A DNA stretch of 64,000 bases from Saccharothrix algeriensis (GTDB lineage Bacteria; Actinomycetota; Actinomycetes; Mycobacteriales; Pseudonocardiaceae). Position numbers and translations under genes: made by a program. The notes beneath the pieces were generated by a model, which was not told the DNA's origin, did not search any database, and was given only the letters and a program-made list of their open reading frames with translations. This document shows positions 1-64,000 of the stretch, in pieces. The stretch lies in NCBI RefSeq assembly GCF_016907655.1, contig NZ_JAFBCL010000001.1:62001-126000 (forward strand). Direction: 5' to 3'. Position 1 is the stretch's first letter. Each line of letters starts with the position of its first letter.

Positions 1-242
1 CCGCCGACCCCGGTCGGCTGGCCGACGCCGCCGCCGTGCTGGCGGCGGTGTCCGGGCACCAGCCGGAGTCGCCGAGCCGGGGCGTGGTCACCGTGCCGGT
101 CGCCGGCGACACCGCGTTCACCGAGGTGGTGAGGCGGTTGGACGCGCTGGGCATCGGGGTGGCCGAGCTGTCGCTGCGGCTGCCCAGCCTGGACGAGGTG
201 TTCTTCGCCCTCACCGGGCAGCACACCGAGGAGGCGGCATGA
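1..242 (+). CDS. Partial: ABC exporter ATP-binding subunit (DrrA-type), C-terminal end
   Basis: Only the last ~79 residues are in the window; the reading frame runs open through the left edge. The tail ends in LPSLDEVFFALTGQHTEEAA, the typical C-terminal sequence of daunorubicin-resistance (DrrA) type ATPases, whose accessory domain follows the nucleotide-binding fold. No Walker motif is visible because it lies outside the window. The stop TGA overlaps the ATG of the following permease (ATGA), so the two are translationally coupled subunits of one exporter. The substrate cannot be inferred from this fragment. Confidence 0.85.
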   Translation, partial: ADPGRLADAAAVLAAVSGHQPESPSRGVVTVPVAGDTAFTEVVRRLDALGIGVAELSLRLPSLDEVFFALTGQHTEEAA

Positions 243-1045
243 CGCTCACCGCGCACCGCACCGCGCCCGCGCGGGGCGCCGACCGGCCCTTCGCCCTGGT
301 CCGGCACAGCCTCGTGCTGGCCGGGCGCAGCCTGGTCAAGACCGCGCGGACGCCCGAGCAGCTGCTGGACGTGACGCTCCAGCCGGCGATCTTCGTGGTG
401 GTCTTCGTGTACCTGCTGGGCGGCGCGGTGGCCGGCTCGACGCACGGGTACCTGCAGCTGCTGCTGCCCGCGATCATGGTGCAGAGCACCGTGTTCGCCG
501 GGGTGGCGACCGGCGTGAACCTCAACGCCGACATCGGCAAGGGGGTCTTCGACCGGTTCCGCAGCCTGCCGATCGGCCGGTCCGCCCCGCTGGTCGGCTC
601 GGTGCTCGGCGACCTCGTCCGGTACGTGGCGGCGGTGGTGTCGCTGCTGCTGTTCGGCGCCCTGATGGGGTTCCGGGTGACCACCGGGCTGCTGCCCGCC
701 CTGGCGGCCTGCCTGCTGGCGATCCTGTTCGCCTTCAGCCTGAGCTGGGCGTTCGTCCTGGTCGGGATGCTGGCCCGCACACCGGGCTCGGTGCAGGGCA
801 TCGGGTTCCTGGCGCTGTTCCCGCTGACCTTCGGCACGAGCATGATCGCCCCCGCCGAGACGCTGCCGGGGTGGCTGCGGTCGTGGGTGGAGGTCAACCC
901 GGTGACGCACGTGATGACCGCGGCGCGCGGGCTGATGGTCGGCGGCCCGGTGGCCGGGTCGGCGCTGTGGGCGCTGCTGTGGTCGGCGGTGTTCGTCGCG
1001 GTCTTCGCGCCGCTGGCGGTCCGGGCCTACCGCCGGCGCGCCTGA
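239..1045 (+). CDS. ABC-2 type transporter permease (DrrB-type)
   Basis: A 268-residue membrane protein with about six hydrophobic helices, the first near residues 40-65, preceded by a cytoplasmic N-terminus. The segment GKGVFDRFRSLPIGRSAPLVG is the conserved cytoplasmic coupling loop of DrrB-like ABC-2 permeases. Its ATG overlaps the stop of the upstream ATPase gene, so the pair form a drug or secondary-metabolite efflux pump in the plasma membrane. Two strong hairpins follow directly, and the next gene converges on it. The exported compound is unknown. An alternative role in lipid or polysaccharide export is less likely given the DrrAB-type sequence. Confidence 0.88.
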   Translation: MTLTAHRTAPARGADRPFALVRHSLVLAGRSLVKTARTPEQLLDVTLQPAIFVVVFVYLLGGAVAGSTHGYLQLLLPAIMVQSTVFAGVATGVNLNADIGKGVFDRFRSLPIGRSAPLVGSVLGDLVRYVAAVVSLLLFGALMGFRVTTGLLPALAACLLAILFAFSLSWAFVLVGMLARTPGSVQGIGFLALFPLTFGTSMIAPAETLPGWLRSWVEVNPVTHVMTAARGLMVGGPVAGSALWALLWSAVFVAVFAPLAVRAYRRRA

Positions 1046-1047
1046 GG

Positions 1048-1116
1048 GCCGCGGGGCGGTCGGCGCCCCGCGGCGCCCGGTCCGGCGCGGGCCAGGGGGT
1101 CGCGCCGGACCGGGCG
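1048..1116. terminator. Double hairpin between convergent genes
   Basis: Two adjacent perfect hairpins fill the gap between the convergent permease and regulator genes. The first pairs 1048-1058 with 1064-1074 (11 bp, 5-nt loop). The second pairs 1074-1089 with 1101-1116 (16 bp, 11-nt loop) and abuts the regulator stop at 1117. No U-tract follows, as usual in high-GC actinobacteria. It probably serves both strands. Confidence 0.7.
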
Positions 1117-4100
1117 TCACCGCGGCAGGGCCAGCGCGACCGCGTCCGCCCGGTCCAGGGCCACCCCCGAGGCGTAGGCCAGGTCGTAGGCCGCCGCCCC
1201 GATGTCGGCCCGCAGGCGCTCGGCCAGGCGCACGATCTCCGGGTGCAGGGCGTCGGGGGCGCCGCGGAGCTGTTCGGCGGCGCCGAGCAGCACCGCGGCG
1301 CCGGCCGAGTCGCCCCGCCGGGCGCGCGCCGCCGCCCCCGCGACCGCCACCAGGGCCGTGATCGGCATGTCCTTGGCCAGCGCGGCCTGCTCACCGGCCT
1401 GCCGCAGGAGGTCCTCGGCGGGCTCGCCGCGGTCGATCGCCAGGTGCGCCCGCGCGCACAGCATGACGGCCACGACCTGCGGCACGACGACCTGCTCGCC
1501 CTCCAGCGCGACGGCCGCCGTCTCATACTGCCGGGCCGCCTCCGCGAGGTCGCCCTCGTAGCGGGCCAGGTCGCCGAGCATGATCCGGGCGAACGCGACG
1601 CTGCGCACCGACCACGGCTGGGACACCCGCGCGGTGCGCACCAGCTCCCGGTACTCCGCCCGCGCCCGCGCCACGTCGCCCTGCCGCAGGCGGGCGTTGG
1701 CCAGCACGATGCGCTCGTGCGCGGCGTCGTCGTCCGGGTCGAGTTCGCGCAGCAGGGCGACCGACTCCTGCAGCGCCTCCACCGCCCGGTCCACGTCGCC
1801 GAACGCCAGGTGCGCGTCGGCCACCGCGGTCAGCGCCTGCGACAGGCCGAACCGGTCGCCCACCTCGCGCAGGCCCGCCCCGGCGACCAGCAGGTCGTCC
1901 CGCGCGCCCGCCATGTCGCCGACGTTCTCGCGCACCGCGCCGCGCACCATCCACAGCATCGCCCGCGCCCACGGGTCCGGGTGGTCCAGGCGGGCGTCCA
2001 CGGCCCGCACCGCGCTGTCCGCCTCGTCCAGCAGCAACCCCACCACCGGCTCCAGCAGCACCAGGACCGGGTGGTCGGTCGGCGCCGTGGCGGCCAGGTC
2101 CCGCAGCCGGGCCACGTGCTCGCCGGTGTTGCGGAAGCCGCTGGAGATCGCGTCGTTGATCAGCAGGAACGCCGCCACCACGTGTCGCGCGGCGGCGGGC
2201 GAGTCCCCCGGCACGCCCAGCGCCAGCCGGAACCACCCGACCGACTCGACGCGGTTGCCGCGCACGGTCCAGAAGATGCTCATGGCCGCGGCGATGCGCA
2301 CCGCCGTGTCCGCGTCGCCGCGGTCGGCCGCGAAGTGCAGCGCCGCCAGCACGTTGTCGCGCTCGGCGTCGAGCCGGGCGAGCCACGCCAGCTGCTCCTT
2401 GCCGCGCAGGTGGGGCTCGGCGGCCTCGGCCAGGTCGCGGTAGTGCTCGGCGTGCCGCTCGCGCGCGGCGCCGACGCGCCCGCTCTCGCCCAGCCGCTCC
2501 AGGCCGTACTCGCGGATGGTCTCCAGCATCCGGTAGCGCGGGCCGCCGGGACCTTCGACGACGTGCAGCAGCGACTTGTCCACCAGCGCGGTGAGCAGGT
2601 CGAACGCGTCCCCGCCGACCAGGCCCTCGGCCGCCTCCGGGTCGACGCCGCCCGCGAACACGGCCAGGCTCTCGGCGAAGTCGCGCTCGGCGGGGTCGAG
2701 CAGGTCCCAGCTCCAGGCCACCACGGCGCGCAGCGTCCGGTGGCGGGGCAGCGCGGTGCGGCTGCCCCCGGTGAGCAGGCGGAAGCGGTCGTCCAGGCGG
2801 GCGGCCAGCTGCTCGGGCGAGAGCGAGCGCAGCCGGGCGGCGGCCAGCTCGACGGCCAGCGGCAGCCCGTCCAGCCGGCGGCAGACCTCGGCCAGCACGG
2901 GCGCGTTGTCCTCGGTGACCCCGAAACCGGGCCGCACGGCCGCGGCCCGCTCGGCGAGCAGCCGCACGGCGGTGTCCTCGTCCAGCGGCGGCACCGGGAC
3001 GATGGCCTCGCCGAGCACGCCCAGCGGCTCGCGGCTGGTGGCCAGCACGCGCAGCCCCGGGCACCGGCCCAGCAGCTCCTCGGCGAGCCGGGCGGCGGTG
3101 TCGACCACGTGCTCGCAGTTGTCCAGCACGACCAGCGGCTCACCGCGCGAGAGCGTCTCCACCAGGCGGCCGACGGTGTCCAGCGGCGCCTGCGGGTGGT
3201 CCACGGCGCGCTGCTCGCGCAGGCCCAGCGCGCCCAGCAGGGCCGTCGCCACGTCCGCCGGGTCGGTGACGGGCGCCAGCTCGACCAGCCACGCGCCGTG
3301 CCGCAGCCGGGCGGCGGCCGTCGTGGCGAGCCGGGTCTTGCCCGCGCCGCCCGGCCCGACCAGCGTGACCAGGCGGTGCCGGTCGAGCAGGCCGGCGACC
3401 CGGTCCAGGTCCTCCCGGCGGCCGACGAAGCTGGTCAGCGGCAGCCGCAGGTTGCCGGCGCGGGGCGGCTCGGGCGGCTCCGCGCGCAGGATGTGGCGGT
3501 GGGTCTCGCGCAGCTCCGGCCCGGGGTCCGCGCCCAGCTCGTCGGCCAGCCGGCGGCGGACCTCCTCGTAGGCGGCCAGCGCCTCGGCCGGGCGGCCCGC
3601 CGCGAACAGCGCCCGCAGCAGCAGCGCCTGCAGCCGCTCGCGCAGCGGGTGGCGGGCGGCGAGGTCGGTCAGCTCGGCGACCAGGTGCCGGCCCGACCCG
3701 CAGGCCAGCTCGGCCTCGGCGGCGTCCTCGACCGCGCCGAGGCGGGTCTCCGCCAGGCCCGCGACGTGGCCGACGGCGAACGGCAGGCCCGCCACGTCGG
3801 CCAGCGGGGCGCCGCGCCACAGCCGCAGGGCCTCCCGGGCCAGCCGGCGGGCGGCGGGCGCGTCGCCGGCGGCGAGGGACCGGCGCGCCTCGCGGGCGAG
3901 CCGGTCGAACAGGTGGGCGTCGACGGCGTCGGGCGGCAGGTCCAGGCGGTAGCCGCCGTGGGCGGAGCGCAGCGCGGCCGGGTCGGGCAGCGCGCGGCGC
4001 AGCCGGGACACCAGCGACCGCACCGCGCCCACCTCGTCGGCGGGCTTGTCCTCCGGCCACAGCGCGGCGGCCAGCTCCTCCACCGTGACCACGCGGCCCG

Positions 4101-4206
4101 CGCCCAGCGCGAGCCGGACCAGCAGCGCGCGCACCCGCGTCCCGCCGATCTCCACCGACGACCCGTCGGCCGTCACCGCCAGCGGCCCCAGCACCCCTAC
4201 CCGCAC
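1117..4206 (-). CDS. AfsR/SARP-family transcriptional regulator (BTAD, NB-ARC-type ATPase, TPR)
   Basis: A 1,029-residue regulator in three parts. An OmpR-like winged helix (about 1-90, beginning VRVGVLGPLAVTADG) is followed by a bacterial transcriptional activation domain (about 95-240). A STAND-type ATPase follows with P-loop GPGGAGKT near residue 285 and VVLDNCEHV as the Walker-B region. The last ~400 residues are helical TPR-like repeats. GTG at 4206 is chosen because family members start at this VRVGVLGPL sequence; an open frame continues upstream to 4515 but has no family-like sequence. Such proteins usually activate secondary-metabolite or transport genes. The neighbouring exporter fragment hints that a cluster lies to the left, but no target is visible. 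Confidence 0.88.
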   Translation of the reverse strand: MRVGVLGPLAVTADGSSVEIGGTRVRALLVRLALGAGRVVTVEELAAALWPEDKPADEVGAVRSLVSRLRRALPDPAALRSAHGGYRLDLPPDAVDAHLFDRLAREARRSLAAGDAPAARRLAREALRLWRGAPLADVAGLPFAVGHVAGLAETRLGAVEDAAEAELACGSGRHLVAELTDLAARHPLRERLQALLLRALFAAGRPAEALAAYEEVRRRLADELGADPGPELRETHRHILRAEPPEPPRAGNLRLPLTSFVGRREDLDRVAGLLDRHRLVTLVGPGGAGKTRLATTAAARLRHGAWLVELAPVTDPADVATALLGALGLREQRAVDHPQAPLDTVGRLVETLSRGEPLVVLDNCEHVVDTAARLAEELLGRCPGLRVLATSREPLGVLGEAIVPVPPLDEDTAVRLLAERAAAVRPGFGVTEDNAPVLAEVCRRLDGLPLAVELAAARLRSLSPEQLAARLDDRFRLLTGGSRTALPRHRTLRAVVAWSWDLLDPAERDFAESLAVFAGGVDPEAAEGLVGGDAFDLLTALVDKSLLHVVEGPGGPRYRMLETIREYGLERLGESGRVGAARERHAEHYRDLAEAAEPHLRGKEQLAWLARLDAERDNVLAALHFAADRGDADTAVRIAAAMSIFWTVRGNRVESVGWFRLALGVPGDSPAAARHVVAAFLLINDAISSGFRNTGEHVARLRDLAATAPTDHPVLVLLEPVVGLLLDEADSAVRAVDARLDHPDPWARAMLWMVRGAVRENVGDMAGARDDLLVAGAGLREVGDRFGLSQALTAVADAHLAFGDVDRAVEALQESVALLRELDPDDDAAHERIVLANARLRQGDVARARAEYRELVRTARVSQPWSVRSVAFARIMLGDLARYEGDLAEAARQYETAAVALEGEQVVVPQVVAVMLCARAHLAIDRGEPAEDLLRQAGEQAALAKDMPITALVAVAGAAARARRGDSAGAAVLLGAAEQLRGAPDALHPEIVRLAERLRADIGAAAYDLAYASGVALDRADAVALALPR

Positions 4207-4699
4207 CGGCCCAACTCTGCCACGCCCGCGCCGGCGGACCGGCGGCCGGCGGGCGGGCCGTGTATGCGGATTCCGGAATAATGAGCACCCGTCAGCAACG
4301 CGACAAGAGCGCCGGCGCACCCGCATAGCGCTTCGGGCGGGTTCACCCAGGGTGACCGGCGGCGGCAATGCCCGCTTTTCCGCGGCTCCGCCCACCCAGC
4401 CACGACAGGGGCGGTCGAGAACACCCGGTGGAATGACTGGGAGCGCTCCCGGCGCGGTCGGTAGCATTCGCTCCGACATGCGCAAAGGGTCCACGGCAAG
4501 GCAAAAGTGCCACACGGTGGCCGCAGTATTGCGGTCGACCGGGATGATCCGGCGATTTCCGCAGCAACGATGTAACCGGAAGGGCTAACGAAGCGTCATA
4601 CAGCACGATATCCGCGCTGTGGGGGACCGATTCCACGCCGGCAGTACGAGTCGGGTCCCCATGCCCCCGATGCAAACCACCAGCCACCTGGAGTGCCGG
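4207..4699. other. Divergent intergenic region between SARP and Crp-TPR genes
   Basis: About 490 bp without a gene. It must carry the promoters of both divergent regulators. Besides the CebR-like palindrome listed separately, it contains a small palindrome TCACCC-A-GGGTGA at 4343-4355. The stretch 4540-4680 is less GC-rich than its surroundings, as expected of a promoter region. No clear -35/-10 pair could be fixed. Confidence 0.6.
4438..4451. promoter_or_regulatory. CebR/LacI-type operator-like palindrome
   Basis: The sequence TGGGAGCGCTCCCG matches the 14-bp CebR operator TGGGAGCGCTCCCA at 13 positions and contains the perfect 12-bp palindrome GGGAGCGCTCCC (4439-4450). CebR is the LacI-family cellobiose-responsive repressor of actinomycetes. 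The site lies about 230 bp upstream of the SARP start and 250 bp upstream of the Crp-TPR start. No cellulose or cellobiose gene is nearby, so a different LacI-family regulator or chance remain possible. Confidence 0.45.
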
Positions 4700-6607
4700 A
4701 TGAACAGCCGTGTGGTCGAACTCGAAACCGCCCTGTCCCGACCCGCCCCGGACCGGAGGGAGGCTCGGCACCTGGCGGTCGAGTTGGCCGACACGCTCGA
4801 CGCCACCACCGCCCGGCGCCACCTGGACCGCCTGCTGCGCTGCGTGACCGCGCTGACCCGGATCGGTTCGGCGGACGCCGGCGAGGAACTGCTCGACGCG
4901 ATGCTCGACCTGGTCGAGCCGGGCAGCGAGGAAGCCGCCAAGGTGCGCGACCAGCGGGCGCTGGTCGCCGTCGCGCGCGGCCGGTCCGACCTGGTCGGCC
5001 GGCACATCGCCACGCCCTGGGCGGGCGGGCCCGCCGGCTCCATGGCCGCGCGGGTCGTGCCCGAGGGCGGCAGGTGGTCCGCTGACAACGGTGTCGGCCT
5101 GACCGCCGCGATCGGGGTGGGCGTGGCCCGCGCCCGCGCCGAGCGGCTGCCCGCCGCCGTCGGCGACCGCGTCCCCGCCGCGCCCGACCTGCTCGCCGAG
5201 CCCGCCGACGACCCCGACGCCCTCGAACTCGACCTCGCCCGCAGCGCCGTCGCGCACGGCGCCGACCACCCGCGCACCCTGGCGCTGCTGATCGGCCTGC
5301 GCTCGGCGCGCTTCCAGCTCGCCCGCGACCAGGGCTGCGCCGACCGCGTCGGCGAGGCGCTGGCCGACCTGCGCGAAGCCACCGACCGCGTGGTCGCCGC
5401 CCTGGGCCCGCACCACCCGCAGTCCCTCGTCGCCCGCGCCAACCTGGCGTCGGCCGAGTTCGAGCACGCGCGCGTGCGGCGGTCGGCCGGCCAGGCGCAG
5501 CTGGTGCTGCCCAGCCTGCGCGGCGCGGCCGACCTCGCCGTGGCCAAGCTCGGGCCGGACCACCCGCACTCCCTGGTCGCCCAGTCCAACCTGGCCGCCG
5601 CCGAGCTGGAGGTGGCCCGCGCCGAGGGCGCGCACGCGCAGGCCCGGCGGGCGCTGGACACCGTGCGCACGGCCGCCGGGCGGGCCGGCGCGCTGCACGG
5701 CGCCGACCACCCCGCGACCCGGCTGCTGGCCCGCCAGCTGCGGGCCTGCGAGGTGCAGGCGGGCGAGGCCGGGACGCGGCGCGCGCTGGAGGACGTGCAC
5801 GTGCCGGTGGAGGAGGCGGCCCGCCTGCTCGCCCGCACCCGGCCCGCGATCCCGCTGACCCGCAACGCCGTGCCCCGCCAGCACCCGGTCCGGGTGGCCC
5901 CGGCCGCGGGCCCCGCCCTGGCCACCGACCCGCAGTGGCCCGCCCACAGCCTGCTGGGCCGGCTGCGCGACCACACCCGCCAGGAGCTGCTCACCGTCGG
6001 CACGGTGGTGCGCTACGCCGCCGACCGGGAGCTGATCGAGCAGGACGCGCGCGACACGCACGCGTTCCTGCTGCTCGACGGCGTGGTGAAGGTGCAGGTC
6101 ACCGACGAGGCGGGCGACACGGCGGTGCTGGCCATCCGGGTCGCAGGCGACCTGGTCGGCGAGATGGCGGCGCTGGACCACAAGCCGCGCTCGGCGACCG
6201 TGGTGACCTGCGGCGACGTCGTGGCGAAGCTGATCACCAGCGCGGAGCTGACGGCGTTCCTGCACCGGCGCAACGACATGTTCGTCGAGCTGATCAGCGT
6301 GGTCGACGACCAGCTGCGCTGGGCGAACAAGCGCCGCCGCGACTTCCTGTCGCACACCGCCGCCGAGCGCGTGGCGCGGGTGCTGGCCGAGCTGGTCGGC
6401 TCCTACGGCCGCCAGGAGCGCGGCGGGTGGACCCTCGGCATCCCGCTGACGAAGGTCGAGCTGGCGTCGATGGCCGGGATGAAGCCGCGCACGGCGGAGA
6501 AGGCGTTCAGCGACCTGCGCAAGGCGGGCGTGGTGGTCAGCCACTACCGGCGGGACGTGCTGGTGCCCGACCTGGAGCACCTGCGGAGGTTCGCGCGGCT
6601 GGACTGA
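4700..6607 (+). CDS. Crp/Fnr-family transcriptional regulator with N-terminal TPR-like region
   Basis: A 635-residue fusion. Residues ~200-370 contain TPR-like repeats of the NB-ARC-associated kind, with recurring LGPDHPHSLVAQSNLA-type motifs. From about 425 there is a cyclic-nucleotide-binding-like beta-barrel (FLLLDGVVKVQV, GDLVGEMAALD). At the C-terminus is a Crp-type winged helix (LTKVELASMAGMKPRTAEKA as recognition region). ATG 4700 is preferred over an in-frame start at 4619 because GGAG precedes it by ~8 nt. Crp proteins usually have ~220 residues, so the long N-terminus is unusual and probably adds a protein-interaction input. Whether it binds a nucleotide is unknown; the typical Arg of the cAMP pocket aligns with KPRSATVV. 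Hsp20 follows downstream. Confidence 0.85.
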   Translation: MNSRVVELETALSRPAPDRREARHLAVELADTLDATTARRHLDRLLRCVTALTRIGSADAGEELLDAMLDLVEPGSEEAAKVRDQRALVAVARGRSDLVGRHIATPWAGGPAGSMAARVVPEGGRWSADNGVGLTAAIGVGVARARAERLPAAVGDRVPAAPDLLAEPADDPDALELDLARSAVAHGADHPRTLALLIGLRSARFQLARDQGCADRVGEALADLREATDRVVAALGPHHPQSLVARANLASAEFEHARVRRSAGQAQLVLPSLRGAADLAVAKLGPDHPHSLVAQSNLAAAELEVARAEGAHAQARRALDTVRTAAGRAGALHGADHPATRLLARQLRACEVQAGEAGTRRALEDVHVPVEEAARLLARTRPAIPLTRNAVPRQHPVRVAPAAGPALATDPQWPAHSLLGRLRDHTRQELLTVGTVVRYAADRELIEQDARDTHAFLLLDGVVKVQVTDEAGDTAVLAIRVAGDLVGEMAALDHKPRSATVVTCGDVVAKLITSAELTAFLHRRNDMFVELISVVDDQLRWANKRRRDFLSHTAAERVARVLAELVGSYGRQERGGWTLGIPLTKVELASMAGMKPRTAEKAFSDLRKAGVVVSHYRRDVLVPDLEHLRRFARLD

Positions 6608-6808
6608 CCGCGGGCACGGCTCGGCGGGCCTGGTGGTGACGGGCCGGTGTCGACGGCGGTGGGTGCGCCTCCCGGCCCGGCCGGCACGGCTGCGCCGGGC
6701 CGGTCGCGGCCACGAGCGGGTGAACTTGACCGGCGCCACAGCGACGACCGGCCTGTTTGCGCTGGTAGAGCGCTTGTGAGCAGGTGGGCGAAAAAATTTT
6801 GACCGAGC

Positions 6809-6835
6809 GGGAACAGGAAACTTGAGCCTATCGTT
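6809..6835 (+). promoter_or_regulatory. SigH/SigR-like ECF promoter of hsp20
   Basis: GGGAAC (6809-6814) is separated by exactly 18 nt from GTT (6833-6835). This matches the SigR/SigH promoter pattern GGGAAT-N18-GTT known from Streptomyces and Mycobacterium heat and thiol-oxidative stress genes. Transcription would begin around 6842, leaving a leader of about 55 nt before the Hsp20 start. Confidence 0.6.
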
Positions 6836-6841
6836 GTCAAG
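6821..6841 (+). promoter_or_regulatory. HAIR-like HspR operator
   Basis: CTTGAGC-N7-TGTCAAG resembles the HspR-associated inverted repeat CTTGAGT-N7-ACTCAAG with the exact 7-nt spacer; the left arm has one mismatch and the right arm two. It covers the -10 part of the SigH-like promoter, the right place for repression. A neighbouring small inverted repeat (GCGCT-N5-AGCGC, 6759-6773) is also present upstream. Confidence 0.6.
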
Positions 6842-6898
6842 GGTGAGCGGCGGGCGACGACCGCCGCAACCCTGACTGGAAGGTGTGGAAGGAGTCCT

Positions 6899-7330
6899 GT
6901 GACGATGTTGATGCGCACCGACCCGTTCCGCGAGTTGGACCGGCTCACGCAGCAGTTCTTCGGCGCCAACGGGACGACGGCCCGTCCCGCCACCATGCCG
7001 ATGGACGCCTACCGGAGCGGCGAGGAGTTCGTCGTGCAGTTCGACCTGCCCGGCGTCCCCGCGGACTCCATCGACCTCGACGTGGAGCGCAACGTCCTGA
7101 CCGTGCGCGCCGAGCGCAAGGCCGTCGGCGACCACGAGTACCAGGTCGCCGAGCGCCCCCGCGGGGTGTTCAGCAGGCAGCTGTTCCTCGGCGACGCGCT
7201 GGACACGGACAACATCGAGGCGACCTACGACGCGGGCGTGCTGACCCTGCGCATCCCGGTCGCCGAGCGCGCCAAGCCGCGCAAGATCTCCGTCAGCGCG
7301 GAGTCGCAGCCCAAGCAGATCGACGCCTGA
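6899..7330 (+). CDS. Hsp20/alpha-crystallin family small heat-shock protein
   Basis: A 143-residue ATP-independent holdase that binds unfolding cytoplasmic proteins in oligomers. The alpha-crystallin domain spans about 40-130: [33 protein letters not shown], and the [10 protein letters not shown] strand near the C-terminus that corresponds to the I-x-I/V oligomerisation region. GGAAGGAG at 6887-6894 serves the GTG at 6899; an ATG at 6905 is an alternative only two codons in. The gene is monocistronic, with its own promoter/operator upstream and a nested hairpin downstream. By sequence and by the HAIR-like site it is closest in logic to mycobacterial acr2 rather than to RheA-controlled hsp18. 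Confidence 0.93.
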
Positions 7331-7334
7331 CCGA

Positions 7335-7411
7335 CCGCCGGCCCCCGGCTCCCGCCCCTCCCGCCCGGCCCTCTCGGCGCCGGGCGGGGGAACGGGGCAG
7401 GGGGCCGGCGG
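7335..7411. terminator. Nested hairpin between hsp20 and DUF4082 gene
   Basis: An outer perfect 12-bp stem (7335-7346 with 7400-7411) encloses an inner 8-bp stem (7361-7368 with 7380-7387). It starts 5 nt after the Hsp20 stop and ends 30 nt before the stop of the convergent gene, so it probably terminates both. Confidence 0.65.
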
Positions 7412-7440
7412 CCACCCTCACCCGCCCGACCGGGCCCGCC

Positions 7441-10400
7441 TCACGGCGACGCGGGCTCGAACACCACGTCCACCCAGAAGTTCAGCCCGCCGGGCGCCGC
7501 CGTCGACGGCATCCCCGAGCCGGACCCGTGCACCCCCGCTCCCCCTTCCGGGGTCGTCAGCGGGGGCGAGTCCACCCGGTGCCCGGCGAAGTACCCGTCG
7601 CTCAGCGCCGGGTACCCGTGCACCGCGTAACTGCCGACGTACGCGCCCCCCGCGGCCACCGGCACCGGAGAGGCGAACGCCAGCGTCTGCCACCCCTCCG
7701 CGGTCCCGCCCGGGAACGGCCCGGTGGCCAACTGCGTCCCGTCCGACGCCCACAGGTACCCGGTGTGCGGGCCGGGGTTCATGGTGGTCCGGTAGAACCT
7801 CACCCCCGTGACCACGCCGTCGACCGTGGGCGTGAACCGCACGCCCACGTGGGAGAACGTCCTGAACGGCTCCCACCGCCGCGCCGGCAGCGCGGCGGCG
7901 CTGAACAGCGTGCACGGGCACGTCTGCGCCGCCGTCGTGGTGAACCCCCACGTGATCGGGGTCGGCATCGCGTTCGCCGTCTCGTCCGCGGCGCGCACGC
8001 TCACCGAGTGCCGGGTGTTGGCCGCCAGCCGCGCCTTCGGGGTCCACACCACCGTGTGCCCGTCCTCGGTCCGGCTCAGCGTCCCGTCCATCCGCGCCCC
8101 GCCGCCGTCGGTCACGGTGAACGCGGTGCCGGCCAGGTCGACCGGCTCGTCGAACGTCGCGGTGACCGGCCCGTCCAGGTCGACCTCCGTGGCGCCGTCC
8201 AGCGGGGTGTGGCTGCCGGCGACCGGTGGCGCGGTGTCCCCGCTGAACGTGTAGACCACGTCCACCCAGTAGTTGTTGCCCTGGTGGGTGTTCGTCGGGA
8301 ACCCGCTGCCCTCCCGGTACACGCCGTTGGGCGCGTCCCAGCCGTTGTGCGGCGCGGTCAGCGGTGGCGACCGCACGTCCCGCGCCTGGAAGTAGCCGTG
8401 GTCCACGGCGAACCGGCCGCGCGGCGCGGTGTAGGAGGCGACGTACGACGTGCCGGCGCGGATGTCCACCGGGGTCGGGAAGATCAGCGTCTGCCACCCC
8501 GTCGCGGTCTCGCCGCCGAACGTGCCGGTGGCCAGCCGCGCGCCGGACGCGGACCACAGCGAGCCGGTGTGGGCGCCGGTGTTGCCCTCCCCCTTGTAGA
8601 ACTTCACGCCGGCCACCTTGCCGTTGTAGGCGGCCTCGAACCGCACGCCCAACTCGTAGGGGCTGCCGTCGGCGGCGGAGGTGGTCGTCGGGACGGTGGC
8701 GCCGCTGAACAGCGAGCACGGGCAGTCCGCCGACGCCTGCGTGGTGATCGACCACGTCGTGGTGGACGTCGTGGTGTTGCCGTTGACGTCCGCCGCGAGC
8801 GCGTTCACCGCGTACCGGGTGTCCGCGGCCAGTGCGGCGCTGGGCGTCCACGTGACGGTCCTCTGGTCGTCGGACAGGGTGATGGCGCCGGTCAGCTTCA
8901 CACCGCCCGGGTCGGTCAGCCACACCCGCGGCGACGCCGGGTCGATCGGCTCGCTGTAGGTCAGCGACACGGACGCGCCCACCGGCACGCCGGTCGCGTC
9001 GGGCGCGGGCGCCCGGGACTCGACGGTCGGCGGCGTGTGGTCGCCGTTCAGCCCGCTGCGGTAGACGACGTCGACCCAGTAGTTGTTCTTGTTGTGGCTG
9101 GTGCCGGGGAACCCACCGCCGTAGCGGAACACGCCGTTGCCGCCGTCGACGCCGTCGGCGAGCGCGTTGATGCCGCCGTAGGACGCCTGGTCCCGGAAGT
9201 AGTCGGGATCGACCGCGTAGCGGCCGTTGGGCGCGTTGTACGACACGACGTAGGTGGTGTTCGCCTGGACGCTGACCGGCGACAGGAACGTCAACGTCTG
9301 CCAGCCCGTGCTCGTCTCGTCGGCGAACGTGCCGGTGGCCAGCAGCAGCCCCGAGGACGACCAGAACGAGCCGGTGTGCGTGCCGGTGTTCCCGACGCCC
9401 TTGTAGAACCGGACGCCGAGCACCTCGCCCCGGCCGTCGAACCGGACCTTGGCGCCCACCTCCACGGCGGCGGTGTCGGCGGTGGCGGGCTCGGTCGGGG
9501 TGGTGAAGTCGTCCCACACCGTGCACGGGCACGTCGCCGGGCGCGGCGAACCCGTGGTGAACGCCCAGGTGTGCGCGGCGGCCTGGTTGCCGGCGGCGTC
9601 GCGCGCCCGCGTGGACGCCGTGTAGGACGTGCCGGCCGCCAGCGCCTCCGCCGGGGCGAACCGCGCCGCGGTGCCGTTCACCGACACCGCGCCGGCCACC
9701 GCGCCGGCGGGACCGGTCAGGGTGAACTCGACCGACGCCGGGTCGACCACCTCGTCGTAGGTGGCGCTCACCGCCTGGCCCGGCGGGACGCTGCCCGCAC
9801 CCGCGCCGGGGAACAGGGCGGAGATCCCGGGCGCGCGCGTGTCGGCCCCGGCTTCCGGCGCCCACACCACGTCGACCCAGTAGTTGCTGCTGCGGGCGCT
9901 GGAGTCGGGGAAGCCGCCACCGGCCCGGAACACGCCGTTGGCGCCCTCGCCGGCGCCGGACTGGAGCGCCGTCAACGGCTCCAGGTGCCGGGCGGACGTG
10001 GCGAAGTACTCGACGTCGGCGGAGAAGTGCCCGGTGGGCGACAGGTAGGAGACGACGTGGACCTGGTTGGCGGCGACCGCGACGGGCGCGGCGAACAGCA
10101 GCGTCTGCCAGCCGCTCGCCGTCTCGTCGGTGAACGTCCCGGTGGCCAGCCGCGCGCCGGACTCGGACCACAGCGAGCCGGTGTGGGCGCCGGTGTTGCC
10201 CGGTCCCTTGTAGAACCGGACGCCGCGCACGAAACCGTCCGACGCCGCGCGCCACCGGACGCCCAGCTCCATCGCGGACGGGTCGGCGAGGTCGAGCGCG
10301 GCGGGGGTGTCGCCGTCGTTCCACAGGCCGCACGGGCACACCCGGGCCGCGACGGCGGGCGTGGCGGAGGCCGTGCCCAGCGCGCCGCCCGCGGCGTCCA

Positions 10401-10773
10401 GCGCGCGGACGCGGAGCTGCGCCTGCCCGGACGCGGTCGGCGTGTAGGTGTGGCTCCACGTCGACGCGCCCGCCGCCCACGTGGCCGCGCGCCACAGCGA
10501 GCCGCCGTCGGTGGACACCTCGACGGCGGCGACGCCGGCGGGTTCGGTCACGGAGCCGGAGAACGCGTAAGGCGTGCCGACGGTCGCGCCGGCGGGCACG
10601 TCGGTGAACCCGACGGCCGGGGCTGCTGCCGGGGGCGGTTCGGCGAGCGCGGGCGGCGGGCTCGCCACCGCCGGGGCGAGCAGGGCGGCGGCGAGGGCGA
10701 CGACCGCGAGCAGCCGCGTCACCGCCGTGCCGGCGTGGGGTGGTCTGTGCCCGAGGGCACCGGATAAGGACAT
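7441..10773 (-). CDS. Secreted DUF4082 multi-repeat protein with Ig-like domains
   Basis: 1,110 residues. A signal peptide (about 1-44, hydrophobic VTRLLAVVALAAALLAPAVA) precedes an Ig-like domain and four DUF4082 modules at roughly 145-300, 405-560, 670-825 and 930-1110. Each module starts with CPC and carries GVRFYKG, NTGAHTGSLW, GWQTL.F and NNYWVDVVY-type motifs. Between modules are Big_5-like Ig domains (FDEPVD, YSEPID). The start ATG at 10773 has a purine-rich RBS just upstream. The CPC pairs may form disulfides. There is no LPXTG or C-terminal membrane anchor, so it is probably released or held non-covalently. The function is unknown; DUF4082 modules are usually found in carbohydrate-related exoproteins. 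Confidence 0.85.
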   Translation of the reverse strand: MSLSGALGHRPPHAGTAVTRLLAVVALAAALLAPAVASPPPALAEPPPAAAPAVGFTDVPAGATVGTPYAFSGSVTEPAGVAAVEVSTDGGSLWRAATWAAGASTWSHTYTPTASGQAQLRVRALDAAGGALGTASATPAVAARVCPCGLWNDGDTPAALDLADPSAMELGVRWRAASDGFVRGVRFYKGPGNTGAHTGSLWSESGARLATGTFTDETASGWQTLLFAAPVAVAANQVHVVSYLSPTGHFSADVEYFATSARHLEPLTALQSGAGEGANGVFRAGGGFPDSSARSSNYWVDVVWAPEAGADTRAPGISALFPGAGAGSVPPGQAVSATYDEVVDPASVEFTLTGPAGAVAGAVSVNGTAARFAPAEALAAGTSYTASTRARDAAGNQAAAHTWAFTTGSPRPATCPCTVWDDFTTPTEPATADTAAVEVGAKVRFDGRGEVLGVRFYKGVGNTGTHTGSFWSSSGLLLATGTFADETSTGWQTLTFLSPVSVQANTTYVVSYNAPNGRYAVDPDYFRDQASYGGINALADGVDGGNGVFRYGGGFPGTSHNKNNYWVDVVYRSGLNGDHTPPTVESRAPAPDATGVPVGASVSLTYSEPIDPASPRVWLTDPGGVKLTGAITLSDDQRTVTWTPSAALAADTRYAVNALAADVNGNTTTSTTTWSITTQASADCPCSLFSGATVPTTTSAADGSPYELGVRFEAAYNGKVAGVKFYKGEGNTGAHTGSLWSASGARLATGTFGGETATGWQTLIFPTPVDIRAGTSYVASYTAPRGRFAVDHGYFQARDVRSPPLTAPHNGWDAPNGVYREGSGFPTNTHQGNNYWVDVVYTFSGDTAPPVAGSHTPLDGATEVDLDGPVTATFDEPVDLAGTAFTVTDGGGARMDGTLSRTEDGHTVVWTPKARLAANTRHSVSVRAADETANAMPTPITWGFTTTAAQTCPCTLFSAAALPARRWEPFRTFSHVGVRFTPTVDGVVTGVRFYRTTMNPGPHTGYLWASDGTQLATGPFPGGTAEGWQTLAFASPVPVAAGGAYVGSYAVHGYPALSDGYFAGHRVDSPPLTTPEGGAGVHGSGSGMPSTAAPGGLNFWVDVVFEPASP

Positions 10774-11287
10774 GGACCTCTGCCTCTCCCCCGGAGCCGC
10801 ACGGCCCCGGTTCACGGCGGGGATCGGCGCGGCGGCGCGGGCCGTTACCGGGCGGGCCGCCGGGCCACCGCCCCCGCCCGGCGGCGCATCGGTTGCGGCA
10901 CAACCGTTCCGCCGACCCGCGCAGCCGGCGCGCGCCGGCTGCGCGGCACGCGCGTTGCGGCTTTCGGTCCAACCCGGACCGGAAAGGGCGGCACGGCGGG
11001 CGGTGGGCCGCTGGTCGGGCGGTCGCGCCCGCGGACGGCGGTCTGCGCCGAAGTGCGGTCGGTCGCGGCGGTCCGGGTTCCCGGCACGAGGAACGGTCGG
11101 GTTCCCGCCGCAGGAGCAGCCAAGTCCCCGCCACGCACGGGAGGGCGGCCGACCCTCCACTGCGCGGCGCCGCCGGACCCCCATCACGGGAGAGGCCGGG
11201 TCCCGCCGCGGGGAGCACCCCCGGCCCGTCCGCAGGAGCGGCCGGGTGCCGGTCACGCGGAGCGGCCGGGTTTGCCAAGCTGGACCG
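10774..11287. other. Divergent intergenic region with palindrome and short repeats
   Basis: About 510 bp without a convincing gene, despite open frames on both strands. It contains a perfect 30-bp palindrome (10917-10946) and CGGTTG-N5-CAACCG at 10890-10906. Two identical 13-mers GGAGCGGCCGGGT lie at 11235-11247 and 11259-11271, with degenerate relatives near 11088 and 11189. The promoters of the DUF4082 gene and of the downstream methyltransferase must lie here. Confidence 0.55.
10917..10946. repeat. Perfect 30-bp palindrome
   Basis: CCGCGCAGCCGGCGC is immediately followed by its exact reverse complement, with no spacer. It lies 144 bp upstream of the DUF4082 start. It could be a cruciform, a dimeric regulator site or a terminator-like RNA hairpin. 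Confidence 0.7.
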
Positions 11288-12145
11288 GTGACGATCACCT
11301 CCGCGCTGGCCGCCCTCACCGCGGGCGACCCCCGGCGGGCCCGGGACCTCGCGTCCGCCGCCGGCACGCCGCTGGGCCGCGCGCTGGCCGCCTACCTGGC
11401 CGGGGACGCGGACGGGACGGTCTACGACCGGCCCGCCGCGTTCCGGGCGTTCATCGGCGGCGGCGGCAACACCGGCCTGTACGCGGCCGTGGGCGCGGCG
11501 CTGGCCGACCTCGCCGGGCGGCTGCGGCCCGCGTCCCTGCTCGACGTCGGCTGCGGTGACGGCCGAGCGCTGCTCCCTGGGCTCGCCGGCCACCGGCCCG
11601 ACCGGCTCACCCTGGTGGAGCCGTCGGCGGCGCTGCTGGAGGCGGCGGTGCGGGGCGTCCCGGGCGGGATCGCGCTGGACGCCCGCAGGACGCGCGTCGA
11701 GCCGTTCGCCGGGACCTGCGGCCGGTTCGACCTGGCCCAGTCGACGTTCGCCCTGCACACCCTGCCGCACGAGGTGCGCGACGGCGTGCTGGCCGCGCTC
11801 GCGCCGAAGGTGGGCGCGCTGGCGGTGGTGGAGTTCGACGTGCCCGACCTGCCCCCGCGGGACCGCCTGCGCTTCCTCGCCGAGACCTACGAGCGCGGCC
11901 TGGCCGAGTACGGCGCGGACCGGGACCTCGTCGCGCAGGGCTTCCTCATGCCCGTGCTGACCGGCCAGCTGCTGCCCGGGGCGGTGCGCTCGACGTGGGA
12001 GCAGCCCGCGGCCCGGTGGGCGGAGCAGGTCCGGCGCGCGGGTTTCACCGACGTCCGCGTGCGCCCGCTGCACGATTACTGGTCGTCGCCGGCTTTCCTG
12101 CTCACCGCTTCCGGGGCCGCCCGGCCTTCGGGATTCCGAGCCTGA
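11288..12145 (+). CDS. Class I SAM-dependent methyltransferase
   Basis: 285 residues from GTG 11288; the open frame extends further upstream but reads as low-complexity Arg/Pro-rich sequence there. The SAM-binding motif I is LLDVGCGDGRALLPGL near residues 82-95, followed by the acidic end of strand 2 (LTLVEP). FDLAQSTFALHTLPHEVRD resembles motif II/III of small-molecule methyltransferases. The N-terminal ~75 residues are helical (DRPAAFRAFIGGGGNTGLY) and probably form the substrate lid. The substrate is unknown. It is separated by 350 bp from the next methyltransferase and probably transcribed alone. A weak RBS (GGA) precedes the start. Confidence 0.8.
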   Translation: MTITSALAALTAGDPRRARDLASAAGTPLGRALAAYLAGDADGTVYDRPAAFRAFIGGGGNTGLYAAVGAALADLAGRLRPASLLDVGCGDGRALLPGLAGHRPDRLTLVEPSAALLEAAVRGVPGGIALDARRTRVEPFAGTCGRFDLAQSTFALHTLPHEVRDGVLAALAPKVGALAVVEFDVPDLPPRDRLRFLAETYERGLAEYGADRDLVAQGFLMPVLTGQLLPGAVRSTWEQPAARWAEQVRRAGFTDVRVRPLHDYWSSPAFLLTASGAARPSGFRA

Positions 12146-12498
12146 TCCCCCGGTGACCGCGCCACCGGCGCGCACCACCCACGGGGTGCCCCGATCACGG
12201 GGACGTCCCGCTGTCGGCCCCTTGCCGGCGCACGGGCGCGCACCGTGCGTCGCCGACAAATCCGATCGTTCGCCGAATCGTGTCGGCCATTGCCACCAAC
12301 CGGAGTAATTGCGCCGTCAGGGCTCAGCGCTACCCATTCGGGCGACTGTACACGGTCAAATAGCCGATGCTAGCGTAATCCCCGGCCACGACCGAGGGGG
12401 AATAACTTCCTCCCGAATTCACCGCCGCCCATTCAGCCCGTGAATCCCGTGCTCGATTGTTCCGGCTGTGCGCGCACCCACGAGGAGAGCATTCACCC
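12146..12498. other. Intergenic region upstream of terpene-type methyltransferase
   Basis: About 350 bp with no gene. A hairpin (12229-12249) follows the upstream methyltransferase. The stretch 12250-12440 is markedly less GC-rich than its surroundings and probably contains the promoter of the next gene, but no clear -35/-10 pair could be fixed. Confidence 0.5.
12229..12249 (+). terminator. Hairpin after methyltransferase gene
   Basis: CGCACGG (12229-12235) pairs with CCGTGCG (12243-12249) around a 7-nt loop, 84 nt after the stop codon. It is a moderate stem without a U-tract. Confidence 0.45.
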
Positions 12499-13362
12499 AT
12501 GACCACCGTCGTACCCGGCGTCCTGCGCACCGAATACCAGAAGTCCGTGGCGGCGTACTGGAACGCCGAGCGCGACCCGGTCAACATCCGCCTCGGCGAG
12601 GTCGACAACCTCTACCACCACCACTACGGGCTGGGCGCGTACGACGAGTCCGTGCTGACCGGCCCGGAGGACACGCGCGACGCGCGCGTGATCGCCGAGC
12701 TGCACCGGCTGGAGACCGCGCAGGCCGACTTCCTGCTGGACCGGTTCGCCGGCGTCGGCGCGGAGGACCGCCTGCTCGACGGCGGTTCGGGGCGCGGCGG
12801 CACGAGCATCATGGCCAACCGGCGCTACGGCTGCCGGGTGGACGGCGTGTCCATCTCCGAGAAGCAGGTGGAGTTCGCGAACGACCAGGCCCGGCAGTGG
12901 GGCGCGGCGGACCGGGTGCGGTTCCACTTCCGGAACATGCTCGACACCGGTTTCGAGACGGGCGCCTTCCGCGGCGTGTGGACCAACGAGACCACGATGT
13001 ACGTGGACCTGTTCGACTTGTTCAGCGAATTCTCCCGGCTGTTGCAGCACGGCGGGCGGTACGTGTGCATCACCGGCTGCTACAACGACGTGACGGGCGG
13101 GCGCTCGAAGGCGGTCAGCCAGATCGACGAGCGCTACACGTGCAGCGTGCACCCGCGCAGCGAATACTTCAAGGCGCTCACCGCGAACAACCTGGTGCCG
13201 ATCGAGGTGGTGGACCTGACGCCGGAGACCATTCCGTACTGGGAGTTGCGGGAGCGCTCGTCGGTGGCGACCGGGGTGGAGTCCTCTTTCCTGACCGCGT
13301 ACCGCGAGGGCAGCTTCCACTACCTGCTCATCGTGGCCGACCGCGTACACGGCCGCGTCTGA
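12499..13362 (+). CDS. Geranyl diphosphate 2-C-methyltransferase-like protein
   Basis: 287 residues, starting at ATG 12499 behind GAGGAGAG. It is highly similar over its length to the 2-methylisoborneol pathway GPP methyltransferase as I recall it: AAYWNAERDPVNIRLGEVD, YHHHYG, motif I LLDGGSGRGGTS, WTNETTMYVDLFDLFSEFSR, GRYVCITGCYND, and IPYWELRERSSVATGVE. The enzyme adds a methyl group from SAM to C2 of geranyl diphosphate. The Cys usually found in motif I (DAGCGRGG) is Ser here. The usual partner, 2-methylisoborneol synthase, and its cyclic-nucleotide-binding companion are absent from both flanks. It may therefore serve another terpenoid, as the related GPP C6-methyltransferases do. Confidence 0.85.
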   Translation: MTTVVPGVLRTEYQKSVAAYWNAERDPVNIRLGEVDNLYHHHYGLGAYDESVLTGPEDTRDARVIAELHRLETAQADFLLDRFAGVGAEDRLLDGGSGRGGTSIMANRRYGCRVDGVSISEKQVEFANDQARQWGAADRVRFHFRNMLDTGFETGAFRGVWTNETTMYVDLFDLFSEFSRLLQHGGRYVCITGCYNDVTGGRSKAVSQIDERYTCSVHPRSEYFKALTANNLVPIEVVDLTPETIPYWELRERSSVATGVESSFLTAYREGSFHYLLIVADRVHGRV

Positions 13363-13437
13363 GCCCACCCGGCGCCTCCCGCCGCACGCGACCCGGCCCG
13401 GGCCCTCCACCGGTCGCCGACGCCGACCGCGACCTGC

Positions 13438-13471
13438 CGACCGGTGATCACCGCGCGCTGATCACCGGTCG
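13438..13471. terminator. 13-bp perfect hairpin after GPP methyltransferase
   Basis: CGACCGGTGATCA (13438-13450) pairs perfectly with 13459-13471 around an 8-nt loop, 76 nt after the stop. It lies between convergent genes and may act on both strands. Confidence 0.6.
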
Positions 13472-13620
13472 CCGGCGCCCCACCGCGGGCGCCACCCCGG
13501 TCCGACGGCTTCAGCACGGCGGCTCCGGCCCGGCGGCTCCGGCTCACCGACCCCGGCCCGACGACCCCGGCTCAACGGCTCCGGCCCGATGACCCCCGCC
13601 GACCCGGACGGCCGGCCACG

Positions 13621-13682
13621 GATCACCGAGGGCGCGGATCACCGAGGGCGCGGCCGACCTCACCACCGCCGACCTCACCACC
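13621..13682. repeat. Two adjacent tandem duplications (16 bp x2, 15 bp x2)
   Basis: The unit GATCACCGAGGGCGCG occurs at 13621-13636 and 13637-13652. Directly after it the unit GCCGACCTCACCACC occurs at 13653-13667 and 13668-13682. All copies are exact, suggesting recent slippage. Confidence 0.8.
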
Positions 13683-13723
13683 GCCGCCCCCACTGGCTCG
13701 CCGCGAGCCCCCCGGCGCCGCGC

Positions 13724-14257
13724 TCAGCGGTCCGCCCCCGTGGCGACGGCGCCCGGGGTGACCCGGTCGGACAGCAGGCGGCCGGGCCACTCCCCCACCC
13801 GGAACGCGTCGCCCGGCGTGAACCCGTTGCGCCGGTAGTACTCCACCAGCCGGCCGTCGCCGCCCGCGTAGCAGTCCACCCGCACCAGGCCGACGCCCAG
13901 TTCGCGCGCCTGCGCGCGGGCGTGGTCGAGCAGCGCGCTGCCGACCCCGCGACCAGTGAACGCGCGCGAGGTCACCAGCAGCCGCACGTACAGCTCGGGC
14001 TCGTCGGCGGCGGGCACGCCCTCCGGCGCGGTCGGCGAGTGCGTCAGCGCGCCCGCCGGCCGCCCGTCGACCTCCGCGATCCACACCGCGTCCTCGCGGA
14101 CGCGGTCCGCGATCCGGCCGGCCCGCCGGGGGTCGGCCGACCACGGCTCGCTGCCCCACTGCCCGGTGCGCCCGGAGGCGGCCAGCCACGCCACCGCGCC
14201 GTCCAGCATCGCCATGATCGCCGACAGGTCGTCCGGTCCGCCTCGACGGATCTCCAC
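13724..14257 (-). CDS. GNAT-family N-acetyltransferase
   Basis: 177 residues forming a single GNAT domain. The N-terminus MEIRRGGPDDLSAIMAML is the typical first strand and helix. The acetyl-CoA pyrophosphate loop is FTGRGVGSALLDHARAQA near residues 98-115, and GLVRVDCYAGGDGRLVEYYR resembles motif B of GNATs that recognise small amines or protein N-termini. The substrate is unknown. It is transcribed alone on the minus strand; a 13-bp palindrome lies 65 bp upstream of the start. The sequence after residue 150 is less conserved. Confidence 0.85.
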   Translation of the reverse strand: MEIRRGGPDDLSAIMAMLDGAVAWLAASGRTGQWGSEPWSADPRRAGRIADRVREDAVWIAEVDGRPAGALTHSPTAPEGVPAADEPELYVRLLVTSRAFTGRGVGSALLDHARAQARELGVGLVRVDCYAGGDGRLVEYYRRNGFTPGDAFRVGEWPGRLLSDRVTPGAVATGADR

Positions 14258-14321
14258 CCGCGCCCCCTTCCCACACCAGGTCCACGGCCACTGTACGTCC
14301 CGACACGACAGGACCCGATTA

Positions 14322-14334
14322 GTCCACTGTGGAC
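14322..14334. promoter_or_regulatory. Palindrome GTCCACTGTGGAC upstream of GNAT gene
   Basis: A perfect 6+6 palindrome with one central base, in the short region between the GNAT and pirin genes. The same pattern GTCCAC-N-GTGGAC recurs at 62242-62254, so it may be a shared operator. Confidence 0.4.
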
Positions 14335-14449
14335 GGGAGGCGGCCCCGCGAACCGGGCGGCGCCCGACCGCGGCGCGACCGCCCCCTTCGGCCCGACGAC
14401 CGGAGAACTCGCCGGCTCCGGGCGCACCTCCACCGCGGCCCCCGGGGCT

Positions 14450-15421
14450 TCAGCCCTCCGGGTTGCCGCGCGGGCGGAGGCGGCCGGTGGGCAGGGGCGG
14501 GGCGGGGAGGCGGCGGCCGGGGTAGCCGTCGACGTGGCCGAAGCGCTCGGAGGCGGACTGCCACTCCTCGCGGAAGCGGACCACCTCGTCGTGGTCGCGG
14601 GCCACGAAGTTCCACCACATCACGATCCGCTCGCCGAACGGCTCGCCGCCCAGCAGCACCACCCTGGCCGGGACGTCGCCGGGGTTGGCCAGGCGCAGCG
14701 CGTCGTTGCCCGCGCCGAGGAAGCCGAGGTCGCCGCGGTCCAGGCGGGCGCCGGCGAAGTCGACCGCGCCGAGGTCCACCAGCACCCCGTGCTCGAACGC
14801 CGGGTTCGCGGCCAGGACCAGCCGGGCGCCCGGCTCCACCACGAGTTCCGCGCCCAGCAGCGGGGAGAACGTCGTCACGGGCGAGACCCGGCCGGCCAGC
14901 TCGCCCAGGAAGACCCGCGCGGTGGCGCCGTCGAGGGCCAGCGGGGGCGGCACGTGGTGCTGGAAGTCGCGCGGCGCGTCGCGGTGGGCGTCGGGCAGCG
15001 CGATCCACAGCTGCACGCCGTGCAGCACGGTGGTGCCCGGCAGCGAGACCTCCGAGTGGCAGATGCCGTGGCCGCCGGTCATCAGGTTCAGCTCGCCCGG
15101 CCGGACGGTGGCGTGCACGCCGAGGCTGTCGCGGTGCTCGATCTCGCCGGTGAACAGCCAGCTCGCCGTCTGCAGGCCGGTGTGCGGGTGCGGCGCGACG
15201 TCCATGCCGCCGGTCACCGACACGTCGTCGGGCCCGTAGTGGTCGGCGAAGCACCACGCGCCGATCATCGACCGGTCCCGCTGCGGCAGCGTGCGGCGCA
15301 CCGTCATCGCCCGCGGGCCGCCCAGCGGCACGGCGCGCGGGCGCAGGACCTCGACCCGCGACCGCTCGCCCGCCGCGCCGGTGCACACCAGCTCGGCGGG
15401 GTCGGCCTCCACGTTGCTCAT
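14450..15421 (-). CDS. Pirin family protein
   Basis: A 323-residue bicupin of the pirin family. The N-terminal cupin carries the metal site: HPHTGLQTASWLFTGEIEH supplies an H-x-H pair and GHGICHSE supplies the following His and Glu, matching the three-His/one-Glu site of pirins. Pirins bind Fe(II) or Ni in the cytoplasm; some oxidise quercetin and others act as redox-sensing regulators. The C-terminal pirin domain ends with the typical FVARDHDEVVRFREEW-like sequence. It is preceded by ~400 bp of intergenic DNA, so it probably has its own promoter. Catalytic versus regulatory role cannot be decided from sequence. Confidence 0.92.
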   Translation of the reverse strand: MSNVEADPAELVCTGAAGERSRVEVLRPRAVPLGGPRAMTVRRTLPQRDRSMIGAWCFADHYGPDDVSVTGGMDVAPHPHTGLQTASWLFTGEIEHRDSLGVHATVRPGELNLMTGGHGICHSEVSLPGTTVLHGVQLWIALPDAHRDAPRDFQHHVPPPLALDGATARVFLGELAGRVSPVTTFSPLLGAELVVEPGARLVLAANPAFEHGVLVDLGAVDFAGARLDRGDLGFLGAGNDALRLANPGDVPARVVLLGGEPFGERIVMWWNFVARDHDEVVRFREEWQSASERFGHVDGYPGRRLPAPPLPTGRLRPRGNPEG

Positions 15422-15827
15422 CGGGTCGGCTCCGATCGGCTCGTCACCCGGCCATCGTAAGCACCGCGCGCACCGCCGCGGCCGGGCGGAGCAGGCTGCG
15501 CCGGTTCACCCGGCGGTCGCGGACACGCGCCGCCCGCATTCCGGAGGATTTCACGGAGCCCGGTCGTCCAGCCCGTTCCCGGTCATCGGGAAAGCGACAC
15601 GGCCCGATAACCGGTATTTCACCGAACACCACTTCCAGTGACCGGTCGGGCCGGTTCCCACCGGTCGGCGGGGGCAGCGAAAAGGCCGGCGGAAAGGTCG
15701 ACACCGGGCAACTCGGTCGACAGCGCCGGCCACGAACGATTTCCGAAAGGCGCGGGAAGCGCGGGGCGGTCGACCACGTCGACCGGCCGAACCGGTCCGG
15801 GCGGCGCCGCACGGGCGCCCGGAGGTG
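15422..15827. other. Intergenic region upstream of pirin
   Basis: About 405 bp without a convincing gene. The part near 15590-15650 is comparatively AT-rich and contains repeated ACCGGT motifs (for example around 15608, 15641 and 15660). It probably carries the pirin promoter. No terminator hairpin of note was found after the PIG-L gene. Confidence 0.45.
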
Positions 15828-17663
15828 TCAGTCCACCGCCGTCCAAGGCGTGAAGGCGCCGTCGCGGCCGTCCCCGGTCGCCGCGTGCAACCGGCCGTCG
15901 GGCCCGACGTACAGCGCCACCGGCCGGCCCCGGTCGTCCACGACCGCCGCCGGGTAGTCCAGCGGCGCGCCGCCGATGCCCGCCCACGAGCCCGTCGCGT
16001 CGGTGGTCACGCCGCCGTCGCCGGACCGTCCCACGACCGTCAGCCGGCCCCCGGCCCACACCGCCGCCAGGCCGCCGGGGCCACCCGGTCCGGGACCCCG
16101 GACCGGGGTCGACCAAGATCCACTCGACCGGGTGACCCGCGCGACCTCACCGGTGTCCGCGACCGGCACGACGACGGTCGTCCCGCCCGGCGCGGGCACC
16201 GCGACCGGCGGTCCGGCGGGCGGCACCGGCGGGAACGCGCCGTCCCACCCGCCCGACGCCCAGTGCACCACCGCCTTCGTCGTGCTCGCGAACACCTCCG
16301 GCGCGCCGTCCGGCCCCGGCGCCGCGCTCAGGCCGTCCTGCACGTCCTGCCCGCCCAGCCGGTCCCACCGCCCCCAGCGCCCGTCCCCGTCCTGCTCCGC
16401 CCGGCTGACGCCACCGGTGGCGTCGCGCACGAACACCGCGAGCCGCCCGTCACCGTGGGCGGCCACCGCCGGGGTCCCCACCCGCGCCGCGCCCGGGTCG
16501 GGGCTGCCCAGCGACACCCACCCCCGGTCGTCGCGGCAGGTGATCTCACGGGTGTCCAGCCGGCGGCCGCACACCGTCAGCCCGCCCCGGCCGACGCCCA
16601 CCGCCAGCCCCGCGGCCAGCGGCCCGTCGACCCGGTCGGGCGCCGCGCCCTCCCAGCGGTCCCCGGTCCGCCGCCACCGCAGGACCTGCGCGCCCTGCAC
16701 GGCGAACGCGTGCAGCCGGCCGTCCGGGCCGCGCGCCGCCCACGACGTGCCGCGGTCCCACCGGTAGTACATGCGGCGCGGCCAGCGGTCGTAGGAGGCC
16801 GGGCCGACGGCCAGCCGGTCGTGGCGCTGGTAGGCGGCGAAGTGGCCGATCTTGTCGTCCTGCTGGGCGGGCGCCAGGTTCGCCGGGGCGGTCTCGGTGT
16901 TGTAGTCGCGGTAGCCGACCTGGGTCAGCCGCGGCCGGCCCGGCCCGCGGCGGTGGATCCGCCCCGCGGCCTCGGCGAACCGGGCGCTCATCACGTGGTC
17001 GGGGTGGTCGTGCCACGGCCGCCAGAACGGGTAGGCCGGGTCCGGGTCGGCGTCCTGGGTGCGCAGCACGGTCGGCCGGAACTCCGCCATCAGCCCGACC
17101 AGCACCCTGATCAGGCCGTTGCCGGTGTACCGGGAGGGGGTGGCGACCACGCCGCCGGTCGGCAGCAGGGTCCGCACCGAGTGCCAGCCGCGCCGGTCCT
17201 CCCACAGCCGGCGCAGCGCGCCCCGGCCGCCGTCGGCCCTCGGGTCGGCGTCCTCGGGCAGGTTCAGGAACACCAGCGCCACCTGCGGGCGGGCCCGCAG
17301 CGCGTACCGCTCGGCCGCGCGCCCGTCGGCCAGCGGCATGGCCGCGCCGTCCCACTCGTCCGGGACACCCGCCATCCGCGCGTAGGCCGCGCGGGCGCCG
17401 GCCTGGCGGGCCGCCGAGTAGCCGTTCGCGTCCGGTTCCTCGGCTTCACCGGCGGTGAGGAACACCGTCATCAGCCGATGCCCCGATCGGATGGCGTCAC
17501 GCACGTCCGGGTTCATGAACAACAGGTCGTCGTCATGGTGAGCGACGATCTGGAGGTATGCGACCTCGTCGACCGCCGCGGGCGGTGCGGTAGGGTCCCC
17601 GCAGGCCACGAGCACCGCCAGGAACAATCCCACGAGCAGTGCGAAAGGTCTTGTACGTGCCAT
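15828..17663 (-). CDS. PIG-L deacetylase lipoprotein with C-terminal beta-propeller
   Basis: 611 residues. The N-terminus is a lipoprotein signal (RPFALLVGLFLAVLVAC, lipidated Cys near 23). The PIG-L/LmbE deacetylase domain follows: AHHDDDLLFMNPDV near 40 is a variant of the AHPDDE zinc motif, and PWHDHPDHV near 215 supplies the HxxH ligands. Residues ~240-611 form a repetitive propeller-like domain with W- and G-rich blades (DGRLHAFAVQG, DGRLAVFVRD, DGRLTVVG). It would sit on the outer face of the membrane and remove N-acetyl groups from amino sugars of a glycolipid or polysaccharide. ATG 17663 is chosen so that the lipobox is correctly placed; GTG at 17690 would add nine residues. It is divergent from the glycosyltransferase operon. 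Confidence 0.85.
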   Translation of the reverse strand: MARTRPFALLVGLFLAVLVACGDPTAPPAAVDEVAYLQIVAHHDDDLLFMNPDVRDAIRSGHRLMTVFLTAGEAEEPDANGYSAARQAGARAAYARMAGVPDEWDGAAMPLADGRAAERYALRARPQVALVFLNLPEDADPRADGGRGALRRLWEDRRGWHSVRTLLPTGGVVATPSRYTGNGLIRVLVGLMAEFRPTVLRTQDADPDPAYPFWRPWHDHPDHVMSARFAEAAGRIHRRGPGRPRLTQVGYRDYNTETAPANLAPAQQDDKIGHFAAYQRHDRLAVGPASYDRWPRRMYYRWDRGTSWAARGPDGRLHAFAVQGAQVLRWRRTGDRWEGAAPDRVDGPLAAGLAVGVGRGGLTVCGRRLDTREITCRDDRGWVSLGSPDPGAARVGTPAVAAHGDGRLAVFVRDATGGVSRAEQDGDGRWGRWDRLGGQDVQDGLSAAPGPDGAPEVFASTTKAVVHWASGGWDGAFPPVPPAGPPVAVPAPGGTTVVVPVADTGEVARVTRSSGSWSTPVRGPGPGGPGGLAAVWAGGRLTVVGRSGDGGVTTDATGSWAGIGGAPLDYPAAVVDDRGRPVALYVGPDGRLHAATGDGRDGAFTPWTAVD

Positions 17664-17857
17664 TGCCCGAGTGCCCCCATCGCATTCCACCCCTGCTGCG
17701 GCGGACAGGCTACCGACAGGAAGGCGGCAGCGCGGAACCGGTGATCAGGATGACGCCGAGCAACGGGAGAGGCTCGCGCGGCGTCGTTAACCAGGTGGGG
17801 ACCGCACAGCGGTGACGGATCGGCACGACAGTGTCTTGAGGGGTTTCGAGGGGACTT

Positions 17858-18883
17858 GTGCGCATCTCGGTGGTGGTGCCGTGCTTCAACGAGGAAGCCG
17901 GGCTGGAAGAACTCTACGCGGCGCTGACCCGCACGCTGCCCGCCCTGGGCGACGACTTCGAGGTCCTGCTCGTCGACGACGGCAGCAGTGACGGGACGCT
18001 GGCCGTGCTGCGGGCCCTCGCCGAGCGCGACCGGCGGTTCAAGTACCTGGCGCTGAGCCGCAACTTCGGCAAGGAGGCCGCCATGCTGGCCGGCCTCGGC
18101 CACGCCACCGGCGACCTCGTGGCCATCATGGACGCCGACCTCCAGCACCCGCCCGAGCTGCTGGAGCGGATGATCGGCCTGGTCGGCGCGGGCTACGACC
18201 AGGTGATCGCCCGGCGGTCCCGGCGCGGCGAGGCCCCGCTGCGCCGGATCGTCTCGACGCTGTACTACCGGCTGATCAACAAGGTGGTCGACGTCGAGCT
18301 GCAGAACGGCGTCGGCGACTTCCGGGTGCTCAGCAGGCGCGCGGTGCAGGCGCTGCTGTCGCTGGGCGAGTACAACCGGTTCTCCAAGGGCCTGTTCTCC
18401 TGGATCGGCTTCGACACCGCGGTCATCGACTACGACAACGTGGCCCGGCACAACGGCACCAGCAGCTGGACCTTCCGCAAGCTGCTCAACTACGGCATCG
18501 ACGGCGTCGTGTCGTTCAACTCCAAGCCGTTGCGCGTGGCCATCTACCTGGGCGCGCTGGTGACCGCCGTCGCCTTCGGCTACGCGACCTGGGTGCTGGT
18601 CCACGCCGCGCGGCACGGCGTGGACGTGCCCGGCTACGTCACCGTCATGTGCGGCATCCTCGTGCTCGGCGGCCTGCAACTGCTGTTCCTCGGGGTCATC
18701 GGCGAGTACGTCGGCCGCATCTACTCCGAGGCCAAGCGCCGGCCGCACTTCCTGGTCAAGGAGTCGGGCGGCGCCGGGCACACCCCGGTGACGCTGCCGC
18801 TGGGCCGCGGGGTCGCCGAGCACGCGGCCGAGATCATGGGAGAGGTCGTGGCCGGGCCGTTCACCGAGCGGGCCCCGCGGTGA
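17858..18883 (+). CDS. GT2 polyprenyl-phosphate glycosyltransferase
   Basis: 341 residues. The GT-A domain occupies about 1-230 with RISVVVPCFNEEAGL, LLVDDGSSDGT, and the catalytic metal motif DADLQHPPELL. Two membrane helices (about 232-255 and 262-288) follow, as in DPM1/ArnC/CsbB proteins. It would transfer a sugar from a nucleotide donor to undecaprenyl phosphate on the cytoplasmic face. It is the first gene of a three-gene operon: its TGA overlaps the GTG of the GtrA gene. The donor sugar is not predictable. GTG 17858 is immediately preceded by a GGGGACTT region acting as RBS. Confidence 0.92.
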   Translation: MRISVVVPCFNEEAGLEELYAALTRTLPALGDDFEVLLVDDGSSDGTLAVLRALAERDRRFKYLALSRNFGKEAAMLAGLGHATGDLVAIMDADLQHPPELLERMIGLVGAGYDQVIARRSRRGEAPLRRIVSTLYYRLINKVVDVELQNGVGDFRVLSRRAVQALLSLGEYNRFSKGLFSWIGFDTAVIDYDNVARHNGTSSWTFRKLLNYGIDGVVSFNSKPLRVAIYLGALVTAVAFGYATWVLVHAARHGVDVPGYVTVMCGILVLGGLQLLFLGVIGEYVGRIYSEAKRRPHFLVKESGGAGHTPVTLPLGRGVAEHAAEIMGEVVAGPFTERAPR

Positions 18884-19296
18884 CCGCCCGGCTGGGCCGC
18901 ATCGTCCGGTTCGGTCTGGTCGGCGTGCTCAACACGGCCGTGTACTACCTGCTGTACCTGCTGCTGGGCGCGGTGGTCCCGTACCTGGTGGCGCACGTGG
19001 CCGCGTTCGCGCTGGCGATGGTCGGCTCGTACTTCCTCAACTGCTCCTTCACGTTCCGCACGAAGCCCTCGCTGCGGACGTTCCTGCTGTTCCCGCTGTC
19101 CAACGCGACGAACTTCGCGGTGACCACCGCGGGTCTGTACGCGCTGGTCGCGTGGCTGGGGGTTGACGAGGGGATCGCGCCGCTGCTCGCCTCGGCGGTG
19201 GCGATCCCGTTCACGTTCATCATCGCGCAGGTCGTGCTGCTGGGGCGCCAGCGGCCGACAGCGCCACTGCTCAAGGAAGAGGAACGGACGTCGTGA
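18880..19296 (+). CDS. GtrA-family membrane protein (putative polyprenyl-phosphate-sugar flippase)
   Basis: 138 residues with four predicted transmembrane helices. IVRFGLVGVLNTAVYYLLY and the central SYFLNCSFTFR are typical GtrA/GtcA motifs. GtrA proteins are thought to flip undecaprenyl-phosphate-linked sugars across the plasma membrane. The GTG start overlaps the stop of the glycosyltransferase, and its own TGA overlaps the GTG of the YfhO-like gene. This places it between donor synthesis and transfer in a translationally coupled operon. Confidence 0.9.
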   Translation: MTARLGRIVRFGLVGVLNTAVYYLLYLLLGAVVPYLVAHVAAFALAMVGSYFLNCSFTFRTKPSLRTFLLFPLSNATNFAVTTAGLYALVAWLGVDEGIAPLLASAVAIPFTFIIAQVVLLGRQRPTAPLLKEEERTS

Positions 19297-21470
19297 GGAC
19301 GCTCGTCCACCGGCCGTCGCGCGGACCGCTGGTCGCGCTCGGCGTGTGCGCCGCCGTGGTGCTCATCGCGCAGATCCCGTTCCTGCGCAACCGGTTGTTC
19401 TACGTGTGGGACGACAGCGCGGTGCAGTTCCTGCCCACCTGGCACCACCTGGGCGACCGGGTGCTGGCGGGCCACTGGCCGCCGCTGCTGGACGTCGACA
19501 GCTGGATGGGCGGCAACCTCGCCGCCGAGGCGCTGTTCGGCATCTGGAACCCGGTGAACCTCGCGAACTACGTGCTGGTCGCGCAGTTCGACGACCTCGC
19601 GGTGGCCGCCGTGGTGGTCAAGACCGAGTTCCTGACCCTGCTGGCCCTGGGCGCGTACCTGCTGTGCCGGGAGTACGGCGCGGGGCGCGGGCCCTCGGCG
19701 GTCATCGCGATCGCGCTGCCGTTCAGCGGGTTCACCCTGTACTACGACGCGGCGACCTGGGCGGCCGGGCTGATGGCGTTCACCTGGCTGCCGTTCACCT
19801 GGTGGGCGGCCCGGCGGGCGGCGCGCGGGACGGGCAACCCGCTGTGGGCGTTCCTGTTCGGCGCGCTCGCGGTGACCACCGGCAACCCGTACGGGCTGCT
19901 GGGCGTGTGCGTGGTGATGGCCGCGCTGCTGGTCGAGTCCTGGCTCCGGCGCGACCGGGGCGCGGTGGTGCGGCTGCTGGTCGTCGGCGGGCTGGTCGCG
20001 CTGCTGGTGCCGCTGGTGTACCTGCCGCTGCTGGGCAGCTCCGCGGTGACGACGCGGGCCGGCCAGGGCTTCGCCAGCGACGGGACGCTCATGCCGCGGC
20101 TGTCGGAGCTGCTGAACCTGAGCACCATCAGCCACCAGCCGATCATCAAGGGCTTCGGCAACAGCGTGCGCATGTTGACGCCCAGCGTGTACTTCGCCTG
20201 GTTCGTCGTGCCGCTGCTGCCGTGGCTGCGCTGGAGCCGGCTCCGGGAGCGGTGGCGCCCGCTGGCCGGCGCGTTCGTGGTGGCGGCGGGCTACCTGCTG
20301 CTGGCCGTGGGCCCGTCGAACGTGTGGATGTTCCGGTTCCCGCTGCGCCACCTGGAGGTCGTGTACCTGGCGCTGGGCGTGCTGTTCGCGGTGCTGCTCA
20401 CCGGCGGCCCGCGCACCGACCACGCGAAGCGCCGGGCGCTGCTCACCGGCGGGGCGCTGCTGCTGACGGCGTACCTGGCGTTCGCGGCGGGCCCGTGGCA
20501 GTGGCGGCACCACCTGGTCGCGCTGGCGCTGATGGCGGTCGGGGTGGCGGCGGCGCTGTGGGCCGCGCGCAAGGCCCGGCCCGCCGGCGCGTACGGCGTG
20601 CTGGTCGCCGGGGTCGCGGTGGGGCTGTTCGCGCAGACCGCGTGGTTCCCGTTCAACGGCGACGTCGCCGTGCACCACTACCCGCGGTCGATCACCGAGC
20701 TGCGCGCGCAGACACCACCGCACCGGGGCACCACGTTCCCGGTCGGCACGGTGCTGCCGGGCAACGTCGGGCTGATCGCGGGGCTGTCGTCGGTCGGCTC
20801 GTACACCGGCATGTCCTTCCGCGACTTCGCCTCGGCGGTGTGCATGGTCTACCACGGCGCCACCTGCGCGGGCAGCCTGGAGAAGGTCTTCGCGCCGACC
20901 GACGTGGAGGGCCGGCCGCTGGTCGACCTGATGCGGGTGGAGAGCGTCATCGTGGAGAACGCCGTGCGGCCCGACGTGCAGCCGCCGCCCGGCTGGCGGG
21001 TGTCGGCCACGACGCCCCGGGAGACGGTGATCAGCCGCGAGCAGCCGCTGCCGTGGCCGGGCGGGCGGCTCGGGCACGCCACGGCCGGCGTGCGGGTGGA
21101 GCAGGACGTGGCGCCGGACGACCGCGACGAGTCGGTGCGCTTCGACAAGCCGCGCGGGCAGGCGGGCTCGCTGGTGTTCGCCCGGCTGGCCTGGCCGGGC
21201 TACCGCGCCGAACTCGACGGCCGGCCGCTGACCACGCGGCAGGGGCCGGCGGGGCTGCTGGTGGTGGACCTGCCCGCCGACGCGACCGGCGGGCAGGTGG
21301 TCCTGCGGTGGACGCCGCCGGGGCTGGCGGCGGGCAGCGCGCTGGCCGTGCTGGGCCTGGTGGCGGCCGTCGCGTACGCGGTGTTCACGCGGCGGCGGGC
21401 GCGGCGCGACCCGCCGGTGGTGCTGGAGAGCCGTTCGGAGCGCGCGGAGCTGTCCTCGACGGGCTCGTGA
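19293..21470 (+). CDS. YfhO-like multi-spanning membrane glycosyltransferase
   Basis: 725 residues with about a dozen hydrophobic helices in the first ~470 residues, an outer-face domain (~480-690) and a final helix near 695. WDDSAVQFLPTWHHLGDRVLAGHWPPL near the N-terminus resembles the first outer loop of YfhO and other GT-C transferases, where an acidic residue is catalytic. In Bacillus, CsbB, GtcA and YfhO form a three-component system that glycosylates lipoteichoic acid. The same three-part order here suggests the last step: moving a sugar from the flipped lipid carrier to an envelope polymer. The acceptor is unknown. Start GTG overlaps the GtrA stop. Confidence 0.82.
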   Translation: MRTLVHRPSRGPLVALGVCAAVVLIAQIPFLRNRLFYVWDDSAVQFLPTWHHLGDRVLAGHWPPLLDVDSWMGGNLAAEALFGIWNPVNLANYVLVAQFDDLAVAAVVVKTEFLTLLALGAYLLCREYGAGRGPSAVIAIALPFSGFTLYYDAATWAAGLMAFTWLPFTWWAARRAARGTGNPLWAFLFGALAVTTGNPYGLLGVCVVMAALLVESWLRRDRGAVVRLLVVGGLVALLVPLVYLPLLGSSAVTTRAGQGFASDGTLMPRLSELLNLSTISHQPIIKGFGNSVRMLTPSVYFAWFVVPLLPWLRWSRLRERWRPLAGAFVVAAGYLLLAVGPSNVWMFRFPLRHLEVVYLALGVLFAVLLTGGPRTDHAKRRALLTGGALLLTAYLAFAAGPWQWRHHLVALALMAVGVAAALWAARKARPAGAYGVLVAGVAVGLFAQTAWFPFNGDVAVHHYPRSITELRAQTPPHRGTTFPVGTVLPGNVGLIAGLSSVGSYTGMSFRDFASAVCMVYHGATCAGSLEKVFAPTDVEGRPLVDLMRVESVIVENAVRPDVQPPPGWRVSATTPRETVISREQPLPWPGGRLGHATAGVRVEQDVAPDDRDESVRFDKPRGQAGSLVFARLAWPGYRAELDGRPLTTRQGPAGLLVVDLPADATGGQVVLRWTPPGLAAGSALAVLGLVAAVAYAVFTRRRARRDPPVVLESRSERAELSSTGS

Positions 21471-21600
21471 GCACCGCGGTCGACGGGTGGCCGCCGGCGG
21501 GCTCGGGCGCGTCGGCGGTCACGGCCCGGCGCTCCCGGGCAGCTCGCCGGTGGGTGCTGCGCGCCGGTGCGCGGACCACCGCGTCGCGCGGTCCGGCGGG

Positions 21601-22884
21601 TCACCGGCAGGGCTTGCGCAGCACCGTTCCCGAGGTGCCGGGCAGTTCGACCGCGACGACCTCCGCGTCGTCCTCGTCCAGGTAGGTGGCGCCGAGGTCG
21701 ACGCGCACCGGGTCGCTCCCGGTCGGGTTCGCGTTGACGACCGCCGCGCCGCAGGTGAAGTCGCGGCGGAACACGTTGGGCGCGATCGACCGGTAGGCGT
21801 CGTGCGCGGTGCCCAGGTCCCAGTCGTACATCGGGTGGCGGGCGTTCGGGTCGCCGTAGTCGTCGGGCTTCGCCACCTCGGCGATCGCGGCCCGGTGGCC
21901 GGTCACCAGGAAGTAGCCGGCCATCGCGTACCGCAGCGGTCGCTCCTGGCCCGGGCTGAAGTGCGGCTGCACCCAGGTGATCTTGCCGCGCCGCTCGTTC
22001 GACGCCACCTCGGCGACCTGCCTGCTCCAGCCCTGGTCGTACTCGTGCAGGAAGTCGTCGTCGCCGAACACGAGCCACCACTCGTCGAACCCGCCGTCCA
22101 GGTGCTCCAGGTAGGCGTCCCAGGCCCCGTCGTGGAACCGGGCGTTGGACATGTTGGCGACCGTCTTGAGGTTGGCGGCGGAGAACCGGTGCTCGATGTT
22201 GGCGAGCATGGACTTGTAGGCGTCCTGGAACCCGGTGTCCGTCGGGTACTTCGCCGGGCACCGGCCCGGGTGGTAGGCGTCGCACGGGAACAGGGCGTTG
22301 TCCAGGAACACGCCGTCGAAACCGGTCGCCTTGCTGTCCTCGATGACGTTGGCGGCCCAGAGGTCCTGGTAGGCGGTGTTGCCGACGTCCATCTGCCAGT
22401 GCTCCGGGTAGCCGTCGTACTCGATGCGCTTGCCGTCCGGGTCGAGCAGGAACCACTCGGGGTGCTCGCGGTCGGCGAGGCAGTAGGGCACGCCGGTCGG
22501 CAGGTGCTCGTCGTCCACCCCGTCGCGGCAGGTGTAGCCGCGGGTGGAGGACAGGTCCTTGTAGACGTACACCTGGACGTCCCGGTTGGCGGCCTTGAGC
22601 TTGCCGAGCAGGTCGCCCTCCCAGGCGTTCAGCACGATGTACTTGTGCCGCCTGGCCTCCTCCGCCGCCATCTCGTCGCTGACCGGCGTGCCCTTGAAGT
22701 GCAGCCAGAACGAGTGGGCGTCGCCTTGGCCGAGGTAGGACCGCGTCGTCGCGCCGCCGGGGCTCACCGCTGAGGTGAGCCCCGGCGGCGCGAGCAGTAA
22801 CGCGGTCGCCACCACCGCCACCGCACCGAGTCTGCGCGACACCCGGCCGCGGTTGCCGTCTTCGCGTGGGGAACGAAACGCCAT
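21601..22884 (-). CDS. Secreted GHL15-type glycoside hydrolase-like protein
   Basis: 427 residues with an N-terminal export signal (RVSRRLGAVAVVATALLLAP; the twin Arg suggests Tat or Sec export). The body resembles the putative glycosyl-hydrolase-like family 15, a TIM barrel. Characteristic segments are YIVLNAWEGDLLGKLKA, QMDVGNTAYQDLWAANVIED and GFDGVFLDNALF, the last supplying a likely catalytic Asp. DGGFDEWWLVFGDDD may provide the second acidic residue. It converges on the three-component glycosylation operon and may trim the same surface polysaccharide. Exact substrate and activity are unknown. Confidence 0.75.
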   Translation of the reverse strand: MAFRSPREDGNRGRVSRRLGAVAVVATALLLAPPGLTSAVSPGGATTRSYLGQGDAHSFWLHFKGTPVSDEMAAEEARRHKYIVLNAWEGDLLGKLKAANRDVQVYVYKDLSSTRGYTCRDGVDDEHLPTGVPYCLADREHPEWFLLDPDGKRIEYDGYPEHWQMDVGNTAYQDLWAANVIEDSKATGFDGVFLDNALFPCDAYHPGRCPAKYPTDTGFQDAYKSMLANIEHRFSAANLKTVANMSNARFHDGAWDAYLEHLDGGFDEWWLVFGDDDFLHEYDQGWSRQVAEVASNERRGKITWVQPHFSPGQERPLRYAMAGYFLVTGHRAAIAEVAKPDDYGDPNARHPMYDWDLGTAHDAYRSIAPNVFRRDFTCGAAVVNANPTGSDPVRVDLGATYLDEDDAEVVAVELPGTSGTVLRKPCR

Positions 22885-23617
22885 GGCTCACCTCGCCGAC
22901 CCAGCAGTCACTCGACGGTGCGACCCCGACCGTGCGATCCGGACTGCCGACCTGGACCACCGACGACGCCGGGCCCGCAGGTCGGCGTCGGAGAGGTGGT
23001 GGGAAGCGATCACGGGCCGAATCGGCGTTGTCACGGGCCCATACTGGAGTGGCTACCCGTCGGGTGTGGACGAAAACTTGCGGTGACAACGGGCGATCCG
23101 CCGAAAACGCCCGTGCGGAGCACACCGCCACCTGTCCGGGCACCCCTTGCGGCGGAAACCCGCGCGATGCGGTCAGCGCCACCACGGGCCGTGAGCGGAG
23201 ACCGCACTTCTCGGCGCCGGAACCACACTTTGGCGCGCAGCACCGCCACCCGTCCCGGGAGTTGCCGAGCCGCACCGGAGTCGGAGGGTATGCCGAGCCG
23301 CGCCGAAGTCGGCAAGTGCGCCGCGATGCGCGGTGCACCGCGATACGCGGGACGGCGGATGCGCCGCGATGCGACGGGCACGCCGCAGAGCGCGGTACGG
23401 CGAGTGCGCCGGGCCGCGCGGGACCGCGAGTGCGCCGCAGAGCGCGGTACGGCGGGTGCGCCGGAGCCGGCGTGCGCCGCGATGCGCGGGACGGCGAGTG
23501 CGCCGGAGCCGGCGTGCGCCGCGATACGCGGGACGGCGGATGCGCCGCAGGGCTCGGGGCGGCGGTGCGACGGCGAGCGGGCCGGTGCCGAGGAGCGCGG
23601 CGAGCCGCGGCGAGGGG
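22885..23617. other. Gene-poor intergenic region carrying a minisatellite
   Basis: About 730 bp. The first ~250 bp upstream of the GHL15 start should hold its promoter. Long frames are open on both strands, but their products are Arg/Cys-rich and repetitive and begin without an RBS, so I do not call a gene. The right third is a degenerate tandem array, listed separately, directly downstream of the DUF4132-SWIM operon. Confidence 0.55.
23317..23549. repeat. Degenerate minisatellite, 42-bp and 26-bp units
   Basis: Two near-identical 42-bp units (23456-23497 and 23498-23539; one base differs internally and one at the end) are each built from a 16-bp piece GTGCGCCGGAGCCGGC and a 26-bp piece starting GTGCGCCGCGAT. 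More divergent 26-bp relatives extend leftwards to about 23317, and a truncated one lies to the right. It lies 70 bp beyond the stop of the SWIM gene. Confidence 0.75.
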
Positions 23618-25801
23618 CTACCCCGAGCCCACCGCGTCGAGCCACGCCCGGCGGGCGACGCCGCGGGTGAACTCCCGGACGTGCAGCCCCGCCCGCAGCC
23701 ACGCGACGGGGAACGCGTCCCCCGCGTCGCGCACGATCCGGCCGAACGCGTCGCGCTGCCGGTCGCGGGAGGCGGCGGCCAGGTCGGCGAGCAGTTCGGC
23801 GGTCGCGGTGAGGCCGTTGCCGGTCAGCGCGGACACCTCGCGCGACGCCGACGCGACCGCCGCCACCGCCCGGCCGCCGAGGGTGACGCGGTGCAGGACG
23901 TTCTCCAGCGGGCGCAGCGGCGGCGGGGTCCGGTCGGCGGGCTCCGGGCGCGGCGGCAGGTCGGCGGTGGACCGGCCTTCCACGTGGGACCGCTGCACCC
24001 GGTCCAGGCCCAGGTCGACGTGGTGGCGCAGGTCGGCCGGCAGCGCCAGGTCGCCGGACACCGCGAGCGCGACCGCCGTGCCGGGGCGGTCGGGCGCCAA
24101 CCGGGCCACCACCCGCAGCCGCAGACCTCCGGCGTGCGCCAGGACCCTCAGGTTCTCGCGGGTGCGCTCGCCGTCACCCACCAGGTCGAGCACCACGGCT
24201 CCTCCGGCCCCGGCCGCCGAGCCGGCGGTGGCCGCGCCCGGAGTGGAGCCGGAACCTGAGGCCGCATCCGGGGAAGAACCCGAGCCGGAAGCCGGGTCCC
24301 AGGTGGAGCCGGAACCGGTGGCCGCGTCCGGAGTGGAGCCGAGGCTGGAAGCCGCATCCGGGGAAGTGCCCGAACCGGAAGCCGCGCCCGGGGCGGGGGC
24401 CGTGCCCGTGGCGCGGTCCGGAGCGGTGACGGCCAGGCGGAGGGCGTTGCCCGCCGGGCCCAGCACGACGCCCTCGACGAACAGCAGGTCCGCTCCCGCC
24501 GGGCGGTGGCCGTCCGGGCGGGTGGCCGCCTCGAACGCGCGGGCCACCTGGTCACCCAGGGGCTGCGCCCACAGCCGGGTGAACGGCGGCGCGTCCCAGG
24601 GCGCGCCGGGGGCCGCGACCGCGCGCACCGCCTTGCCCGCCCCGAGCCGGTGGTCGGGCGACGCGGTGCCGCCGGACAGCAGCAGGCCCTCGCGCCCCAG
24701 CCGCCGCTGGGTCAGGCCGGACTCGCCGATCGCCACCGGGCCGTCCGCGACGGCGACGCGCTCCGCCCCTCCGGGCATGATCGCGGGAACGGTCCACAGG
24801 GCGCCCGAGTCGTCCACGAGGTGCGTGACCACGCCGCCGTAGCCGGAGGTGGTGACCACCGGCTCGGTGCACAGGCCGTACAGGCGCAGCGCCCCGACCG
24901 GCCGGTACTCGCGCCGGGCGGTGCCGCGCAACTCGGCGGTGGCGCGGTCGGCGGTGCGCAGGTCGTGGCAGAGCAGGAGGAGGTCGACCAGCTCGGCGGT
25001 GAGCACCTCGCGGTCGAACGTCGAGTCGCCCGCCCGTGCCGCGGCCAGCGCGGCGGCGATGCGCAGCCCGCCCGCCGCCGCCCGGTGCAGGCCGGCCACC
25101 CGCGCGGTGTGCACCGCGCGCAGCAGCTCGGCCCGCACCACCGCCCCGCTGCCGGTGGCCCCGGCGCGGAGGATCGCCGCGCACGCCGTCCAGAGGGCGT
25201 TCGCGGCGGATCGCTCGGCGGCGCGCACCTCGGTGGGCGCGTCGGCCGGCACGAGCCCGCGAGCCCGGTCGGCGGGACCGGCCGCGGGCGCTCCGACAGC
25301 GGGCGAGGTCTCCGGTGAGGTCGCACCCGCAGGCCGCCCGCCCGGAAGGGCGCCGACCGAAGGCGTGTCCGCGGAAGCCCCGACCGGGAGCTGCCCATCC
25401 GAAGAGGCACCGACCAGCGGCGTGTCCACGGAAGCCCCGACCGGTAGCTGCCCATCCGAAGAGGCACCGGCCGAAGGCGTGTCCGGGGGTTGCGCGTCGG
25501 CCTCGGCGGGGAGGGGCGGTTCGGCGACGGGCGCCGCTGCCGCCGCGACGGCCCGGTGCAGGCAGCGCGGCGCGAGCAGGCAGGTGCAGACCAGGTCGTC
25601 GGCCGCGGCCAGCACGCCGCCGCGCAGGGCCCAGGTCAGCGTCGTCTCCGCGTCGAGTTCCGCGCGGGCCGCGTGCGCGTCACCGACGACCTCCCACGTC
25701 CCGGCGCGGTCCAGGGAGGCGTCGGTCCGCTTGCGCAGCCTCGGCGGGAGGGCGTCGAGCACGTCGGCGACCACGGCGGGCGCCACCGGGGGCAGGGTCA
25801 T
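23618..25801 (-). CDS. SWIM zinc-finger protein of DUF4132-MoxR-VWA locus
   Basis: 727 residues. Near residues 72-83, CTCLLAPRCLH gives the CxC...CxH pattern of a SWIM zinc finger, a DNA- or protein-binding module. The remaining sequence is helical and of no recognised fold. Two linker regions consist of in-frame tandem repeats: two copies plus a fragment of a 19-residue unit (SSDGQLPVGASVDTPLVGA) at about 109-146, and five copies of a 10-residue unit (SGSGSTPDAA type) at about 474-523. The ATG overlaps the stop of the DUF5682/VWA gene (ATGA), making it the last gene of the operon. It corresponds in context to E. coli YehQ. Molecular function unknown. Confidence 0.85.
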   Translation of the reverse strand: MTLPPVAPAVVADVLDALPPRLRKRTDASLDRAGTWEVVGDAHAARAELDAETTLTWALRGGVLAAADDLVCTCLLAPRCLHRAVAAAAAPVAEPPLPAEADAQPPDTPSAGASSDGQLPVGASVDTPLVGASSDGQLPVGASADTPSVGALPGGRPAGATSPETSPAVGAPAAGPADRARGLVPADAPTEVRAAERSAANALWTACAAILRAGATGSGAVVRAELLRAVHTARVAGLHRAAAGGLRIAAALAAARAGDSTFDREVLTAELVDLLLLCHDLRTADRATAELRGTARREYRPVGALRLYGLCTEPVVTTSGYGGVVTHLVDDSGALWTVPAIMPGGAERVAVADGPVAIGESGLTQRRLGREGLLLSGGTASPDHRLGAGKAVRAVAAPGAPWDAPPFTRLWAQPLGDQVARAFEAATRPDGHRPAGADLLFVEGVVLGPAGNALRLAVTAPDRATGTAPAPGAASGSGTSPDAASSLGSTPDAATGSGSTWDPASGSGSSPDAASGSGSTPGAATAGSAAGAGGAVVLDLVGDGERTRENLRVLAHAGGLRLRVVARLAPDRPGTAVALAVSGDLALPADLRHHVDLGLDRVQRSHVEGRSTADLPPRPEPADRTPPPLRPLENVLHRVTLGGRAVAAVASASREVSALTGNGLTATAELLADLAAASRDRQRDAFGRIVRDAGDAFPVAWLRAGLHVREFTRGVARRAWLDAVGSG
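24231..24390. repeat. 30-bp in-frame tandem repeat in SWIM gene
   Basis: Five 30-bp units (24231-24260, 24261-24290, 24291-24320, 24321-24350, 24351-24380) and a partial sixth. Units 2 and 5 are nearly identical, as are 1 and 4, so a 90-bp block seems to have duplicated. They encode a flexible Ser/Gly/Pro/Asp linker. Confidence 0.8.
25363..25484. repeat. 57-bp in-frame tandem repeat in SWIM gene
   Basis: Two 57-bp units (25363-25419 and 25420-25476) differ at only a few bases, followed by the first bases of a third. They encode 19 residues each, in the linker behind the SWIM finger. Confidence 0.85.
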
Positions 25802-28800
25802 CCGCGCACCTTCTCCCCCACCCAGCGGGCCAGCTCCTGCGGGCTCAGCGCGGCGACCGGCATCCCGGCCGCCACCAGCGCGCCGGCCACCGACGTCGAG
25901 TACCGCGCCGCGCCGCGGTCGTCCAGGCTCGCGCAGCCCAGCACCGTGACGCCGGAGGTCACCAGTTCGCGCACCTGCCCGACCAGGGACGCCACCGGAC
26001 CGCCCTCCTCGAAGTCGCTGACCAGCACGACCATCGTGCGCTCGGGCACCGCCACCAGGGACCGGGCGTGGCGCAGCGCGCCGGCGATGTGGGTGCCGCC
26101 GCCGACCCGCACCTCCAGCAGCAGCGACAGCGGGTCCGCCACCCGGTCGGTCAGGTCCACCACCTCGGTCGAGAACGCCAGGAAGTGCGTCGACAGCGCC
26201 GGCACGCCGGCGAAGACCGACGCGGTCAGCGCCGCCCAGACGGTGGACGCCTCCATCGAGCCCGACACGTCCACCACCAGCACCAGCCGCCAGTCGGTCG
26301 CCCGGCGGCCCCGCGTCCGGAACACCGGCCGCTCGGGGACGACCAGGACGCGGCCGTCGGCGGTGCGGCGGGCGGTGGCGAGGTTCGCCCGCAGGGTGCG
26401 CGGCAGGTCCAGCCGGCCGCCCGGCCGGCGCGTGGGCGTCGGCAGCTGGAGGCCGGTCAGCGCCGGTCGGACGCGGTTGGCCAGCTGCGCGGCCAGCTCG
26501 CGCACCAGCCGCCCCACCAGTGGGCGCAGCCCCGCCAGCGCGTGCTCCGACAGCCCGCCCGCCAGCGACAGGACGTTGCGCAGCAGCTCGACCGACGGCC
26601 GCACGGCGCCGGGGTCGATCTCCAGCGCGGCCTCCAGCCGCCCACCCTCGACGGCGGCGGCCAGGACCTCTTCCCGGATGTGCTCCCCGAACAGCGCCCG
26701 CAGCTCCTGCGACCACTCGCGCACGTCGGGGAACGGCGACGACAGGTCCGCCCCGAGGCCGCCCGGGTCGCCGGCCGCCGCTCCCTCGCCGCTCTCGCGG
26801 CCGTACAGCTCGTCCAGCGCGGCGGCGTACCGGGCGCCACCCGCCGGCCGCTCGCCCCGCGCGCCGAGCACCAGCCGCCACCGCACGGACGCGGTCAGCG
26901 AGCCCGCCCCCTCGCCGGGGCCGGCCGCGGCCGGCAGCGCTTCCGCGGACCCGGCCGACACCGCTTGCGGCACAACGGGTCGCGCCGCCGTCGGGCGCTC
27001 CTCGGCGGCGGCCCCGAGCGGTTCGCCCGGCGCCGCTCCGTCCGAAGTGGACCCGACCGGCCGGCTCAGGCCGTGCGCGCGCAGGGTTTCCAGGGCGGAC
27101 CGCTCGGCGGCCAGCCACACCGCCAGCAGTTCCGGGTCCGGTGCGCCGGCCGCGTCCACGCGGTCGCCGGTGCGCTGCTCGACCACCACCAGCACCCGCG
27201 CCCGCGCGGCCGGGCCGATCGAGGTGAACGCGCCGCGCAGCGCGGGCAGCCGGTCCAGGAAGTCCCGGTCGGCCAGGCCCTCCACGCGGTCCAGCAGCGG
27301 GGTCAGGGCCTCGGTCGTCTCCAGCAGCGGCGTCGCCGCCGCCAGCACGCCCGTCAGGCCCCCGCGCAGCACCGCCCGCCGGTCCGGGGTGGTCGCGCCG
27401 TCGACCCAGGCCGCGACGCGCTCCCCCAGCGCGCCCGGCGACCCGAGGCCGAGCAGCACCCGCGCCGCGCCGGCCGCGCCCGCGATCAGCGGGGCGCCCT
27501 CGTCGGCGAGCCGGCGCAACGCGGCGGCCAGCCGGACGCCCGTGCCGTGCGCGTCGTGGCGCTGCCCCAGCTCCACCAGCGCCCGCGCGTCCGCCGGGTC
27601 CTCCGAGCCCGCCAGGCCCGCCAGCTGCGCCACCGCCGCCGTCTCCAGTTCCACCGCCAGCAGCGGGTGGTCCGCCAGGACCTCGGGCGGCGTGCCGGGC
27701 ACGTGGCCCGCGCGCACCCGGTCCAGCAGGTCGAGGCCGGCCAGCAGGTCCCGCACCGTCCCCGCGGCCGGCAGCACGGCCCCGGCGTCGGACAGCAGGT
27801 CGCCGACCAGGTCGGGCAGGCCGCACGCCGCCGCGTCGGCCAGGTCCGCCAGGACGCCGGCCGGCGTCTGCCCGCCGGCGCGCTCGCGCTCGGCCCGGCG
27901 CGCGCGCAGGCGCCCGAGCGCGGCCAGCGGCAGCGTCGCGCCCCACAGCCCGGCCACCGGCAGCGTCGCGGCCGTCGCCGGCGTCCACGCCGCGGTCCAG
28001 CGGGTGGTCAGCGCGTCGCCACCGCCGACGCCGGTGGTGGCGGTCTCCTCGCCGTAGGGCACGCCCAGCACGGCCAGCCGCCGCAGGGTCGTCTCGCGGC
28101 GGGCGTCCAGGTCGGACCGCAGCGGGTCCAGGCGCAGCGCGACCGGCTCGCGGGACCCCGGACCGGGCAGGCGCAGCTCGGCGAGCAGCGCCTCCACCGC
28201 CGGGGCCAGGCCGGAGCGGGGCGTGCCGGGCGCCAGGGCGCCCGTGCGGCGGCCCACCAGGACGTCACCGGCCGCGCGGGCGACGACCCGGCCCCGCCCC
28301 AGCGGCTCGGCGTGGGTCAGGACGGTCTGGACGGCTTCGACCACCTCGCCGCGGCCGGGCGCGGGCAGGCCGCGCAGGCGGGCCAGGTCGACGGCCAGCC
28401 GCAGCGCCTCCCGCGCCTCGCCGGGACCGGCGGGGTGGCCCGCCTCCCGCACCCGCGCGCAGATCCGCACGATGACCGACGCGGCGGCGGCCTCCACGGC
28501 GGACGGGTCGCCCGCCGCCTCCAGCACGGCCTGCTGCCACTCCGGGTCGCGGATGCCCGCCGGGTAGCCGGAGCGCTCGTCCAGCAGCGCGAAGCCGTAG
28601 GGCACCAGGGAGGTCACGACCTCCGCGCCGGCGGGCTCGGCGGGCGGCGCGACCGGGCCGCCCAGCAGGGCCGCCGCGTGGAACGAGCCGACCACCGCCG
28701 CGCACCGCCGCCCGCCCGCCTCGGCGACCGCGCGGCGCATCCACCGCTCGCGGCGCAGGTCGAACGGGTCGACCCCGGCGCCGCCCTCGGCGTCGCGGCG

Positions 28801-29718
28801 CAGCGCCCAGCCGACGAGCAGCGCGGCCCGGCGCACCGCCTCGGGGATCTGGCCGGGCGCCGCGGCCTCGACCAGGCGGTCCCACAGGTCGTCGCCGTCG
28901 CGGCCGGTGACCGACCGGCGCAGGGCGTCGGCCAGCGGCGAGGCGGATTCCCCGACCCGGTCGGCGGCGGGGCCGCGGGCGGCCAGCGGCAGGTCGCAGG
29001 GGCGGACCTCCACGCCGTTGCGGTGGGCCCAGCGGATCGCCGCCAGCTCGGGCGAGAAGTCCGCGAACGGGTAGAAGGCGAGCCCGCTCCCGTCGCGCCG
29101 CGCGCCGGACAGCGCGACCGGCGCCGTCAGGCCCGGGTCGGCCAGGTGCGGCAGCCACGCCCCGAGCTCCTCGGGCAGTTCGACCAGCAGCACCTCCGGG
29201 TCGGCCGAGTCGAGCAGGGCGGGCACCACGGCGGCGAGCGCCGGCGAGTGGTGCCGCACCCCGATCAGGAACGGCGCGCGGTGACCGGCCAGCCGCTCGG
29301 CCACCGCGAGGTCGGCCTCGGGCGCGCCGCCGGACCGGGCGGCGGGAGCGAAAGCCGCCCGACCGCCCGACCCACCTGCCGGCGAGGAAGCCGCCGCCGG
29401 CAGGGCACCCCGCAGCCCGGGGTGGGCGGAACCCGCTCCCGGCCGCCCAGCCGACCCGCCGGCCGGCGCGGGAGCCGGCAGCGCACCGCTCGACCCCGCG
29501 GAACCCGCCTCGGCCGCGCCACCCGGCCGAGCGGCACCCACCCCGGCCACCGGCCGAGCGGCACCTGCCCCAGCCACCAGTCGGGCGGCACCTGCCCCAG
29601 CCACCGGCCGGGCGACGCTCGCCCCAGCCACCGGCCGGGCGGCACCCGCCCGAGCCGCCCCTGGGGGACCGCCCGGCCCGTCGGGGGTCGCGCGGCCCCG
29701 ATCAGGCGTCGAGGACAT
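25798..29718 (-). CDS. DUF5682-like protein fused to C-terminal VWA domain
   Basis: 1,306 residues. The first ~145 are low-complexity and include five copies of a 9-residue unit (GAARPVAGA type). A DUF5682-like region follows (APFLIGVRHHSPALAAVVPA, EVLLVELPEELGAWL, AAVVGSFHAAALLG), possibly of TraB/EreA-like fold. From ~1140 is a von Willebrand A domain with a complete MIDAS start (LVLVVDVSGSMEAS) and the later Thr and Asp (GGGTHIAGAL, MVVLVSDFEEGG). In E. coli these parts appear to be separate proteins (YehM and YehP), so this is a fusion. ATG 29718 lies inside the MoxR gene's last 17 bp. VWA-MoxR pairs typically remodel or assemble other proteins in a metal-dependent way. The DUF5682 name rests on remembered motifs. 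Confidence 0.8.
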   Translation of the reverse strand: MSSTPDRGRATPDGPGGPPGAARAGAARPVAGASVARPVAGAGAARLVAGAGAARPVAGVGAARPGGAAEAGSAGSSGALPAPAPAGGSAGRPGAGSAHPGLRGALPAAASSPAGGSGGRAAFAPAARSGGAPEADLAVAERLAGHRAPFLIGVRHHSPALAAVVPALLDSADPEVLLVELPEELGAWLPHLADPGLTAPVALSGARRDGSGLAFYPFADFSPELAAIRWAHRNGVEVRPCDLPLAARGPAADRVGESASPLADALRRSVTGRDGDDLWDRLVEAAAPGQIPEAVRRAALLVGWALRRDAEGGAGVDPFDLRRERWMRRAVAEAGGRRCAAVVGSFHAAALLGGPVAPPAEPAGAEVVTSLVPYGFALLDERSGYPAGIRDPEWQQAVLEAAGDPSAVEAAAASVIVRICARVREAGHPAGPGEAREALRLAVDLARLRGLPAPGRGEVVEAVQTVLTHAEPLGRGRVVARAAGDVLVGRRTGALAPGTPRSGLAPAVEALLAELRLPGPGSREPVALRLDPLRSDLDARRETTLRRLAVLGVPYGEETATTGVGGGDALTTRWTAAWTPATAATLPVAGLWGATLPLAALGRLRARRAERERAGGQTPAGVLADLADAAACGLPDLVGDLLSDAGAVLPAAGTVRDLLAGLDLLDRVRAGHVPGTPPEVLADHPLLAVELETAAVAQLAGLAGSEDPADARALVELGQRHDAHGTGVRLAAALRRLADEGAPLIAGAAGAARVLLGLGSPGALGERVAAWVDGATTPDRRAVLRGGLTGVLAAATPLLETTEALTPLLDRVEGLADRDFLDRLPALRGAFTSIGPAARARVLVVVEQRTGDRVDAAGAPDPELLAVWLAAERSALETLRAHGLSRPVGSTSDGAAPGEPLGAAAEERPTAARPVVPQAVSAGSAEALPAAAGPGEGAGSLTASVRWRLVLGARGERPAGGARYAAALDELYGRESGEGAAAGDPGGLGADLSSPFPDVREWSQELRALFGEHIREEVLAAAVEGGRLEAALEIDPGAVRPSVELLRNVLSLAGGLSEHALAGLRPLVGRLVRELAAQLANRVRPALTGLQLPTPTRRPGGRLDLPRTLRANLATARRTADGRVLVVPERPVFRTRGRRATDWRLVLVVDVSGSMEASTVWAALTASVFAGVPALSTHFLAFSTEVVDLTDRVADPLSLLLEVRVGGGTHIAGALRHARSLVAVPERTMVVLVSDFEEGGPVASLVGQVRELVTSGVTVLGCASLDDRGAARYSTSVAGALVAAGMPVAALSPQELARWVGEKVRG
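29524..29658. repeat. 27-bp in-frame tandem repeat in VWA-fusion gene
   Basis: Five 27-bp units at 29524-29550, 29551-29577, 29578-29604, 29605-29631 and 29632-29658, the middle ones most alike (CGGCACCTGCCCCAGCCAC core). They encode 9 residues each near the protein N-terminus. Confidence 0.8.
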
Positions 29719-30841
29719 CGCGGAGTTCCCAGAGGCGCCGCCAGGTGCGGGCGCCGGTCTCGGCGCGGCGGCGCACCGCGCCGTCCCAGTAGCCGAGCAG
29801 CCGCGCCGCGTCGCCCGGGTCGTCCTTGCGGACCACGCCCAGCAGGTGGCCGGGCAGCAGGGACAGCGGGTCGCGGTCGCCGGGGAAGTACGCGTCGGAC
29901 AGGCCGAGGGCGGTGGCCACCGACACCGCTTCGGCGGTGCTCATCACGGTGGAGGGTCGCTCCACCGACCAGCCCTCCTCCGACACGCCGTTGCGCAGGT
30001 CCCGGAACGCCGTGACCAGCACCTCCAGCACCACGTCGTCCACCGCGAACGGCGCGTTCACCCGGTCCAGCGCCGCCTTGGCCTGCCGGCGCACCAGCGC
30101 CGTCTCCGCCGCCAGGTCGCCGATGGGGCCCACGGCCTCGAAGTTGAAGCGGCGCTTGAGGGCCGCCGACATCTCCGACACGCCCCGGTCGCGCAGGTTC
30201 GCCGTGGCGATCACCGTGAAGCCCGGCGCGGCGTGGACCGTCGCGCCGTCGGCCCCGGACAGCTCCGGCACGGCGATCCGGCGGTCGGACAGGATCGACA
30301 CCAAGGCGTCCTGCACCTCCGGCAGGCAGCGCGTCACCTCCTCGACGCGCACCACGCCGCCGGTGCGCATCGCGGTGAGCACCGGGGACGGGACCAGGGC
30401 CCGGGGGCTGGGGCCCTCCGCCAGCAGCAGCGCGTAGTTCCAGCCGTAGCGCAGCTGGTCCTCGGTGGTGCCGGCGGTGCCCTGCACGACCAGCTGGCTG
30501 GTGCCGCACACGGCGGCGGCGAGCAGCTCGGACAGCATGGACTTCGCCGTGCCCGGTTCACCCACCAGCAGCAGCCCGCGCTCGCCCGCCAGCGTGACGA
30601 CGGCGCGCTCGACCAGCGCCCGCTCCCCCACGAACTTCGGGCTGATCACCATGCGGTTCGGCACGCCCGCCACCGGCTCGGGCAGGGCCAGCGCGTCGCC
30701 GCTGCCGGTGACGAACGCGACGGCGGCGCGCGGGGTGAGCCGCCAGCCGGGCGGGCGGCGGCCGGTGTCGTAGGCCGCCAGGAACGCCAGCTCCTCGGCG
30801 AAGGCGTCCTCGGGCGGGTCGACCTGGCGCGCGGCGGTCAC
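29702..30841 (-). CDS. MoxR-type AAA+ ATPase
   Basis: 379 residues. Walker A is LLLVGEPGTAKSM near 105-115. The Walker B position reads GGVVRVEEV instead of the usual hhhhDE, so the first acidic residue is Glu; hydrolysis may still occur through the E-E pair. Sensor 1 is FTVIATANLRDRG and the arginine finger lies in MSAALKRRFNFEAVG. MoxR ATPases act as chaperones with VWA partners, here encoded immediately downstream. The GTG start overlaps the stop of the 1,602-residue gene (GTGA), and the 3' end overlaps the VWA-fusion start by 17 bp. It corresponds to E. coli YehL in context. Confidence 0.92.
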   Translation of the reverse strand: MTAARQVDPPEDAFAEELAFLAAYDTGRRPPGWRLTPRAAVAFVTGSGDALALPEPVAGVPNRMVISPKFVGERALVERAVVTLAGERGLLLVGEPGTAKSMLSELLAAAVCGTSQLVVQGTAGTTEDQLRYGWNYALLLAEGPSPRALVPSPVLTAMRTGGVVRVEEVTRCLPEVQDALVSILSDRRIAVPELSGADGATVHAAPGFTVIATANLRDRGVSEMSAALKRRFNFEAVGPIGDLAAETALVRRQAKAALDRVNAPFAVDDVVLEVLVTAFRDLRNGVSEEGWSVERPSTVMSTAEAVSVATALGLSDAYFPGDRDPLSLLPGHLLGVVRKDDPGDAARLLGYWDGAVRRRAETGARTWRRLWELRDVLDA

Positions 30842-33800
30842 CGGCGGCCTCCGGTCCTGAGCTCCTCGTAGGCGGGCGCGTCGCCGTCCCGCACGCGCCG
30901 CCAGGCGCGGGCGAACAGGGCGGCGACGGGTTCGCGGGGCGCGATCACCCCGGTCGGGTGGTCGGTGAAGCCGAACATGGGCGCTTTCCAGCTCTCCAGG
31001 GGGACGTGCGGGCTCGCCAGCGGCAGCCAGCCGCCGGGCAGGAACAGCGAGCGGCCGGCGCGGGCGCGCTTCGCGGTGAGGACGAGGTCGGTCTCCGCCA
31101 GCGCGGCGCGCGCCTTGCGCAGGCGGGCGGGCTTCCAGCCCGTCCAGCGGGCGACGTTGGCGTCCGTCGGGTCGGGCAGCGCCAGCAGCTGCAGGTAGAG
31201 CAGGGCCGCGTCCTCGGCCAGGCCGAGCTCCCCGGCGACCTCCGCCACCAGCTGCGCGCCCGGGACCTGGTGGTAAGCCTCCGGGTCGCCGGCCGGGGCC
31301 ACCGCGCACGCCGCGGCGAGGCCCTCGTCGGCGAGGTCGGCCAGCGCCTGCCCCAGCTCCCGGCCGCCGGTCACCTCCACCACCGCCGCCAGCAGTTCCC
31401 GGTCCTCGGGGCCGACCAGGCCGGGGCGCACCGTGACGCGGCAGTACCCGCCGTGCGTCCGGGCGACGTGCAGCCAGTCGCGCGGCTGCACGGCACCGCC
31501 CTCCGCGGGCGGCTCCTGCCCCAGCAGGCCGGCCAGGGAGTCCACCTGCACCCAGCCGCCCAGGTCGACGGCGAAGCCCGGGTGGGCCACGCGCCGCCGG
31601 GCCAGCGCCAGCGACACCGGCAGGGCCGACCGCAGCGGCGAGCCCGCCGGCAGGCGGTAGGCCAGCCACCGCAGCACCCCCGGCACGGCCCGCAGGGTCG
31701 ACCCGCCGAAGCCGTCGGGGTTGCGGGCCCGCAGGGTCGTGCCGTCCAGGCGCTGGTCCGAGTCCTGCGTCAGCCACGCCGTGCGGTCCGGGTCGAGCAC
31801 GCCCGTCACGTACTCGCCGGCCCCGCGCAGCGGCAGCAGCTTCGTCGCGTCCTGCAGCACGTCGTCGGGCACCGGGCGGCGCAGGCCCCGCTCGGCCACC
31901 CACATCTCGGCGACGGCGGCCACGTCCGGCCCCGTCGTCCACAGCTCGGCCGGGTCTTCGGGCACGGCGGCGGCCAGCAGGCGGCGGCGGAACGGGCCGT
32001 CCAGCGGGCGCAGCCGCTCCTTCGCGGTCTTCGCCCCGGCGGCGGACAGGCCCAGCAGGCGGCGTTCGGCGGTGGACAGGTAGTGCGCGTCCCACCGGTC
32101 CACGCCCGCCATGCCCGCCAGCAGCACCGTCGCCTCGGCGGTGCCCAGGCCGGTGCGCTCCACCAGGGCAGGCACCGCCTCGGCGACCCACGGCGCGGGG
32201 CCGCGTTCGGCGAGGGCGGCCAGGAACCGGTCGGCCCGCTCCCGCCCGAACGGCGCGCGCAGCTCGTGCGCGGACACGACGCGCCAGCCGGGCGGCACCT
32301 CGAACGCCCCGGGGGTGCGGGTGAACTGCACGCCCCCGTAGCGGTTCCCCTCCCGGGGCCGCCACTGCTCGTGGGACGCGGCGATGAACCCCTCGCCCAC
32401 CGGCGTCACCCGGTGCAGCGGCGTCGCGGCGCCGTCGGGCACCGTCACGGTGAGGGTGCGCCAGTGGCCGGAGCCCTCGGCCAGGCCGCTGTCGGCCACG
32501 CACCGCAGCACCAGCGCCAGGGCCTCCCGCTCGTCCTGCGGGGTGAGCGGGGACGCCGCGCGGTAGGCCAGCGCGGGCAGGGCGGGCAGCGCCTCGAACC
32601 AGTCGCCGCTGCCCGGCGGGGGCAGCTCCCGGCCCGCCGGCCGCGGTTGCGCCGCGGTCTCCGCCAGGGCGGCGAGCAGGTCGGGCAGCGTGGTCCGGGC
32701 GCCGGCGCGCACGTGCCTGGAGCGACCGCCGCCGAACCACTTCAGCGCCGACTCGACGGTCTGCTCGCCGATCGCGGGCCCGACCGGCGCGAGGGCCACC
32801 GGGCCGACCTCCCGGGCCGCGGCGGCGACGCCGGCGTAGGCGGCGCAGCCGCGCGCCAGCCCGGCCGCGCGGCGCACGAGGTCGACCACGCCCGCCAGCA
32901 GCGCCGGGTGGGTCAGGCCGGGCAGCGCGGCGGCCACCGCGGCGGCCACGTCGTCGCGCTCGCCGCGCACCAGGGCGGCCAGCCGCTCGCGCCGGTCGAG
33001 CCCGTCCCCCTCCGGCGGGACCGCCGCGATCATGGCGTCCACGGCCTCGCGGGTGACGGCGCGCAGCGCCGCCGAGCCCGCCTCGTCCCGGGGTCGCAGC
33101 ACGTGCCACCACGGCACGGCCGGCACCAGCGGCGTGCCGGCGGCGTACTCCGGGCAGCCCTGCTCCGGGGCCACCCGGCCCAGCACGACGCCCCGCGCGT
33201 CCAGCACCGACACCGCGTTGCCCGCCGGCCCCACGGTCAGCCGCGCGCCACCGGGCAGGTCCAGCAGGCCCACCGGGCGCGGGCCGGCGGCCAGCCGCAC
33301 GCGGCGGCCGTCGACGCCCTCGCCCAGCCAGGAGCCGTCGGCCTCGCGGCGCAGCCGCCAGCCGTGCAGGCCGCCGGCCGCGCCCAGGGGGCTGCCCTCG
33401 GTGGCCGCGACCGCCGGCCGCAGGTCGCAGCCGGCCAACTCCAGCTCCGCGCCGTCCGCGGCGAAGTCCTCCAGGAACCCGGGCAGGCTCGCCCGCCCGC
33501 GCTCGCCGGTGGCCGGGTCGACCTCGACCCAGCGCACCGCGCCGTCCACGCGCACCGCCGTCCAGAGCGAGGCGCCGTCGCCGAACGCCGTGCCGGCCGC
33601 GGGCACCTGCGTGTCGCCGGGGCGCACCGCCCGCCGGCCGCCGAAGCGCGCGTCGCCCGCCAGGGCGATCGACGGCAGCGCCGAGTCGGCCTCGCGGTAG
33701 CGCTGCGGCCCGTCGCCGGTCGGGTCGAACACGCGCTCCGGCGCGTCGCTCCAGTAGGCCAGCTCGTGGTCGGGGCCGTCCCAGCGCACCAGGAGCCGGC

Positions 33801-35646
33801 CGGCCACCCACCGCGCCGTCGGCTCGAAGCGCCACCGGTGGCGGGCGTCGGCCGGGATGCGGGCGACGTGCTCGGCGAGCACCCCGTCCGGCCCGACCAC
33901 CACGAACGCCTCGCCGCGCCGCAGCACCAGCGCCGGCCAGCCCTCACCACACACGACGACGCCCTCGCCCTTGGGCGCGGCGCCCGCGGCCAGCCGGACC
34001 ACCGCCTCGTCCAGCGCGGGCCAGCCCAGCTCGTCGAGCAGGCCGGCGCGCAGCGTGGCGCGCAGGGCGGCGGCGACGTCGGTCGCGGCGATCGCCTCGG
34101 CCGCCTCCGGCACGTCCGCGAACGCCTCGGGCAGCCGCAGCAGGGCCAGCTCGTCGAGGTGGGCGGTCAGCTCGGGCAGCCCGGCGGGCGAGCGGTCGGC
34201 GCGCCCGGCGAGCCACCGCCGCAGCGCGACCCGCAGGCCGGGCACGACCAGGACCCCGCTGAGCACGTCGACGCCGACCACCTCGCCGCGGGCCGCGGCG
34301 CGGAGGTGGCCGACCACGCCCGCGCCGAGCGGCCCGCCCAGCAGCTCGGACTCGGCGAGCGCGGCGAGGTCGCGCCGCCCCTCGCCCTCGTCGGCCAGCC
34401 AACCGCCGACGTTGACCACGACCTGCTCGCGCCGGGGCGGCGCCAGCGGCACGCCGCCGGCCACCAGCAGGTCCAGCAGGTCCAGCTCGTCCTGCCGCCA
34501 GTCGCTGAGCACGCGCACCGGCACGCCGTCGGCGGCCAGCCTCGGCGCCATCGCCGCCGCCAGGTCGAGCAGCGTCCGCGACCGCCCCACGCCGCGCCAG
34601 CCGCCGCGGCGGACCGACACGACCGACGACAGCCACTCGGCCGCGTCCGCCGCGCCGCCCGGCTCGACCAGCTCGCGGGTCGCACCGCACGCGCCCAGGA
34701 TCCCGAACCAGGTGTCCAGGGTGGACGCCGCGGCCGGCACGAACGCCAGCAGCCGGGCGCGCACCGCCTCGTCCCGCTTCGCGAGCGCGACCAGCGAGTC
34801 CCGGTAGGACTTCCAGAACGCCGCGCCCGCGTGGCCGATCGACGGGCTGTCCAGCACCGCCCGCAGCAGCCGCTCGTCCTCGGCCGCCGCGTCCCGCCCG
34901 GCCGCCCTCGCCAGCCGCCTCAGGTCCTCCGGCATCCCCGTGTACGGGGGCAGCCCGCCGCGCGTGCGCTCCACGCACAGCGTCACGAACAGCTCGTAGG
35001 CGGCGCCCGGCTCGTGCTTGCGCGCCAGGCCCTTGGCGTGCGCGGACAGCGCCTTCGCGGTCAGCGCGCCGGCGAACGCGAACTCGAGGAACACCTCGCG
35101 GACGCGCTCCGGGTCGACCGCCAGGTCGTGCACCTCCTCCGCCTCGCGCGCCTTGCCGAACATCGACGCGGCGTAGGTGGTGTTGCCGTGCTGCAGGAAG
35201 ATCCGGCCGGCCTGCTCGTAGAAGGTGGGCAGGAAGTGCGGCGCGGAGCGGCCCAGCATCCCGCCCAGGGCGGTGAAGCCGTCCTTCGCCGCGCCGGCCT
35301 TCGACTTGGCGGTGCGGGCCAGCCGCTCGACGTCCTTGACCAGGTTGAGCGCGTGGTGGGCGTTGTCCGGGTCGTTGATCAGCGCCCACGCCGGGAAGCC
35401 GAGGGCGCTGCGCCGCCCGGTGCCCACCGCCGCCACGCGGCCGGGCGCGTCGAACCCGAGGTACTCGCAGGTCAGGTCCTCGGCGCGGCCCAGGACGGCG
35501 GGCGTCAGCCGCACCACCACCCGGTCGCCCAGGGCCGGGTGCGCGTAGCGGCGGGCGGTGACCGCGTCGCGGTCCTGCCCGGTGGGCGCCGCGCCGGGCA
35601 GCACCGCGCCGGCGGCGATCAGGGCCTTCTCGTCGTGCTCGCTCAC
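30838..35646 (-). CDS. Very large protein of unknown family, DUF4132-MoxR-VWA locus
   Basis: 1,602 residues with no domain I can name. The N-terminal ~400 residues are helical and TPR/HEAT-like (YEQAGRIFLQHGNTTYA). The middle (~500-900) is rich in W/G/D strands that suggest a beta-propeller (ELAYWSDAPERVF, LWTAVRVDGAVRWVEVD). The C-terminal third is mixed, with a winged-helix-like segment (WTGWKPARLRKARAALAETD) near 1510. There is no signal peptide or membrane segment, so it is cytoplasmic. GTG 35646 overlaps the DUF4132 stop (GTGA) and its TGA overlaps the MoxR start. Size and position suggest it is the client, scaffold or effector of the MoxR-VWA machine. No WGR motif was seen. Confidence 0.75.
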   Translation of the reverse strand: MSEHDEKALIAAGAVLPGAAPTGQDRDAVTARRYAHPALGDRVVVRLTPAVLGRAEDLTCEYLGFDAPGRVAAVGTGRRSALGFPAWALINDPDNAHHALNLVKDVERLARTAKSKAGAAKDGFTALGGMLGRSAPHFLPTFYEQAGRIFLQHGNTTYAASMFGKAREAEEVHDLAVDPERVREVFLEFAFAGALTAKALSAHAKGLARKHEPGAAYELFVTLCVERTRGGLPPYTGMPEDLRRLARAAGRDAAAEDERLLRAVLDSPSIGHAGAAFWKSYRDSLVALAKRDEAVRARLLAFVPAAASTLDTWFGILGACGATRELVEPGGAADAAEWLSSVVSVRRGGWRGVGRSRTLLDLAAAMAPRLAADGVPVRVLSDWRQDELDLLDLLVAGGVPLAPPRREQVVVNVGGWLADEGEGRRDLAALAESELLGGPLGAGVVGHLRAAARGEVVGVDVLSGVLVVPGLRVALRRWLAGRADRSPAGLPELTAHLDELALLRLPEAFADVPEAAEAIAATDVAAALRATLRAGLLDELGWPALDEAVVRLAAGAAPKGEGVVVCGEGWPALVLRRGEAFVVVGPDGVLAEHVARIPADARHRWRFEPTARWVAGRLLVRWDGPDHELAYWSDAPERVFDPTGDGPQRYREADSALPSIALAGDARFGGRRAVRPGDTQVPAAGTAFGDGASLWTAVRVDGAVRWVEVDPATGERGRASLPGFLEDFAADGAELELAGCDLRPAVAATEGSPLGAAGGLHGWRLRREADGSWLGEGVDGRRVRLAAGPRPVGLLDLPGGARLTVGPAGNAVSVLDARGVVLGRVAPEQGCPEYAAGTPLVPAVPWWHVLRPRDEAGSAALRAVTREAVDAMIAAVPPEGDGLDRRERLAALVRGERDDVAAAVAAALPGLTHPALLAGVVDLVRRAAGLARGCAAYAGVAAAAREVGPVALAPVGPAIGEQTVESALKWFGGGRSRHVRAGARTTLPDLLAALAETAAQPRPAGRELPPPGSGDWFEALPALPALAYRAASPLTPQDEREALALVLRCVADSGLAEGSGHWRTLTVTVPDGAATPLHRVTPVGEGFIAASHEQWRPREGNRYGGVQFTRTPGAFEVPPGWRVVSAHELRAPFGRERADRFLAALAERGPAPWVAEAVPALVERTGLGTAEATVLLAGMAGVDRWDAHYLSTAERRLLGLSAAGAKTAKERLRPLDGPFRRRLLAAAVPEDPAELWTTGPDVAAVAEMWVAERGLRRPVPDDVLQDATKLLPLRGAGEYVTGVLDPDRTAWLTQDSDQRLDGTTLRARNPDGFGGSTLRAVPGVLRWLAYRLPAGSPLRSALPVSLALARRRVAHPGFAVDLGGWVQVDSLAGLLGQEPPAEGGAVQPRDWLHVARTHGGYCRVTVRPGLVGPEDRELLAAVVEVTGGRELGQALADLADEGLAAACAVAPAGDPEAYHQVPGAQLVAEVAGELGLAEDAALLYLQLLALPDPTDANVARWTGWKPARLRKARAALAETDLVLTAKRARAGRSLFLPGGWLPLASPHVPLESWKAPMFGFTDHPTGVIAPREPVAALFARAWRRVRDGDAPAYEELRTGGRR

Positions 35647-36491
35647 CGGGCCACCTCTTCCGCCACGACGCGCCCGGCGTGGATCGCCGAGGCCATGCGC
35701 ATCCCCTCGGACCACGCGACCGGTCCGACGTCGGACAGGGGCAGCGCGGTTCCGTCCTCCAGGGACCAGCGCAACCCGCCGGTCCACGCCTCGCCCTCCG
35801 GGTAGTCCGCGCCGATCCAGTACCGGGCCTCGACCACCCGGCCGCCCTCGAACGCCGAGTACACCGCCTCGCCGCCGCGCACCGGGTAGCCCAGCGAGCG
35901 GCACCGGCCGACCACGTGCGCGACCTCCGCGAACCGGCCGCCGGAGAAGTCCTCCACAGAGGACTTGCCGACCGGGTGCGGCACGCGGGCGAAGGTCTGC
36001 CGGAACAGCTGCTGCACCTTCTGCTCGACCCCCAGCTCCGCGCCGAACTCGCGCAGCTCCGCCAGGTCCTCCAGCAGCACCGGGTGCGGGATGGACACCA
36101 CCTCGGGCCGCAGCCGCACCGTGTCGCCGTCCAGGGTGACCACGCCGAGCCCGCGCCCGGGGTCGGCGTCGCGCAGGAACCCGGCCTCGCCGTCGGCCAC
36201 GACCACCAGGTCGCGCAGGGCGCTCGCCCACGCCTCGTCGGCCCAGACCTCGGTGATCAGCGCGCGCGGCACCGGCAGCGACCGCACCAGCCAGCCGTCC
36301 ACTGCGGACAGGCACTCCGCCTCGTGCCGCGCCAGCCACTCCGAGAGCTGGCGCAGCTGCACCACCCGCGGATCGTCCTTGATGGACGCCGGGACGGCGG
36401 AGAGCACCTTCCCCTTGGCGTTGCGGGCCTGGACGCGCCCACCGTCCCCAAGCCGCACCTGGTACCCGGAAGCGGCGTCCAGCCAGCCCAC
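35643..36491 (-). CDS. DUF4132 domain protein, first gene of MoxR-VWA operon
   Basis: 282 residues. It begins with GYQVRLGDGGRVQARNAKGK and continues with SEWLARHEAECLSAVDGWLV, LPVPRALITEVWADEAW, and VEQKVQQLFRQTFAR, which match what I remember of DUF4132 proteins. In E. coli MolR/YehI the same domain is the C-terminal part of a ~1,200-residue protein; here it stands alone. A strong AGGAGG (about 36496-36501) precedes the GTG start, so this is the operon's first gene. Its stop overlaps the following gene's GTG. The function of DUF4132 is unknown; an early link to molybdate metabolism in E. coli is weak. Confidence 0.75.
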   Translation of the reverse strand: MGWLDAASGYQVRLGDGGRVQARNAKGKVLSAVPASIKDDPRVVQLRQLSEWLARHEAECLSAVDGWLVRSLPVPRALITEVWADEAWASALRDLVVVADGEAGFLRDADPGRGLGVVTLDGDTVRLRPEVVSIPHPVLLEDLAELREFGAELGVEQKVQQLFRQTFARVPHPVGKSSVEDFSGGRFAEVAHVVGRCRSLGYPVRGGEAVYSAFEGGRVVEARYWIGADYPEGEAWTGGLRWSLEDGTALPLSDVGPVAWSEGMRMASAIHAGRVVAEEVAR

Positions 36492-36914
36492 GGTTCCTCC
36501 TGTGAAGTCGATCCCGAACCCGTGGGGCGGAGGTTAACGAGGGGCACCGACAAAAACCGCCCGCGGGCCGTTCCGCAACGGGGCTGTGATGATCCGCGCG
36601 GACCGGACCCCCGGCGCCGCCCGACACCCCGCCCCGGGGAGGAACCGGGGGCGGGGCCGGTCCTGCGCCGAGACGGCCGGCGTCGCGGCCGGTGGCGCCG
36701 AAGCGGCCCGCACCCCCGGGCGGGGTCCGACCGGCGGCGGGGCGCTCCCCGGCGGGGCAGGCCCGAAGTCCGGTCCCGGCGGACGGGCTCCCGGCGGTCG
36801 TACGGTCGAGGTGTCCCCGGTCGGCGGGCCGCACCCCGGTGGGTGTTGCGCCGGACGGCCGAACCGCAACGTACGGTGGACCTCGAGCGTGTCCACCGTG
36901 GCAGGGAGAGTCGC
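36492..36914. other. Divergent promoter region of DUF4132 operon and SIP gene
   Basis: About 420 bp with no gene. Near 36530-36560 is a short AT-richer stretch (GTTAAC, then CAAAAACC) where the operon promoter probably lies; TAACCT on the minus strand could be a -10. On the right side, ACGGTGGAC-N9-GTCCACCGT (36873-36899) is an inverted repeat just upstream of the SIP gene RBS. No Fur/DmdR-type iron box was recognised. Confidence 0.5.
36873..36899. promoter_or_regulatory. Inverted repeat upstream of siderophore-interacting protein gene
   Basis: ACGGTGGAC (36873-36881) is the exact reverse complement of GTCCACCGT (36891-36899), with 9 nt between, ending 15 bp before the start codon. Such a site could be an operator or a leader hairpin that affects translation. 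The GTGGAC/GTCCAC arms resemble the palindromes at 14322 and 62242. Confidence 0.45.
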
Positions 36915-37730
36915 ATGGCCGAGCGGTCCCGGATCAAGAGCGGTCGCGTGCTGCGCACCGAGCAGGTCGCACCTCGGATGATCAGGGTCGTGCTGGGCGG
37001 CGAGGGGCTGGCCGGGTTCGCCGTCGGCCCGTTCACCGACAGCTACGTCAAGCTCCAGTTCCCGCAGGAGGACGTCGTCTACCCGGACCCGTTCGACCTG
37101 ACCGCCATCCGCGAGACGATGCCCCGCGACCAGTGGCCCCGCACCCGCACCTACACCGTGCGCCGCTGGGACGCCGAGGCCGGCGAGCTGTGGATCGACT
37201 TCGTCACGCACGGCGACTCGGGCATCGCCGGGCCGTGGGCGGCCAAGGCCCAGCCGGGCGACGTGCTGCACTTCGCCGGTCCGGGCGGCGGCTACGCGCC
37301 GGACCCGACCGCGGACTGGCACCTGCTGGCCGGTGACGAGAGCGCGTGGCCCGCCATCGCCGCGGCCCTGGACGCGCTGCCCGCCGGCGCGGTCGCCAGG
37401 GTCTTCGCCGAGGTGGACGGCCCGGAGGACGAGCTGGACGCGCCGTTCGACGTCGTCTGGCTGCACCGCGGCGACCGCCCGCGCGGCGAGGCCCTGGTGG
37501 CGGCCGTGCGCGCGCTGGAGTTCCCGCCCGGCCGCCCGCACGTGTTCGTGCACGGCGAGGCCGCGATGGTCAAGCAGCTGCGCGGCCACCTCCGGCTGGA
37601 GCGCGGGGTGGCCCGCGAGCAGCTGTCGATCTCCGGCTACTGGCGGGTGGGCAAGGACGAGGACGGCTGGCAGGCCGGCAAGACCGAGTGGAACCGCCAG
37701 GTCGAGCAGGAGCAGGAGAACCCGGCGTGA
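36915..37730 (+). CDS. Siderophore-interacting protein (FAD-dependent ferric-siderophore reductase)
   Basis: 271 residues. ATG 36915 is preceded by GGGAGAG. The FAD-binding domain (about 10-125) has RTYTVRRWD, the R-x-Y-T/S flavin motif, and HGDSGIAGPWAAKAQPGD. The C-terminal SIP domain has WHLLAGDESAWPAIAAALDA and ends with the family signature ISGYWRVGKDEDGW. It would reduce Fe(III)-siderophore complexes in the cytoplasm using NAD(P)H, releasing iron. No siderophore biosynthesis or uptake genes are adjacent, so it is an orphan reductase. Confidence 0.93.
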   Translation: MAERSRIKSGRVLRTEQVAPRMIRVVLGGEGLAGFAVGPFTDSYVKLQFPQEDVVYPDPFDLTAIRETMPRDQWPRTRTYTVRRWDAEAGELWIDFVTHGDSGIAGPWAAKAQPGDVLHFAGPGGGYAPDPTADWHLLAGDESAWPAIAAALDALPAGAVARVFAEVDGPEDELDAPFDVVWLHRGDRPRGEALVAAVRALEFPPGRPHVFVHGEAAMVKQLRGHLRLERGVAREQLSISGYWRVGKDEDGWQAGKTEWNRQVEQEQENPA

Positions 37731-38008
37731 GCGGGCCGCCGCGCCGGTCCCCCGGGCGGCCCGCCCGGGGTTTCCCGACCGGCACCGCCGCGTAGGGGCG
37801 TCGGGCCGCGGCGCGGTGTGGAGCGGCCGGTGGGTCGCGCCGGCGCCCATCGACCCGGAGCAGGCCCGACGGCTGCGCGTCGCCGGTCGGACGCGCACGT
37901 CCCGGTGCGCGCGCCGCTGCGGCGGCCCCCGCCGCCGTTCGCACGTGCCGGTGGCGTTCGGGTTAGCATCGCGTGCTTGCCGGGTGTGGCCGACGGGGGA
38001 GGCGATGA

Positions 38009-41000
38009 GTGGTCCGCGGGTCGTCTGACGTCGACACGTCGGTCGCCGGGGTGGTCGAGGCCCGGTGGGGCGTCCGCCCGGAACCCGCGATCGCCCGGTA
38101 CGCCGAGCCCGGCTGGCAGTGGTCGCCGATCCCGGTGGAGAAGCGGTGCCCCCGCTGCGCCGGCGGGCTGCACGGCCTCTACCGGGCCCACCCGCACCGG
38201 GGCAAGCAGCAGTTGCAGGCCGCCGTGGTGTGCCCGGGGTGCCCGGCGTCGTTCACGCTGCGCGAGCTGCAGCTCTCGCAGCGGTCGGTGCTGGGCGAGC
38301 TGCGGCCCGAGGCCGTCGCGCGGCGGGCTGCCGAGGACGCGCAGCTCGCGGCGCTGGCGCGGGAGGCCCGTGCGCACCACGAGGAGGTCCCCGGTCCGCC
38401 TGCCGCGACGGACCCCGCCACCGCGACGGGCCCGACCTCCGCAGCGGGTCCGACCGGAGCGACGGGCCGGCCGAAGCGGGAGCGGCGGCCGGGGCGCAGG
38501 CCGGGACCGCCCGCCGGGACCGGGCTCGTCGAGGCCGAGGACCCGGCCGGGCCCGCGCGGCCGACCGGGCTCCCGGCCGGCGCCGGGCCCGCGGAACCCG
38601 CCGACCTCCCCGGACCGCCCGCGCCCGACGACCCGCTCGACAGCCCGGGACCACCCGGGGAACCCCGGCCCGCACGTGCGGCGCGGCGGATGTCGACCAC
38701 CGTCATGGCGGCCCGGATCAGGTCCGTCCTGGCCGGCTCCGAAGCGGTGCCCACGGCGCAGGACGACGTCCCGGCCCTGCCGCCCGCCCTGGTCGACGCG
38801 GCCGGCGCCGGCCCGGTGTGGTGGTGCAAGACCACCGACCCGACCCTCAAGCCACCGGCCGGCGTGACCGACGGGCGCGTCCTCATGCCCGACCGCCCCG
38901 AGTTCGACGACCTGCGCGAGCTGCTCACCCGGGAGGGCGTGGCGCACCGGTCGGTCCGGCACTGGCTGGAGCAGGAGACCGTCTCGTCGCTGACCGGCCC
39001 GCTGCGGGCCACGGCCTGGCTGTCCGAGGTGGGCGGTGTCGTCCCGGAGCCCTGCGAACCCGTCGGCGAGGACGGCGCGCTCGCCGCGCGGCTCGCGTTC
39101 GACCTGCTGTGGGACCTGCACGAGCCGGCGCCCGCCGCGCCGCCCGACCCCGCGCCGGCGGACCGGCTGGTGCCGCCGCGGTGGCTGCCCTACCTGCCGT
39201 TCCCGCTGCTCAACCCGGCGCAGGCGCAGGCCGCGCCGCACATCGTGGACGAGGACTCGCACCTGCTGATCACCGCGCCCACCGGCGCGGGCAAGACCGC
39301 GATCGGGATGATGGCGGTGCTCAAGGCGATCCTGGAGGAGGGCCGCAAGGCCGCGTGGCTGGTGCCGCAGCGCTCGCTGACCGACGAGCTGGACCGCGAG
39401 CTGGAGACCTGGCGCGCGCGGGGCCTGCGGGTGGAGCGGCTGTCCGGCGAGTACGCCGTCGACGTCGAGCGGGTGCGGGCGGCCGACCTGTGGGTGGCCA
39501 CGACCGAGAAGTTCGAGGCGATCTGCCGGGCCGCGTCGCTGCAGGCGGCGCTGGGCGAGGTCGGCTGCCTGGTGGTCGACGAGATCCACCTGCTCGGCAC
39601 GCCCGGCCGGGGCGCGCTGCTGGAGGCGCTGCTCGCGCGGGTGCGCGGCGCGGACTCCCCGGTGCGCATCGTCGGGCTGTCGGCGACGGTGTCCAACGCC
39701 GCCGAGGTCGCCGAGTGGCTGGAGGCGGAGCTGGTCGCGACGAGCTGGCGGCCGTCGCGGGTGACCTGGCAGCTGCCGACCGTGCCCGCCGCGTCCGGGT
39801 ACGCGGCCAACGCGCGCCTGCGCGAGCAGGTGGTGGTCGACCTGACCGCCCGGCACACCGCCGAGCGGGGCAGCGTCCTGGTGTTCTGCGGGTCCAAGCG
39901 CAACGTGCGCTCCACCGCGATGGCGATCGCCGCCGACCGGGGCGCGCCCGTGCACACCGTGGCCTCGGACGACGTGGACGGCCTGACGCAGGTCTGCGCC
40001 GAGGTCGGCGTGCGCCTGCACTACGCGGACTACGAGCACAAGCACGCCGCCGAGCGGGCGTTCCGGGAACGCCGGGCCGACGTCCTGGTGGCCACCTCCA
40101 CGGTCGCGGCGGGCGTCAACCTGCCGGCCCGCGCGGTGATCGTGCGCGACACCGCGGTCGGCGGCGAGGCCATGGACACGTCGATGGTGCTGCAGATGTT
40201 CGGCCGCGCCGGGCGGATCGGGGCAGGCGAGACCGAGGGCTGGTCGTACCTGGTGGTGGACGAGCACCAGCGGGCGGCGTGGCAGACGCGGCTGGTGGCG
40301 GGCTACTCGGTGTACTCGCGCATCCACGAGAGCCTGCCCGACCACGTGCTGGCGGAGGTGCTGCAGGGCCGCATCACGTGCCTGGCCGACGCCGAGGCGT
40401 GGTGGGTGGAGACGCTGGCCCACGCGCAGGGCGACGACGCGCTGCAGCCGGTGCAGGACGCGGTGTCGTTCCTGGTCGACGAGGGGCACCTGGCCGCGCG
40501 GCCGGACGGCGCGCTGGCGATCACCGAACTGGGCCGCCTGACCGCCCGGATGATGGTGTCCACGCACGCCGGCCACCGGCTGCGCTACGCGCTGCGGCTG
40601 CTGCCACCGCCACCGGACCCGGACGCCGCCGAGGACGCGCTGACCCTGGTGCTGTCGGTCGCGGTGCGCGACCTGGCGGCCATCCCGGTGCCCGACCAGG
40701 TGCGCCCGGCGGTGGCGACGGCGGTCAAGGCGGGCGGGCGGGCCTCGCGGATCACGCACACCGCGTCGGTCAAGGGCCTGGGCTCGCAGACCACCACCGC
40801 GCCGGGCGACCTGGCCCGCGCGGCGCTGCTGCTGGCCGCCCGCTCGCCGCACCTGTTCGCGCCGGGCCGGACCCGCCGCAGGGTCGCCGCGGGCATCCCG
40901 CTGACCACCCTGCACCCGGTGTTCGACCAGGCGCCGCGCTACCTGGCGTGGCTGGCGGCGCAGGGCGCGCTGGGCACCGTGCACCCGTGGATCGCGGTGG

Positions 41001-41554
41001 TGGCCGCGGACCTGGACCACCGCGTGCGCTGGCGGCACCTCCGGCCGCGGCGCGGCGCGGGCCGCCTGCTGTGGCTGTGCGAGCAGATGGCGACCCGGCA
41101 GCGCGCCCACGACCTGGTGCCGGAGATGTGGCGCTCGGCGCTGGCGCGCGGCGTGCGCTCCCCCGACTGGCCGCCGGGCCGCCCGCCCGCCGAGTGCGGG
41201 CTCGACCAGGCCGGCTACACCGCCCTGCTGCGCGAACGCGCCACCACCGCCGCCCTGGCGGTGCACGAGGACCACGCGACCGTCGCGGGCACGGTGGCGG
41301 CGTCGGCCGTCACGTGGCACGGCAAGCACCACAGCCCGCCGACCCCGACCCGGGCGGCGACCGAGGTGCCCTTCCCCGACGCCCCCGACGAGCCGGACAC
41401 CGCGGACCGGGGCGTGGCGGTGTTCACCCGGCGCGGCGACTACCGCGCCACGGGCTGGCTGTCGGCCTACGACGCGCTGGCCGACGACGCCGAACCTCCG
41501 CCGCCCGCGCCCGCCCGCCGCGGCCTGGGCGCCGTGCGCGCCCCGCGAGCCTGA
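38009..41554 (+). CDS. Ski2-like superfamily 2 helicase with N-terminal zinc ribbon
   Basis: 1,181 residues. GTG 38009 follows GGGGGAGG. CPRC (~46) and CPGC (~75) form a zinc ribbon, followed by ~110 residues of Ala/Pro/Gly/Thr linker. The helicase core has motif I APTGAGKT (~424), motif II VVDEIHLL (~522, DEIH), motif III GLSATVSN (~556), motif IV-V VATSTVAAGVNLPARA and motif VI QMFGRAGRIG (~729). About 300 helical residues follow, as in Hel308/Ski2 proteins. It should unwind DNA or RNA 3' to 5' using ATP. The next gene is 38 bp downstream in the same direction. Helicases of this plan with an unknown partner are candidates for repair or defence. Confidence 0.88.
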   Translation: MVRGSSDVDTSVAGVVEARWGVRPEPAIARYAEPGWQWSPIPVEKRCPRCAGGLHGLYRAHPHRGKQQLQAAVVCPGCPASFTLRELQLSQRSVLGELRPEAVARRAAEDAQLAALAREARAHHEEVPGPPAATDPATATGPTSAAGPTGATGRPKRERRPGRRPGPPAGTGLVEAEDPAGPARPTGLPAGAGPAEPADLPGPPAPDDPLDSPGPPGEPRPARAARRMSTTVMAARIRSVLAGSEAVPTAQDDVPALPPALVDAAGAGPVWWCKTTDPTLKPPAGVTDGRVLMPDRPEFDDLRELLTREGVAHRSVRHWLEQETVSSLTGPLRATAWLSEVGGVVPEPCEPVGEDGALAARLAFDLLWDLHEPAPAAPPDPAPADRLVPPRWLPYLPFPLLNPAQAQAAPHIVDEDSHLLITAPTGAGKTAIGMMAVLKAILEEGRKAAWLVPQRSLTDELDRELETWRARGLRVERLSGEYAVDVERVRAADLWVATTEKFEAICRAASLQAALGEVGCLVVDEIHLLGTPGRGALLEALLARVRGADSPVRIVGLSATVSNAAEVAEWLEAELVATSWRPSRVTWQLPTVPAASGYAANARLREQVVVDLTARHTAERGSVLVFCGSKRNVRSTAMAIAADRGAPVHTVASDDVDGLTQVCAEVGVRLHYADYEHKHAAERAFRERRADVLVATSTVAAGVNLPARAVIVRDTAVGGEAMDTSMVLQMFGRAGRIGAGETEGWSYLVVDEHQRAAWQTRLVAGYSVYSRIHESLPDHVLAEVLQGRITCLADAEAWWVETLAHAQGDDALQPVQDAVSFLVDEGHLAARPDGALAITELGRLTARMMVSTHAGHRLRYALRLLPPPPDPDAAEDALTLVLSVAVRDLAAIPVPDQVRPAVATAVKAGGRASRITHTASVKGLGSQTTTAPGDLARAALLLAARSPHLFAPGRTRRRVAAGIPLTTLHPVFDQAPRYLAWLAAQGALGTVHPWIAVVAADLDHRVRWRHLRPRRGAGRLLWLCEQMATRQRAHDLVPEMWRSALARGVRSPDWPPGRPPAECGLDQAGYTALLRERATTAALAVHEDHATVAGTVAASAVTWHGKHHSPPTPTRAATEVPFPDAPDEPDTADRGVAVFTRRGDYRATGWLSAYDALADDAEPPPPAPARRGLGAVRAPRA

Positions 41555-41592
41555 AACCCCGTCCCGACCTCGTCGATGTCCTGGTGGTGCAA

Positions 41593-42285
41593 GTGAACCG
41601 GCCCTCCGCCCGCTCGTGGGCGTTCGACCTCATCGCGCCCGACGACGCCGTCCGCGCACGGGCCCTGGCGCGGCACCAGGCCCTGGTGGAGGGCAGCGGC
41701 GCCGCGCTGCGCTGGACCAACCGGGTGTGGCGGGAGGCCGGCACGCCGCTGCCGACCCAGCCGCACCTGGCGGCGGAGATGGACCAGGCGCGCGCCGACC
41801 AGCGCTGGCACCACGACCAGACGCTGTTCGGCCACCTCGACAGGTTCCTGGACGCCGACCTGGAGGACGAGGTCGCGCACGCGCTGTACGGGCCGTTCGT
41901 GGTGCTGTACCTGCGCTGGGAGGCGTGCCACCCGGCCGAGTGGCGCTCCCCCGCCTCGGACCTGTGGTCGCCGTGGTCGCGCAAGGAGGTCGTGCTGCGC
42001 CGGCTCGGCCGGTTCGGGGTGCCGGAGGGGATGCGGCCGGACGTCGCGAACCTGGTCATCACCGCCCTGCACCGCCAGTACCGGTGCAAGGACTGGATGT
42101 ACGCGCAGTTAGTGCCGCACGTGGCCGACAGCGGTTTCCGCGCCAGGGTCTCCGCCCTGCTGCACGCCCCCGACCCGGTCATCGGCCTGCGGGCCCGGTT
42201 CGTCCTCGACATCGCGGACCAGCCGGAGCGGAGGGTCACGCGCGCCACCTGGCGCCGGTGGCTCGAACTGCACCGCCTCCCCTGA
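41593..42285 (+). CDS. Hypothetical protein, partner of the helicase gene
   Basis: 230 residues of no family I recognise. It is a soluble, Trp/Arg/His-rich, helical protein (RWTNRVWREAGTPLPTQPHL, WHHDQTLFGHLDRFLDAD, ALYGPFVVLYLRWEACHPAE). The C-terminal half (RPDVANLVITALHRQYRCKD, HAPDPVIGLRARFVLD) has the spacing of HEAT-like helices. GTG 41593 is one of several in-frame GTG codons within 15 nt, so the start is uncertain by a few residues. It lies 38 bp after the helicase and is almost certainly co-transcribed. A weak hairpin (42409-42432) follows. Confidence 0.7.
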   Translation: MNRPSARSWAFDLIAPDDAVRARALARHQALVEGSGAALRWTNRVWREAGTPLPTQPHLAAEMDQARADQRWHHDQTLFGHLDRFLDADLEDEVAHALYGPFVVLYLRWEACHPAEWRSPASDLWSPWSRKEVVLRRLGRFGVPEGMRPDVANLVITALHRQYRCKDWMYAQLVPHVADSGFRARVSALLHAPDPVIGLRARFVLDIADQPERRVTRATWRRWLELHRLP

Positions 42286-42515
42286 ACCCCGGGCCGCCGC
42301 AGCGGTCACCCATCGAACTCCGGCGACGCCGCCGCCGGCAGCGCGCCGAGGTCGTCGAGGTCCAGCCGGGCCGGCAGGTCCGCCGCGACACCGGTCGTCA
42401 CCGGGCGCGACCCCGGACCACCGGACGGGGTCCCCCGGCCGGTCACGGTCCGTTCACCGCGAAGACGTTCCGGTGGGTTACAAAGCGCGCGCCCGTCGTC
42501 GAGGTTGGAGGCCCC

Positions 42516-44711
42516 GTGGTCCGTCCTGTCCGCGTTCTCGCAGTGCTGCTGGCCTGCGGGATGAGCATGTCGGTGCCCTCACCCGCCGGGGCGAGGACGC
42601 CCGAGCGGTTCCAGCGGGTCGACACCATGCCGGTGCACCGCAACAGCTCCGCCGACCAGCACACGGCGGCCGAGATCGCGGCGGCCACCGCCGACGGCGG
42701 GACCGTGGTCCACACCGACTCCCCGGCCCGGCGGATCGGCTTCACGAAGGTCCGGGACGGTCGGCTGACGCCCGACGGCGTGCTGCCCCTGCCCGGTGAG
42801 CCGACCTCGGTCGACGTCCTGGGCCGGCTGGCGCTGGTCGCGGTGAACACCTCCGGGTCGTCCACCGCGCCCTCGGGCGCGCTGCTGGTGGTCGACCTCG
42901 ACTCGCGCGAGGTCCGCGCCCGGCACGAGCTGGGCGGGCAGCCCGACTCCGTCGACATCTCCCCCGACGGCCGCTACGCCGCCATCGCCGTGGAGAACGA
43001 GCGCGACGAGGACGTGGACGGCGGCCGGCTCCCGCAGGCCCCCGCCGGGTTCCTCGCCGTGGTCGACATCCAGGGCGCGCCGGCCGCCTGGGCGCTGCGC
43101 AGGGTCGAGCTGACCGGACTGGCCGAGGTCGCGCCGGAGGACCCCGAACCCGAGTACGTCAGCGTCAACGGCCGCAACCAGGTCGCGGTCACGTTGCAGG
43201 AGAACAACCACATCGCGGTCGTGGACCTGCCCTCGGGCGCGGTGGTCGGCCACTTCTCCGCCGGCTCCGCCACCGTCACCGGCGTGGACACCGAGGACGA
43301 CGGCCGGATCGACCCGTCGGGGACGATCACCGCCCCCCGCGAGCCCGACGCCGTCGCGTGGCTGGACGACCGCACCCTGGCCACCGCCGACGAGGGCGAC
43401 TACCGGGGCGGCTCCCGCACCTGGACGGTGTTCGACGCGGCGTCCGGCCGGGTCGTGCACTCCTCGGGCAACGAGCTGGAGCAGGTGGCGATCCGGCAGG
43501 GCCAGTACGCCGACGGCCGGTCGGACAACAAGGGCGTCGAGCCGGAGGGCCTGGCCGTGGCGACCTTCGGGCGGCACCGGTACGCGTTCGTCGGCCTGGA
43601 GCGGGCCAACCTGGTCGCCGTCTACGACGTGGACGACCCGCGCCGGCCGAGGTTCCTGCAGGCCCTGCCGACCGGGGTCGGGCCGGAGGGCCTGCTGCCG
43701 ATCCCCGCGACCGGAACCCTGGTCGTGTCCGCCGAGGAGGACTCCGCCGAGGACGGCGTGCGCTCCTCGCTCAGCGCCTACCGCCTGACCCGCACGCCGC
43801 TGCCGGTGTCGTTGCAGCGCAACCAGGGCGCGCCGTCGATCGTGTCCGACGGCATCGGGTTCGGCGCGCTGTCGGGGCTGTCGGGCATCCCCGGCGACCA
43901 CCGCTCCGTCGTCGCCGTCGCCGACTCCGCCTACCGGCCGACGCGCGTGCTCACCGTCGACACCCTGGCCGCGCCCGCCCGCGTCCGCGCGGAGCTGACC
44001 CTGACCAGGGGCGGCGCGCCGGTGGGCTACGACGCCGAGGGCATCGCGGCGCGGCGCGGCGGCGGCTACTGGGTGGCCGCCGAGGGCGACGGGAAGAAGA
44101 CGCCGAACCTGCTGGTCGAGGTCGCCGCGTCGGGCGCGGTCGTGCGCGAGGTGCCGCTGCCCGACGGCGTCGCCGCCACCGCCACCGGCAACGGCTTCGA
44201 GGGCGTGGCCACCACCGGGCGCGGCGCGGGCGAGCAGGTGTGGGTCGCCGTGCAGCGCGAGTGGAAGGCCGACCGGCTCGGCCAGGCGACGCTGGCCCGC
44301 TTCACCCCCGCCACCGGCGAGTGGGCGTTCGCGGCGTACCCGCTGGACGCCGCGAGGACCGGCTGGGTCGGCCTGTCGGAGCTGACCGCGCTGGACGACC
44401 GCACGCTGCTGGTGCTGGAGCGGGACAACCAGCGCGGCGACACCGCGGCCACCAAGAAGGTCTACCGGGTCGACGTCTCCCGCCTGCGGCCGGTCGCGGC
44501 CGGCGAGCCGAAGCCCGTGGTGGCCAAGGCCCTCGCCCGCGACCTGCTGCCCGCGCTGCGGGCCGGTGGCGCGGCGGCCCACGACAAGGTGGAGGGACTG
44601 GCCGTCGTCGGCCACGGCCCGCTGCGCAGGCTGGTCGGCGCGGTGGACAACGACGGCGTGGACGACGCGCCGGGCGAGTCGGTGTTCCTGCGGCTGGGCC
44701 TGATCCGCTGA
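42516..44711 (+). CDS. Secreted esterase-like activity of phytase family protein
   Basis: 731 residues. A Sec signal (VVRPVRVLAVLLACGMSMSVPSPAGA) starts at GTG 42516, preceded by GGAG. Residues ~80-430 look like a beta-propeller (GALLVVDLDSREVRARHELG, QPDSVDISPDGRYAAIAVEN). The C-terminal part (~450-731) resembles the esterase-like activity of phytase domain: GYDAEGIAARRGGGYWVAAEGD, NGFEGVATTGRG, LLVLERDNQRGD and HDKVEGLAVVG. Such proteins may hydrolyse phosphoesters at the cell surface. The gene is monocistronic with a good hairpin downstream. Catalytic residues are not well established for this family. Confidence 0.82.
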   Translation: MVRPVRVLAVLLACGMSMSVPSPAGARTPERFQRVDTMPVHRNSSADQHTAAEIAAATADGGTVVHTDSPARRIGFTKVRDGRLTPDGVLPLPGEPTSVDVLGRLALVAVNTSGSSTAPSGALLVVDLDSREVRARHELGGQPDSVDISPDGRYAAIAVENERDEDVDGGRLPQAPAGFLAVVDIQGAPAAWALRRVELTGLAEVAPEDPEPEYVSVNGRNQVAVTLQENNHIAVVDLPSGAVVGHFSAGSATVTGVDTEDDGRIDPSGTITAPREPDAVAWLDDRTLATADEGDYRGGSRTWTVFDAASGRVVHSSGNELEQVAIRQGQYADGRSDNKGVEPEGLAVATFGRHRYAFVGLERANLVAVYDVDDPRRPRFLQALPTGVGPEGLLPIPATGTLVVSAEEDSAEDGVRSSLSAYRLTRTPLPVSLQRNQGAPSIVSDGIGFGALSGLSGIPGDHRSVVAVADSAYRPTRVLTVDTLAAPARVRAELTLTRGGAPVGYDAEGIAARRGGGYWVAAEGDGKKTPNLLVEVAASGAVVREVPLPDGVAATATGNGFEGVATTGRGAGEQVWVAVQREWKADRLGQATLARFTPATGEWAFAAYPLDAARTGWVGLSELTALDDRTLLVLERDNQRGDTAATKKVYRVDVSRLRPVAAGEPKPVVAKALARDLLPALRAGGAAAHDKVEGLAVVGHGPLRRLVGAVDNDGVDDAPGESVFLRLGLIR

Positions 44712-44728
44712 TCGGCCGACTCCGGCCG

Positions 44729-44750
44729 CGCCGGGGCGCCCGCCCCGGCG
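44729..44750 (+). terminator. Hairpin after phytase-like gene
   Basis: CGCCGGGGCG (44729-44738) pairs with CGCCCCGGCG (44741-44750); the loop is 2 nt as written, about 4 with the end pair open. It starts 18 nt after the stop codon. Confidence 0.6.
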
Positions 44751-44796
44751 TAGCCTGGAGCGGTGCGATCACCGATCCGATCGGCGGGGTAGGGCG

Positions 44797-45156
44797 TTGG
44801 GGCTGTTCACCCTGTCCGAGGCGCGGCACGAGCTGGCGCGGCTGCGCCCGGTGCTGGACGGGATCGTCGCGCTGCGGGCCGACGCCGCCGAGCTGTCCGC
44901 CGCCCTGGGCGGCGGCGCGCCGACCGCCCTGGGCGGCCTGGCCGAGTTCAAGGCGGCGCAGGCCCGGCTGGACGAGCTGATGACCACCGTGCAGGTCTCC
45001 GGCGCGGAGCTGAAGGGCTTCGCGCCGCTGCTGGTCGACTTCCCCGCCGACCTCGACGGCGAGCCGGTGCTGCTGTGCTGGCTGGAGGGCGACCCGGAGC
45101 TGGCCTGGTACCACCGCGCCGACCTGGGTTTCGCCGGGCGTCGCCGGCTGCCCTGA
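44797..45156 (+). CDS. DUF2203 family protein
   Basis: 119 residues. LFTLSEARHELARLRPVLDG at the N-terminus and the C-terminal LVDFPADLDGEPVLLCWLEG...WYHRADLGFAGRRRL are the two conserved blocks of DUF2203. The middle is a helical coiled hairpin. No enzymatic residues are known. The start is a TTG (44797), with GGGG-rich sequence upstream as RBS. It is cytoplasmic and probably monocistronic; the convergent membrane-protein gene ends only 20 bp away. Confidence 0.85.
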   Translation: MGLFTLSEARHELARLRPVLDGIVALRADAAELSAALGGGAPTALGGLAEFKAAQARLDELMTTVQVSGAELKGFAPLLVDFPADLDGEPVLLCWLEGDPELAWYHRADLGFAGRRRLP

Positions 45157-45176
45157 CGGCGCCCGGCTGCCGGCGG

Positions 45177-45764
45177 CTACCAGGTGAAGACGAACTCGTA
45201 CCAGGGGCCGTCGATGGGCGTGTAGGAGTAGCCCTCGGCGAGCCGGGTGCTCGTGGGCGCGCGTTCCGGGCAGTAGGCGAACCCGCTGCTGCCGAGCAGG
45301 ACGTCGCCGTGCCGCAACGTGATCAGCGTGCACGGCCCGTTCGGGTCCGCGGTGGCCCGGCTGATCGAGTACAGCCCGACCTCCCGGCGGTCCACCCGCC
45401 GGTCCGGCCGGGCCTGCACGTCCGCCACGAGGCGTTCCAGCTCCGGCCGGTGGGCCTCGAAGACCACCCGCTCCACGACGCCGGAGCGCGCCGTCGCCCA
45501 GGTCGCCACCAGCAGGGCGGGCACGAGCGCGCACGGCCACAGCCGGCCCAGGCGCCGCGACCGGGGGCGCGGCAGGGCGGCGACGGCGAGCACGCCGACC
45601 GCCGCCCAGGCCGCGACGACCACGACCCAGCACGTCAGCGCCACCAGCAGCAGGCCGAAGTAGCCGCCCGGGACGGCGACCGACCACAGCGTGCAGACCA
45701 CCGGGACCGACGCCGCCACGACCGGTGTCCAGGGCGAGCGCCACGGCGGCACGCGAGCAGTCAT
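45177..45764 (-). CDS. Small membrane protein of unknown function
   Basis: 195 residues. Three hydrophobic helices occupy about 12-110 (VVAASVPVVCTLWSVAV, FGLLLVALTCWVVVVAAWAAV, WPCALVPALLVATWATA). A soluble C-terminal domain follows (~115-195) with two Cys (GPCTLITLRHGDVLL and FAYCPE) that could form a disulfide if outside the cell. I do not recognise the family. ATG 45764 is chosen because the sequence upstream becomes repetitive Arg/Pro. It is divergent from the TspO gene, with about 190 bp between starts. Confidence 0.65.
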   Translation of the reverse strand: MTARVPPWRSPWTPVVAASVPVVCTLWSVAVPGGYFGLLLVALTCWVVVVAAWAAVGVLAVAALPRPRSRRLGRLWPCALVPALLVATWATARSGVVERVVFEAHRPELERLVADVQARPDRRVDRREVGLYSISRATADPNGPCTLITLRHGDVLLGSSGFAYCPERAPTSTRLAEGYSYTPIDGPWYEFVFTW

Positions 45765-45957
45765 GTCAACGCCGACGCCGCCGGGGGCCGTCCGGTTCCC
45801 CCGGCGCGGCGGTCGGACCGGGCGGGGCCGGAGTCCACAAAGGATTGTCCGGTGACCGGACGCGGGGGGCGGATCGCTCCCCGTCGAGTGGCCCCACCGC
45901 CGGCGCGGCTCTAGATTCGGTGCACGAGCAGTGCCGATCGGATCGGGAGGGGCATCC

Positions 45958-46446
45958 GTGGCGACGGTTCCGGCGGCGGGGCGCGACGGCAGGCGGTGGT
46001 GGGTCCTGGCGGGGTTCGCGGCGGCGGTGGTCGTCGTCGCGCTGGTCGGCTCGCTGGGCGTCCAGGGTTCGCGGGAGGAGTACGCCGCGCTGGCCAAGCC
46101 CGCCTGGGCCCCGCCGGGGTGGCTGTTCGGGCCGGTGTGGTCGGTGCTCTACGCGATGATCGCGGTCGCCGGGTGGCTGGTCTGGCGGCGGGTCGGCTTC
46201 ACCCGGCCGCTGTGGGTGTACGCGGCCCAGCTCGTGCTCAACGCGCTGTGGACGCCGCTGTTCTTCGGCGGCGGCGCCTACGGCCTGGCGCTGCTGGACA
46301 TCTCCGCCCTGCTGGTGCTGGTGGCGGTGACCATCGGGGTCTTCCACCGGGTGTCCCGGAGCGCCGCGCTCCTGCTGGTGCCGTACTGGCTGTGGGTGGC
46401 CTACGCGACGGCGCTGAACTTCGCCCTGTGGCGGGCCAACTCCTGA
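45958..46446 (+). CDS. TspO/MBR family protein
   Basis: 162 residues with five predicted transmembrane helices. KPAWAPPGWLFGPVWSVLY (about 45-63) is the conserved loop 1/helix 2 signature of the translocator protein family, and LNALWTPLFFG and LVPYWLWVAYATALNFALW are the later Trp-rich motifs. Bacterial TspO binds porphyrins and may degrade or export tetrapyrroles during oxidative stress. GTG 45958 is preferred because GGGAGGGG lies just upstream; an in-frame GTG at 45931 would add nine residues. It is probably monocistronic. Confidence 0.92.
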   Translation: MATVPAAGRDGRRWWVLAGFAAAVVVVALVGSLGVQGSREEYAALAKPAWAPPGWLFGPVWSVLYAMIAVAGWLVWRRVGFTRPLWVYAAQLVLNALWTPLFFGGGAYGLALLDISALLVLVAVTIGVFHRVSRSAALLLVPYWLWVAYATALNFALWRANS

Positions 46447-46661
46447 CGCGAGGCGGCCCGCGCCGAGGGGTCCGCCCCGGCGCCGGGGGCCGCGCCGCCC
46501 GGCGTGCGGCTCCACCGGCCGTCCGGGTCCCCGGCGGCGCGCAGCGGGCGCGCGGCGCGTCCCGACGGCGCCTTCCCGGCCGGTGCGGCGGAGTCGCGCG
46601 CGGCTGAATCCGGTGCTGTGTGCCTTCTCCCAGCGCGGTCCGGGCGCCCGGATCACGGTTA

Positions 46662-46679
46662 CACTACAAACGTAGACGA
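46662..46679. promoter_or_regulatory. Putative TetR operator in its own promoter
   Basis: CTAC-AAAC-GTAG (46664-46675) is an inverted repeat that overlaps a plausible -10, TACACT (46660-46665), some 25 nt before the TetR start. CTACA-N4-TAGAC is shared with the larger palindrome upstream of the aldo/keto reductase gene (49308-49327). This is the layout expected of an autoregulating TetR repressor. Confidence 0.55.
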
Positions 46680-46701
46680 ACCGGCGCTTCCGAGGAGCAC
46701 G

Positions 46702-47295
46702 ATGCCCAAGGTGATCGACCACGACGAACGTCGCGAGCACATCGTCGACGTGACGTGGGGCCTCATCGTGCGCGGTGGCCTGGAGGCCGCCACCATGCGT
46801 GAGATCGCCACCGCCGCGGGCTTCGCCAACGGCGCCCTGAAGCGGTACTTCGCCAGCAAGGACGCGTTGGTGGAGGCCACCTTCGAGCGCGCGCTGTCCA
46901 TGGTGCACAAGTACATCGCCGGCGCGGTCGCGGACCGCTCCGGGCTGGAGGCGTTGCGCGCCATGTGCTACGGCTCGATGCCGCTGGACGCCAAGCGCGT
47001 CACCGCGGCGCGGGTGCTGCTGGTGTTCTGGCAGATGTCGTTGTCCAACAAGCGGTTGCACGACCGGTACCGGGAGCACCTGAAGGGCTGGCGCGGCCTG
47101 CTGCACGAGCACATCCGGCGGGCCCGCGCGGACGGCGAGATCCGCACCCCGCTGTCGGACGAGCAGCTGGTCGACGAGATCGTGCTGATCAACGCCGGGG
47201 CCAACGTGATGAGCCTGGTCGGGCCGCGCTACTCCACGCGCAAGCTCCAGCGGCAGCACCTGGACTCGTTCTTCGAGCGCATCGCGCGCGACTGA
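46702..47295 (+). CDS. TetR-family transcriptional regulator
   Basis: 197 residues. The N-terminal helix-turn-helix spans about 10-55 (IVDVTWGLIVRGGLEAATMREIATAAGFANGALKRYF, cut here only for naming). The C-terminal ligand domain resembles the BetI-like type (ARVLLVFWQMSLSNKRLHDRY). ATG 46702 follows GAGGAG. TetR proteins repress neighbouring genes and release DNA on binding a small molecule. Shared operator-like sequences point to autoregulation and control of the divergently transcribed aldo/keto reductase-hydrolase operon that converges on this gene. The ligand is unknown but is probably a substrate of those enzymes. Confidence 0.9.
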   Translation: MPKVIDHDERREHIVDVTWGLIVRGGLEAATMREIATAAGFANGALKRYFASKDALVEATFERALSMVHKYIAGAVADRSGLEALRAMCYGSMPLDAKRVTAARVLLVFWQMSLSNKRLHDRYREHLKGWRGLLHEHIRRARADGEIRTPLSDEQLVDEIVLINAGANVMSLVGPRYSTRKLQRQHLDSFFERIARD

Positions 47296-47307
47296 GCCCG
47301 GACGGGG

Positions 47308-47341
47308 CTCCGCCCCCGCCGCGGGGTCGGCGGGGGCGGAG
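47308..47341. terminator. 14-bp perfect hairpin between TetR and hydrolase genes
   Basis: 47308-47321 (CTCCGCCCCCGCCG) pairs perfectly with 47328-47341 around a 6-nt loop, between convergent stop codons at 47295 and 47354. Very stable on either strand. Confidence 0.75.
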
Positions 47342-47353
47342 GCTGGTGGCCGG

Positions 47354-48283
47354 TCAGAGCGCGGAGACGAGGAAGTCGACCACGTCCGCGTGCGAGACCG
47401 GGGAGGCGGGCAGGTCCGTGTACAGGCCGTAGAAGCCGTGGACCTGGCCGTCGTACTGCTTGTGCGTCGTCGGCACGCCCGCCTTCGCCAGGCGGGCGGC
47501 GTACTGCTCCCCCTCCGACCGCAGCACGTCGTACTCCGCGGTCATCACCAGCGCCGGCGGCAGGCCGGTGAGGTCGGGCGCCCGCGAGGGCAGCAGGTAG
47601 GGGTCGTCCAGGTCGCGGGGCGAGGACGGGTACTGCTCGAAGAAGAACCGCATCGAGCCGGCGGACATGCCGAACCCCTCGGCGCAGTCCGCGTAGGACC
47701 GCAGGCCGGGGTCGTCCGGGTGCGCCGTCACCGGGCAGACCAGGACCTGGGCCGCGAGCCGCGGCCCGCCCCGGTCCCGGCACAGCAGGGCGAGCACGGT
47801 CGCCAGGTTGCCGCCCGCGCTCTCACCGCCCACCGCGACGCGGGAGGCGTCGACGCCGTGCTCGACGCCGTGGACCACCAGCCAGGACAGGGCCGCGTAG
47901 CAGTCGTCCGGCGCGGCCGGGTACGGGTGCTCCGGGGCCAACCGGTACTCCACCGAGGCCACCGCGACGCCCGCGTCCCGGCAGATCCGGCGGTTGACCA
48001 GCTCGTTCTCCTCGATGCCGCCGATGGTCCAGCCGCCGCCGTGCATCCAGAGCAGCAGCGGCGTCGGGCGGGCCGCCTCGGGCCGGTAGAGGCGGACCCG
48101 CAGGTCGCCGGCCGGGCCGGGCACCGCCAGGTCGGTGACCGAGCGGACCTCCGGCAGTTCGGCCGGCACGGTGACGCCGGCGGCGAACGCGGCCCGCAGC
48201 TCGGCGGCCGTCCGCGGCGCCGCGCCCGCGGGGGGTGGGGCGGTCGCCGAGAACATCTCGGCGACCGCGGGGTCGAGCGGCAT
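47354..48283 (-). CDS. Alpha/beta hydrolase, HSL-type esterase
   Basis: 309 residues. The hormone-sensitive-lipase (esterase family IV) signature is complete: oxyanion motif MHGGGW near 81-86, nucleophile elbow GGESAGGN near 154, and a catalytic His in DGQVHGFYG near 282. It would hydrolyse short acyl or aryl esters in the cytoplasm. It starts 25 bp after the stop of the aldo/keto reductase gene in the same direction, so both form an operon. A TetR operator-like palindrome lies upstream of that operon. A hydrolase-reductase pair suggests degradation or detoxification of an ester or lactone. Confidence 0.92.
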   Translation of the reverse strand: MPLDPAVAEMFSATAPPPAGAAPRTAAELRAAFAAGVTVPAELPEVRSVTDLAVPGPAGDLRVRLYRPEAARPTPLLLWMHGGGWTIGGIEENELVNRRICRDAGVAVASVEYRLAPEHPYPAAPDDCYAALSWLVVHGVEHGVDASRVAVGGESAGGNLATVLALLCRDRGGPRLAAQVLVCPVTAHPDDPGLRSYADCAEGFGMSAGSMRFFFEQYPSSPRDLDDPYLLPSRAPDLTGLPPALVMTAEYDVLRSEGEQYAARLAKAGVPTTHKQYDGQVHGFYGLYTDLPASPVSHADVVDFLVSAL

Positions 48284-48308
48284 GGGGAGGGGTCTCCTCG
48301 GGGGCGGG

Positions 48309-49274
48309 TTACCAGGAGCCGTCGGCGTTGACCGCGCGGTCGGTCCACAGCGGGTCCAGCGCGGCGCGCAGCTCCGCGCCGTGCTCCTCGGCCAGCCGCA
48401 GGGCGCCGAGGTTGTCCTCCAGCTGCGCCATCCTGCTCACGCCGAACAGCACGTTGGCGACGGCGGGGTTGGCCAGGCAGAAGGCGATGGCGACCTGCGC
48501 CGCGGTGGCGCCGTGCTCGGCGGCGACCTCGGCGACCTTGTCCGCGGCCTCGCGGATGGCGTCCCGGATCCCGCCCGGGTCGGCCCCGATCTTGCGCTCC
48601 GGGAACTTGCGGCCGGCCAGGATGCCGCCCTCGAAGACGTCCGAAGCCTGGAGCGCGAGCCGGCCGGAGGAGAAGTAGCCGCCGTAGAACTCGCCCTCGG
48701 CCATGGTGCGCCGCGCGATGCTGTACTTCAGCTGCGCGAACACCGGCGGCGTCATGCCCTCCCGCTCCGCGAACGCCAGCGCCTCGGCGAGGTCGGCGGC
48801 GACCCAGTTGTTCACGCCCCAGGCGTCGAAGCGCCCGGCGCGGATCTGCTCGGCCACGTCGGTGACGATCGAGGGGATGTCGGGCGGGGACATGTAGTCG
48901 CCGACCACCACGCTGTCGGCCTTGTCGACGCCGATGCGCTCCAGCGAGGTCGTCATCTGCTGCTCGAAGCTGGTCGTGGGGTACTCCCACAGCCACAGCT
49001 TCCCGCACAGGTGGTAGTCCTCGCGCGCGATGCCCGCCGCGCGCACGGCCTCGCCGAAGATGATGTCGGTGCGCGCCTGCTCGGCGTGGGGCCCCATGTT
49101 GTAGTGCGCGACGTCGAACAGGGTCGCCCCGACGTCCGCCGCGCGCCGCAGCAGCGCCACCGCGTCGTCGAACTCCATCCGGTCCCACGTGTTCCACGAG
49201 CCGAGCCCCAGCAGCGGCACCTGCGGGCCGCCGGGCCCCAGCTGCCGGACCGGGACGCGCGGTGCCTCGCCCAT
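48309..49274 (-). CDS. Aldo/keto reductase
   Basis: 321 residues, a TIM-barrel NAD(P)H-dependent oxidoreductase. The catalytic set is visible: Asp and Tyr in LFDVAHYNMGP near 46-56 and Lys in LCGKLWLW near 84. GVNNW and the C-terminal FCLANPAVANVLFGVSRMAQLEDN form the cofactor-binding side. It is most like the D-threo-aldose 1-dehydrogenase or L-glyceraldehyde-reductase-like subgroup, but the substrate is not defined. GAGGAG precedes the ATG at 49274. The operator palindrome is 34 bp upstream. It is the first gene of the operon with the HSL-type esterase. Confidence 0.92.
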   Translation of the reverse strand: MGEAPRVPVRQLGPGGPQVPLLGLGSWNTWDRMEFDDAVALLRRAADVGATLFDVAHYNMGPHAEQARTDIIFGEAVRAAGIAREDYHLCGKLWLWEYPTTSFEQQMTTSLERIGVDKADSVVVGDYMSPPDIPSIVTDVAEQIRAGRFDAWGVNNWVAADLAEALAFAEREGMTPPVFAQLKYSIARRTMAEGEFYGGYFSSGRLALQASDVFEGGILAGRKFPERKIGADPGGIRDAIREAADKVAEVAAEHGATAAQVAIAFCLANPAVANVLFGVSRMAQLEDNLGALRLAEEHGAELRAALDPLWTDRAVNADGSW

Positions 49275-49307
49275 GAGCGCTCCTCACTAACCGCCGGAAG
49301 TTTGGAT

Positions 49308-49327
49308 TAGTCTACATGTATAGACTA
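49308..49327. promoter_or_regulatory. Putative TetR operator upstream of aldo/keto reductase operon
   Basis: TAGTCTA-N6-TAGACTA is a perfect 7-bp-arm inverted repeat in an otherwise AT-richer stretch. It lies 34 bp upstream of the reductase start and about 150 bp upstream of the divergent hydrolase. It shares the core CTA-N6-TAG and the string CTACA...TAGAC with the site in front of the TetR gene. Confidence 0.65.
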
Positions 49328-49473
49328 AAAATCGGGAGGTGCCCCTTCGGGGACTCCCAAGGGGACACCGCTTCCTCTACGGGCGTTGACGCCACCGCCC
49401 GACCGCGGGCTCCCGGCGGCGACCGCCCCGACCCGGGCGCCGACCGCGGGGCGGCCGGAGTACCTTCGGCCCC

Positions 49474-50277
49474 ATGCGGCAGCTGTTCGCGCACACCGGC
49501 CGGAACACCGTGGCCTACCTGGACTTCGGCGGCCCCGGGACACCGGTCCTGGCGCTGCACGGCAGCTTCGGCCGCGGCGCGGTCTTCACCGGGCTGGCCG
49601 CGCGCCTCGCGGGCGTCGCGCGGGTCGTCGCCCCCGACCAGCGCGGCCACGGCCGCACCGGGCGCGCCGACTCCTACTCCCGGGACGACTTCGTGGCCGA
49701 CGCCGCCCACCTGGTGCGGGCGCTGGGCCTGGCGCCCGTCGTCGTGCTCGGGCACTCCCTGGGCGGCATCACCGCCTACCAGCTCGCCGCGCGCCACCCG
49801 GACCTGGTCTCCGCGCTGGTGGTCGAGGACGTCGGCCCGGTCATGCGCCGCCCCGAGGTCGCGCACCCGGTGCTCGACGTGCGGGGGTGGCCCGCGACCG
49901 CGCCCACCCGGGAGGAGCTCGCCCGCGCGATCGCCGAGCACGTCCCGGACAGCGGCTACTTCATGCAGAGCGCGGTCCGCGAGGGCGGGCGCTGGCGCCT
50001 GCTGTTCGACTGGGACGACATGATGGCCGTCCAGCGGGGCGGTGTCGGGGACTGGTGGGCGGACTGGCTCGGGTCGACCTGCCCGGCCCTGGTGCTGCGC
50101 GGCGGGCGGAGCCCCCTGCTGCCCGCGGAGCTGGCCCGCCGGATGACCGCCCGCCGGCCGGGCGCCCGGCTCGTGGAGTTCCCGGACGCCGGCCACTGGG
50201 TCCACGACGACGAGCCCGCCGCGATGGCCCGGGCGATCGAAGCGTTCCTCCGCTCCCCCGGGCCGTCGACGCCCTGA
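49474..50277 (+). CDS. Alpha/beta-fold hydrolase
   Basis: 267 residues. LALHGSFGRGAVF holds the oxyanion region, DQRGHGRTGRAD is the conserved strand-4 turn, the nucleophile is in VLGHSLGGITAY near residue 92, and the catalytic His is in DAGHWVHDDEP near 246. ALVLRGGRSPLLP contains the region of the acid residue, but Asp is not obvious there. It is similar to 3-oxoadipate enol-lactonase and haloperoxidase-like hydrolases; substrate unknown. The start is 200 bp from the divergent reductase operon and may share its operator. Confidence 0.88.
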   Translation: MRQLFAHTGRNTVAYLDFGGPGTPVLALHGSFGRGAVFTGLAARLAGVARVVAPDQRGHGRTGRADSYSRDDFVADAAHLVRALGLAPVVVLGHSLGGITAYQLAARHPDLVSALVVEDVGPVMRRPEVAHPVLDVRGWPATAPTREELARAIAEHVPDSGYFMQSAVREGGRWRLLFDWDDMMAVQRGGVGDWWADWLGSTCPALVLRGGRSPLLPAELARRMTARRPGARLVEFPDAGHWVHDDEPAAMARAIEAFLRSPGPSTP

Positions 50278-50309
50278 CCCCGGAGCCCGGCGGGCGCCGG
50301 GCTCCGGGG
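50278..50309. terminator. 15-bp perfect hairpin between hydrolase and htpG
   Basis: 50278-50292 (CCCCGGAGCCCGGCG) pairs perfectly with 50295-50309; about 4 nt would remain in the loop. It begins at the hydrolase stop and ends 8 bp before the htpG stop, so it should serve both convergent genes. Confidence 0.75.
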
Positions 50310-50316
50310 GGCGGCC

Positions 50317-52185
<1,869 letters not shown>

Positions 52186-52290
52186 GTTCGTCCTCTCTCA
52201 GTATCTCCGTCGACCGTCGTCGACCCGCGATCGTATCGACCCCGGCCCGCCCCGGGCGACGGACCACGCCGCCGGCGCGCCCCGTCGCCC

Positions 52291-55200
52291 TCAGAACTCG
52301 CCGCAGCACACGTGCGCCGACCACTCGGGCTCGTGCCACCAGTGCCCGTGGTCGCGCGCGGCCGAGGGCGCGGGCGGCAGCGGGGCCGCGGCGGCGGCGA
52401 CCGGCTCGGCGCGGTAGGGGGCGAGCAGGTCCTCGACCCGGTGCGGCACGCCGCCCACCATCACCAGCCGCACCGCCGCCGCGGCCCGGACGTCGGCCAG
52501 CGGGTCGCCCGCCACCAGGGCCAGGTCGGCGTGCGCGCCGGGGCGCACCGCGCCCAGCCGGCCCGCCATCCCCAGCCACTCCGCCGCGTTGCGGGTCGCC
52601 GTGGTCAGCGCCTCCAGCGGGGTGAAGCCGAAGGCGACCATGGCCCGCAGGTTCTGGTGGGTCGAGGTCGCGACGTGGTCCAGCGGCGCGTCGGTGCCGC
52701 AGACGACCAGGCCGCCCGCGCGGTGCACGCGCAGCGCCATGTCCACCCAGCCCGCCAGGACCTCCCGCGACCACGGCGAGGCCGGGGTGCCCGCCGCGTC
52801 CGCCTCCTCGACGTAGCGCCGGTGCTCCCACGGCGGGAACAGCACCCGCGTGCGCTCGTCCTCCACCAGCGACCGGTCCTCGGCGTACAGCACGCGGGCG
52901 TGGAACAGCGTCGGTGTCACCGACATGCCGGACTTCGCGAACAGCTCGACGACGTCCTGGTACGCGCGGCCGGTGCGGCTGATGGTGTGCGAGTAGCCGA
53001 GGCGGTTGGTGGCCCCGACGTGCTCCATGCCGTCCATGCCGAGGTCCGCCGCCGGGTACAGGTAGTGCGACGTCAGGCGCAGACCGGCGCGGTGCGCGGC
53101 GGCGGCGGTGGCCCGCTGGAGCTCCACCGGCAGCCGCACGTAGGTCTTGACCAGGTCGTAGTCCAGTTCCAGCGCCCGCTGGACCTCCAGGTCCAACTGC
53201 TCGCGCGACAGGGTCGGCCGCATGAAGTCGTAGTAGACGCGGGAGCCGTCGATCGCCTCGCCGGTGGCGAGGTAGCGGGGCCCCACCAGGGTCCCGGCGG
53301 CCAGCGCCTCCCGGGTCTCGACCATCTGGTAGGCCGGATCGCCGGGTGAGCGCGTGGTCGTGACGCCGTAGGCCAGCCACGCCCGGCCCTGCCGCGCGCC
53401 CCACTGCCGGCCGCGCAGGTGCCAGTGGTTGTGCATGTCGATCAGGCCGGGGATGGCGACCAGGTCGCGCGCGTCGACCACCCGGTCGCCGGCCGACGCG
53501 CGGTGCCCGCGGACCTCCTGCACCTGCCCGTCCTCCACCACGACGTCCACGTCGTGCCGCAGCCGGTCGGACTCCCCGTCCCACACCGCGCCCGCGTGGA
53601 CGATCGCGCGCCGCGGCGGCCGGGGCCTGCGCCAGGTGAAGTCGAGGCGGACGGTCCGCGCCGGGCCGCCGGCCAGCGGGACCCGGCGCAGCCGGCCGCT
53701 GCTGAGGTACACCAGGGAGTCCGGGCCGCACCAGGTCGGGGAGTCGGTCACCTCGTCGGTGACCCGGCGCGGGTCGCCGAGGAACCGGCCCGCCGCGTCG
53801 ACGGCCACCACCCACGCGGTGCTCTCGACGACGAACACCAGGTGCCGCCCGTCCGGCGACCACACCGGGCCGTCGTCGCCGCGGGTCGCGATCGAGCGGA
53901 ACGGCATCGGCTCGGTGTAGCGCAGCCCGCCGCCCGCCAGGTCCACGGTGAGGACCTGGCTGGTGCCCTCGCGGAAGCGCCGGGAGAACGGCTTGACCGC
54001 GGCCAGCGCCAGCACCGCGCCGTCCGCCGACCAGGTGGGCCTGCCCGGCGTGAACAGCGCGGGCGTGACCTGCCGCCGACCGCCCGTCGCCACCTCCAGG
54101 ACCCACACCGCCCCGTCCTGGTCGACGTAGGCGACCCGCGCGCCGTCCGGGGAGAACCTGGGCCTGGTCTGCGCGCCGGGCGCCGGGGCCGGCGCGCGGT
54201 CCTCGCCGGTCACCAGGTCGCGCAGCCGCAGGGCGGGCACGCCGGTCCGGTCGCTGGAGTAGACGATCGACCGGCCGTCCGGCGAGAAGTCCGGGTCGGA
54301 GTCGAACCACCCGCCGTCGGTCAGCCTCCTGGGCCGCCCGCCGGCGACCGGCACGAGGTGGAGGTCGTTGAGCGCGCGGAACGCGATCCTGGACCCGTCG
54401 CGCGAGACCACCGGGCCGGCGATGCCGCGCACCGGGTTGTCCCCGGCGGCGGTCAGGTCGCGGCCCTCGCGGGGCGGCACCCGCCCGCCGACCGGGACCA
54501 CGGCCTCGAACGGGACGTCCCGCGTCGCGCCGTCCGCCTCCCGCCGGCGGATCCGGCCGTCGGCCGTGTAGAGGACGGCCCCGCCGGTCCACGTGGCGGC
54601 GAAGCCGAAGACGTCCTCGCCCGAGGTCAGCGGCCGGTCGCCGAGCACCAGGTCGGCGCGGGCGCCCCGGACGAGCGTGTAGCCGGGCGTGCGGTCGTCC
54701 GGCCCGAACGCGGCGCCGTGGAGGCGGCTGCCGGCGGGCGCGGTCGCCACGCGGACCCGTTCACCGGTGGCGACGGTGACGACGTCGACCGCGGACTCGT
54801 CGACGGCGAACACGACCCGCCGCCCGTCGCGCGACCACCGCGGCGCGGCGGCCTCGCCCGGCCCGCCGGCCAGGGCGGTGACCGCGCCGGAGGCGACGTC
54901 CAGCAGCCACACGCCGTAGGAGCCGCCCCGGTCGCTGGTCAGCGCGAGGGTACGGCCGTCCGGCGAGAACGCGGGCTCGCGGTGGTCGAACGGCCCGGCG
55001 GTGAGCCGACGCGGCTCGCCGCCGCCCGCGTCGATCACGTAGAGGTGGAAGTTGCCGTCCCGGTAGGACTGGAACGCGATCGACCGGCCGTCGGGCGACC
55101 ACGAGGGCAGCGTCGCGTCCTGCAGCTCACCGGTCAGCCGGCGGGCCGTGCCGCCCTGCGCGGGCAGCACCCAGATGGCGGCCACCAGGTCGGTGGCCAG

Positions 55201-55410
55201 CCACTTCCCGTCCGGCGACAGCGCGACCGAGATGTTGGTGCCCTCCCGCAACCGCGCCCGTCCGGTTGCCCCGGCCTCGGCTTCGGCCTCGGCTCGGGCG
55301 TGGGCGGCCCCGGCGAGGCCGGCGCCCGACGCGCCCGCGACGCCCAGCGCAGCCGCCACCCGGCCGGTGCGGGTCATCAGGTCACGACGCGACAAGTCCT
55401 GCGGTGCCAT
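52291..55410 (-). CDS. Tat-exported beta-propeller/amidohydrolase fusion protein
   Basis: 1,039 residues. SRRDLMTRTGRVAAALGVAG is a twin-arginine signal. Residues ~60-590 carry repeated TolB/PD40-type blades (SPDGRSIAFQS, SPDGRTLALTS, SPDGARVAYVDQDG, SPDGRSIVYSS), forming a propeller. From about 610 is an amidohydrolase barrel: IDMHNHWH (HxH metal ligands, ~660), VKTYVRLP (possible carboxylated Lys), HYLYPAAD and EHVG (His ligands) and CGTDAPLDH (Asp). This is the layout of secreted imidazolonepropionase-like or prolidase-like hydrolases, which cleave cyclic amides or peptides outside the cell. A conserved CCGEF tail ends the protein. Monocistronic; the 5' side borders a repeat island. Confidence 0.85.
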   Translation of the reverse strand: MAPQDLSRRDLMTRTGRVAAALGVAGASGAGLAGAAHARAEAEAEAGATGRARLREGTNISVALSPDGKWLATDLVAAIWVLPAQGGTARRLTGELQDATLPSWSPDGRSIAFQSYRDGNFHLYVIDAGGGEPRRLTAGPFDHREPAFSPDGRTLALTSDRGGSYGVWLLDVASGAVTALAGGPGEAAAPRWSRDGRRVVFAVDESAVDVVTVATGERVRVATAPAGSRLHGAAFGPDDRTPGYTLVRGARADLVLGDRPLTSGEDVFGFAATWTGGAVLYTADGRIRRREADGATRDVPFEAVVPVGGRVPPREGRDLTAAGDNPVRGIAGPVVSRDGSRIAFRALNDLHLVPVAGGRPRRLTDGGWFDSDPDFSPDGRSIVYSSDRTGVPALRLRDLVTGEDRAPAPAPGAQTRPRFSPDGARVAYVDQDGAVWVLEVATGGRRQVTPALFTPGRPTWSADGAVLALAAVKPFSRRFREGTSQVLTVDLAGGGLRYTEPMPFRSIATRGDDGPVWSPDGRHLVFVVESTAWVVAVDAAGRFLGDPRRVTDEVTDSPTWCGPDSLVYLSSGRLRRVPLAGGPARTVRLDFTWRRPRPPRRAIVHAGAVWDGESDRLRHDVDVVVEDGQVQEVRGHRASAGDRVVDARDLVAIPGLIDMHNHWHLRGRQWGARQGRAWLAYGVTTTRSPGDPAYQMVETREALAAGTLVGPRYLATGEAIDGSRVYYDFMRPTLSREQLDLEVQRALELDYDLVKTYVRLPVELQRATAAAAHRAGLRLTSHYLYPAADLGMDGMEHVGATNRLGYSHTISRTGRAYQDVVELFAKSGMSVTPTLFHARVLYAEDRSLVEDERTRVLFPPWEHRRYVEEADAAGTPASPWSREVLAGWVDMALRVHRAGGLVVCGTDAPLDHVATSTHQNLRAMVAFGFTPLEALTTATRNAAEWLGMAGRLGAVRPGAHADLALVAGDPLADVRAAAAVRLVMVGGVPHRVEDLLAPYRAEPVAAAAAPLPPAPSAARDHGHWWHEPEWSAHVCCGEF

Positions 55411-55589
55411 GCGACCTCCCCCTGGGATGCACTTCGGCGAACCTCAGAACCACTCACGATCCCACTTGCGGCATGTCGGGGACAGTGGGAACTCGACGGT
55501 GGACTGACCAAGCCGCAGCACCCACAATCCGACTTGCCCACAACTTTTGCTTGCAGGTCCGCGGCACGCCCCGTGCAGACCGGTGGCCT

Positions 55590-55714
55590 CGTGTTCTCCC
55601 CGTATGGCCTGCCCGGAGGGCTACCATGCTTTCTTGGGGGGTGCAAGCACGCTTTTCGCTTGCACCCCCCAAGAAAGCATGGTCGTCTTTGACAGGTCAT
55701 GCGGGGGGAACACG
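55590..55714. repeat. Composite palindromic element A (125 bp)
   Basis: An inner perfect 25-bp stem (55624-55648 with 55658-55682) closes a 9-nt loop ACGCTTTTC. An outer 22-bp stem (55590-55611 with 55693-55714, CGTGTTC...GGCCTG) has three mismatches, all of which would be G-U pairs in plus-strand RNA. It shares outer-arm sequence and loop with element B. Confidence 0.9.
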
Positions 55715-55733
55715 ACCGCTGTTTCTTTTCATT

Positions 55734-55862
55734 CTCCTTGGCGGCCTGCCTGTCCGGCGAGGACTCTTTCAAGCTTTTCAGCTTCGGGCGGCACGGCCCC
55801 AAATCTGACCTGGATCGGTGCGTAACCCAAGTATGAAGAGCGGCCGGGAGGCCCCCAAGGAG
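55734..55862. repeat. Long-range inverted repeat between elements A and B
   Basis: CTCCTTGGCGGCCTGCC (55734-55750) pairs with 55846-55862 at 15 of 17 positions, enclosing ~95 bp that include an AT-richer stretch. It may be the remnant of a third, eroded member of the same element family. Confidence 0.55.
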
Positions 55863-55874
55863 GAGGGAAGTGCG

Positions 55875-56001
55875 TCGTGTTCTCCCCGTACGGCCTGCCG
55901 GAGGCAATCATCTTTGTCGGGGGGTGTCAAGCGAAGGGCGTGCTTGACACCCCCCGACAAAGATGATTGGGCTGCGCCCAGGCCGTACGGGGAGAACACG
56001 A
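55875..56001. repeat. Composite palindromic element B (127 bp)
   Basis: An inner perfect 28-bp stem (55905-55932 with 55942-55969) closes a 9-nt loop GAAGGGCGT. An outer perfect 23-bp stem (55875-55897 with 55979-56001) begins TCGTGTTCTCCCCGTACGG. The reverse complement of the loop (ACGCCCTTC) matches element A's loop at 7 of 9 bases, so B is an inverted relative of A. Confidence 0.92.
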
Positions 56002-56014
56002 GGCACACGGCTGC

Positions 56015-56153
56015 GCTGAAGCGCCGCCGCGCGGAGCGCGGCTTGAGGCGAGAACTGAGCGCCGCGCGGGGCTTGCGGCGGAAGCTGAACAGCGCCGCCG
56101 CGCGGAGCGCGGCCTGAGGCGAGAGCTGAAGCGCCGCCGCGCGGAGCGCGGCC
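56015..56153. repeat. GC-rich tandem array of about 40-bp units
   Basis: Three copies of GCTGAAGCGCCGCCGCGCGG followed by AGCGCGGC start at 56015, 56084 (with a 2-bp insertion) and 56125; the first two continue with TGAGGCGAGA. A degraded copy lies between the first and second. The last copy ends 8 bp before the VOC-gene stop and could also act as terminator. Confidence 0.75.
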
Positions 56154-56161
56154 GGTGGGGG

Positions 56162-56542
56162 TCAGAGCGGGTTGAGCCGGGCCTTGAGGAGGCAGAACTC
56201 GTTGCCCTCGGGGTCGGCCAGGACGTGCCACGGCTCCTCGCCCGTCTGGCCGACGTCGGCCGGTCGCGCGCCGAGCGCCAGGAGGCGTTCGAGTTCGGCC
56301 TCCTGGTCGCGGTCGGTGGCGTTGACGTCGATGTGCAGCCGGGACTTGCCCTTCTCCGGCTCGTCCAGGCGGCTGAGGATGATCGTCGGCTGCGGACCGC
56401 CGAACCCCTCGCGCGGTCCGATCTCCACCATGTCGTCGCCCTCCCGGTCGAGCACGACGAAGTCCAGGACCTCGCACCAGAACCGCGCCAGCGCCTCGGG
56501 GTCGCGGCAACCGAGCACCAGCTCGCTGATACGGCACGCCAT
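56162..56542 (-). CDS. VOC (glyoxalase-like) family protein
   Basis: 126 residues with one vicinal-oxygen-chelate domain made of two beta-alpha-beta-beta-beta modules. ISELVLGCRDPEALARFWCEVL starts the first; KSRLHIDVNATDRDQE and DPEGNEFCLLKA complete the second. The Glu in GNEFC matches the usual metal ligand, and the His in LHIDV a second. It is similar to the Glyoxalase_6 subgroup found in many actinobacteria with unknown substrates, some conferring resistance. ATG 56542 is preceded by a GC-rich purine stretch. It is ~125 bp downstream of the acyltransferase gene and could be co-transcribed. Confidence 0.88.
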   Translation of the reverse strand: MACRISELVLGCRDPEALARFWCEVLDFVVLDREGDDMVEIGPREGFGGPQPTIILSRLDEPEKGKSRLHIDVNATDRDQEAELERLLALGARPADVGQTGEEPWHVLADPEGNEFCLLKARLNPL

Positions 56543-56667
56543 CGGCGGAACCTGCTTTCAACCGGGGGGCCGCCGGGTGGCCACAAGCGCACTCCGTGGC
56601 CCTCCAGCAGCGGAAACAACCCCGCGACCGTACCAGGCGATCTTGCCCGGCACCCCGAACGAAGCGG

Positions 56668-58557
56668 TCAGCAGCCCTGGAAGCGGTCGTCCGCGGCCCA
56701 TCCCGCGTCGACCCACGCGTCCGGGTCGACGCGGCCCACGCCGGAGAACCGCTGGGCCAGCTCGTCCATCAGCCACGCGGTGAAGCGGGCGGCGCCGTGG
56801 GGGCAGGTGTGGATGCCGTCGGTGCTGCGGTCGGCCTTGCCGTCCCGCTCGCGCCGGTAGTCGGAACCCCACACGGCGGCGCTGTCCAGCAGCACGGCGT
56901 GCCCGCCCGAGCCGTCGGCGACCTCCTTCGCCGAGGTGGAGGTGCGCCGCAACTCCTCGACGTGCGGCGCGTAGAAGTCGTCCGGCTCGATCGGCGGCGC
57001 GGTGACGAGTACGAGCCGGGCGCCGGCGTCGGTCGCCGCGCGGGTCAGGCGCTGGTAGCCGGCGCGCTGTTCCTGCCCGGTCCCCCAGTCGTAGGTGGTG
57101 ACCTGGTAGACGATCACGTCCGGGCGGAACGAGGCGATCTCCCCCGGCAGGGTCTCCCAGGTGCTCTCGGCCAGCGGCCCCACCACTCCCCCGCCGCCGT
57201 CCGCCGCGATCGACTTGAACGCGACGCCGGCGGCCTTCATCGCGGCCTCGACCGGCAGGGCCTCGCCGACGGCGATCGAGTCGCCCATGAACAGCACCCG
57301 CGACATCCGCGGACCACTGGTCGACACCGTGCCGCCGGCGCGCAGGCCGGCGCCGTCGACGACGTCGCCCGCCGGTCGGGGCACCACCGCCCAGAACACC
57401 GCCAGCGCCACCATCACCGCGCCGAACGCGACCAACCCGGTGCGCCCGCGCGCCCACGCCGCCCGGAAGCGGATCGGGTCCTCCACGAAGTGCCGCGTCA
57501 GCGCGGCCAGGCCGACCGACACGGCGCACACCACCACCGCCCACGGCCACCCGCTCAGCCCCGTCCGGTCCGGCGACAGCAGCAGGAACACCGGCCAGTG
57601 CCACAGGTACAGGCTGTAGGAGACCAACCCCAGCCACCGCAGGGGCCGTCCGGCCAGCACCCGCGCCACGGCCGTGCCCGGTTCCCCGGCGCACAGCGCG
57701 ACCAGCAGCGCGGCGGCGAGCGAGTGGGCGAACAGCCCGCCGTGGAACAGCGCCCGCGACCCCTCCCCGTCGACCAGCGCCCAGGACGCCAGGAGCCCGG
57801 CGGCGAGCAGCGCCGCCACGGCGGCCCCGGCCCGGCCGGCGAGCCGGCCCAGCGCCTGCCGCACGGGCGCGGTGGCGGCCAGCGCGCCGAGCATCAGCGA
57901 GAACGCCCGCGTGTCGGTGCCGGTATAGACGCGCGTGGTGTCCGGGCCGACGAGCGCGACCATCAGGGCCAGTGAAGCCAGCGACACGATGACGGCGGCC
58001 ACCGCCACCCTCCGGTCGGCCCGCCCCGCGCCCCGCACGAGCAGCAGCACCACGACCGGCCACACGAGGTAGAACTGCTCCTCCACCGCGATGCTCCACA
58101 GGTGGCCGAACAGCCTGCCGCCGCCGAACCGCTCCCAGTACCCCGCGGATTCCGCCAGCAGGTGCCAGTTGACCAGGTTGAGCTGCACCCACGGCCCGTC
58201 CGACAGCGCGGAAGCCCACAGGTCCCCGCTCCCCCACGCCCACGCCGCCAGGGTCGCGCCCACCAGCACCGCGGTCAGGGCCGGCAGCAGCCGCCGGATC
58301 CGCCGCTGCCAGAACGCGAGCAGCGACACCGCGCCGGTCGCGGCGGCCTCGCGCAGCAGCAGGTCGGTGATCAGGTAGCCGGACAGGGCGAAGAACAGGT
58401 CGACGCCGAGGAACCCGCCGCTCAGGCCGCCCGCGTGGAACAGCAGCACGCCCGCGACGGCGACACCGCGCAGCCCGTCCAGGGCGGGCACGTGCACCCG
58501 CCGTCCACTTCGGACCGATCTGTCGGGGTGCGTCACTGGCAACTGGGTCATGCCCAC
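56668..58557 (-). CDS. OafA/YrhL-type membrane acyltransferase with C-terminal SGNH domain
   Basis: 629 residues. The acyltransferase-3 membrane domain (about 20-370) starts VPALDGLRGVAVAGVLLFHA, with the catalytic His, then FLGVDLFFALSGYLIT and RRIRRLLPAL, and has about ten helices. A C-terminal SGNH hydrolase-like domain (~405-629) follows: block I VLFMGDSIAVG with the Ser, and STDGIHTCPHG with the Asp-His pair. Together they would transfer acetyl or other acyl groups from the cytoplasm to an extracellular polysaccharide or lipid. Target unknown. ATG 58557 gives the normal short N-terminus; a second ATG lies two codons further. Confidence 0.92.
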   Translation of the reverse strand: MGMTQLPVTHPDRSVRSGRRVHVPALDGLRGVAVAGVLLFHAGGLSGGFLGVDLFFALSGYLITDLLLREAAATGAVSLLAFWQRRIRRLLPALTAVLVGATLAAWAWGSGDLWASALSDGPWVQLNLVNWHLLAESAGYWERFGGGRLFGHLWSIAVEEQFYLVWPVVVLLLVRGAGRADRRVAVAAVIVSLASLALMVALVGPDTTRVYTGTDTRAFSLMLGALAATAPVRQALGRLAGRAGAAVAALLAAGLLASWALVDGEGSRALFHGGLFAHSLAAALLVALCAGEPGTAVARVLAGRPLRWLGLVSYSLYLWHWPVFLLLSPDRTGLSGWPWAVVVCAVSVGLAALTRHFVEDPIRFRAAWARGRTGLVAFGAVMVALAVFWAVVPRPAGDVVDGAGLRAGGTVSTSGPRMSRVLFMGDSIAVGEALPVEAAMKAAGVAFKSIAADGGGGVVGPLAESTWETLPGEIASFRPDVIVYQVTTYDWGTGQEQRAGYQRLTRAATDAGARLVLVTAPPIEPDDFYAPHVEELRRTSTSAKEVADGSGGHAVLLDSAAVWGSDYRRERDGKADRSTDGIHTCPHGAARFTAWLMDELAQRFSGVGRVDPDAWVDAGWAADDRFQGC

Positions 58558-58627
58558 GACTGTGGTCGCGCGACGTCCCCGGCCGGCCTCCGCCGTGTCG
58601 CGGAACGGTCGCAGAGGCCCGGCGCGG

Positions 58628-59119
58628 TCAGCCCGGGACCGGGCAGCCGCGCGGTCCGGTGGTGCTGCCGTCGGTGAAGGACACGACCACCTCCATCGCG
58701 CCCGGCCCGCCCGCCTGGCGGTTGACCCCGAGCGCGGTGCACACCACCTGGTCGACGCCGCGCGCCCCGACCTCGTCGCGGGACAGGGGCAGCGCCACCG
58801 TCGTGACGGCGCCGGCCACGGTCACGGCCGGGCCCAGCGACCGGACCGCGGGCAGGTCCGAGCGCCACCCCGCGCCCGGCGGGGGGTCGATGCGCAGCAG
58901 CATCTCCAACGCGCCCGCGACACCGCCCAGCCGTCCGGACCGGACGAACTGCGGCGTCAGTCCGCCGTCGCCGTCCACGAAGTAGAGCGTCACCCCGGGC
59001 GCGACACCGGTCGGCGCGCGACCGCCGTCGAGCACCCCGGACGACCCGACACCGCAACCGACCACTGTGGACAGCACCGCGGCCGACAACACCGCCACCG
59101 CACCGGTTCGCCGCGTCAC
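58628..59119 (-). CDS. GerMN-domain lipoprotein of two-component operon
   Basis: 163 residues. RTGAVAVLSAAVLSTVVGCG is a lipoprotein signal with the modified Cys near residue 22. The remainder is a GerMN domain (GVTLYFVDGDGGLTPQFVR, VTTVALPLSRDEVG, DQVVCTALGVNRQAGG), like that in mycobacterial LpqB. Its GTG overlaps the sensor kinase stop (GTGA), so it is the third gene of a regulator-kinase-lipoprotein operon. By analogy with LpqB it may sit outside the membrane and modulate the kinase's sensing. It lacks the C-terminal propeller of LpqB. Confidence 0.85.
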   Translation of the reverse strand: MTRRTGAVAVLSAAVLSTVVGCGVGSSGVLDGGRAPTGVAPGVTLYFVDGDGGLTPQFVRSGRLGGVAGALEMLLRIDPPPGAGWRSDLPAVRSLGPAVTVAGAVTTVALPLSRDEVGARGVDQVVCTALGVNRQAGGPGAMEVVVSFTDGSTTGPRGCPVPG

Positions 59120-60558
59120 GGCTCCTCCTCCCGCGCGGGCAGCCGGACGACGAACCGCGCGCCCCCGCCCGGCGCGTTGCCCGCCTCGACGTCCCCGCCG
59201 TGCAGGCGCGCGTTCTGCAGGGCGATCGCGAGGCCGAGCCCGCTGCCCTCCGACCGGGCGCGCGCCGCGTCGGCCTTGTAGAAGCGCCCGAACACCCGTG
59301 ACGGCTCGTCGGCGGGCAGGCCCGGCCCGTGGTCGACCACCTCGATCCGCACGCCCCGCGGCTCGCCCAGCACCGACACCCGCACCGGTGGCGCGCCGTG
59401 CCGCAGCGCGTTGCCGACGAGGTTGGCCACGACCACGTCCAGCCGCCGCCGGTCGAGCAGCGCGCTGCCCTCGCCGGAGACCTCGACCTCCACCCGGTCC
59501 CGCCAGCCCCGCGAGCCCAGGCACGCGTCGACCGCGCGGGCGAGGTCGACCCGTTCCAGCCGCAGCGCCGCCTGGCCGGAGTCGAACCGCGACACCTCGA
59601 CCAGGTCCTCCACCAGGCGGGCCAGCCGGCGCGTCTCCTCCACCGCCAGCAGCGTGGAGGCGCGCGCGTCGGGCTCCATCCGCCCGGCGTCGGCCTCCAG
59701 CACCTCGGTGACGGCGGTCAGGGTGGTCAGCGGCGTGCGCAGCTCGTGCGAGACGTCCGCGACGAACCGGCGCGCGTCGGCCTCCATCCGCCGCAGCTCC
59801 GACACCGTGCCCTGGAGCCTGGCCGCCATGGCGTTGAACGTCTCGGCCAGCTCGGCCAGCTCGTCCGAGCCCCGCACCCGCAACCGCGCCGACAGGTCGC
59901 CCTCGGCGAGCCTGCGGGCGGTGCCGCGCAGCTCGCGCACCGGCCGCAGCACGCCGCCGGCGGCCAGCAGGGCGACCAGCGCGGCCGGCGGCAGGGCCAG
60001 CGCGCTGGTCAGCAGCGCGGCCCGCGCCGACGCCCCGACCTGCCGCTCGGTGGCGGTGAGGTCGCGCACGACGAACAGCTCGACGCCGGAGGGCCGCCGC
60101 GTGCCGTCCAGCAGGGTCTCCAGGACCGGTGTGCCGATCACCAGCCGCGGCCCGCCCGGGGTGGTCACCCGCTCCAGCACCACGGCGCCGCGCTCGCCGA
60201 CGGCCGCGCGCAGGTCGGGCGTCACCGCGCCCAGGTCCGGCCCGGCCGCCGAGGTCAGGCCACGGTAGGTCACCTGCGCGGAGGGACCCAGGGCGGCCCG
60301 CAGCCGGTCCAGCGCCGCCTGGTCGGGCGGGTGGGCGAGGTCGGTGGCCACCTCGCCCACCCGGCGCTGGAGTTCGGCGACGGCCCGCTGCTGGACCTCG
60401 TCGAGCAGCGCGGCGCGCGCCGACGCGTGGCCCGCGCCGGCCGCGGCGGCCGCGGCGGCGACGGTGGTCAGCGCGAACGCCAGCACCAGCCGGGGGCGCA
60501 GCCCGGTCGGCCGCCACCGCCGGGTCGGCCGCCACCGGGTGACGGCGCGCGCGCTCAC
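59116..60558 (-). CDS. Membrane sensor histidine kinase
   Basis: 480 residues. TM1 is LVLAFALTTVAAAAAAAGAG near 24-43; an extracytoplasmic sensor of ~130 residues precedes TM2 (AALLTSALALPPAALVALLA), and a HAMP domain follows (RPVRELRGTARRLAEGDLSAR). The phospho-accepting His is in FVADVSHELRTPLTTL near 269. The ATPase domain has VVANLVGNALRHG (N box), VDHGPGLPAD and GSGLGLAIAL (G boxes). The GTG start overlaps the regulator's stop and its own stop overlaps the lipoprotein start. The location with a GerMN lipoprotein suggests sensing of the cell envelope. Confidence 0.93.
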   Translation of the reverse strand: MSARAVTRWRPTRRWRPTGLRPRLVLAFALTTVAAAAAAAGAGHASARAALLDEVQQRAVAELQRRVGEVATDLAHPPDQAALDRLRAALGPSAQVTYRGLTSAAGPDLGAVTPDLRAAVGERGAVVLERVTTPGGPRLVIGTPVLETLLDGTRRPSGVELFVVRDLTATERQVGASARAALLTSALALPPAALVALLAAGGVLRPVRELRGTARRLAEGDLSARLRVRGSDELAELAETFNAMAARLQGTVSELRRMEADARRFVADVSHELRTPLTTLTAVTEVLEADAGRMEPDARASTLLAVEETRRLARLVEDLVEVSRFDSGQAALRLERVDLARAVDACLGSRGWRDRVEVEVSGEGSALLDRRRLDVVVANLVGNALRHGAPPVRVSVLGEPRGVRIEVVDHGPGLPADEPSRVFGRFYKADAARARSEGSGLGLAIALQNARLHGGDVEAGNAPGGGARFVVRLPAREEEP

Positions 60559-61244
60559 GTCGGGCCGAACCGGTAGCCGAACCCGCGGACGGTCTGCACG
60601 AACACCGGGGCGGCCGAGTCGTCCTCGATCTTGGCCCGCAGCCGCTGCACGCAGTTGTCCACCAGCCGGGAGTCGCCCAGGTAGTCGTGCTCCCACACCG
60701 CCTCCAGCAGCTGCAGGCGGCTGTGCACGCGGCCCGGCGCGGCCGACAGCACCAGCAGCAGGCGCAGCTCGGTGGGGGTCAGCGACACCGGCCGGCCGTC
60801 CTTGGCCACGGTCATCGCCGCCCGGTCGACCACCAGCGGGCCGTGGGTCTCGACACCTCGGGCCCCGGCGCCGCGCGGCGCGTCGCCGCCCCGGCGGAGC
60901 ACCGCCCTGATCCGCGCGTCGAGCACCCTGGGCCGGACCGGCTTGACCACGTAGTCGTCCGCGCCCGCCTCCAAGCCGCCGACGACGTCGAAGTCGTCGC
61001 CGCGGGCGGTGAGCATGATGATCGCCACGTCCCCGTCCGCGCGCAGCCGCCGGCACACCTCGAAGCCGTCCATGCCCGGCAGCATCAGGTCCAGCACCAC
61101 CACGTCGGGCCGGTCCGCCCGCCACCGCCGCAGCCCGTCCTCCCCGGTGTTCGCCACGTGCACCCGGTGGCCGTGCCGGCCCAGCGCCAGCTCCAGCCCA
61201 CGGCAGATGGACACGTCGTCTTCCACCAGCAGGACCCGGGCCAC
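60555..61244 (-). CDS. OmpR/PhoB-family response regulator
   Basis: 229 residues. The receiver domain has acidic pair VEDD near 6-9, the phosphorylatable Asp in VVVLDLMLPG near 51, Thr in IIMLTARGDDF and Lys in DYVVKPV. The C-terminal winged helix begins LVVDRAAMTV and contains SLTPTELRLLLVLSAAPG and DNCVQRLRAKIEDD; it ends with VQTVRGFGYRFGP, typical of OmpR proteins. GTG 61244 is preferred over GTG 61259 since ARVLLVEDD normally begins the domain and GGGGG precedes it. Operon partners are the kinase and GerMN lipoprotein. Targets unknown, possibly envelope stress genes. Confidence 0.94.
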   Translation of the reverse strand: MARVLLVEDDVSICRGLELALGRHGHRVHVANTGEDGLRRWRADRPDVVVLDLMLPGMDGFEVCRRLRADGDVAIIMLTARGDDFDVVGGLEAGADDYVVKPVRPRVLDARIRAVLRRGGDAPRGAGARGVETHGPLVVDRAAMTVAKDGRPVSLTPTELRLLLVLSAAPGRVHSRLQLLEAVWEHDYLGDSRLVDNCVQRLRAKIEDDSAAPVFVQTVRGFGYRFGPT

Positions 61245-61363
61245 GCCCCCGATTATCACCGGGCCCGACCACCGCGACCGCCCGCGGCCGGCACTCGCGA
61301 CACAACCGGGACGGAACCGGCGCCGGCGGCGTCCCGGGCGACCGCCCCGGCAAGCGCCACGCG

Positions 61364-61382
61364 CCGCGCCGGACCGGCGCGG
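61364..61382 (-). terminator. Hairpin after universal stress protein gene
   Basis: CCGCGCC (61364-61370) pairs with GGCGCGG (61376-61382) around a 5-nt loop, directly after the stop of the stress-protein gene and before the response-regulator gene. Confidence 0.5.
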
Positions 61383-61383
61383 G

Positions 61384-62061
61384 TCAGGGGATGAGCACCG
61401 GGCAGGCCGAGTGGTACAGCGCGGTGCGGGCCATCCGGCCGAGCCCGCCCGCCGGGCCGCGCCCGACCACCACCAGGTCGCTGACCGGCGCGCCGAACAC
61501 GTCGTGCGGCTGGCGGCCGTCCAGCACCACCGCGGGCGTCAGGTCGGCGGCCACCACCTCCAGGAACGCCAGCGCCCGGCGCAGCGGGGCGTCGTCCGGC
61601 TCGGCCGCCTCGGCGACCCCGCCGAAGTTGTGGTGGACGTGCAGCACGCGCAGGCGCGCGCCGAAGGCCCGGCAGAACGCCGCCGCCGCCGACAGGACGC
61701 CGGTGTCGGACGCGCCGCCGACCGCGGCGGTCACCGCGCCGGTGCCCGGGTCGGGCAGGCCGCGCACCACCACCAGGGCCCGGTCCGGGTTCTCCGCCGC
61801 CGCGGCGAACCCGCGCGGCCGGAACGGCTCGCCGTGCGGCCCGACCACCAGCGTCGCGCAGTCCGCGGTGCGCAGCGCGTCCGGCGGCGCGGTCACCAGC
61901 TCCGCGCCCGTCGCCGCCGCGTACCGCGTCGCCCAGGCCACCGCGCGCCGCGACGCCGCCGAGCCGTCTTCCCCGACCGCGACCGACCGGGTGACCCGCC
62001 GAGCCGTCCTCTGGCGCGGTAGCCACCCGATCGGCGCAGCTGTGATCACTCTGGTCATCAT
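61384..62061 (-). CDS. Universal stress protein-like (UspA family) protein
   Basis: 225 residues. SVAVGEDGSAASRRAVAWAT (about 26-45) is the N-terminal strand and first helix of a Usp domain. Sequence similar to Usp C-termini follows at SDLVVVGRGPAGGLGRMA...HSACPVLIP (~193-225). The usual ATP motif ends G(S/T); here that position is RT, so nucleotide binding may be weakened. The middle (~60-120) looks like a compressed first domain (TLVVGPHGEPF), so the protein may derive from a two-domain Usp. It is cytoplasmic and stress-linked by analogy. The start ATG at 62061 or 62058 faces the methyltransferase gene divergently. Confidence 0.78.
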   Translation of the reverse strand: MMTRVITAAPIGWLPRQRTARRVTRSVAVGEDGSAASRRAVAWATRYAAATGAELVTAPPDALRTADCATLVVGPHGEPFRPRGFAAAAENPDRALVVVRGLPDPGTGAVTAAVGGASDTGVLSAAAAFCRAFGARLRVLHVHHNFGGVAEAAEPDDAPLRRALAFLEVVAADLTPAVVLDGRQPHDVFGAPVSDLVVVGRGPAGGLGRMARTALYHSACPVLIP

Positions 62062-62091
62062 CGCCTCGCCCGAATACCTCCGACTGGACTA

Positions 62092-62104
62092 CCCACACTG
62101 TGGG
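62092..62104. promoter_or_regulatory. Palindrome CCCACACTGTGGG upstream of stress-protein gene
   Basis: A 6+6 palindrome with one central base, about 30 bp upstream of the stress-protein start. It resembles the GTCCAC-N-GTGGAC sites in centre sequence only. Confidence 0.3.
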
Positions 62105-62217
62105 CCTTCCGGCCGCTCGACGCCAGTCCTCCGGCCCTGGTGGAACCCGTTCGTGCGGACTGCGCCGTGACCGACCACGCTGCGTGAACGCCCGTGGTGG
62201 CCGGTCGGCGGCACCGG

Positions 62218-62255
62218 CCACCGTGGACGCCGCGAGGTGCGGTCCACGGTGGACC
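62218..62255. promoter_or_regulatory. Paired palindrome upstream of HemK2-like gene
   Basis: CCACCGTGGAC (62218-62228) is the reverse complement of GTCCACGGTGG (62242-62252). The right half is itself palindromic: GTCCAC-G-GTGGAC (62242-62254). The site ends 40 bp before the methyltransferase start and could be an operator or a leader hairpin. Confidence 0.5.
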
Positions 62256-62294
62256 GCGCCGTTTGGCGGTGGCGGTTCGGGGAATCTTCGATTC

Positions 62295-62942
62295 ATGTGG
62301 CTGTGGAGACCACCTGGGGTGTACCGCCCGCAGGAAGACACTTGGCTGGTGGCCGAGGCACTGGCGGTCGCGGGGGTCACCCCCGGCGCGAGGGTGCTCG
62401 ACGCGTGTGCCGGCACCGGGGCGCTCGGCGTCGCGGCCGGGTTGGCCGGCGCCGGCCGGGTGACCGCCGTCGACCGCAGCAGGAGGGCGGTCTGCACGGC
62501 TTGGCTCAACGCGCGGGTGCGCGGGTTGCCCGTGCAGGCCCGGCGCGGGGACTTCGGCGACCTGGTGGGCCGCGGCAGGTTCGACGTCGTGCTCGCCAAC
62601 CCCCCGTACGTGCCCGCCGCGGGGACGTCGCCGAAGGGGCGCGCCAGGGCGTGGGACGCGGGACCGCGGGGTCGGATGGTGCTCGACCGGCTGTGCGCGG
62701 TGCTGCCGCTGCTGCTGGCCGACAAGGGCATGGCGCTGGTGGTGCACTCCACCATGTGCGACGAGGACGTGACGCTGCACCAGCTGCGGGGAGCCGGGTT
62801 GAAGGCTTCCGTGGTCGCCCGCCGGACCGTTCCGTTCGGACCCGTGCTGCGGTCGCGGGTGGACTGGCTGGTGGCCAACGGGTTCATCGAGGAAGGCCAG
62901 GACAGCGAGGAACTGGTGGTGGTCCGTGCCGACGCCGCGTGA
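62295..62942 (+). CDS. HemK2/MTQ2-like protein methyltransferase
   Basis: 215 residues. GVYRPQEDTWLVAEAL is the typical N-terminus of HemK2/MTQ2-type enzymes, VLDACAGTGALGVAAGLAGA is SAM motif I, and VVLANPPYVPA holds the NPPY motif that binds the amide of Gln or Asn. It may methylate a glutamine in a release factor or another protein. ATG 62295 has little RBS, possibly a leaderless or weakly translated start. It overlaps the following CDGSH gene by 17 bp and is co-translated with it. Confidence 0.88.
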   Translation: MWLWRPPGVYRPQEDTWLVAEALAVAGVTPGARVLDACAGTGALGVAAGLAGAGRVTAVDRSRRAVCTAWLNARVRGLPVQARRGDFGDLVGRGRFDVVLANPPYVPAAGTSPKGRARAWDAGPRGRMVLDRLCAVLPLLLADKGMALVVHSTMCDEDVTLHQLRGAGLKASVVARRTVPFGPVLRSRVDWLVANGFIEEGQDSEELVVVRADAA

Positions 62943-63123
62943 CGACCGCCGCCGCATCACCCCGGTGCCCGGCGGTCCCCTGCTGGTGGAGGGGCCGGTC
63001 GAGGTCGTCGCGGAGGACGGGACGACCGTGACGTCCGACCGGTTCGTGGTGGCGGTGTGCGCGTGCCGCCGCAGCAAGAGGTACCCGTGGTGCGACACCA
63101 GCCACCGCAAGCGCAGCCGCTGA
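62926..63123 (+). CDS. CDGSH iron-sulfur domain protein (mitoNEET-like)
   Basis: 65 residues, a single CDGSH domain. CACRRSKRYPWCDTSH fits C-x-C-x2-S-x3-P-x-C-D-x-S-H, which binds one [2Fe-2S] cluster through three Cys and one His; the Gly of CDGSH is Thr here. Such small proteins may store or transfer redox-active clusters. GTG 62926 lies inside the end of the methyltransferase gene (17-bp overlap). A diiron redox enzyme gene converges from the right. The same three genes are found together in other actinobacteria as I recall. Confidence 0.9.
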   Translation: MPTPRDDRRRITPVPGGPLLVEGPVEVVAEDGTTVTSDRFVVAVCACRRSKRYPWCDTSHRKRSR

Positions 63124-63148
63124 CCGCTGTGCCCCGGGGGGGCGCCGT

Positions 63149-63177
63149 GAGGACGCCGGATCCCGTCCGGCGTCCTC
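63149..63177. terminator. 12-bp perfect hairpin between CDGSH and redox enzyme genes
   Basis: GAGGACGCCGGA (63149-63160) pairs perfectly with 63166-63177 around loop TCCCG, between convergent stops at 63123 and 63214. Confidence 0.75.
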
Positions 63178-63213
63178 GACCCCTGCCACGACACCGCGTC
63201 CGCCCTCACGCCG

Positions 63214-64000
63214 TCACAACGGCCTGAGCAGGGAGCTGTCCCCGTTCTTCCACGACCGGAGCAGGTGGTCGGCCAGCCGCTGCTCCAGCAGTTCGGTGGC
63301 CCGCACGCCGAACACGACCGACTCCGCCAGCTCCGGCTCCCGCCCGACCAGGTCCCCGACGACGTCGTGGCGCATGACCTGCTCGTGCACCGCGTCCGCC
63401 TCGATGTGCTCGGTGAAGAACTCGACGCAGTCCGGGTGCGCGCCCAGCCGCTCCAGCGCCTTGGCCATCCGGGCGGCGCTGGGCGCGGTGGTGATCTCGG
63501 CGGCGGCGAAGTGGCCGACCAGCGCGCCGCGCAGCCGCTGGTGCAGCCCGCACAGCGACATCAGGTTGACCGCCGCGAGCATCGGCGCCGGCACGTGGTC
63601 CAGGTAGTGCAGGTAGCCGGTCTCCAGGCCCGCGCCCGCCAGCAGCCGCGCGTAGAGCTGGGAGTGCATCCGGTCCCCGCGCCCGCCGCCGAACTCGTCG
63701 AACTCCACGGCCACCAGCGCGGCCTTCGCCGTGCCGCTGAGCCGGGGGATCACCCACGCGTGCGGGTCGGCCTCCTTGTGGTGGTAGATCGACCGGTGCA
63801 CCAGGTACTCGCGCATCTGCCACCACTCGCCCTCGTCGCGCAGGTGGTGGCTCACGCCGGCGCCGTCGACCGGCTCCACGAGCAGCTCGCCCAGCACCTC
63901 GTCGACGGAGGGCCGGCCGGGCAGCTCGGCTTCCAGGGCGGCCAGGAACGTCCGTTCCAGCACGGCCCGCAGCCGCAGCAGCTCCGGCTCCCACTCCCAG
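63214..64000 (-). CDS. Partial: iron-containing redox enzyme family protein (haem-oxygenase fold)
   Basis: The frame is open from the stop at 63214 through the right edge, giving at least 261 residues; the N-terminus lies outside. A GTG at 63963 is an internal possibility, but the upstream residues (WEWEPELLRLRAVLERTF) fit the same protein. It is all-helical, with FDEFGGGRGDRMHSQLYA, HYLDHVPAPMLAAVNLMSLCG, and FFTEHIEADAVHEQVM, whose Glu/His/Asp pattern would bind a diiron or single-iron centre as in CADD-like oxygenases. Substrate unknown. It faces the CDGSH gene, which could supply electrons or iron-sulfur clusters. Confidence 0.85.
   Translation of the reverse strand, partial: WEWEPELLRLRAVLERTFLAALEAELPGRPSVDEVLGELLVEPVDGAGVSHHLRDEGEWWQMREYLVHRSIYHHKEADPHAWVIPRLSGTAKAALVAVEFDEFGGGRGDRMHSQLYARLLAGAGLETGYLHYLDHVPAPMLAAVNLMSLCGLHQRLRGALVGHFAAAEITTAPSAARMAKALERLGAHPDCVEFFTEHIEADAVHEQVMRHDVVGDLVGREPELAESVVFGVRATELLEQRLADHLLRSWKNGDSSLLRPL

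What the first reader, a model, noticed from the sequence alone, without database searches (positions are those of the whole stretch)
23618..36491. Five-gene, fully overlapping DUF4132 - giant unknown - MoxR - DUF5682/VWA - SWIM operon
Seen: every junction overlaps (GTGA at 35643-35646, GTGA at 30838-30841, 17 bp at 29702-29718, ATGA at 25798-25801), so five proteins totalling about 4,300 residues are made in fixed order. Known: MoxR ATPases with VWA partners act as protein-remodelling chaperones; E. coli has an uncharacterised locus yehI-yehL-yehM-yehP-yehQ with DUF4132, MoxR, VWA and SWIM proteins. Inference: this is an actinobacterial version, with DUF4132 split off as a small protein, YehM and YehP fused, and a 1,602-residue protein of no recognised family added. 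The MoxR has an unusual Walker B (VEE). The set could be a conflict/defence or protein quality-control system. It is the best candidate here for an undescribed system.
Basis: partly seen in the sequence, partly recalled or inferred. Interest (0 to 1): 0.85.

Follow-up and report, generated by a model that had tools for sequence, protein, structure and literature searches.

The report
DNA-damage-controlled MoxR-VWA five-gene operon
Five tightly packed genes of unknown function, related to a little-studied E. coli locus, sit behind the promoter signal that actinobacteria use to switch on DNA repair genes, which suggests that this protein-remodelling machine is part of the response to DNA damage.

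Summary
Five overlapping genes (window 23618-36491, minus strand; 4,296 residues) encode DUF4132, a 1,602-aa protein without a family, MoxR, DUF5682+VWA and a SWIM-motif protein. All five lie in the same order in 63 of 80 actinobacterial loci; only these five families are widely shared there. The E. coli yehI/L/M/P/Q comparison holds.

The interpretation needs revision. The operon starts 39 nt after a perfect RecA-NDp site (TTGTCRGTG-N8-TAnnnT), the motif through which PafBC controls LexA-independent DNA-damage genes. Only 11 such sites exist in the 6.9-Mb genome (reversed pattern 0); others precede uvrA, uvrC, ligA, the proteasomal ATPase and the genome's second YehL-type cluster. Of 42 strict sites in the 80 loci, 41 lie just before the DUF4132 gene. 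Three other YehL-type lineages carry it too, though none of 5 clusters in three other genomes of the order does.

Best reading: a DNA-damage-inducible AAA+/VWA remodelling system. Damage control is strongly supported by sequence but not measured; substrate and outcome are unknown. No defence-library match was found. The giant protein carries a predicted beta-propeller.

The parts
36531..36553 (-). RecA-NDp / PafBC-type promoter site TTGTCGGTG-CCCCTCGT-TAACCT, 39 nt before the GTG start of the first gene
   Evidence: consensus as quoted in PMC5656591
35643..36491 (-). Gene 1 (P0001, 282 aa): DUF4132 module alone, equivalent to the C-terminal part of E. coli YehI
   Evidence: Pfam PF13569 3e-26; hhalign to YehI family 97.5%
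30838..35646 (-). Gene 2 (P0002, 1602 aa): giant protein without a family; N-terminal part helical by eye (not folded), predicted beta-propeller in the middle, strongly conserved C-terminus
33169..33963 (-). Predicted beta-propeller-like region of P0002 (residues ~562-826)
   Evidence: AlphaFold2 model of residues 440-1602, mean pLDDT 85; Foldseek top matches are mostly propellers but none has E<=0.001
29702..30841 (-). Gene 3 (P0003, 379 aa): MoxR AAA+ ATPase of the YehL type; Walker A GEPGTAKS, Walker B VVRVEEV
25798..29718 (-). Gene 4 (P0004, 1306 aa): DUF5682 (YehM-like) fused to a CoxE-type VWA domain (YehP-like) with a DVSGS MIDAS motif
25819..26484 (-). VWA_CoxE domain of P0004 (residues 1079-1300)
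23618..25801 (-). Gene 5 (P0005, 727 aa): SWIM-motif protein
25556..25588 (-). CxC-x5-CxH SWIM-type zinc motif of P0005 (residues 72-82)
   Evidence: pattern kept in 67 of 68 ORFs

Best explanation
The five genes form one operon of the RecA-independent (PafBC) DNA-damage regulon of actinobacteria. It encodes an AAA+ remodelling machine: the YehL-type MoxR ATPase is the motor, the CoxE-type VWA domain (fused to DUF5682) the MIDAS adaptor that grips the substrate, the giant propeller-bearing protein with the DUF4132 protein the scaffold or recognition module, and the SWIM protein a zinc adaptor that may contact DNA or a DNA-bound partner. When DNA is damaged, activated PafBC would switch on transcription from the TTGTCGGTG-N8-TAACCT site and the complex would remodel or remove a protein target connected with the lesion. 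Shown here: gene content, order, conservation, promoter site, presence of PafBC in the genome, the same site before paralogous clusters. Inferred: induction by damage, complex formation, the role of each part, the substrate.
For: (1) Strict site 39 nt before gene 1; 11 sites in the whole genome, reversed control 0. (2) The other sites precede uvrA, uvrC, ligA, the proteasomal ATPase, a WGR protein, a YjbR protein, VOC-YaaA, an alpha/beta-hydrolase-like gene and the second YehL-type cluster; one has no called gene. (3) In 80 loci 41 of 42 strict sites sit just before gene 1; control pattern 1. (4) Best match in the 160 nt upstream: 62 of 72 gene-1 regions reach >=10 of 12 positions and 42 of 72 reach 12; of 691 other genes in the same loci none reach 12 and 13 reach >=10, 5 of these 13 being gene 2 in loci where gene 1 was not found. 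(5) E. coli-type WGR-DUF4132 cluster, type-2 and type-4 clusters and DUF4132 operons without MoxR nearby carry strict sites in presumed Streptomyces genomes. (6) Over 11 genomes, 16 of 22 DUF5682 clusters have a strict site at their first gene or divergent promoter: own 2 of 2, presumed Streptomyces 14 of 15 (the fifteenth has 11 of 12 positions), three other genomes of the order 0 of 5. (7) PafC (PF19187) and a WYL-WCX partner lie near pafA in this genome. (8) Elsewhere: DUF4132 protein DRA0166 of Deinococcus is in the DdrO regulon and rises after mitomycin C (PMC8533742, passages); molR of E. coli is listed as LexA-regulated (PMC11039860, PMC4576408, one passage each; that molR = yehF-yehI is recalled). 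(9) YehL/YehM/YehP-like gene content.
Against: No expression data; a promoter consensus is not proof of regulation, and ClgR has also been reported to recognise this promoter (PMC5656591, passage). None of the 5 DUF5682 clusters in G035, G037 and G088 has a strict site, and G037 has none in the whole genome; the type-1 operons of G035 and G037 have a 9-of-12 site 30-35 nt before gene 1, and their type-4 clusters and the G088 cluster have no convincing site. Four Dactylosporangium loci reach only 8 of 12 positions and L118 7. PMC9380542 states that an initial search suggested the M. smegmatis PafBC motif is not conserved in S. venezuelae (passage). Loci are related, so counts are not independent events. 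Nothing here shows that the five proteins bind each other or act on DNA-bound substrates.
Confidence: 0.62

Rival explanations
1. A conflict or cell-death system: a MoxR-VWA module like those of Kaur et al. 2020 that reacts to phage or severe damage and stops growth or kills the cell; the damage promoter merely arms it.
For: Architectural parallel to MoxR-vWA systems, including the GXXXTAKS P-loop and a separate propeller-bearing component (PMC7159879 passages). Five-gene unit without fixed neighbours.
Against: No PADLOC family for any of the five proteins beyond one chance-level hit; no recognisable effector domain by Pfam; DUF5682 match in this cluster's score band in 23 of 24 genus genomes, not the patchy pattern usual for defence genes; one phage record with a MoxR relative.
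Confidence: 0.2
2. General chaperone or assembly factor for a metalloenzyme or other complex (like RavA-ViaA, NorQ-NorD or CoxD-CoxE), with no special role in DNA repair; DNA damage is only one inducer.
For: MoxR proteins of known function are maturation factors (PMC3893208 passages); the VWA is CoxE-type.
Against: No further gene family is widely conserved beside the operon; the promoter is shared with repair genes and recurs in several cluster types.
Confidence: 0.13
3. Molybdate metabolism (the old MolR reading of YehI).
For: Historical name molR for the E. coli WGR/DUF4132 genes (PMC8533742 passage; identity with yehF-yehI recalled).
Against: In D. radiodurans moeA and moeB were not differentially expressed with these genes (PMC8533742); no further gene family is widely conserved in the neighbourhood.
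Confidence: 0.02
4. The site is an ordinary promoter element by coincidence and the operon is not damage-regulated.
For: No expression measurement was available; 5 clusters in three other genomes of the order lack a strict site.
Against: Genome-wide rarity and gene content of the sites, position conservation, recurrence in paralogous lineages.
Confidence: 0.03

Closest known systems
E. coli yehI-yehK-yehL-yehM-yehP-yehQ locus (YehL subfamily of MoxR ATPases)
   Same: Same families in the same order: DUF4132, MoxR, DUF5682, VWA_CoxE, SWIM; YehL 47% identical to P0003; YehM and YehP line up along P0004.
   Different: DUF4132 is a stand-alone 282-aa protein instead of the C-terminal part of a 1,210-aa one; YehM and YehP are fused; the 1,602-aa protein has no counterpart in that locus (hhalign to YehI not significant); P0005 shares only the SWIM motif with YehQ.
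MoxR-vWA ternary systems, beta-propeller subsystem (Kaur et al. 2020, PMC7159879)
   Same: MoxR plus vWA core; GXXXTAKS P-loop; a further component with a predicted beta-propeller.
   Different: [quoted passage not shown] MoxR scores below the bpMoxR cut-off (21.4 vs 27); the paper's main text contains none of SWIM, Yeh, DUF5682 or WGR.
Second YehL-type cluster of the same genome (L015 5107-13107): SWIM - DUF5691 - MoxR - DUF5682 - VWA
   Same: MoxR 49% identical, DUF5682 and VWA relatives, strict RecA-NDp site before the first gene.
   Different: DUF5691 instead of DUF4132 and the giant protein; DUF5682 and VWA not fused.
PafBC (RecA-NDp) DNA-damage regulon of mycobacteria
   Same: Same promoter consensus and presence of PafBC.
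   Different: The passages seen in three papers name no SWIM or DUF4132 protein; PMC5656591 lists MoxR1, MoxR2 and a von Willebrand protein as lower in a pafBC deletion, which I did not compare with this cluster (supplements not read).

Membership tests
YehL subfamily of MoxR AAA+ ATPases | MoxR sequence closer to YehL than to other MoxR | tested here: met
   47-48% over 367 aa to YehL, 23% over 152 aa to RavA; only these two E. coli MoxR proteins compared
YehL subfamily of MoxR AAA+ ATPases | Gene neighbourhood with DUF5682, CoxE-type VWA, DUF4132 and SWIM | tested here: met
   SWIM by motif only
[quoted passage not shown]
   VWA reaches residue 1300 of 1306 in P0004
MoxR-vWA beta-propeller ternary system (Kaur 2020) | MoxR in the bpMoxR family | tested here: not met
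   PF20030 21.4 bits, cut-off 27
MoxR-vWA beta-propeller ternary system (Kaur 2020) | Third component with TPR and beta-propeller | tested here: inconclusive
   Propeller predicted in P0002; N-terminal part not folded
PafBC regulon | RecA-NDp site tTGTCRgtg-N8-TAnnnT before the operon | tested here: met
PafBC regulon | PafB and PafC encoded in the genome | tested here: met
   HTH_PafC + WYL + WCX, and WYL + WCX, near pafA
PafBC regulon | PafBC-dependent induction by DNA damage | not testable with these tools
   needs expression data
LexA (SOS) regulon | SOS box upstream | tested here: not met
   No exact GAAC-N4-GTTC or CGAAC-N4/5-GTTCG in the 350 nt upstream of gene 1 in 72 regions; degenerate boxes not tested
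Known anti-phage defence systems (PADLOC 2023) | Profile match of component proteins | tested here: not met
   Only one chance-level hit (E 0.021, P0003) among five proteins
SWIM zinc finger (P0005) | Pfam SWIM above cut-off | tested here: not met
   no Pfam family at E<=1
SWIM zinc finger (P0005) | CxC-xn-CxH pattern | tested here: met
   67 of 68 ORFs
TraB/TIKI/EreA-like hydrolase (DUF5682 N-terminal domain) | Two GxxH-type motifs and an intervening E at strand ends | tested here: inconclusive
   HH[SG]P, E and VxGxxH kept in 10 aligned DUF5682 proteins of four cluster types; hhalign to Erythro_esteras and to YbaP not significant; Foldseek listed no such fold; motif lore recalled

The most novel reading that the evidence does not exclude
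YehL-type clusters are a widespread bacterial counterpart of the p97-plus-protease machines that clear proteins from damaged chromatin: induced by DNA damage, a MoxR/VWA motor pulls blocked or crosslinked proteins off DNA, DUF4132/WGR, propeller and SWIM parts find the lesion, and the DUF5682 N-terminal domain (TraB/TIKI-like GxxH-E-GxxH motifs) is a metal-dependent hydrolase that cuts them. E. coli, Deinococcus and actinobacteria would have wired related genes to LexA, DdrO and PafBC independently.
Probability: 0.12. Interest if true: 0.95.

Novelty: new variant of a known kind. Interest (0 to 1): 0.76.

Why it matters
MoxR-VWA machines are widespread in bacteria, and I found no assigned role for the YehL group, including its E. 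coli namesake, in the papers searched. Tying families of unknown function (DUF4132, DUF5682, DUF5691, the giant protein, the SWIM proteins) to the DNA-damage regulon turns an unlabelled locus into one with a direct test: mitomycin C induction and genotoxin sensitivity. It also suggests that the PafBC motif is in use in Streptomyces, against a published remark, and that LexA, DdrO and PafBC may have recruited related genes independently.

Tried and rejected
Considered and rejected: a plain LexA-box explanation (no exact SOS box); P0002 as a split-off N-terminal half of YehI (hhalign 0.1%); P0002 relatives among solved structures by sequence (0 matches); DUF5682 relatives among solved structures by sequence (0 matches); DUF5682 as a proven TraB/erythromycin-esterase relative (not significant; TraB family absent from 60 related genomes; whole-model Foldseek gave mostly helical-repeat matches, none with E<=0.001, and one 7w5z chain with probability 1.00 but E 0.025 that I could not identify); mobile or phage origin (11 plasmid-collection records of 0.37-11.9 Mb with a P0002 relative, 5 of them over most of its length; 1 phage record with a P0003 relative). 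The first version of the control still contained gene-1 starts; it was corrected and only the corrected numbers are used. Two stretches (L157, L160) were given in the wrong numbering and do not count; the right ones were scanned (no family at E<=0.01).
Full report
WHAT IS THERE. The window is part of a one-contig 6.88-Mb genome (window = G000:C1:62001-126000). The five ORFs, their lengths and their overlaps are as reported. Pfam places P0001 in DUF4132, P0003 in AAA_5 and P0004 in DUF5682 plus VWA_CoxE; P0002 and P0005 match nothing at E<=1. NCBIfam and PADLOC add nothing specific. P0005 has the SWIM pattern CxC-x5-CxH; 67 of 68 homologous ORFs have CxC-x4-6-CxH. The VWA keeps a DVSGS MIDAS motif.

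CONSERVATION. In these 80 loci, profile searches find all five families in 63, always in the order 1-2-3-4-5 (62, where one ORF of L064 reads across two genes). Of the other 17, six lack only gene 5 and end early (7.9-15.7 kb held), L088, L122 and L136 are short pieces too, L066, L069 and L077 lack gene 1, L078, L083 and L085 hold only genes 1 and 2, and L084 and L117 only gene 2. L106 is split by frame breaks. By record title the loci come from Saccharothrix, Actinokineospora, Umezawaea and relatives, Dactylosporangium, Streptomyces, Kitasatospora, Embleya, Nonomuraea and relatives and Catenulispora. No other gene family is shared by more than 8 loci in the flanks: the unit is exactly five genes. 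In the broader sample, DUF5682 occurs in 28 of 40 relatives and in 17 of 198 genomes of the phylum.

KINSHIP. P0003 is 47% identical to E. coli YehL and 23% to RavA over a short stretch. P0004 lines up with YehM (26%) and then YehP (38%). P0001 matches the C-terminal DUF4132 module of the YehI family (hhalign 97.5%), while P0002 does not match YehI and P0005 does not match YehQ beyond the SWIM motif. The Walker B with E in place of D recurs in the clade: IVRFEEI in YehL, ARVEEL in the second own copy, RTEEL in type 4, but FLDEI in RavA, so it is not peculiar to this window. The own genome carries a second YehL-type cluster (type 2): SWIM, DUF5691, MoxR, DUF5682, VWA (L015). Genomes of genus g20, unnamed but nearest by DNA to named Streptomyces loci, carry in addition an E. 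coli-type WGR-DUF4132 cluster (L155), type-2 clusters with divergent SWIM-DUF5691 genes (L215-L217, L244-L247; Pfam checked for L216) and a type 4 with a first gene of no family, VWA_CoxE, MoxR and DUF5682 (L162, L163).

THE PROMOTER. A scan of the upstream regions for damage-response motifs chosen beforehand found no exact SOS box but a loose form of the RecA-NDp motif in 55 of 72 regions (54 of 71 loci plus the window). The consensus tTGTCRgtg-8 nt-TAnnnT is quoted in PMC5656591 (passages), and PafBC acts through it (PMC6789036, passages). The window site TTGTCGGTG-CCCCTCGT-TAACCT lies at 36531-36553, 39 nt before the GTG start, with AGGAGG between.

CONTROLS. (a) The strict pattern occurs 11 times in the own genome, its reversed form 0 times. 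Downstream genes: this operon; the second YehL-type cluster (8 nt before its SWIM gene); proteasomal ATPase (TIGR03689, over cut-off); uvrA; uvrC; ligA; a WGR protein with propeller repeats; a YjbR protein; a VOC protein followed by yaaA; an alpha/beta-hydrolase-like gene (by eye); one site without a called gene. (b) In the 80 loci (1.52 Mb) there are 42 strict sites, 41 of them just before gene 1, and 1 reversed match. (c) Counting matches at the 12 specified positions in the 160 nt upstream: 72 gene-1 regions give 42 at 12, 8 at 11, 12 at 10, 5 at 9, 4 at 8, 1 at 7; 691 other genes of the same loci give 0 at 12, 6 at 11, 7 at 10, and 5 of these 13 are gene 2 in loci where gene 1 was not found (L066, L069, L077, L084, L117). 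Regions in which gene 1 was not matched from its first residues were not in the 72. (e) In an S. atratus linear plasmid not used before, the best site of 24.9 kb is 11 of 12, 84 nt before the DUF4132 gene. (f) In 10 other genomes the strict pattern occurs 0-40 times and the reversed pattern 0-1 times; of 30 such sites looked at, downstream genes recognised by eye include ung, rpsF, a UvrD-type helicase, ruvC, xseA, uvrB, polA, recA, YjbR, a SWIM gene and this operon, while 5 had no called gene and several had genes of no evident repair role.

RECURRENCE AND ITS LIMITS. Strict sites precede the E. coli-type cluster (site 5939, WGR-DUF4132 gene 6017 in L155), two DUF4132 operons without MoxR nearby (L157, L160), type 4 (L162, L163) and the SWIM-DUF5691 genes of type 2 (L215-L217, L244-L247); in L244-L247 a second site with 11 of 12 positions points the other way, towards MoxR. 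Counting every DUF5682 cluster in the own genome and the ten genomes: own 2 of 2 with a strict site; seven presumed Streptomyces 14 of 15, the exception (G062 type 1, L161) having 11 of 12 positions 37 nt before gene 1; G035, G037 and G088, other families of the order, 0 of 5. Together 16 of 22. G037 has no strict site in its whole genome; the type-1 operons of G035 and G037 have 9-of-12 sites in the usual place. So the link is strong in Saccharothrix and Streptomyces, weaker or diverged elsewhere. Outside actinobacteria, the DUF4132 protein DRA0166 is in the DdrO regulon of D. radiodurans and accumulates after mitomycin C (PMC8533742, passages), and molR is listed among LexA-regulated genes of E. 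coli (PMC11039860 and PMC4576408, one passage each). That molR is the yehF-yehI region is recalled. A LexA-like box (13 of 20 positions, equal best of its 35-kb region under the CTG-N10-CAG filter) begins 27 nt before the yehF start.

PAFBC IS PRESENT. Near pafA (TIGR03686) the genome encodes a protein with HTH_PafC, WYL and WCX domains and a second one with WYL and WCX. The published S. venezuelae study says that an initial motif search suggested the M. smegmatis PafBC motif is not conserved there (PMC9380542, passage); the seven presumed Streptomyces genomes here have 10-40 strict sites each, which argues that the motif is in use in the genus. S. venezuelae itself was not searched.

STRUCTURE. 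P0002 residues 440-1602 were predicted with mean pLDDT 85: residues ~562-826 form about five groups of four strands, and the best Foldseek matches are mostly beta-propellers, though the best E is only 0.01. The N-terminal 439 residues were not folded. P0004 residues 135-905 (mean pLDDT 82.6) give an alpha/beta N-terminal domain followed by helical repeats; Foldseek gives only weak, mostly helical matches. In 10 aligned DUF5682 proteins the N-terminal domain keeps HH[SG]P, an E at the end of the next strand, and VxGxxH. This resembles the TraB/TIKI/EreA pattern (recalled; visible in YbaP), but profile comparisons are not significant, so I treat hydrolase activity as a lead only. The one annotated full-length relative looked at is labelled 'DNA-binding protein'; the basis of that label is unknown.

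MECHANISM. Most likely, DNA damage activates PafBC, which directs RNA polymerase to this promoter; the MoxR ring, coupled through the VWA-DUF5682 protein, remodels a target chosen by the propeller protein, DUF4132 and the SWIM protein. Shown: genes, order, promoter site, PafBC genes. Inferred: everything from induction onward. Known analogies: RavA-ViaA and other MoxR proteins as maturation factors (PMC3893208, passages) and the MoxR-vWA ternary systems (PMC7159879, passages), of which this is not a member by two defining features tested (no propeller after the vWA, bpMoxR below cut-off).

IN PRINT? DUF4132 appears in 3 papers of the library, DUF5682 and DUF5691 in none. Of 5 papers with at least two of PafBC, SWIM zinc finger, MoxR, WGR, DUF4132 and DUF5682, two join PafBC with MoxR: PMC5656591, where MoxR1 and MoxR2 stand in a proteome table, and PMC6882752, a meeting report not opened. 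Four papers mention YehL with MoxR; the one seen in passages gives no function for YehL. Three papers name two or more yeh genes of this locus (listing only). Supplements were not readable, so a listing in a supplementary table cannot be excluded.

VERDICT. The system is a new variant of the MoxR-VWA kind, with an unusually direct regulatory clue that makes it testable.

Noticed in passing
G000:C1:3209000-3228000 (L015 5107-13107): Second YehL-type cluster of the same genome (SWIM - DUF5691 - MoxR - DUF5682 - VWA), also with a strict RecA-NDp site 8 nt before its first gene.
   Followed up: yes
L078, L083, L085 and L066, L069, L077; L016, L017, L027: In three Actinokineospora species a P0001+P0002 pair stands alone while the other cluster of the same species starts with P0002 and lacks P0001; P0002 also occurs in tandem copies in some relatives. 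The pair may be a module of its own.
   Followed up: partly
L066, L069, L077, L084, L117: Where gene 1 was not found, a 10-11 of 12 RecA-NDp site stands before P0002 instead, so the site stays with the first gene.
   Followed up: partly
L244-L247 (type-2 clusters): Two opposed RecA-NDp-like sites lie between the SWIM and MoxR genes: a strict one towards SWIM-DUF5691 and one with 11 of 12 positions towards MoxR.
   Followed up: partly
window 36554-36600 (minus strand), L062, L063: A conserved stretch around GTTGCGRAAC lies about 20-30 nt upstream of the promoter site (by eye); it may bind a second regulator.
   Followed up: no
L174 (G000:C1:6307657-6307679): A 474-aa WGR protein with PQQ-type propeller repeats has its own strict RecA-NDp site; it could be the missing WGR partner of the stand-alone DUF4132.
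   Followed up: partly
L157 5704-6090 and L160 5608-6000, minus strand: A similar 128-130-aa protein without a Pfam match precedes DUF4132 genes that have no MoxR nearby, under a strict site.
   Followed up: partly
L178-L205 (other genomes): Many strict RecA-NDp sites before repair genes in presumed Streptomyces, against the remark in PMC9380542 that the motif seems not conserved in S. venezuelae.
   Followed up: partly
window 29518-29656, 25345-25484, 24228-24423: Tandem repeats of 27, 57 and 90 bp give low-complexity linkers in P0004 and P0005.
   Followed up: partly
window 38009-41554: A 1,181-aa called gene near the divergent neighbour; not examined.
   Followed up: no
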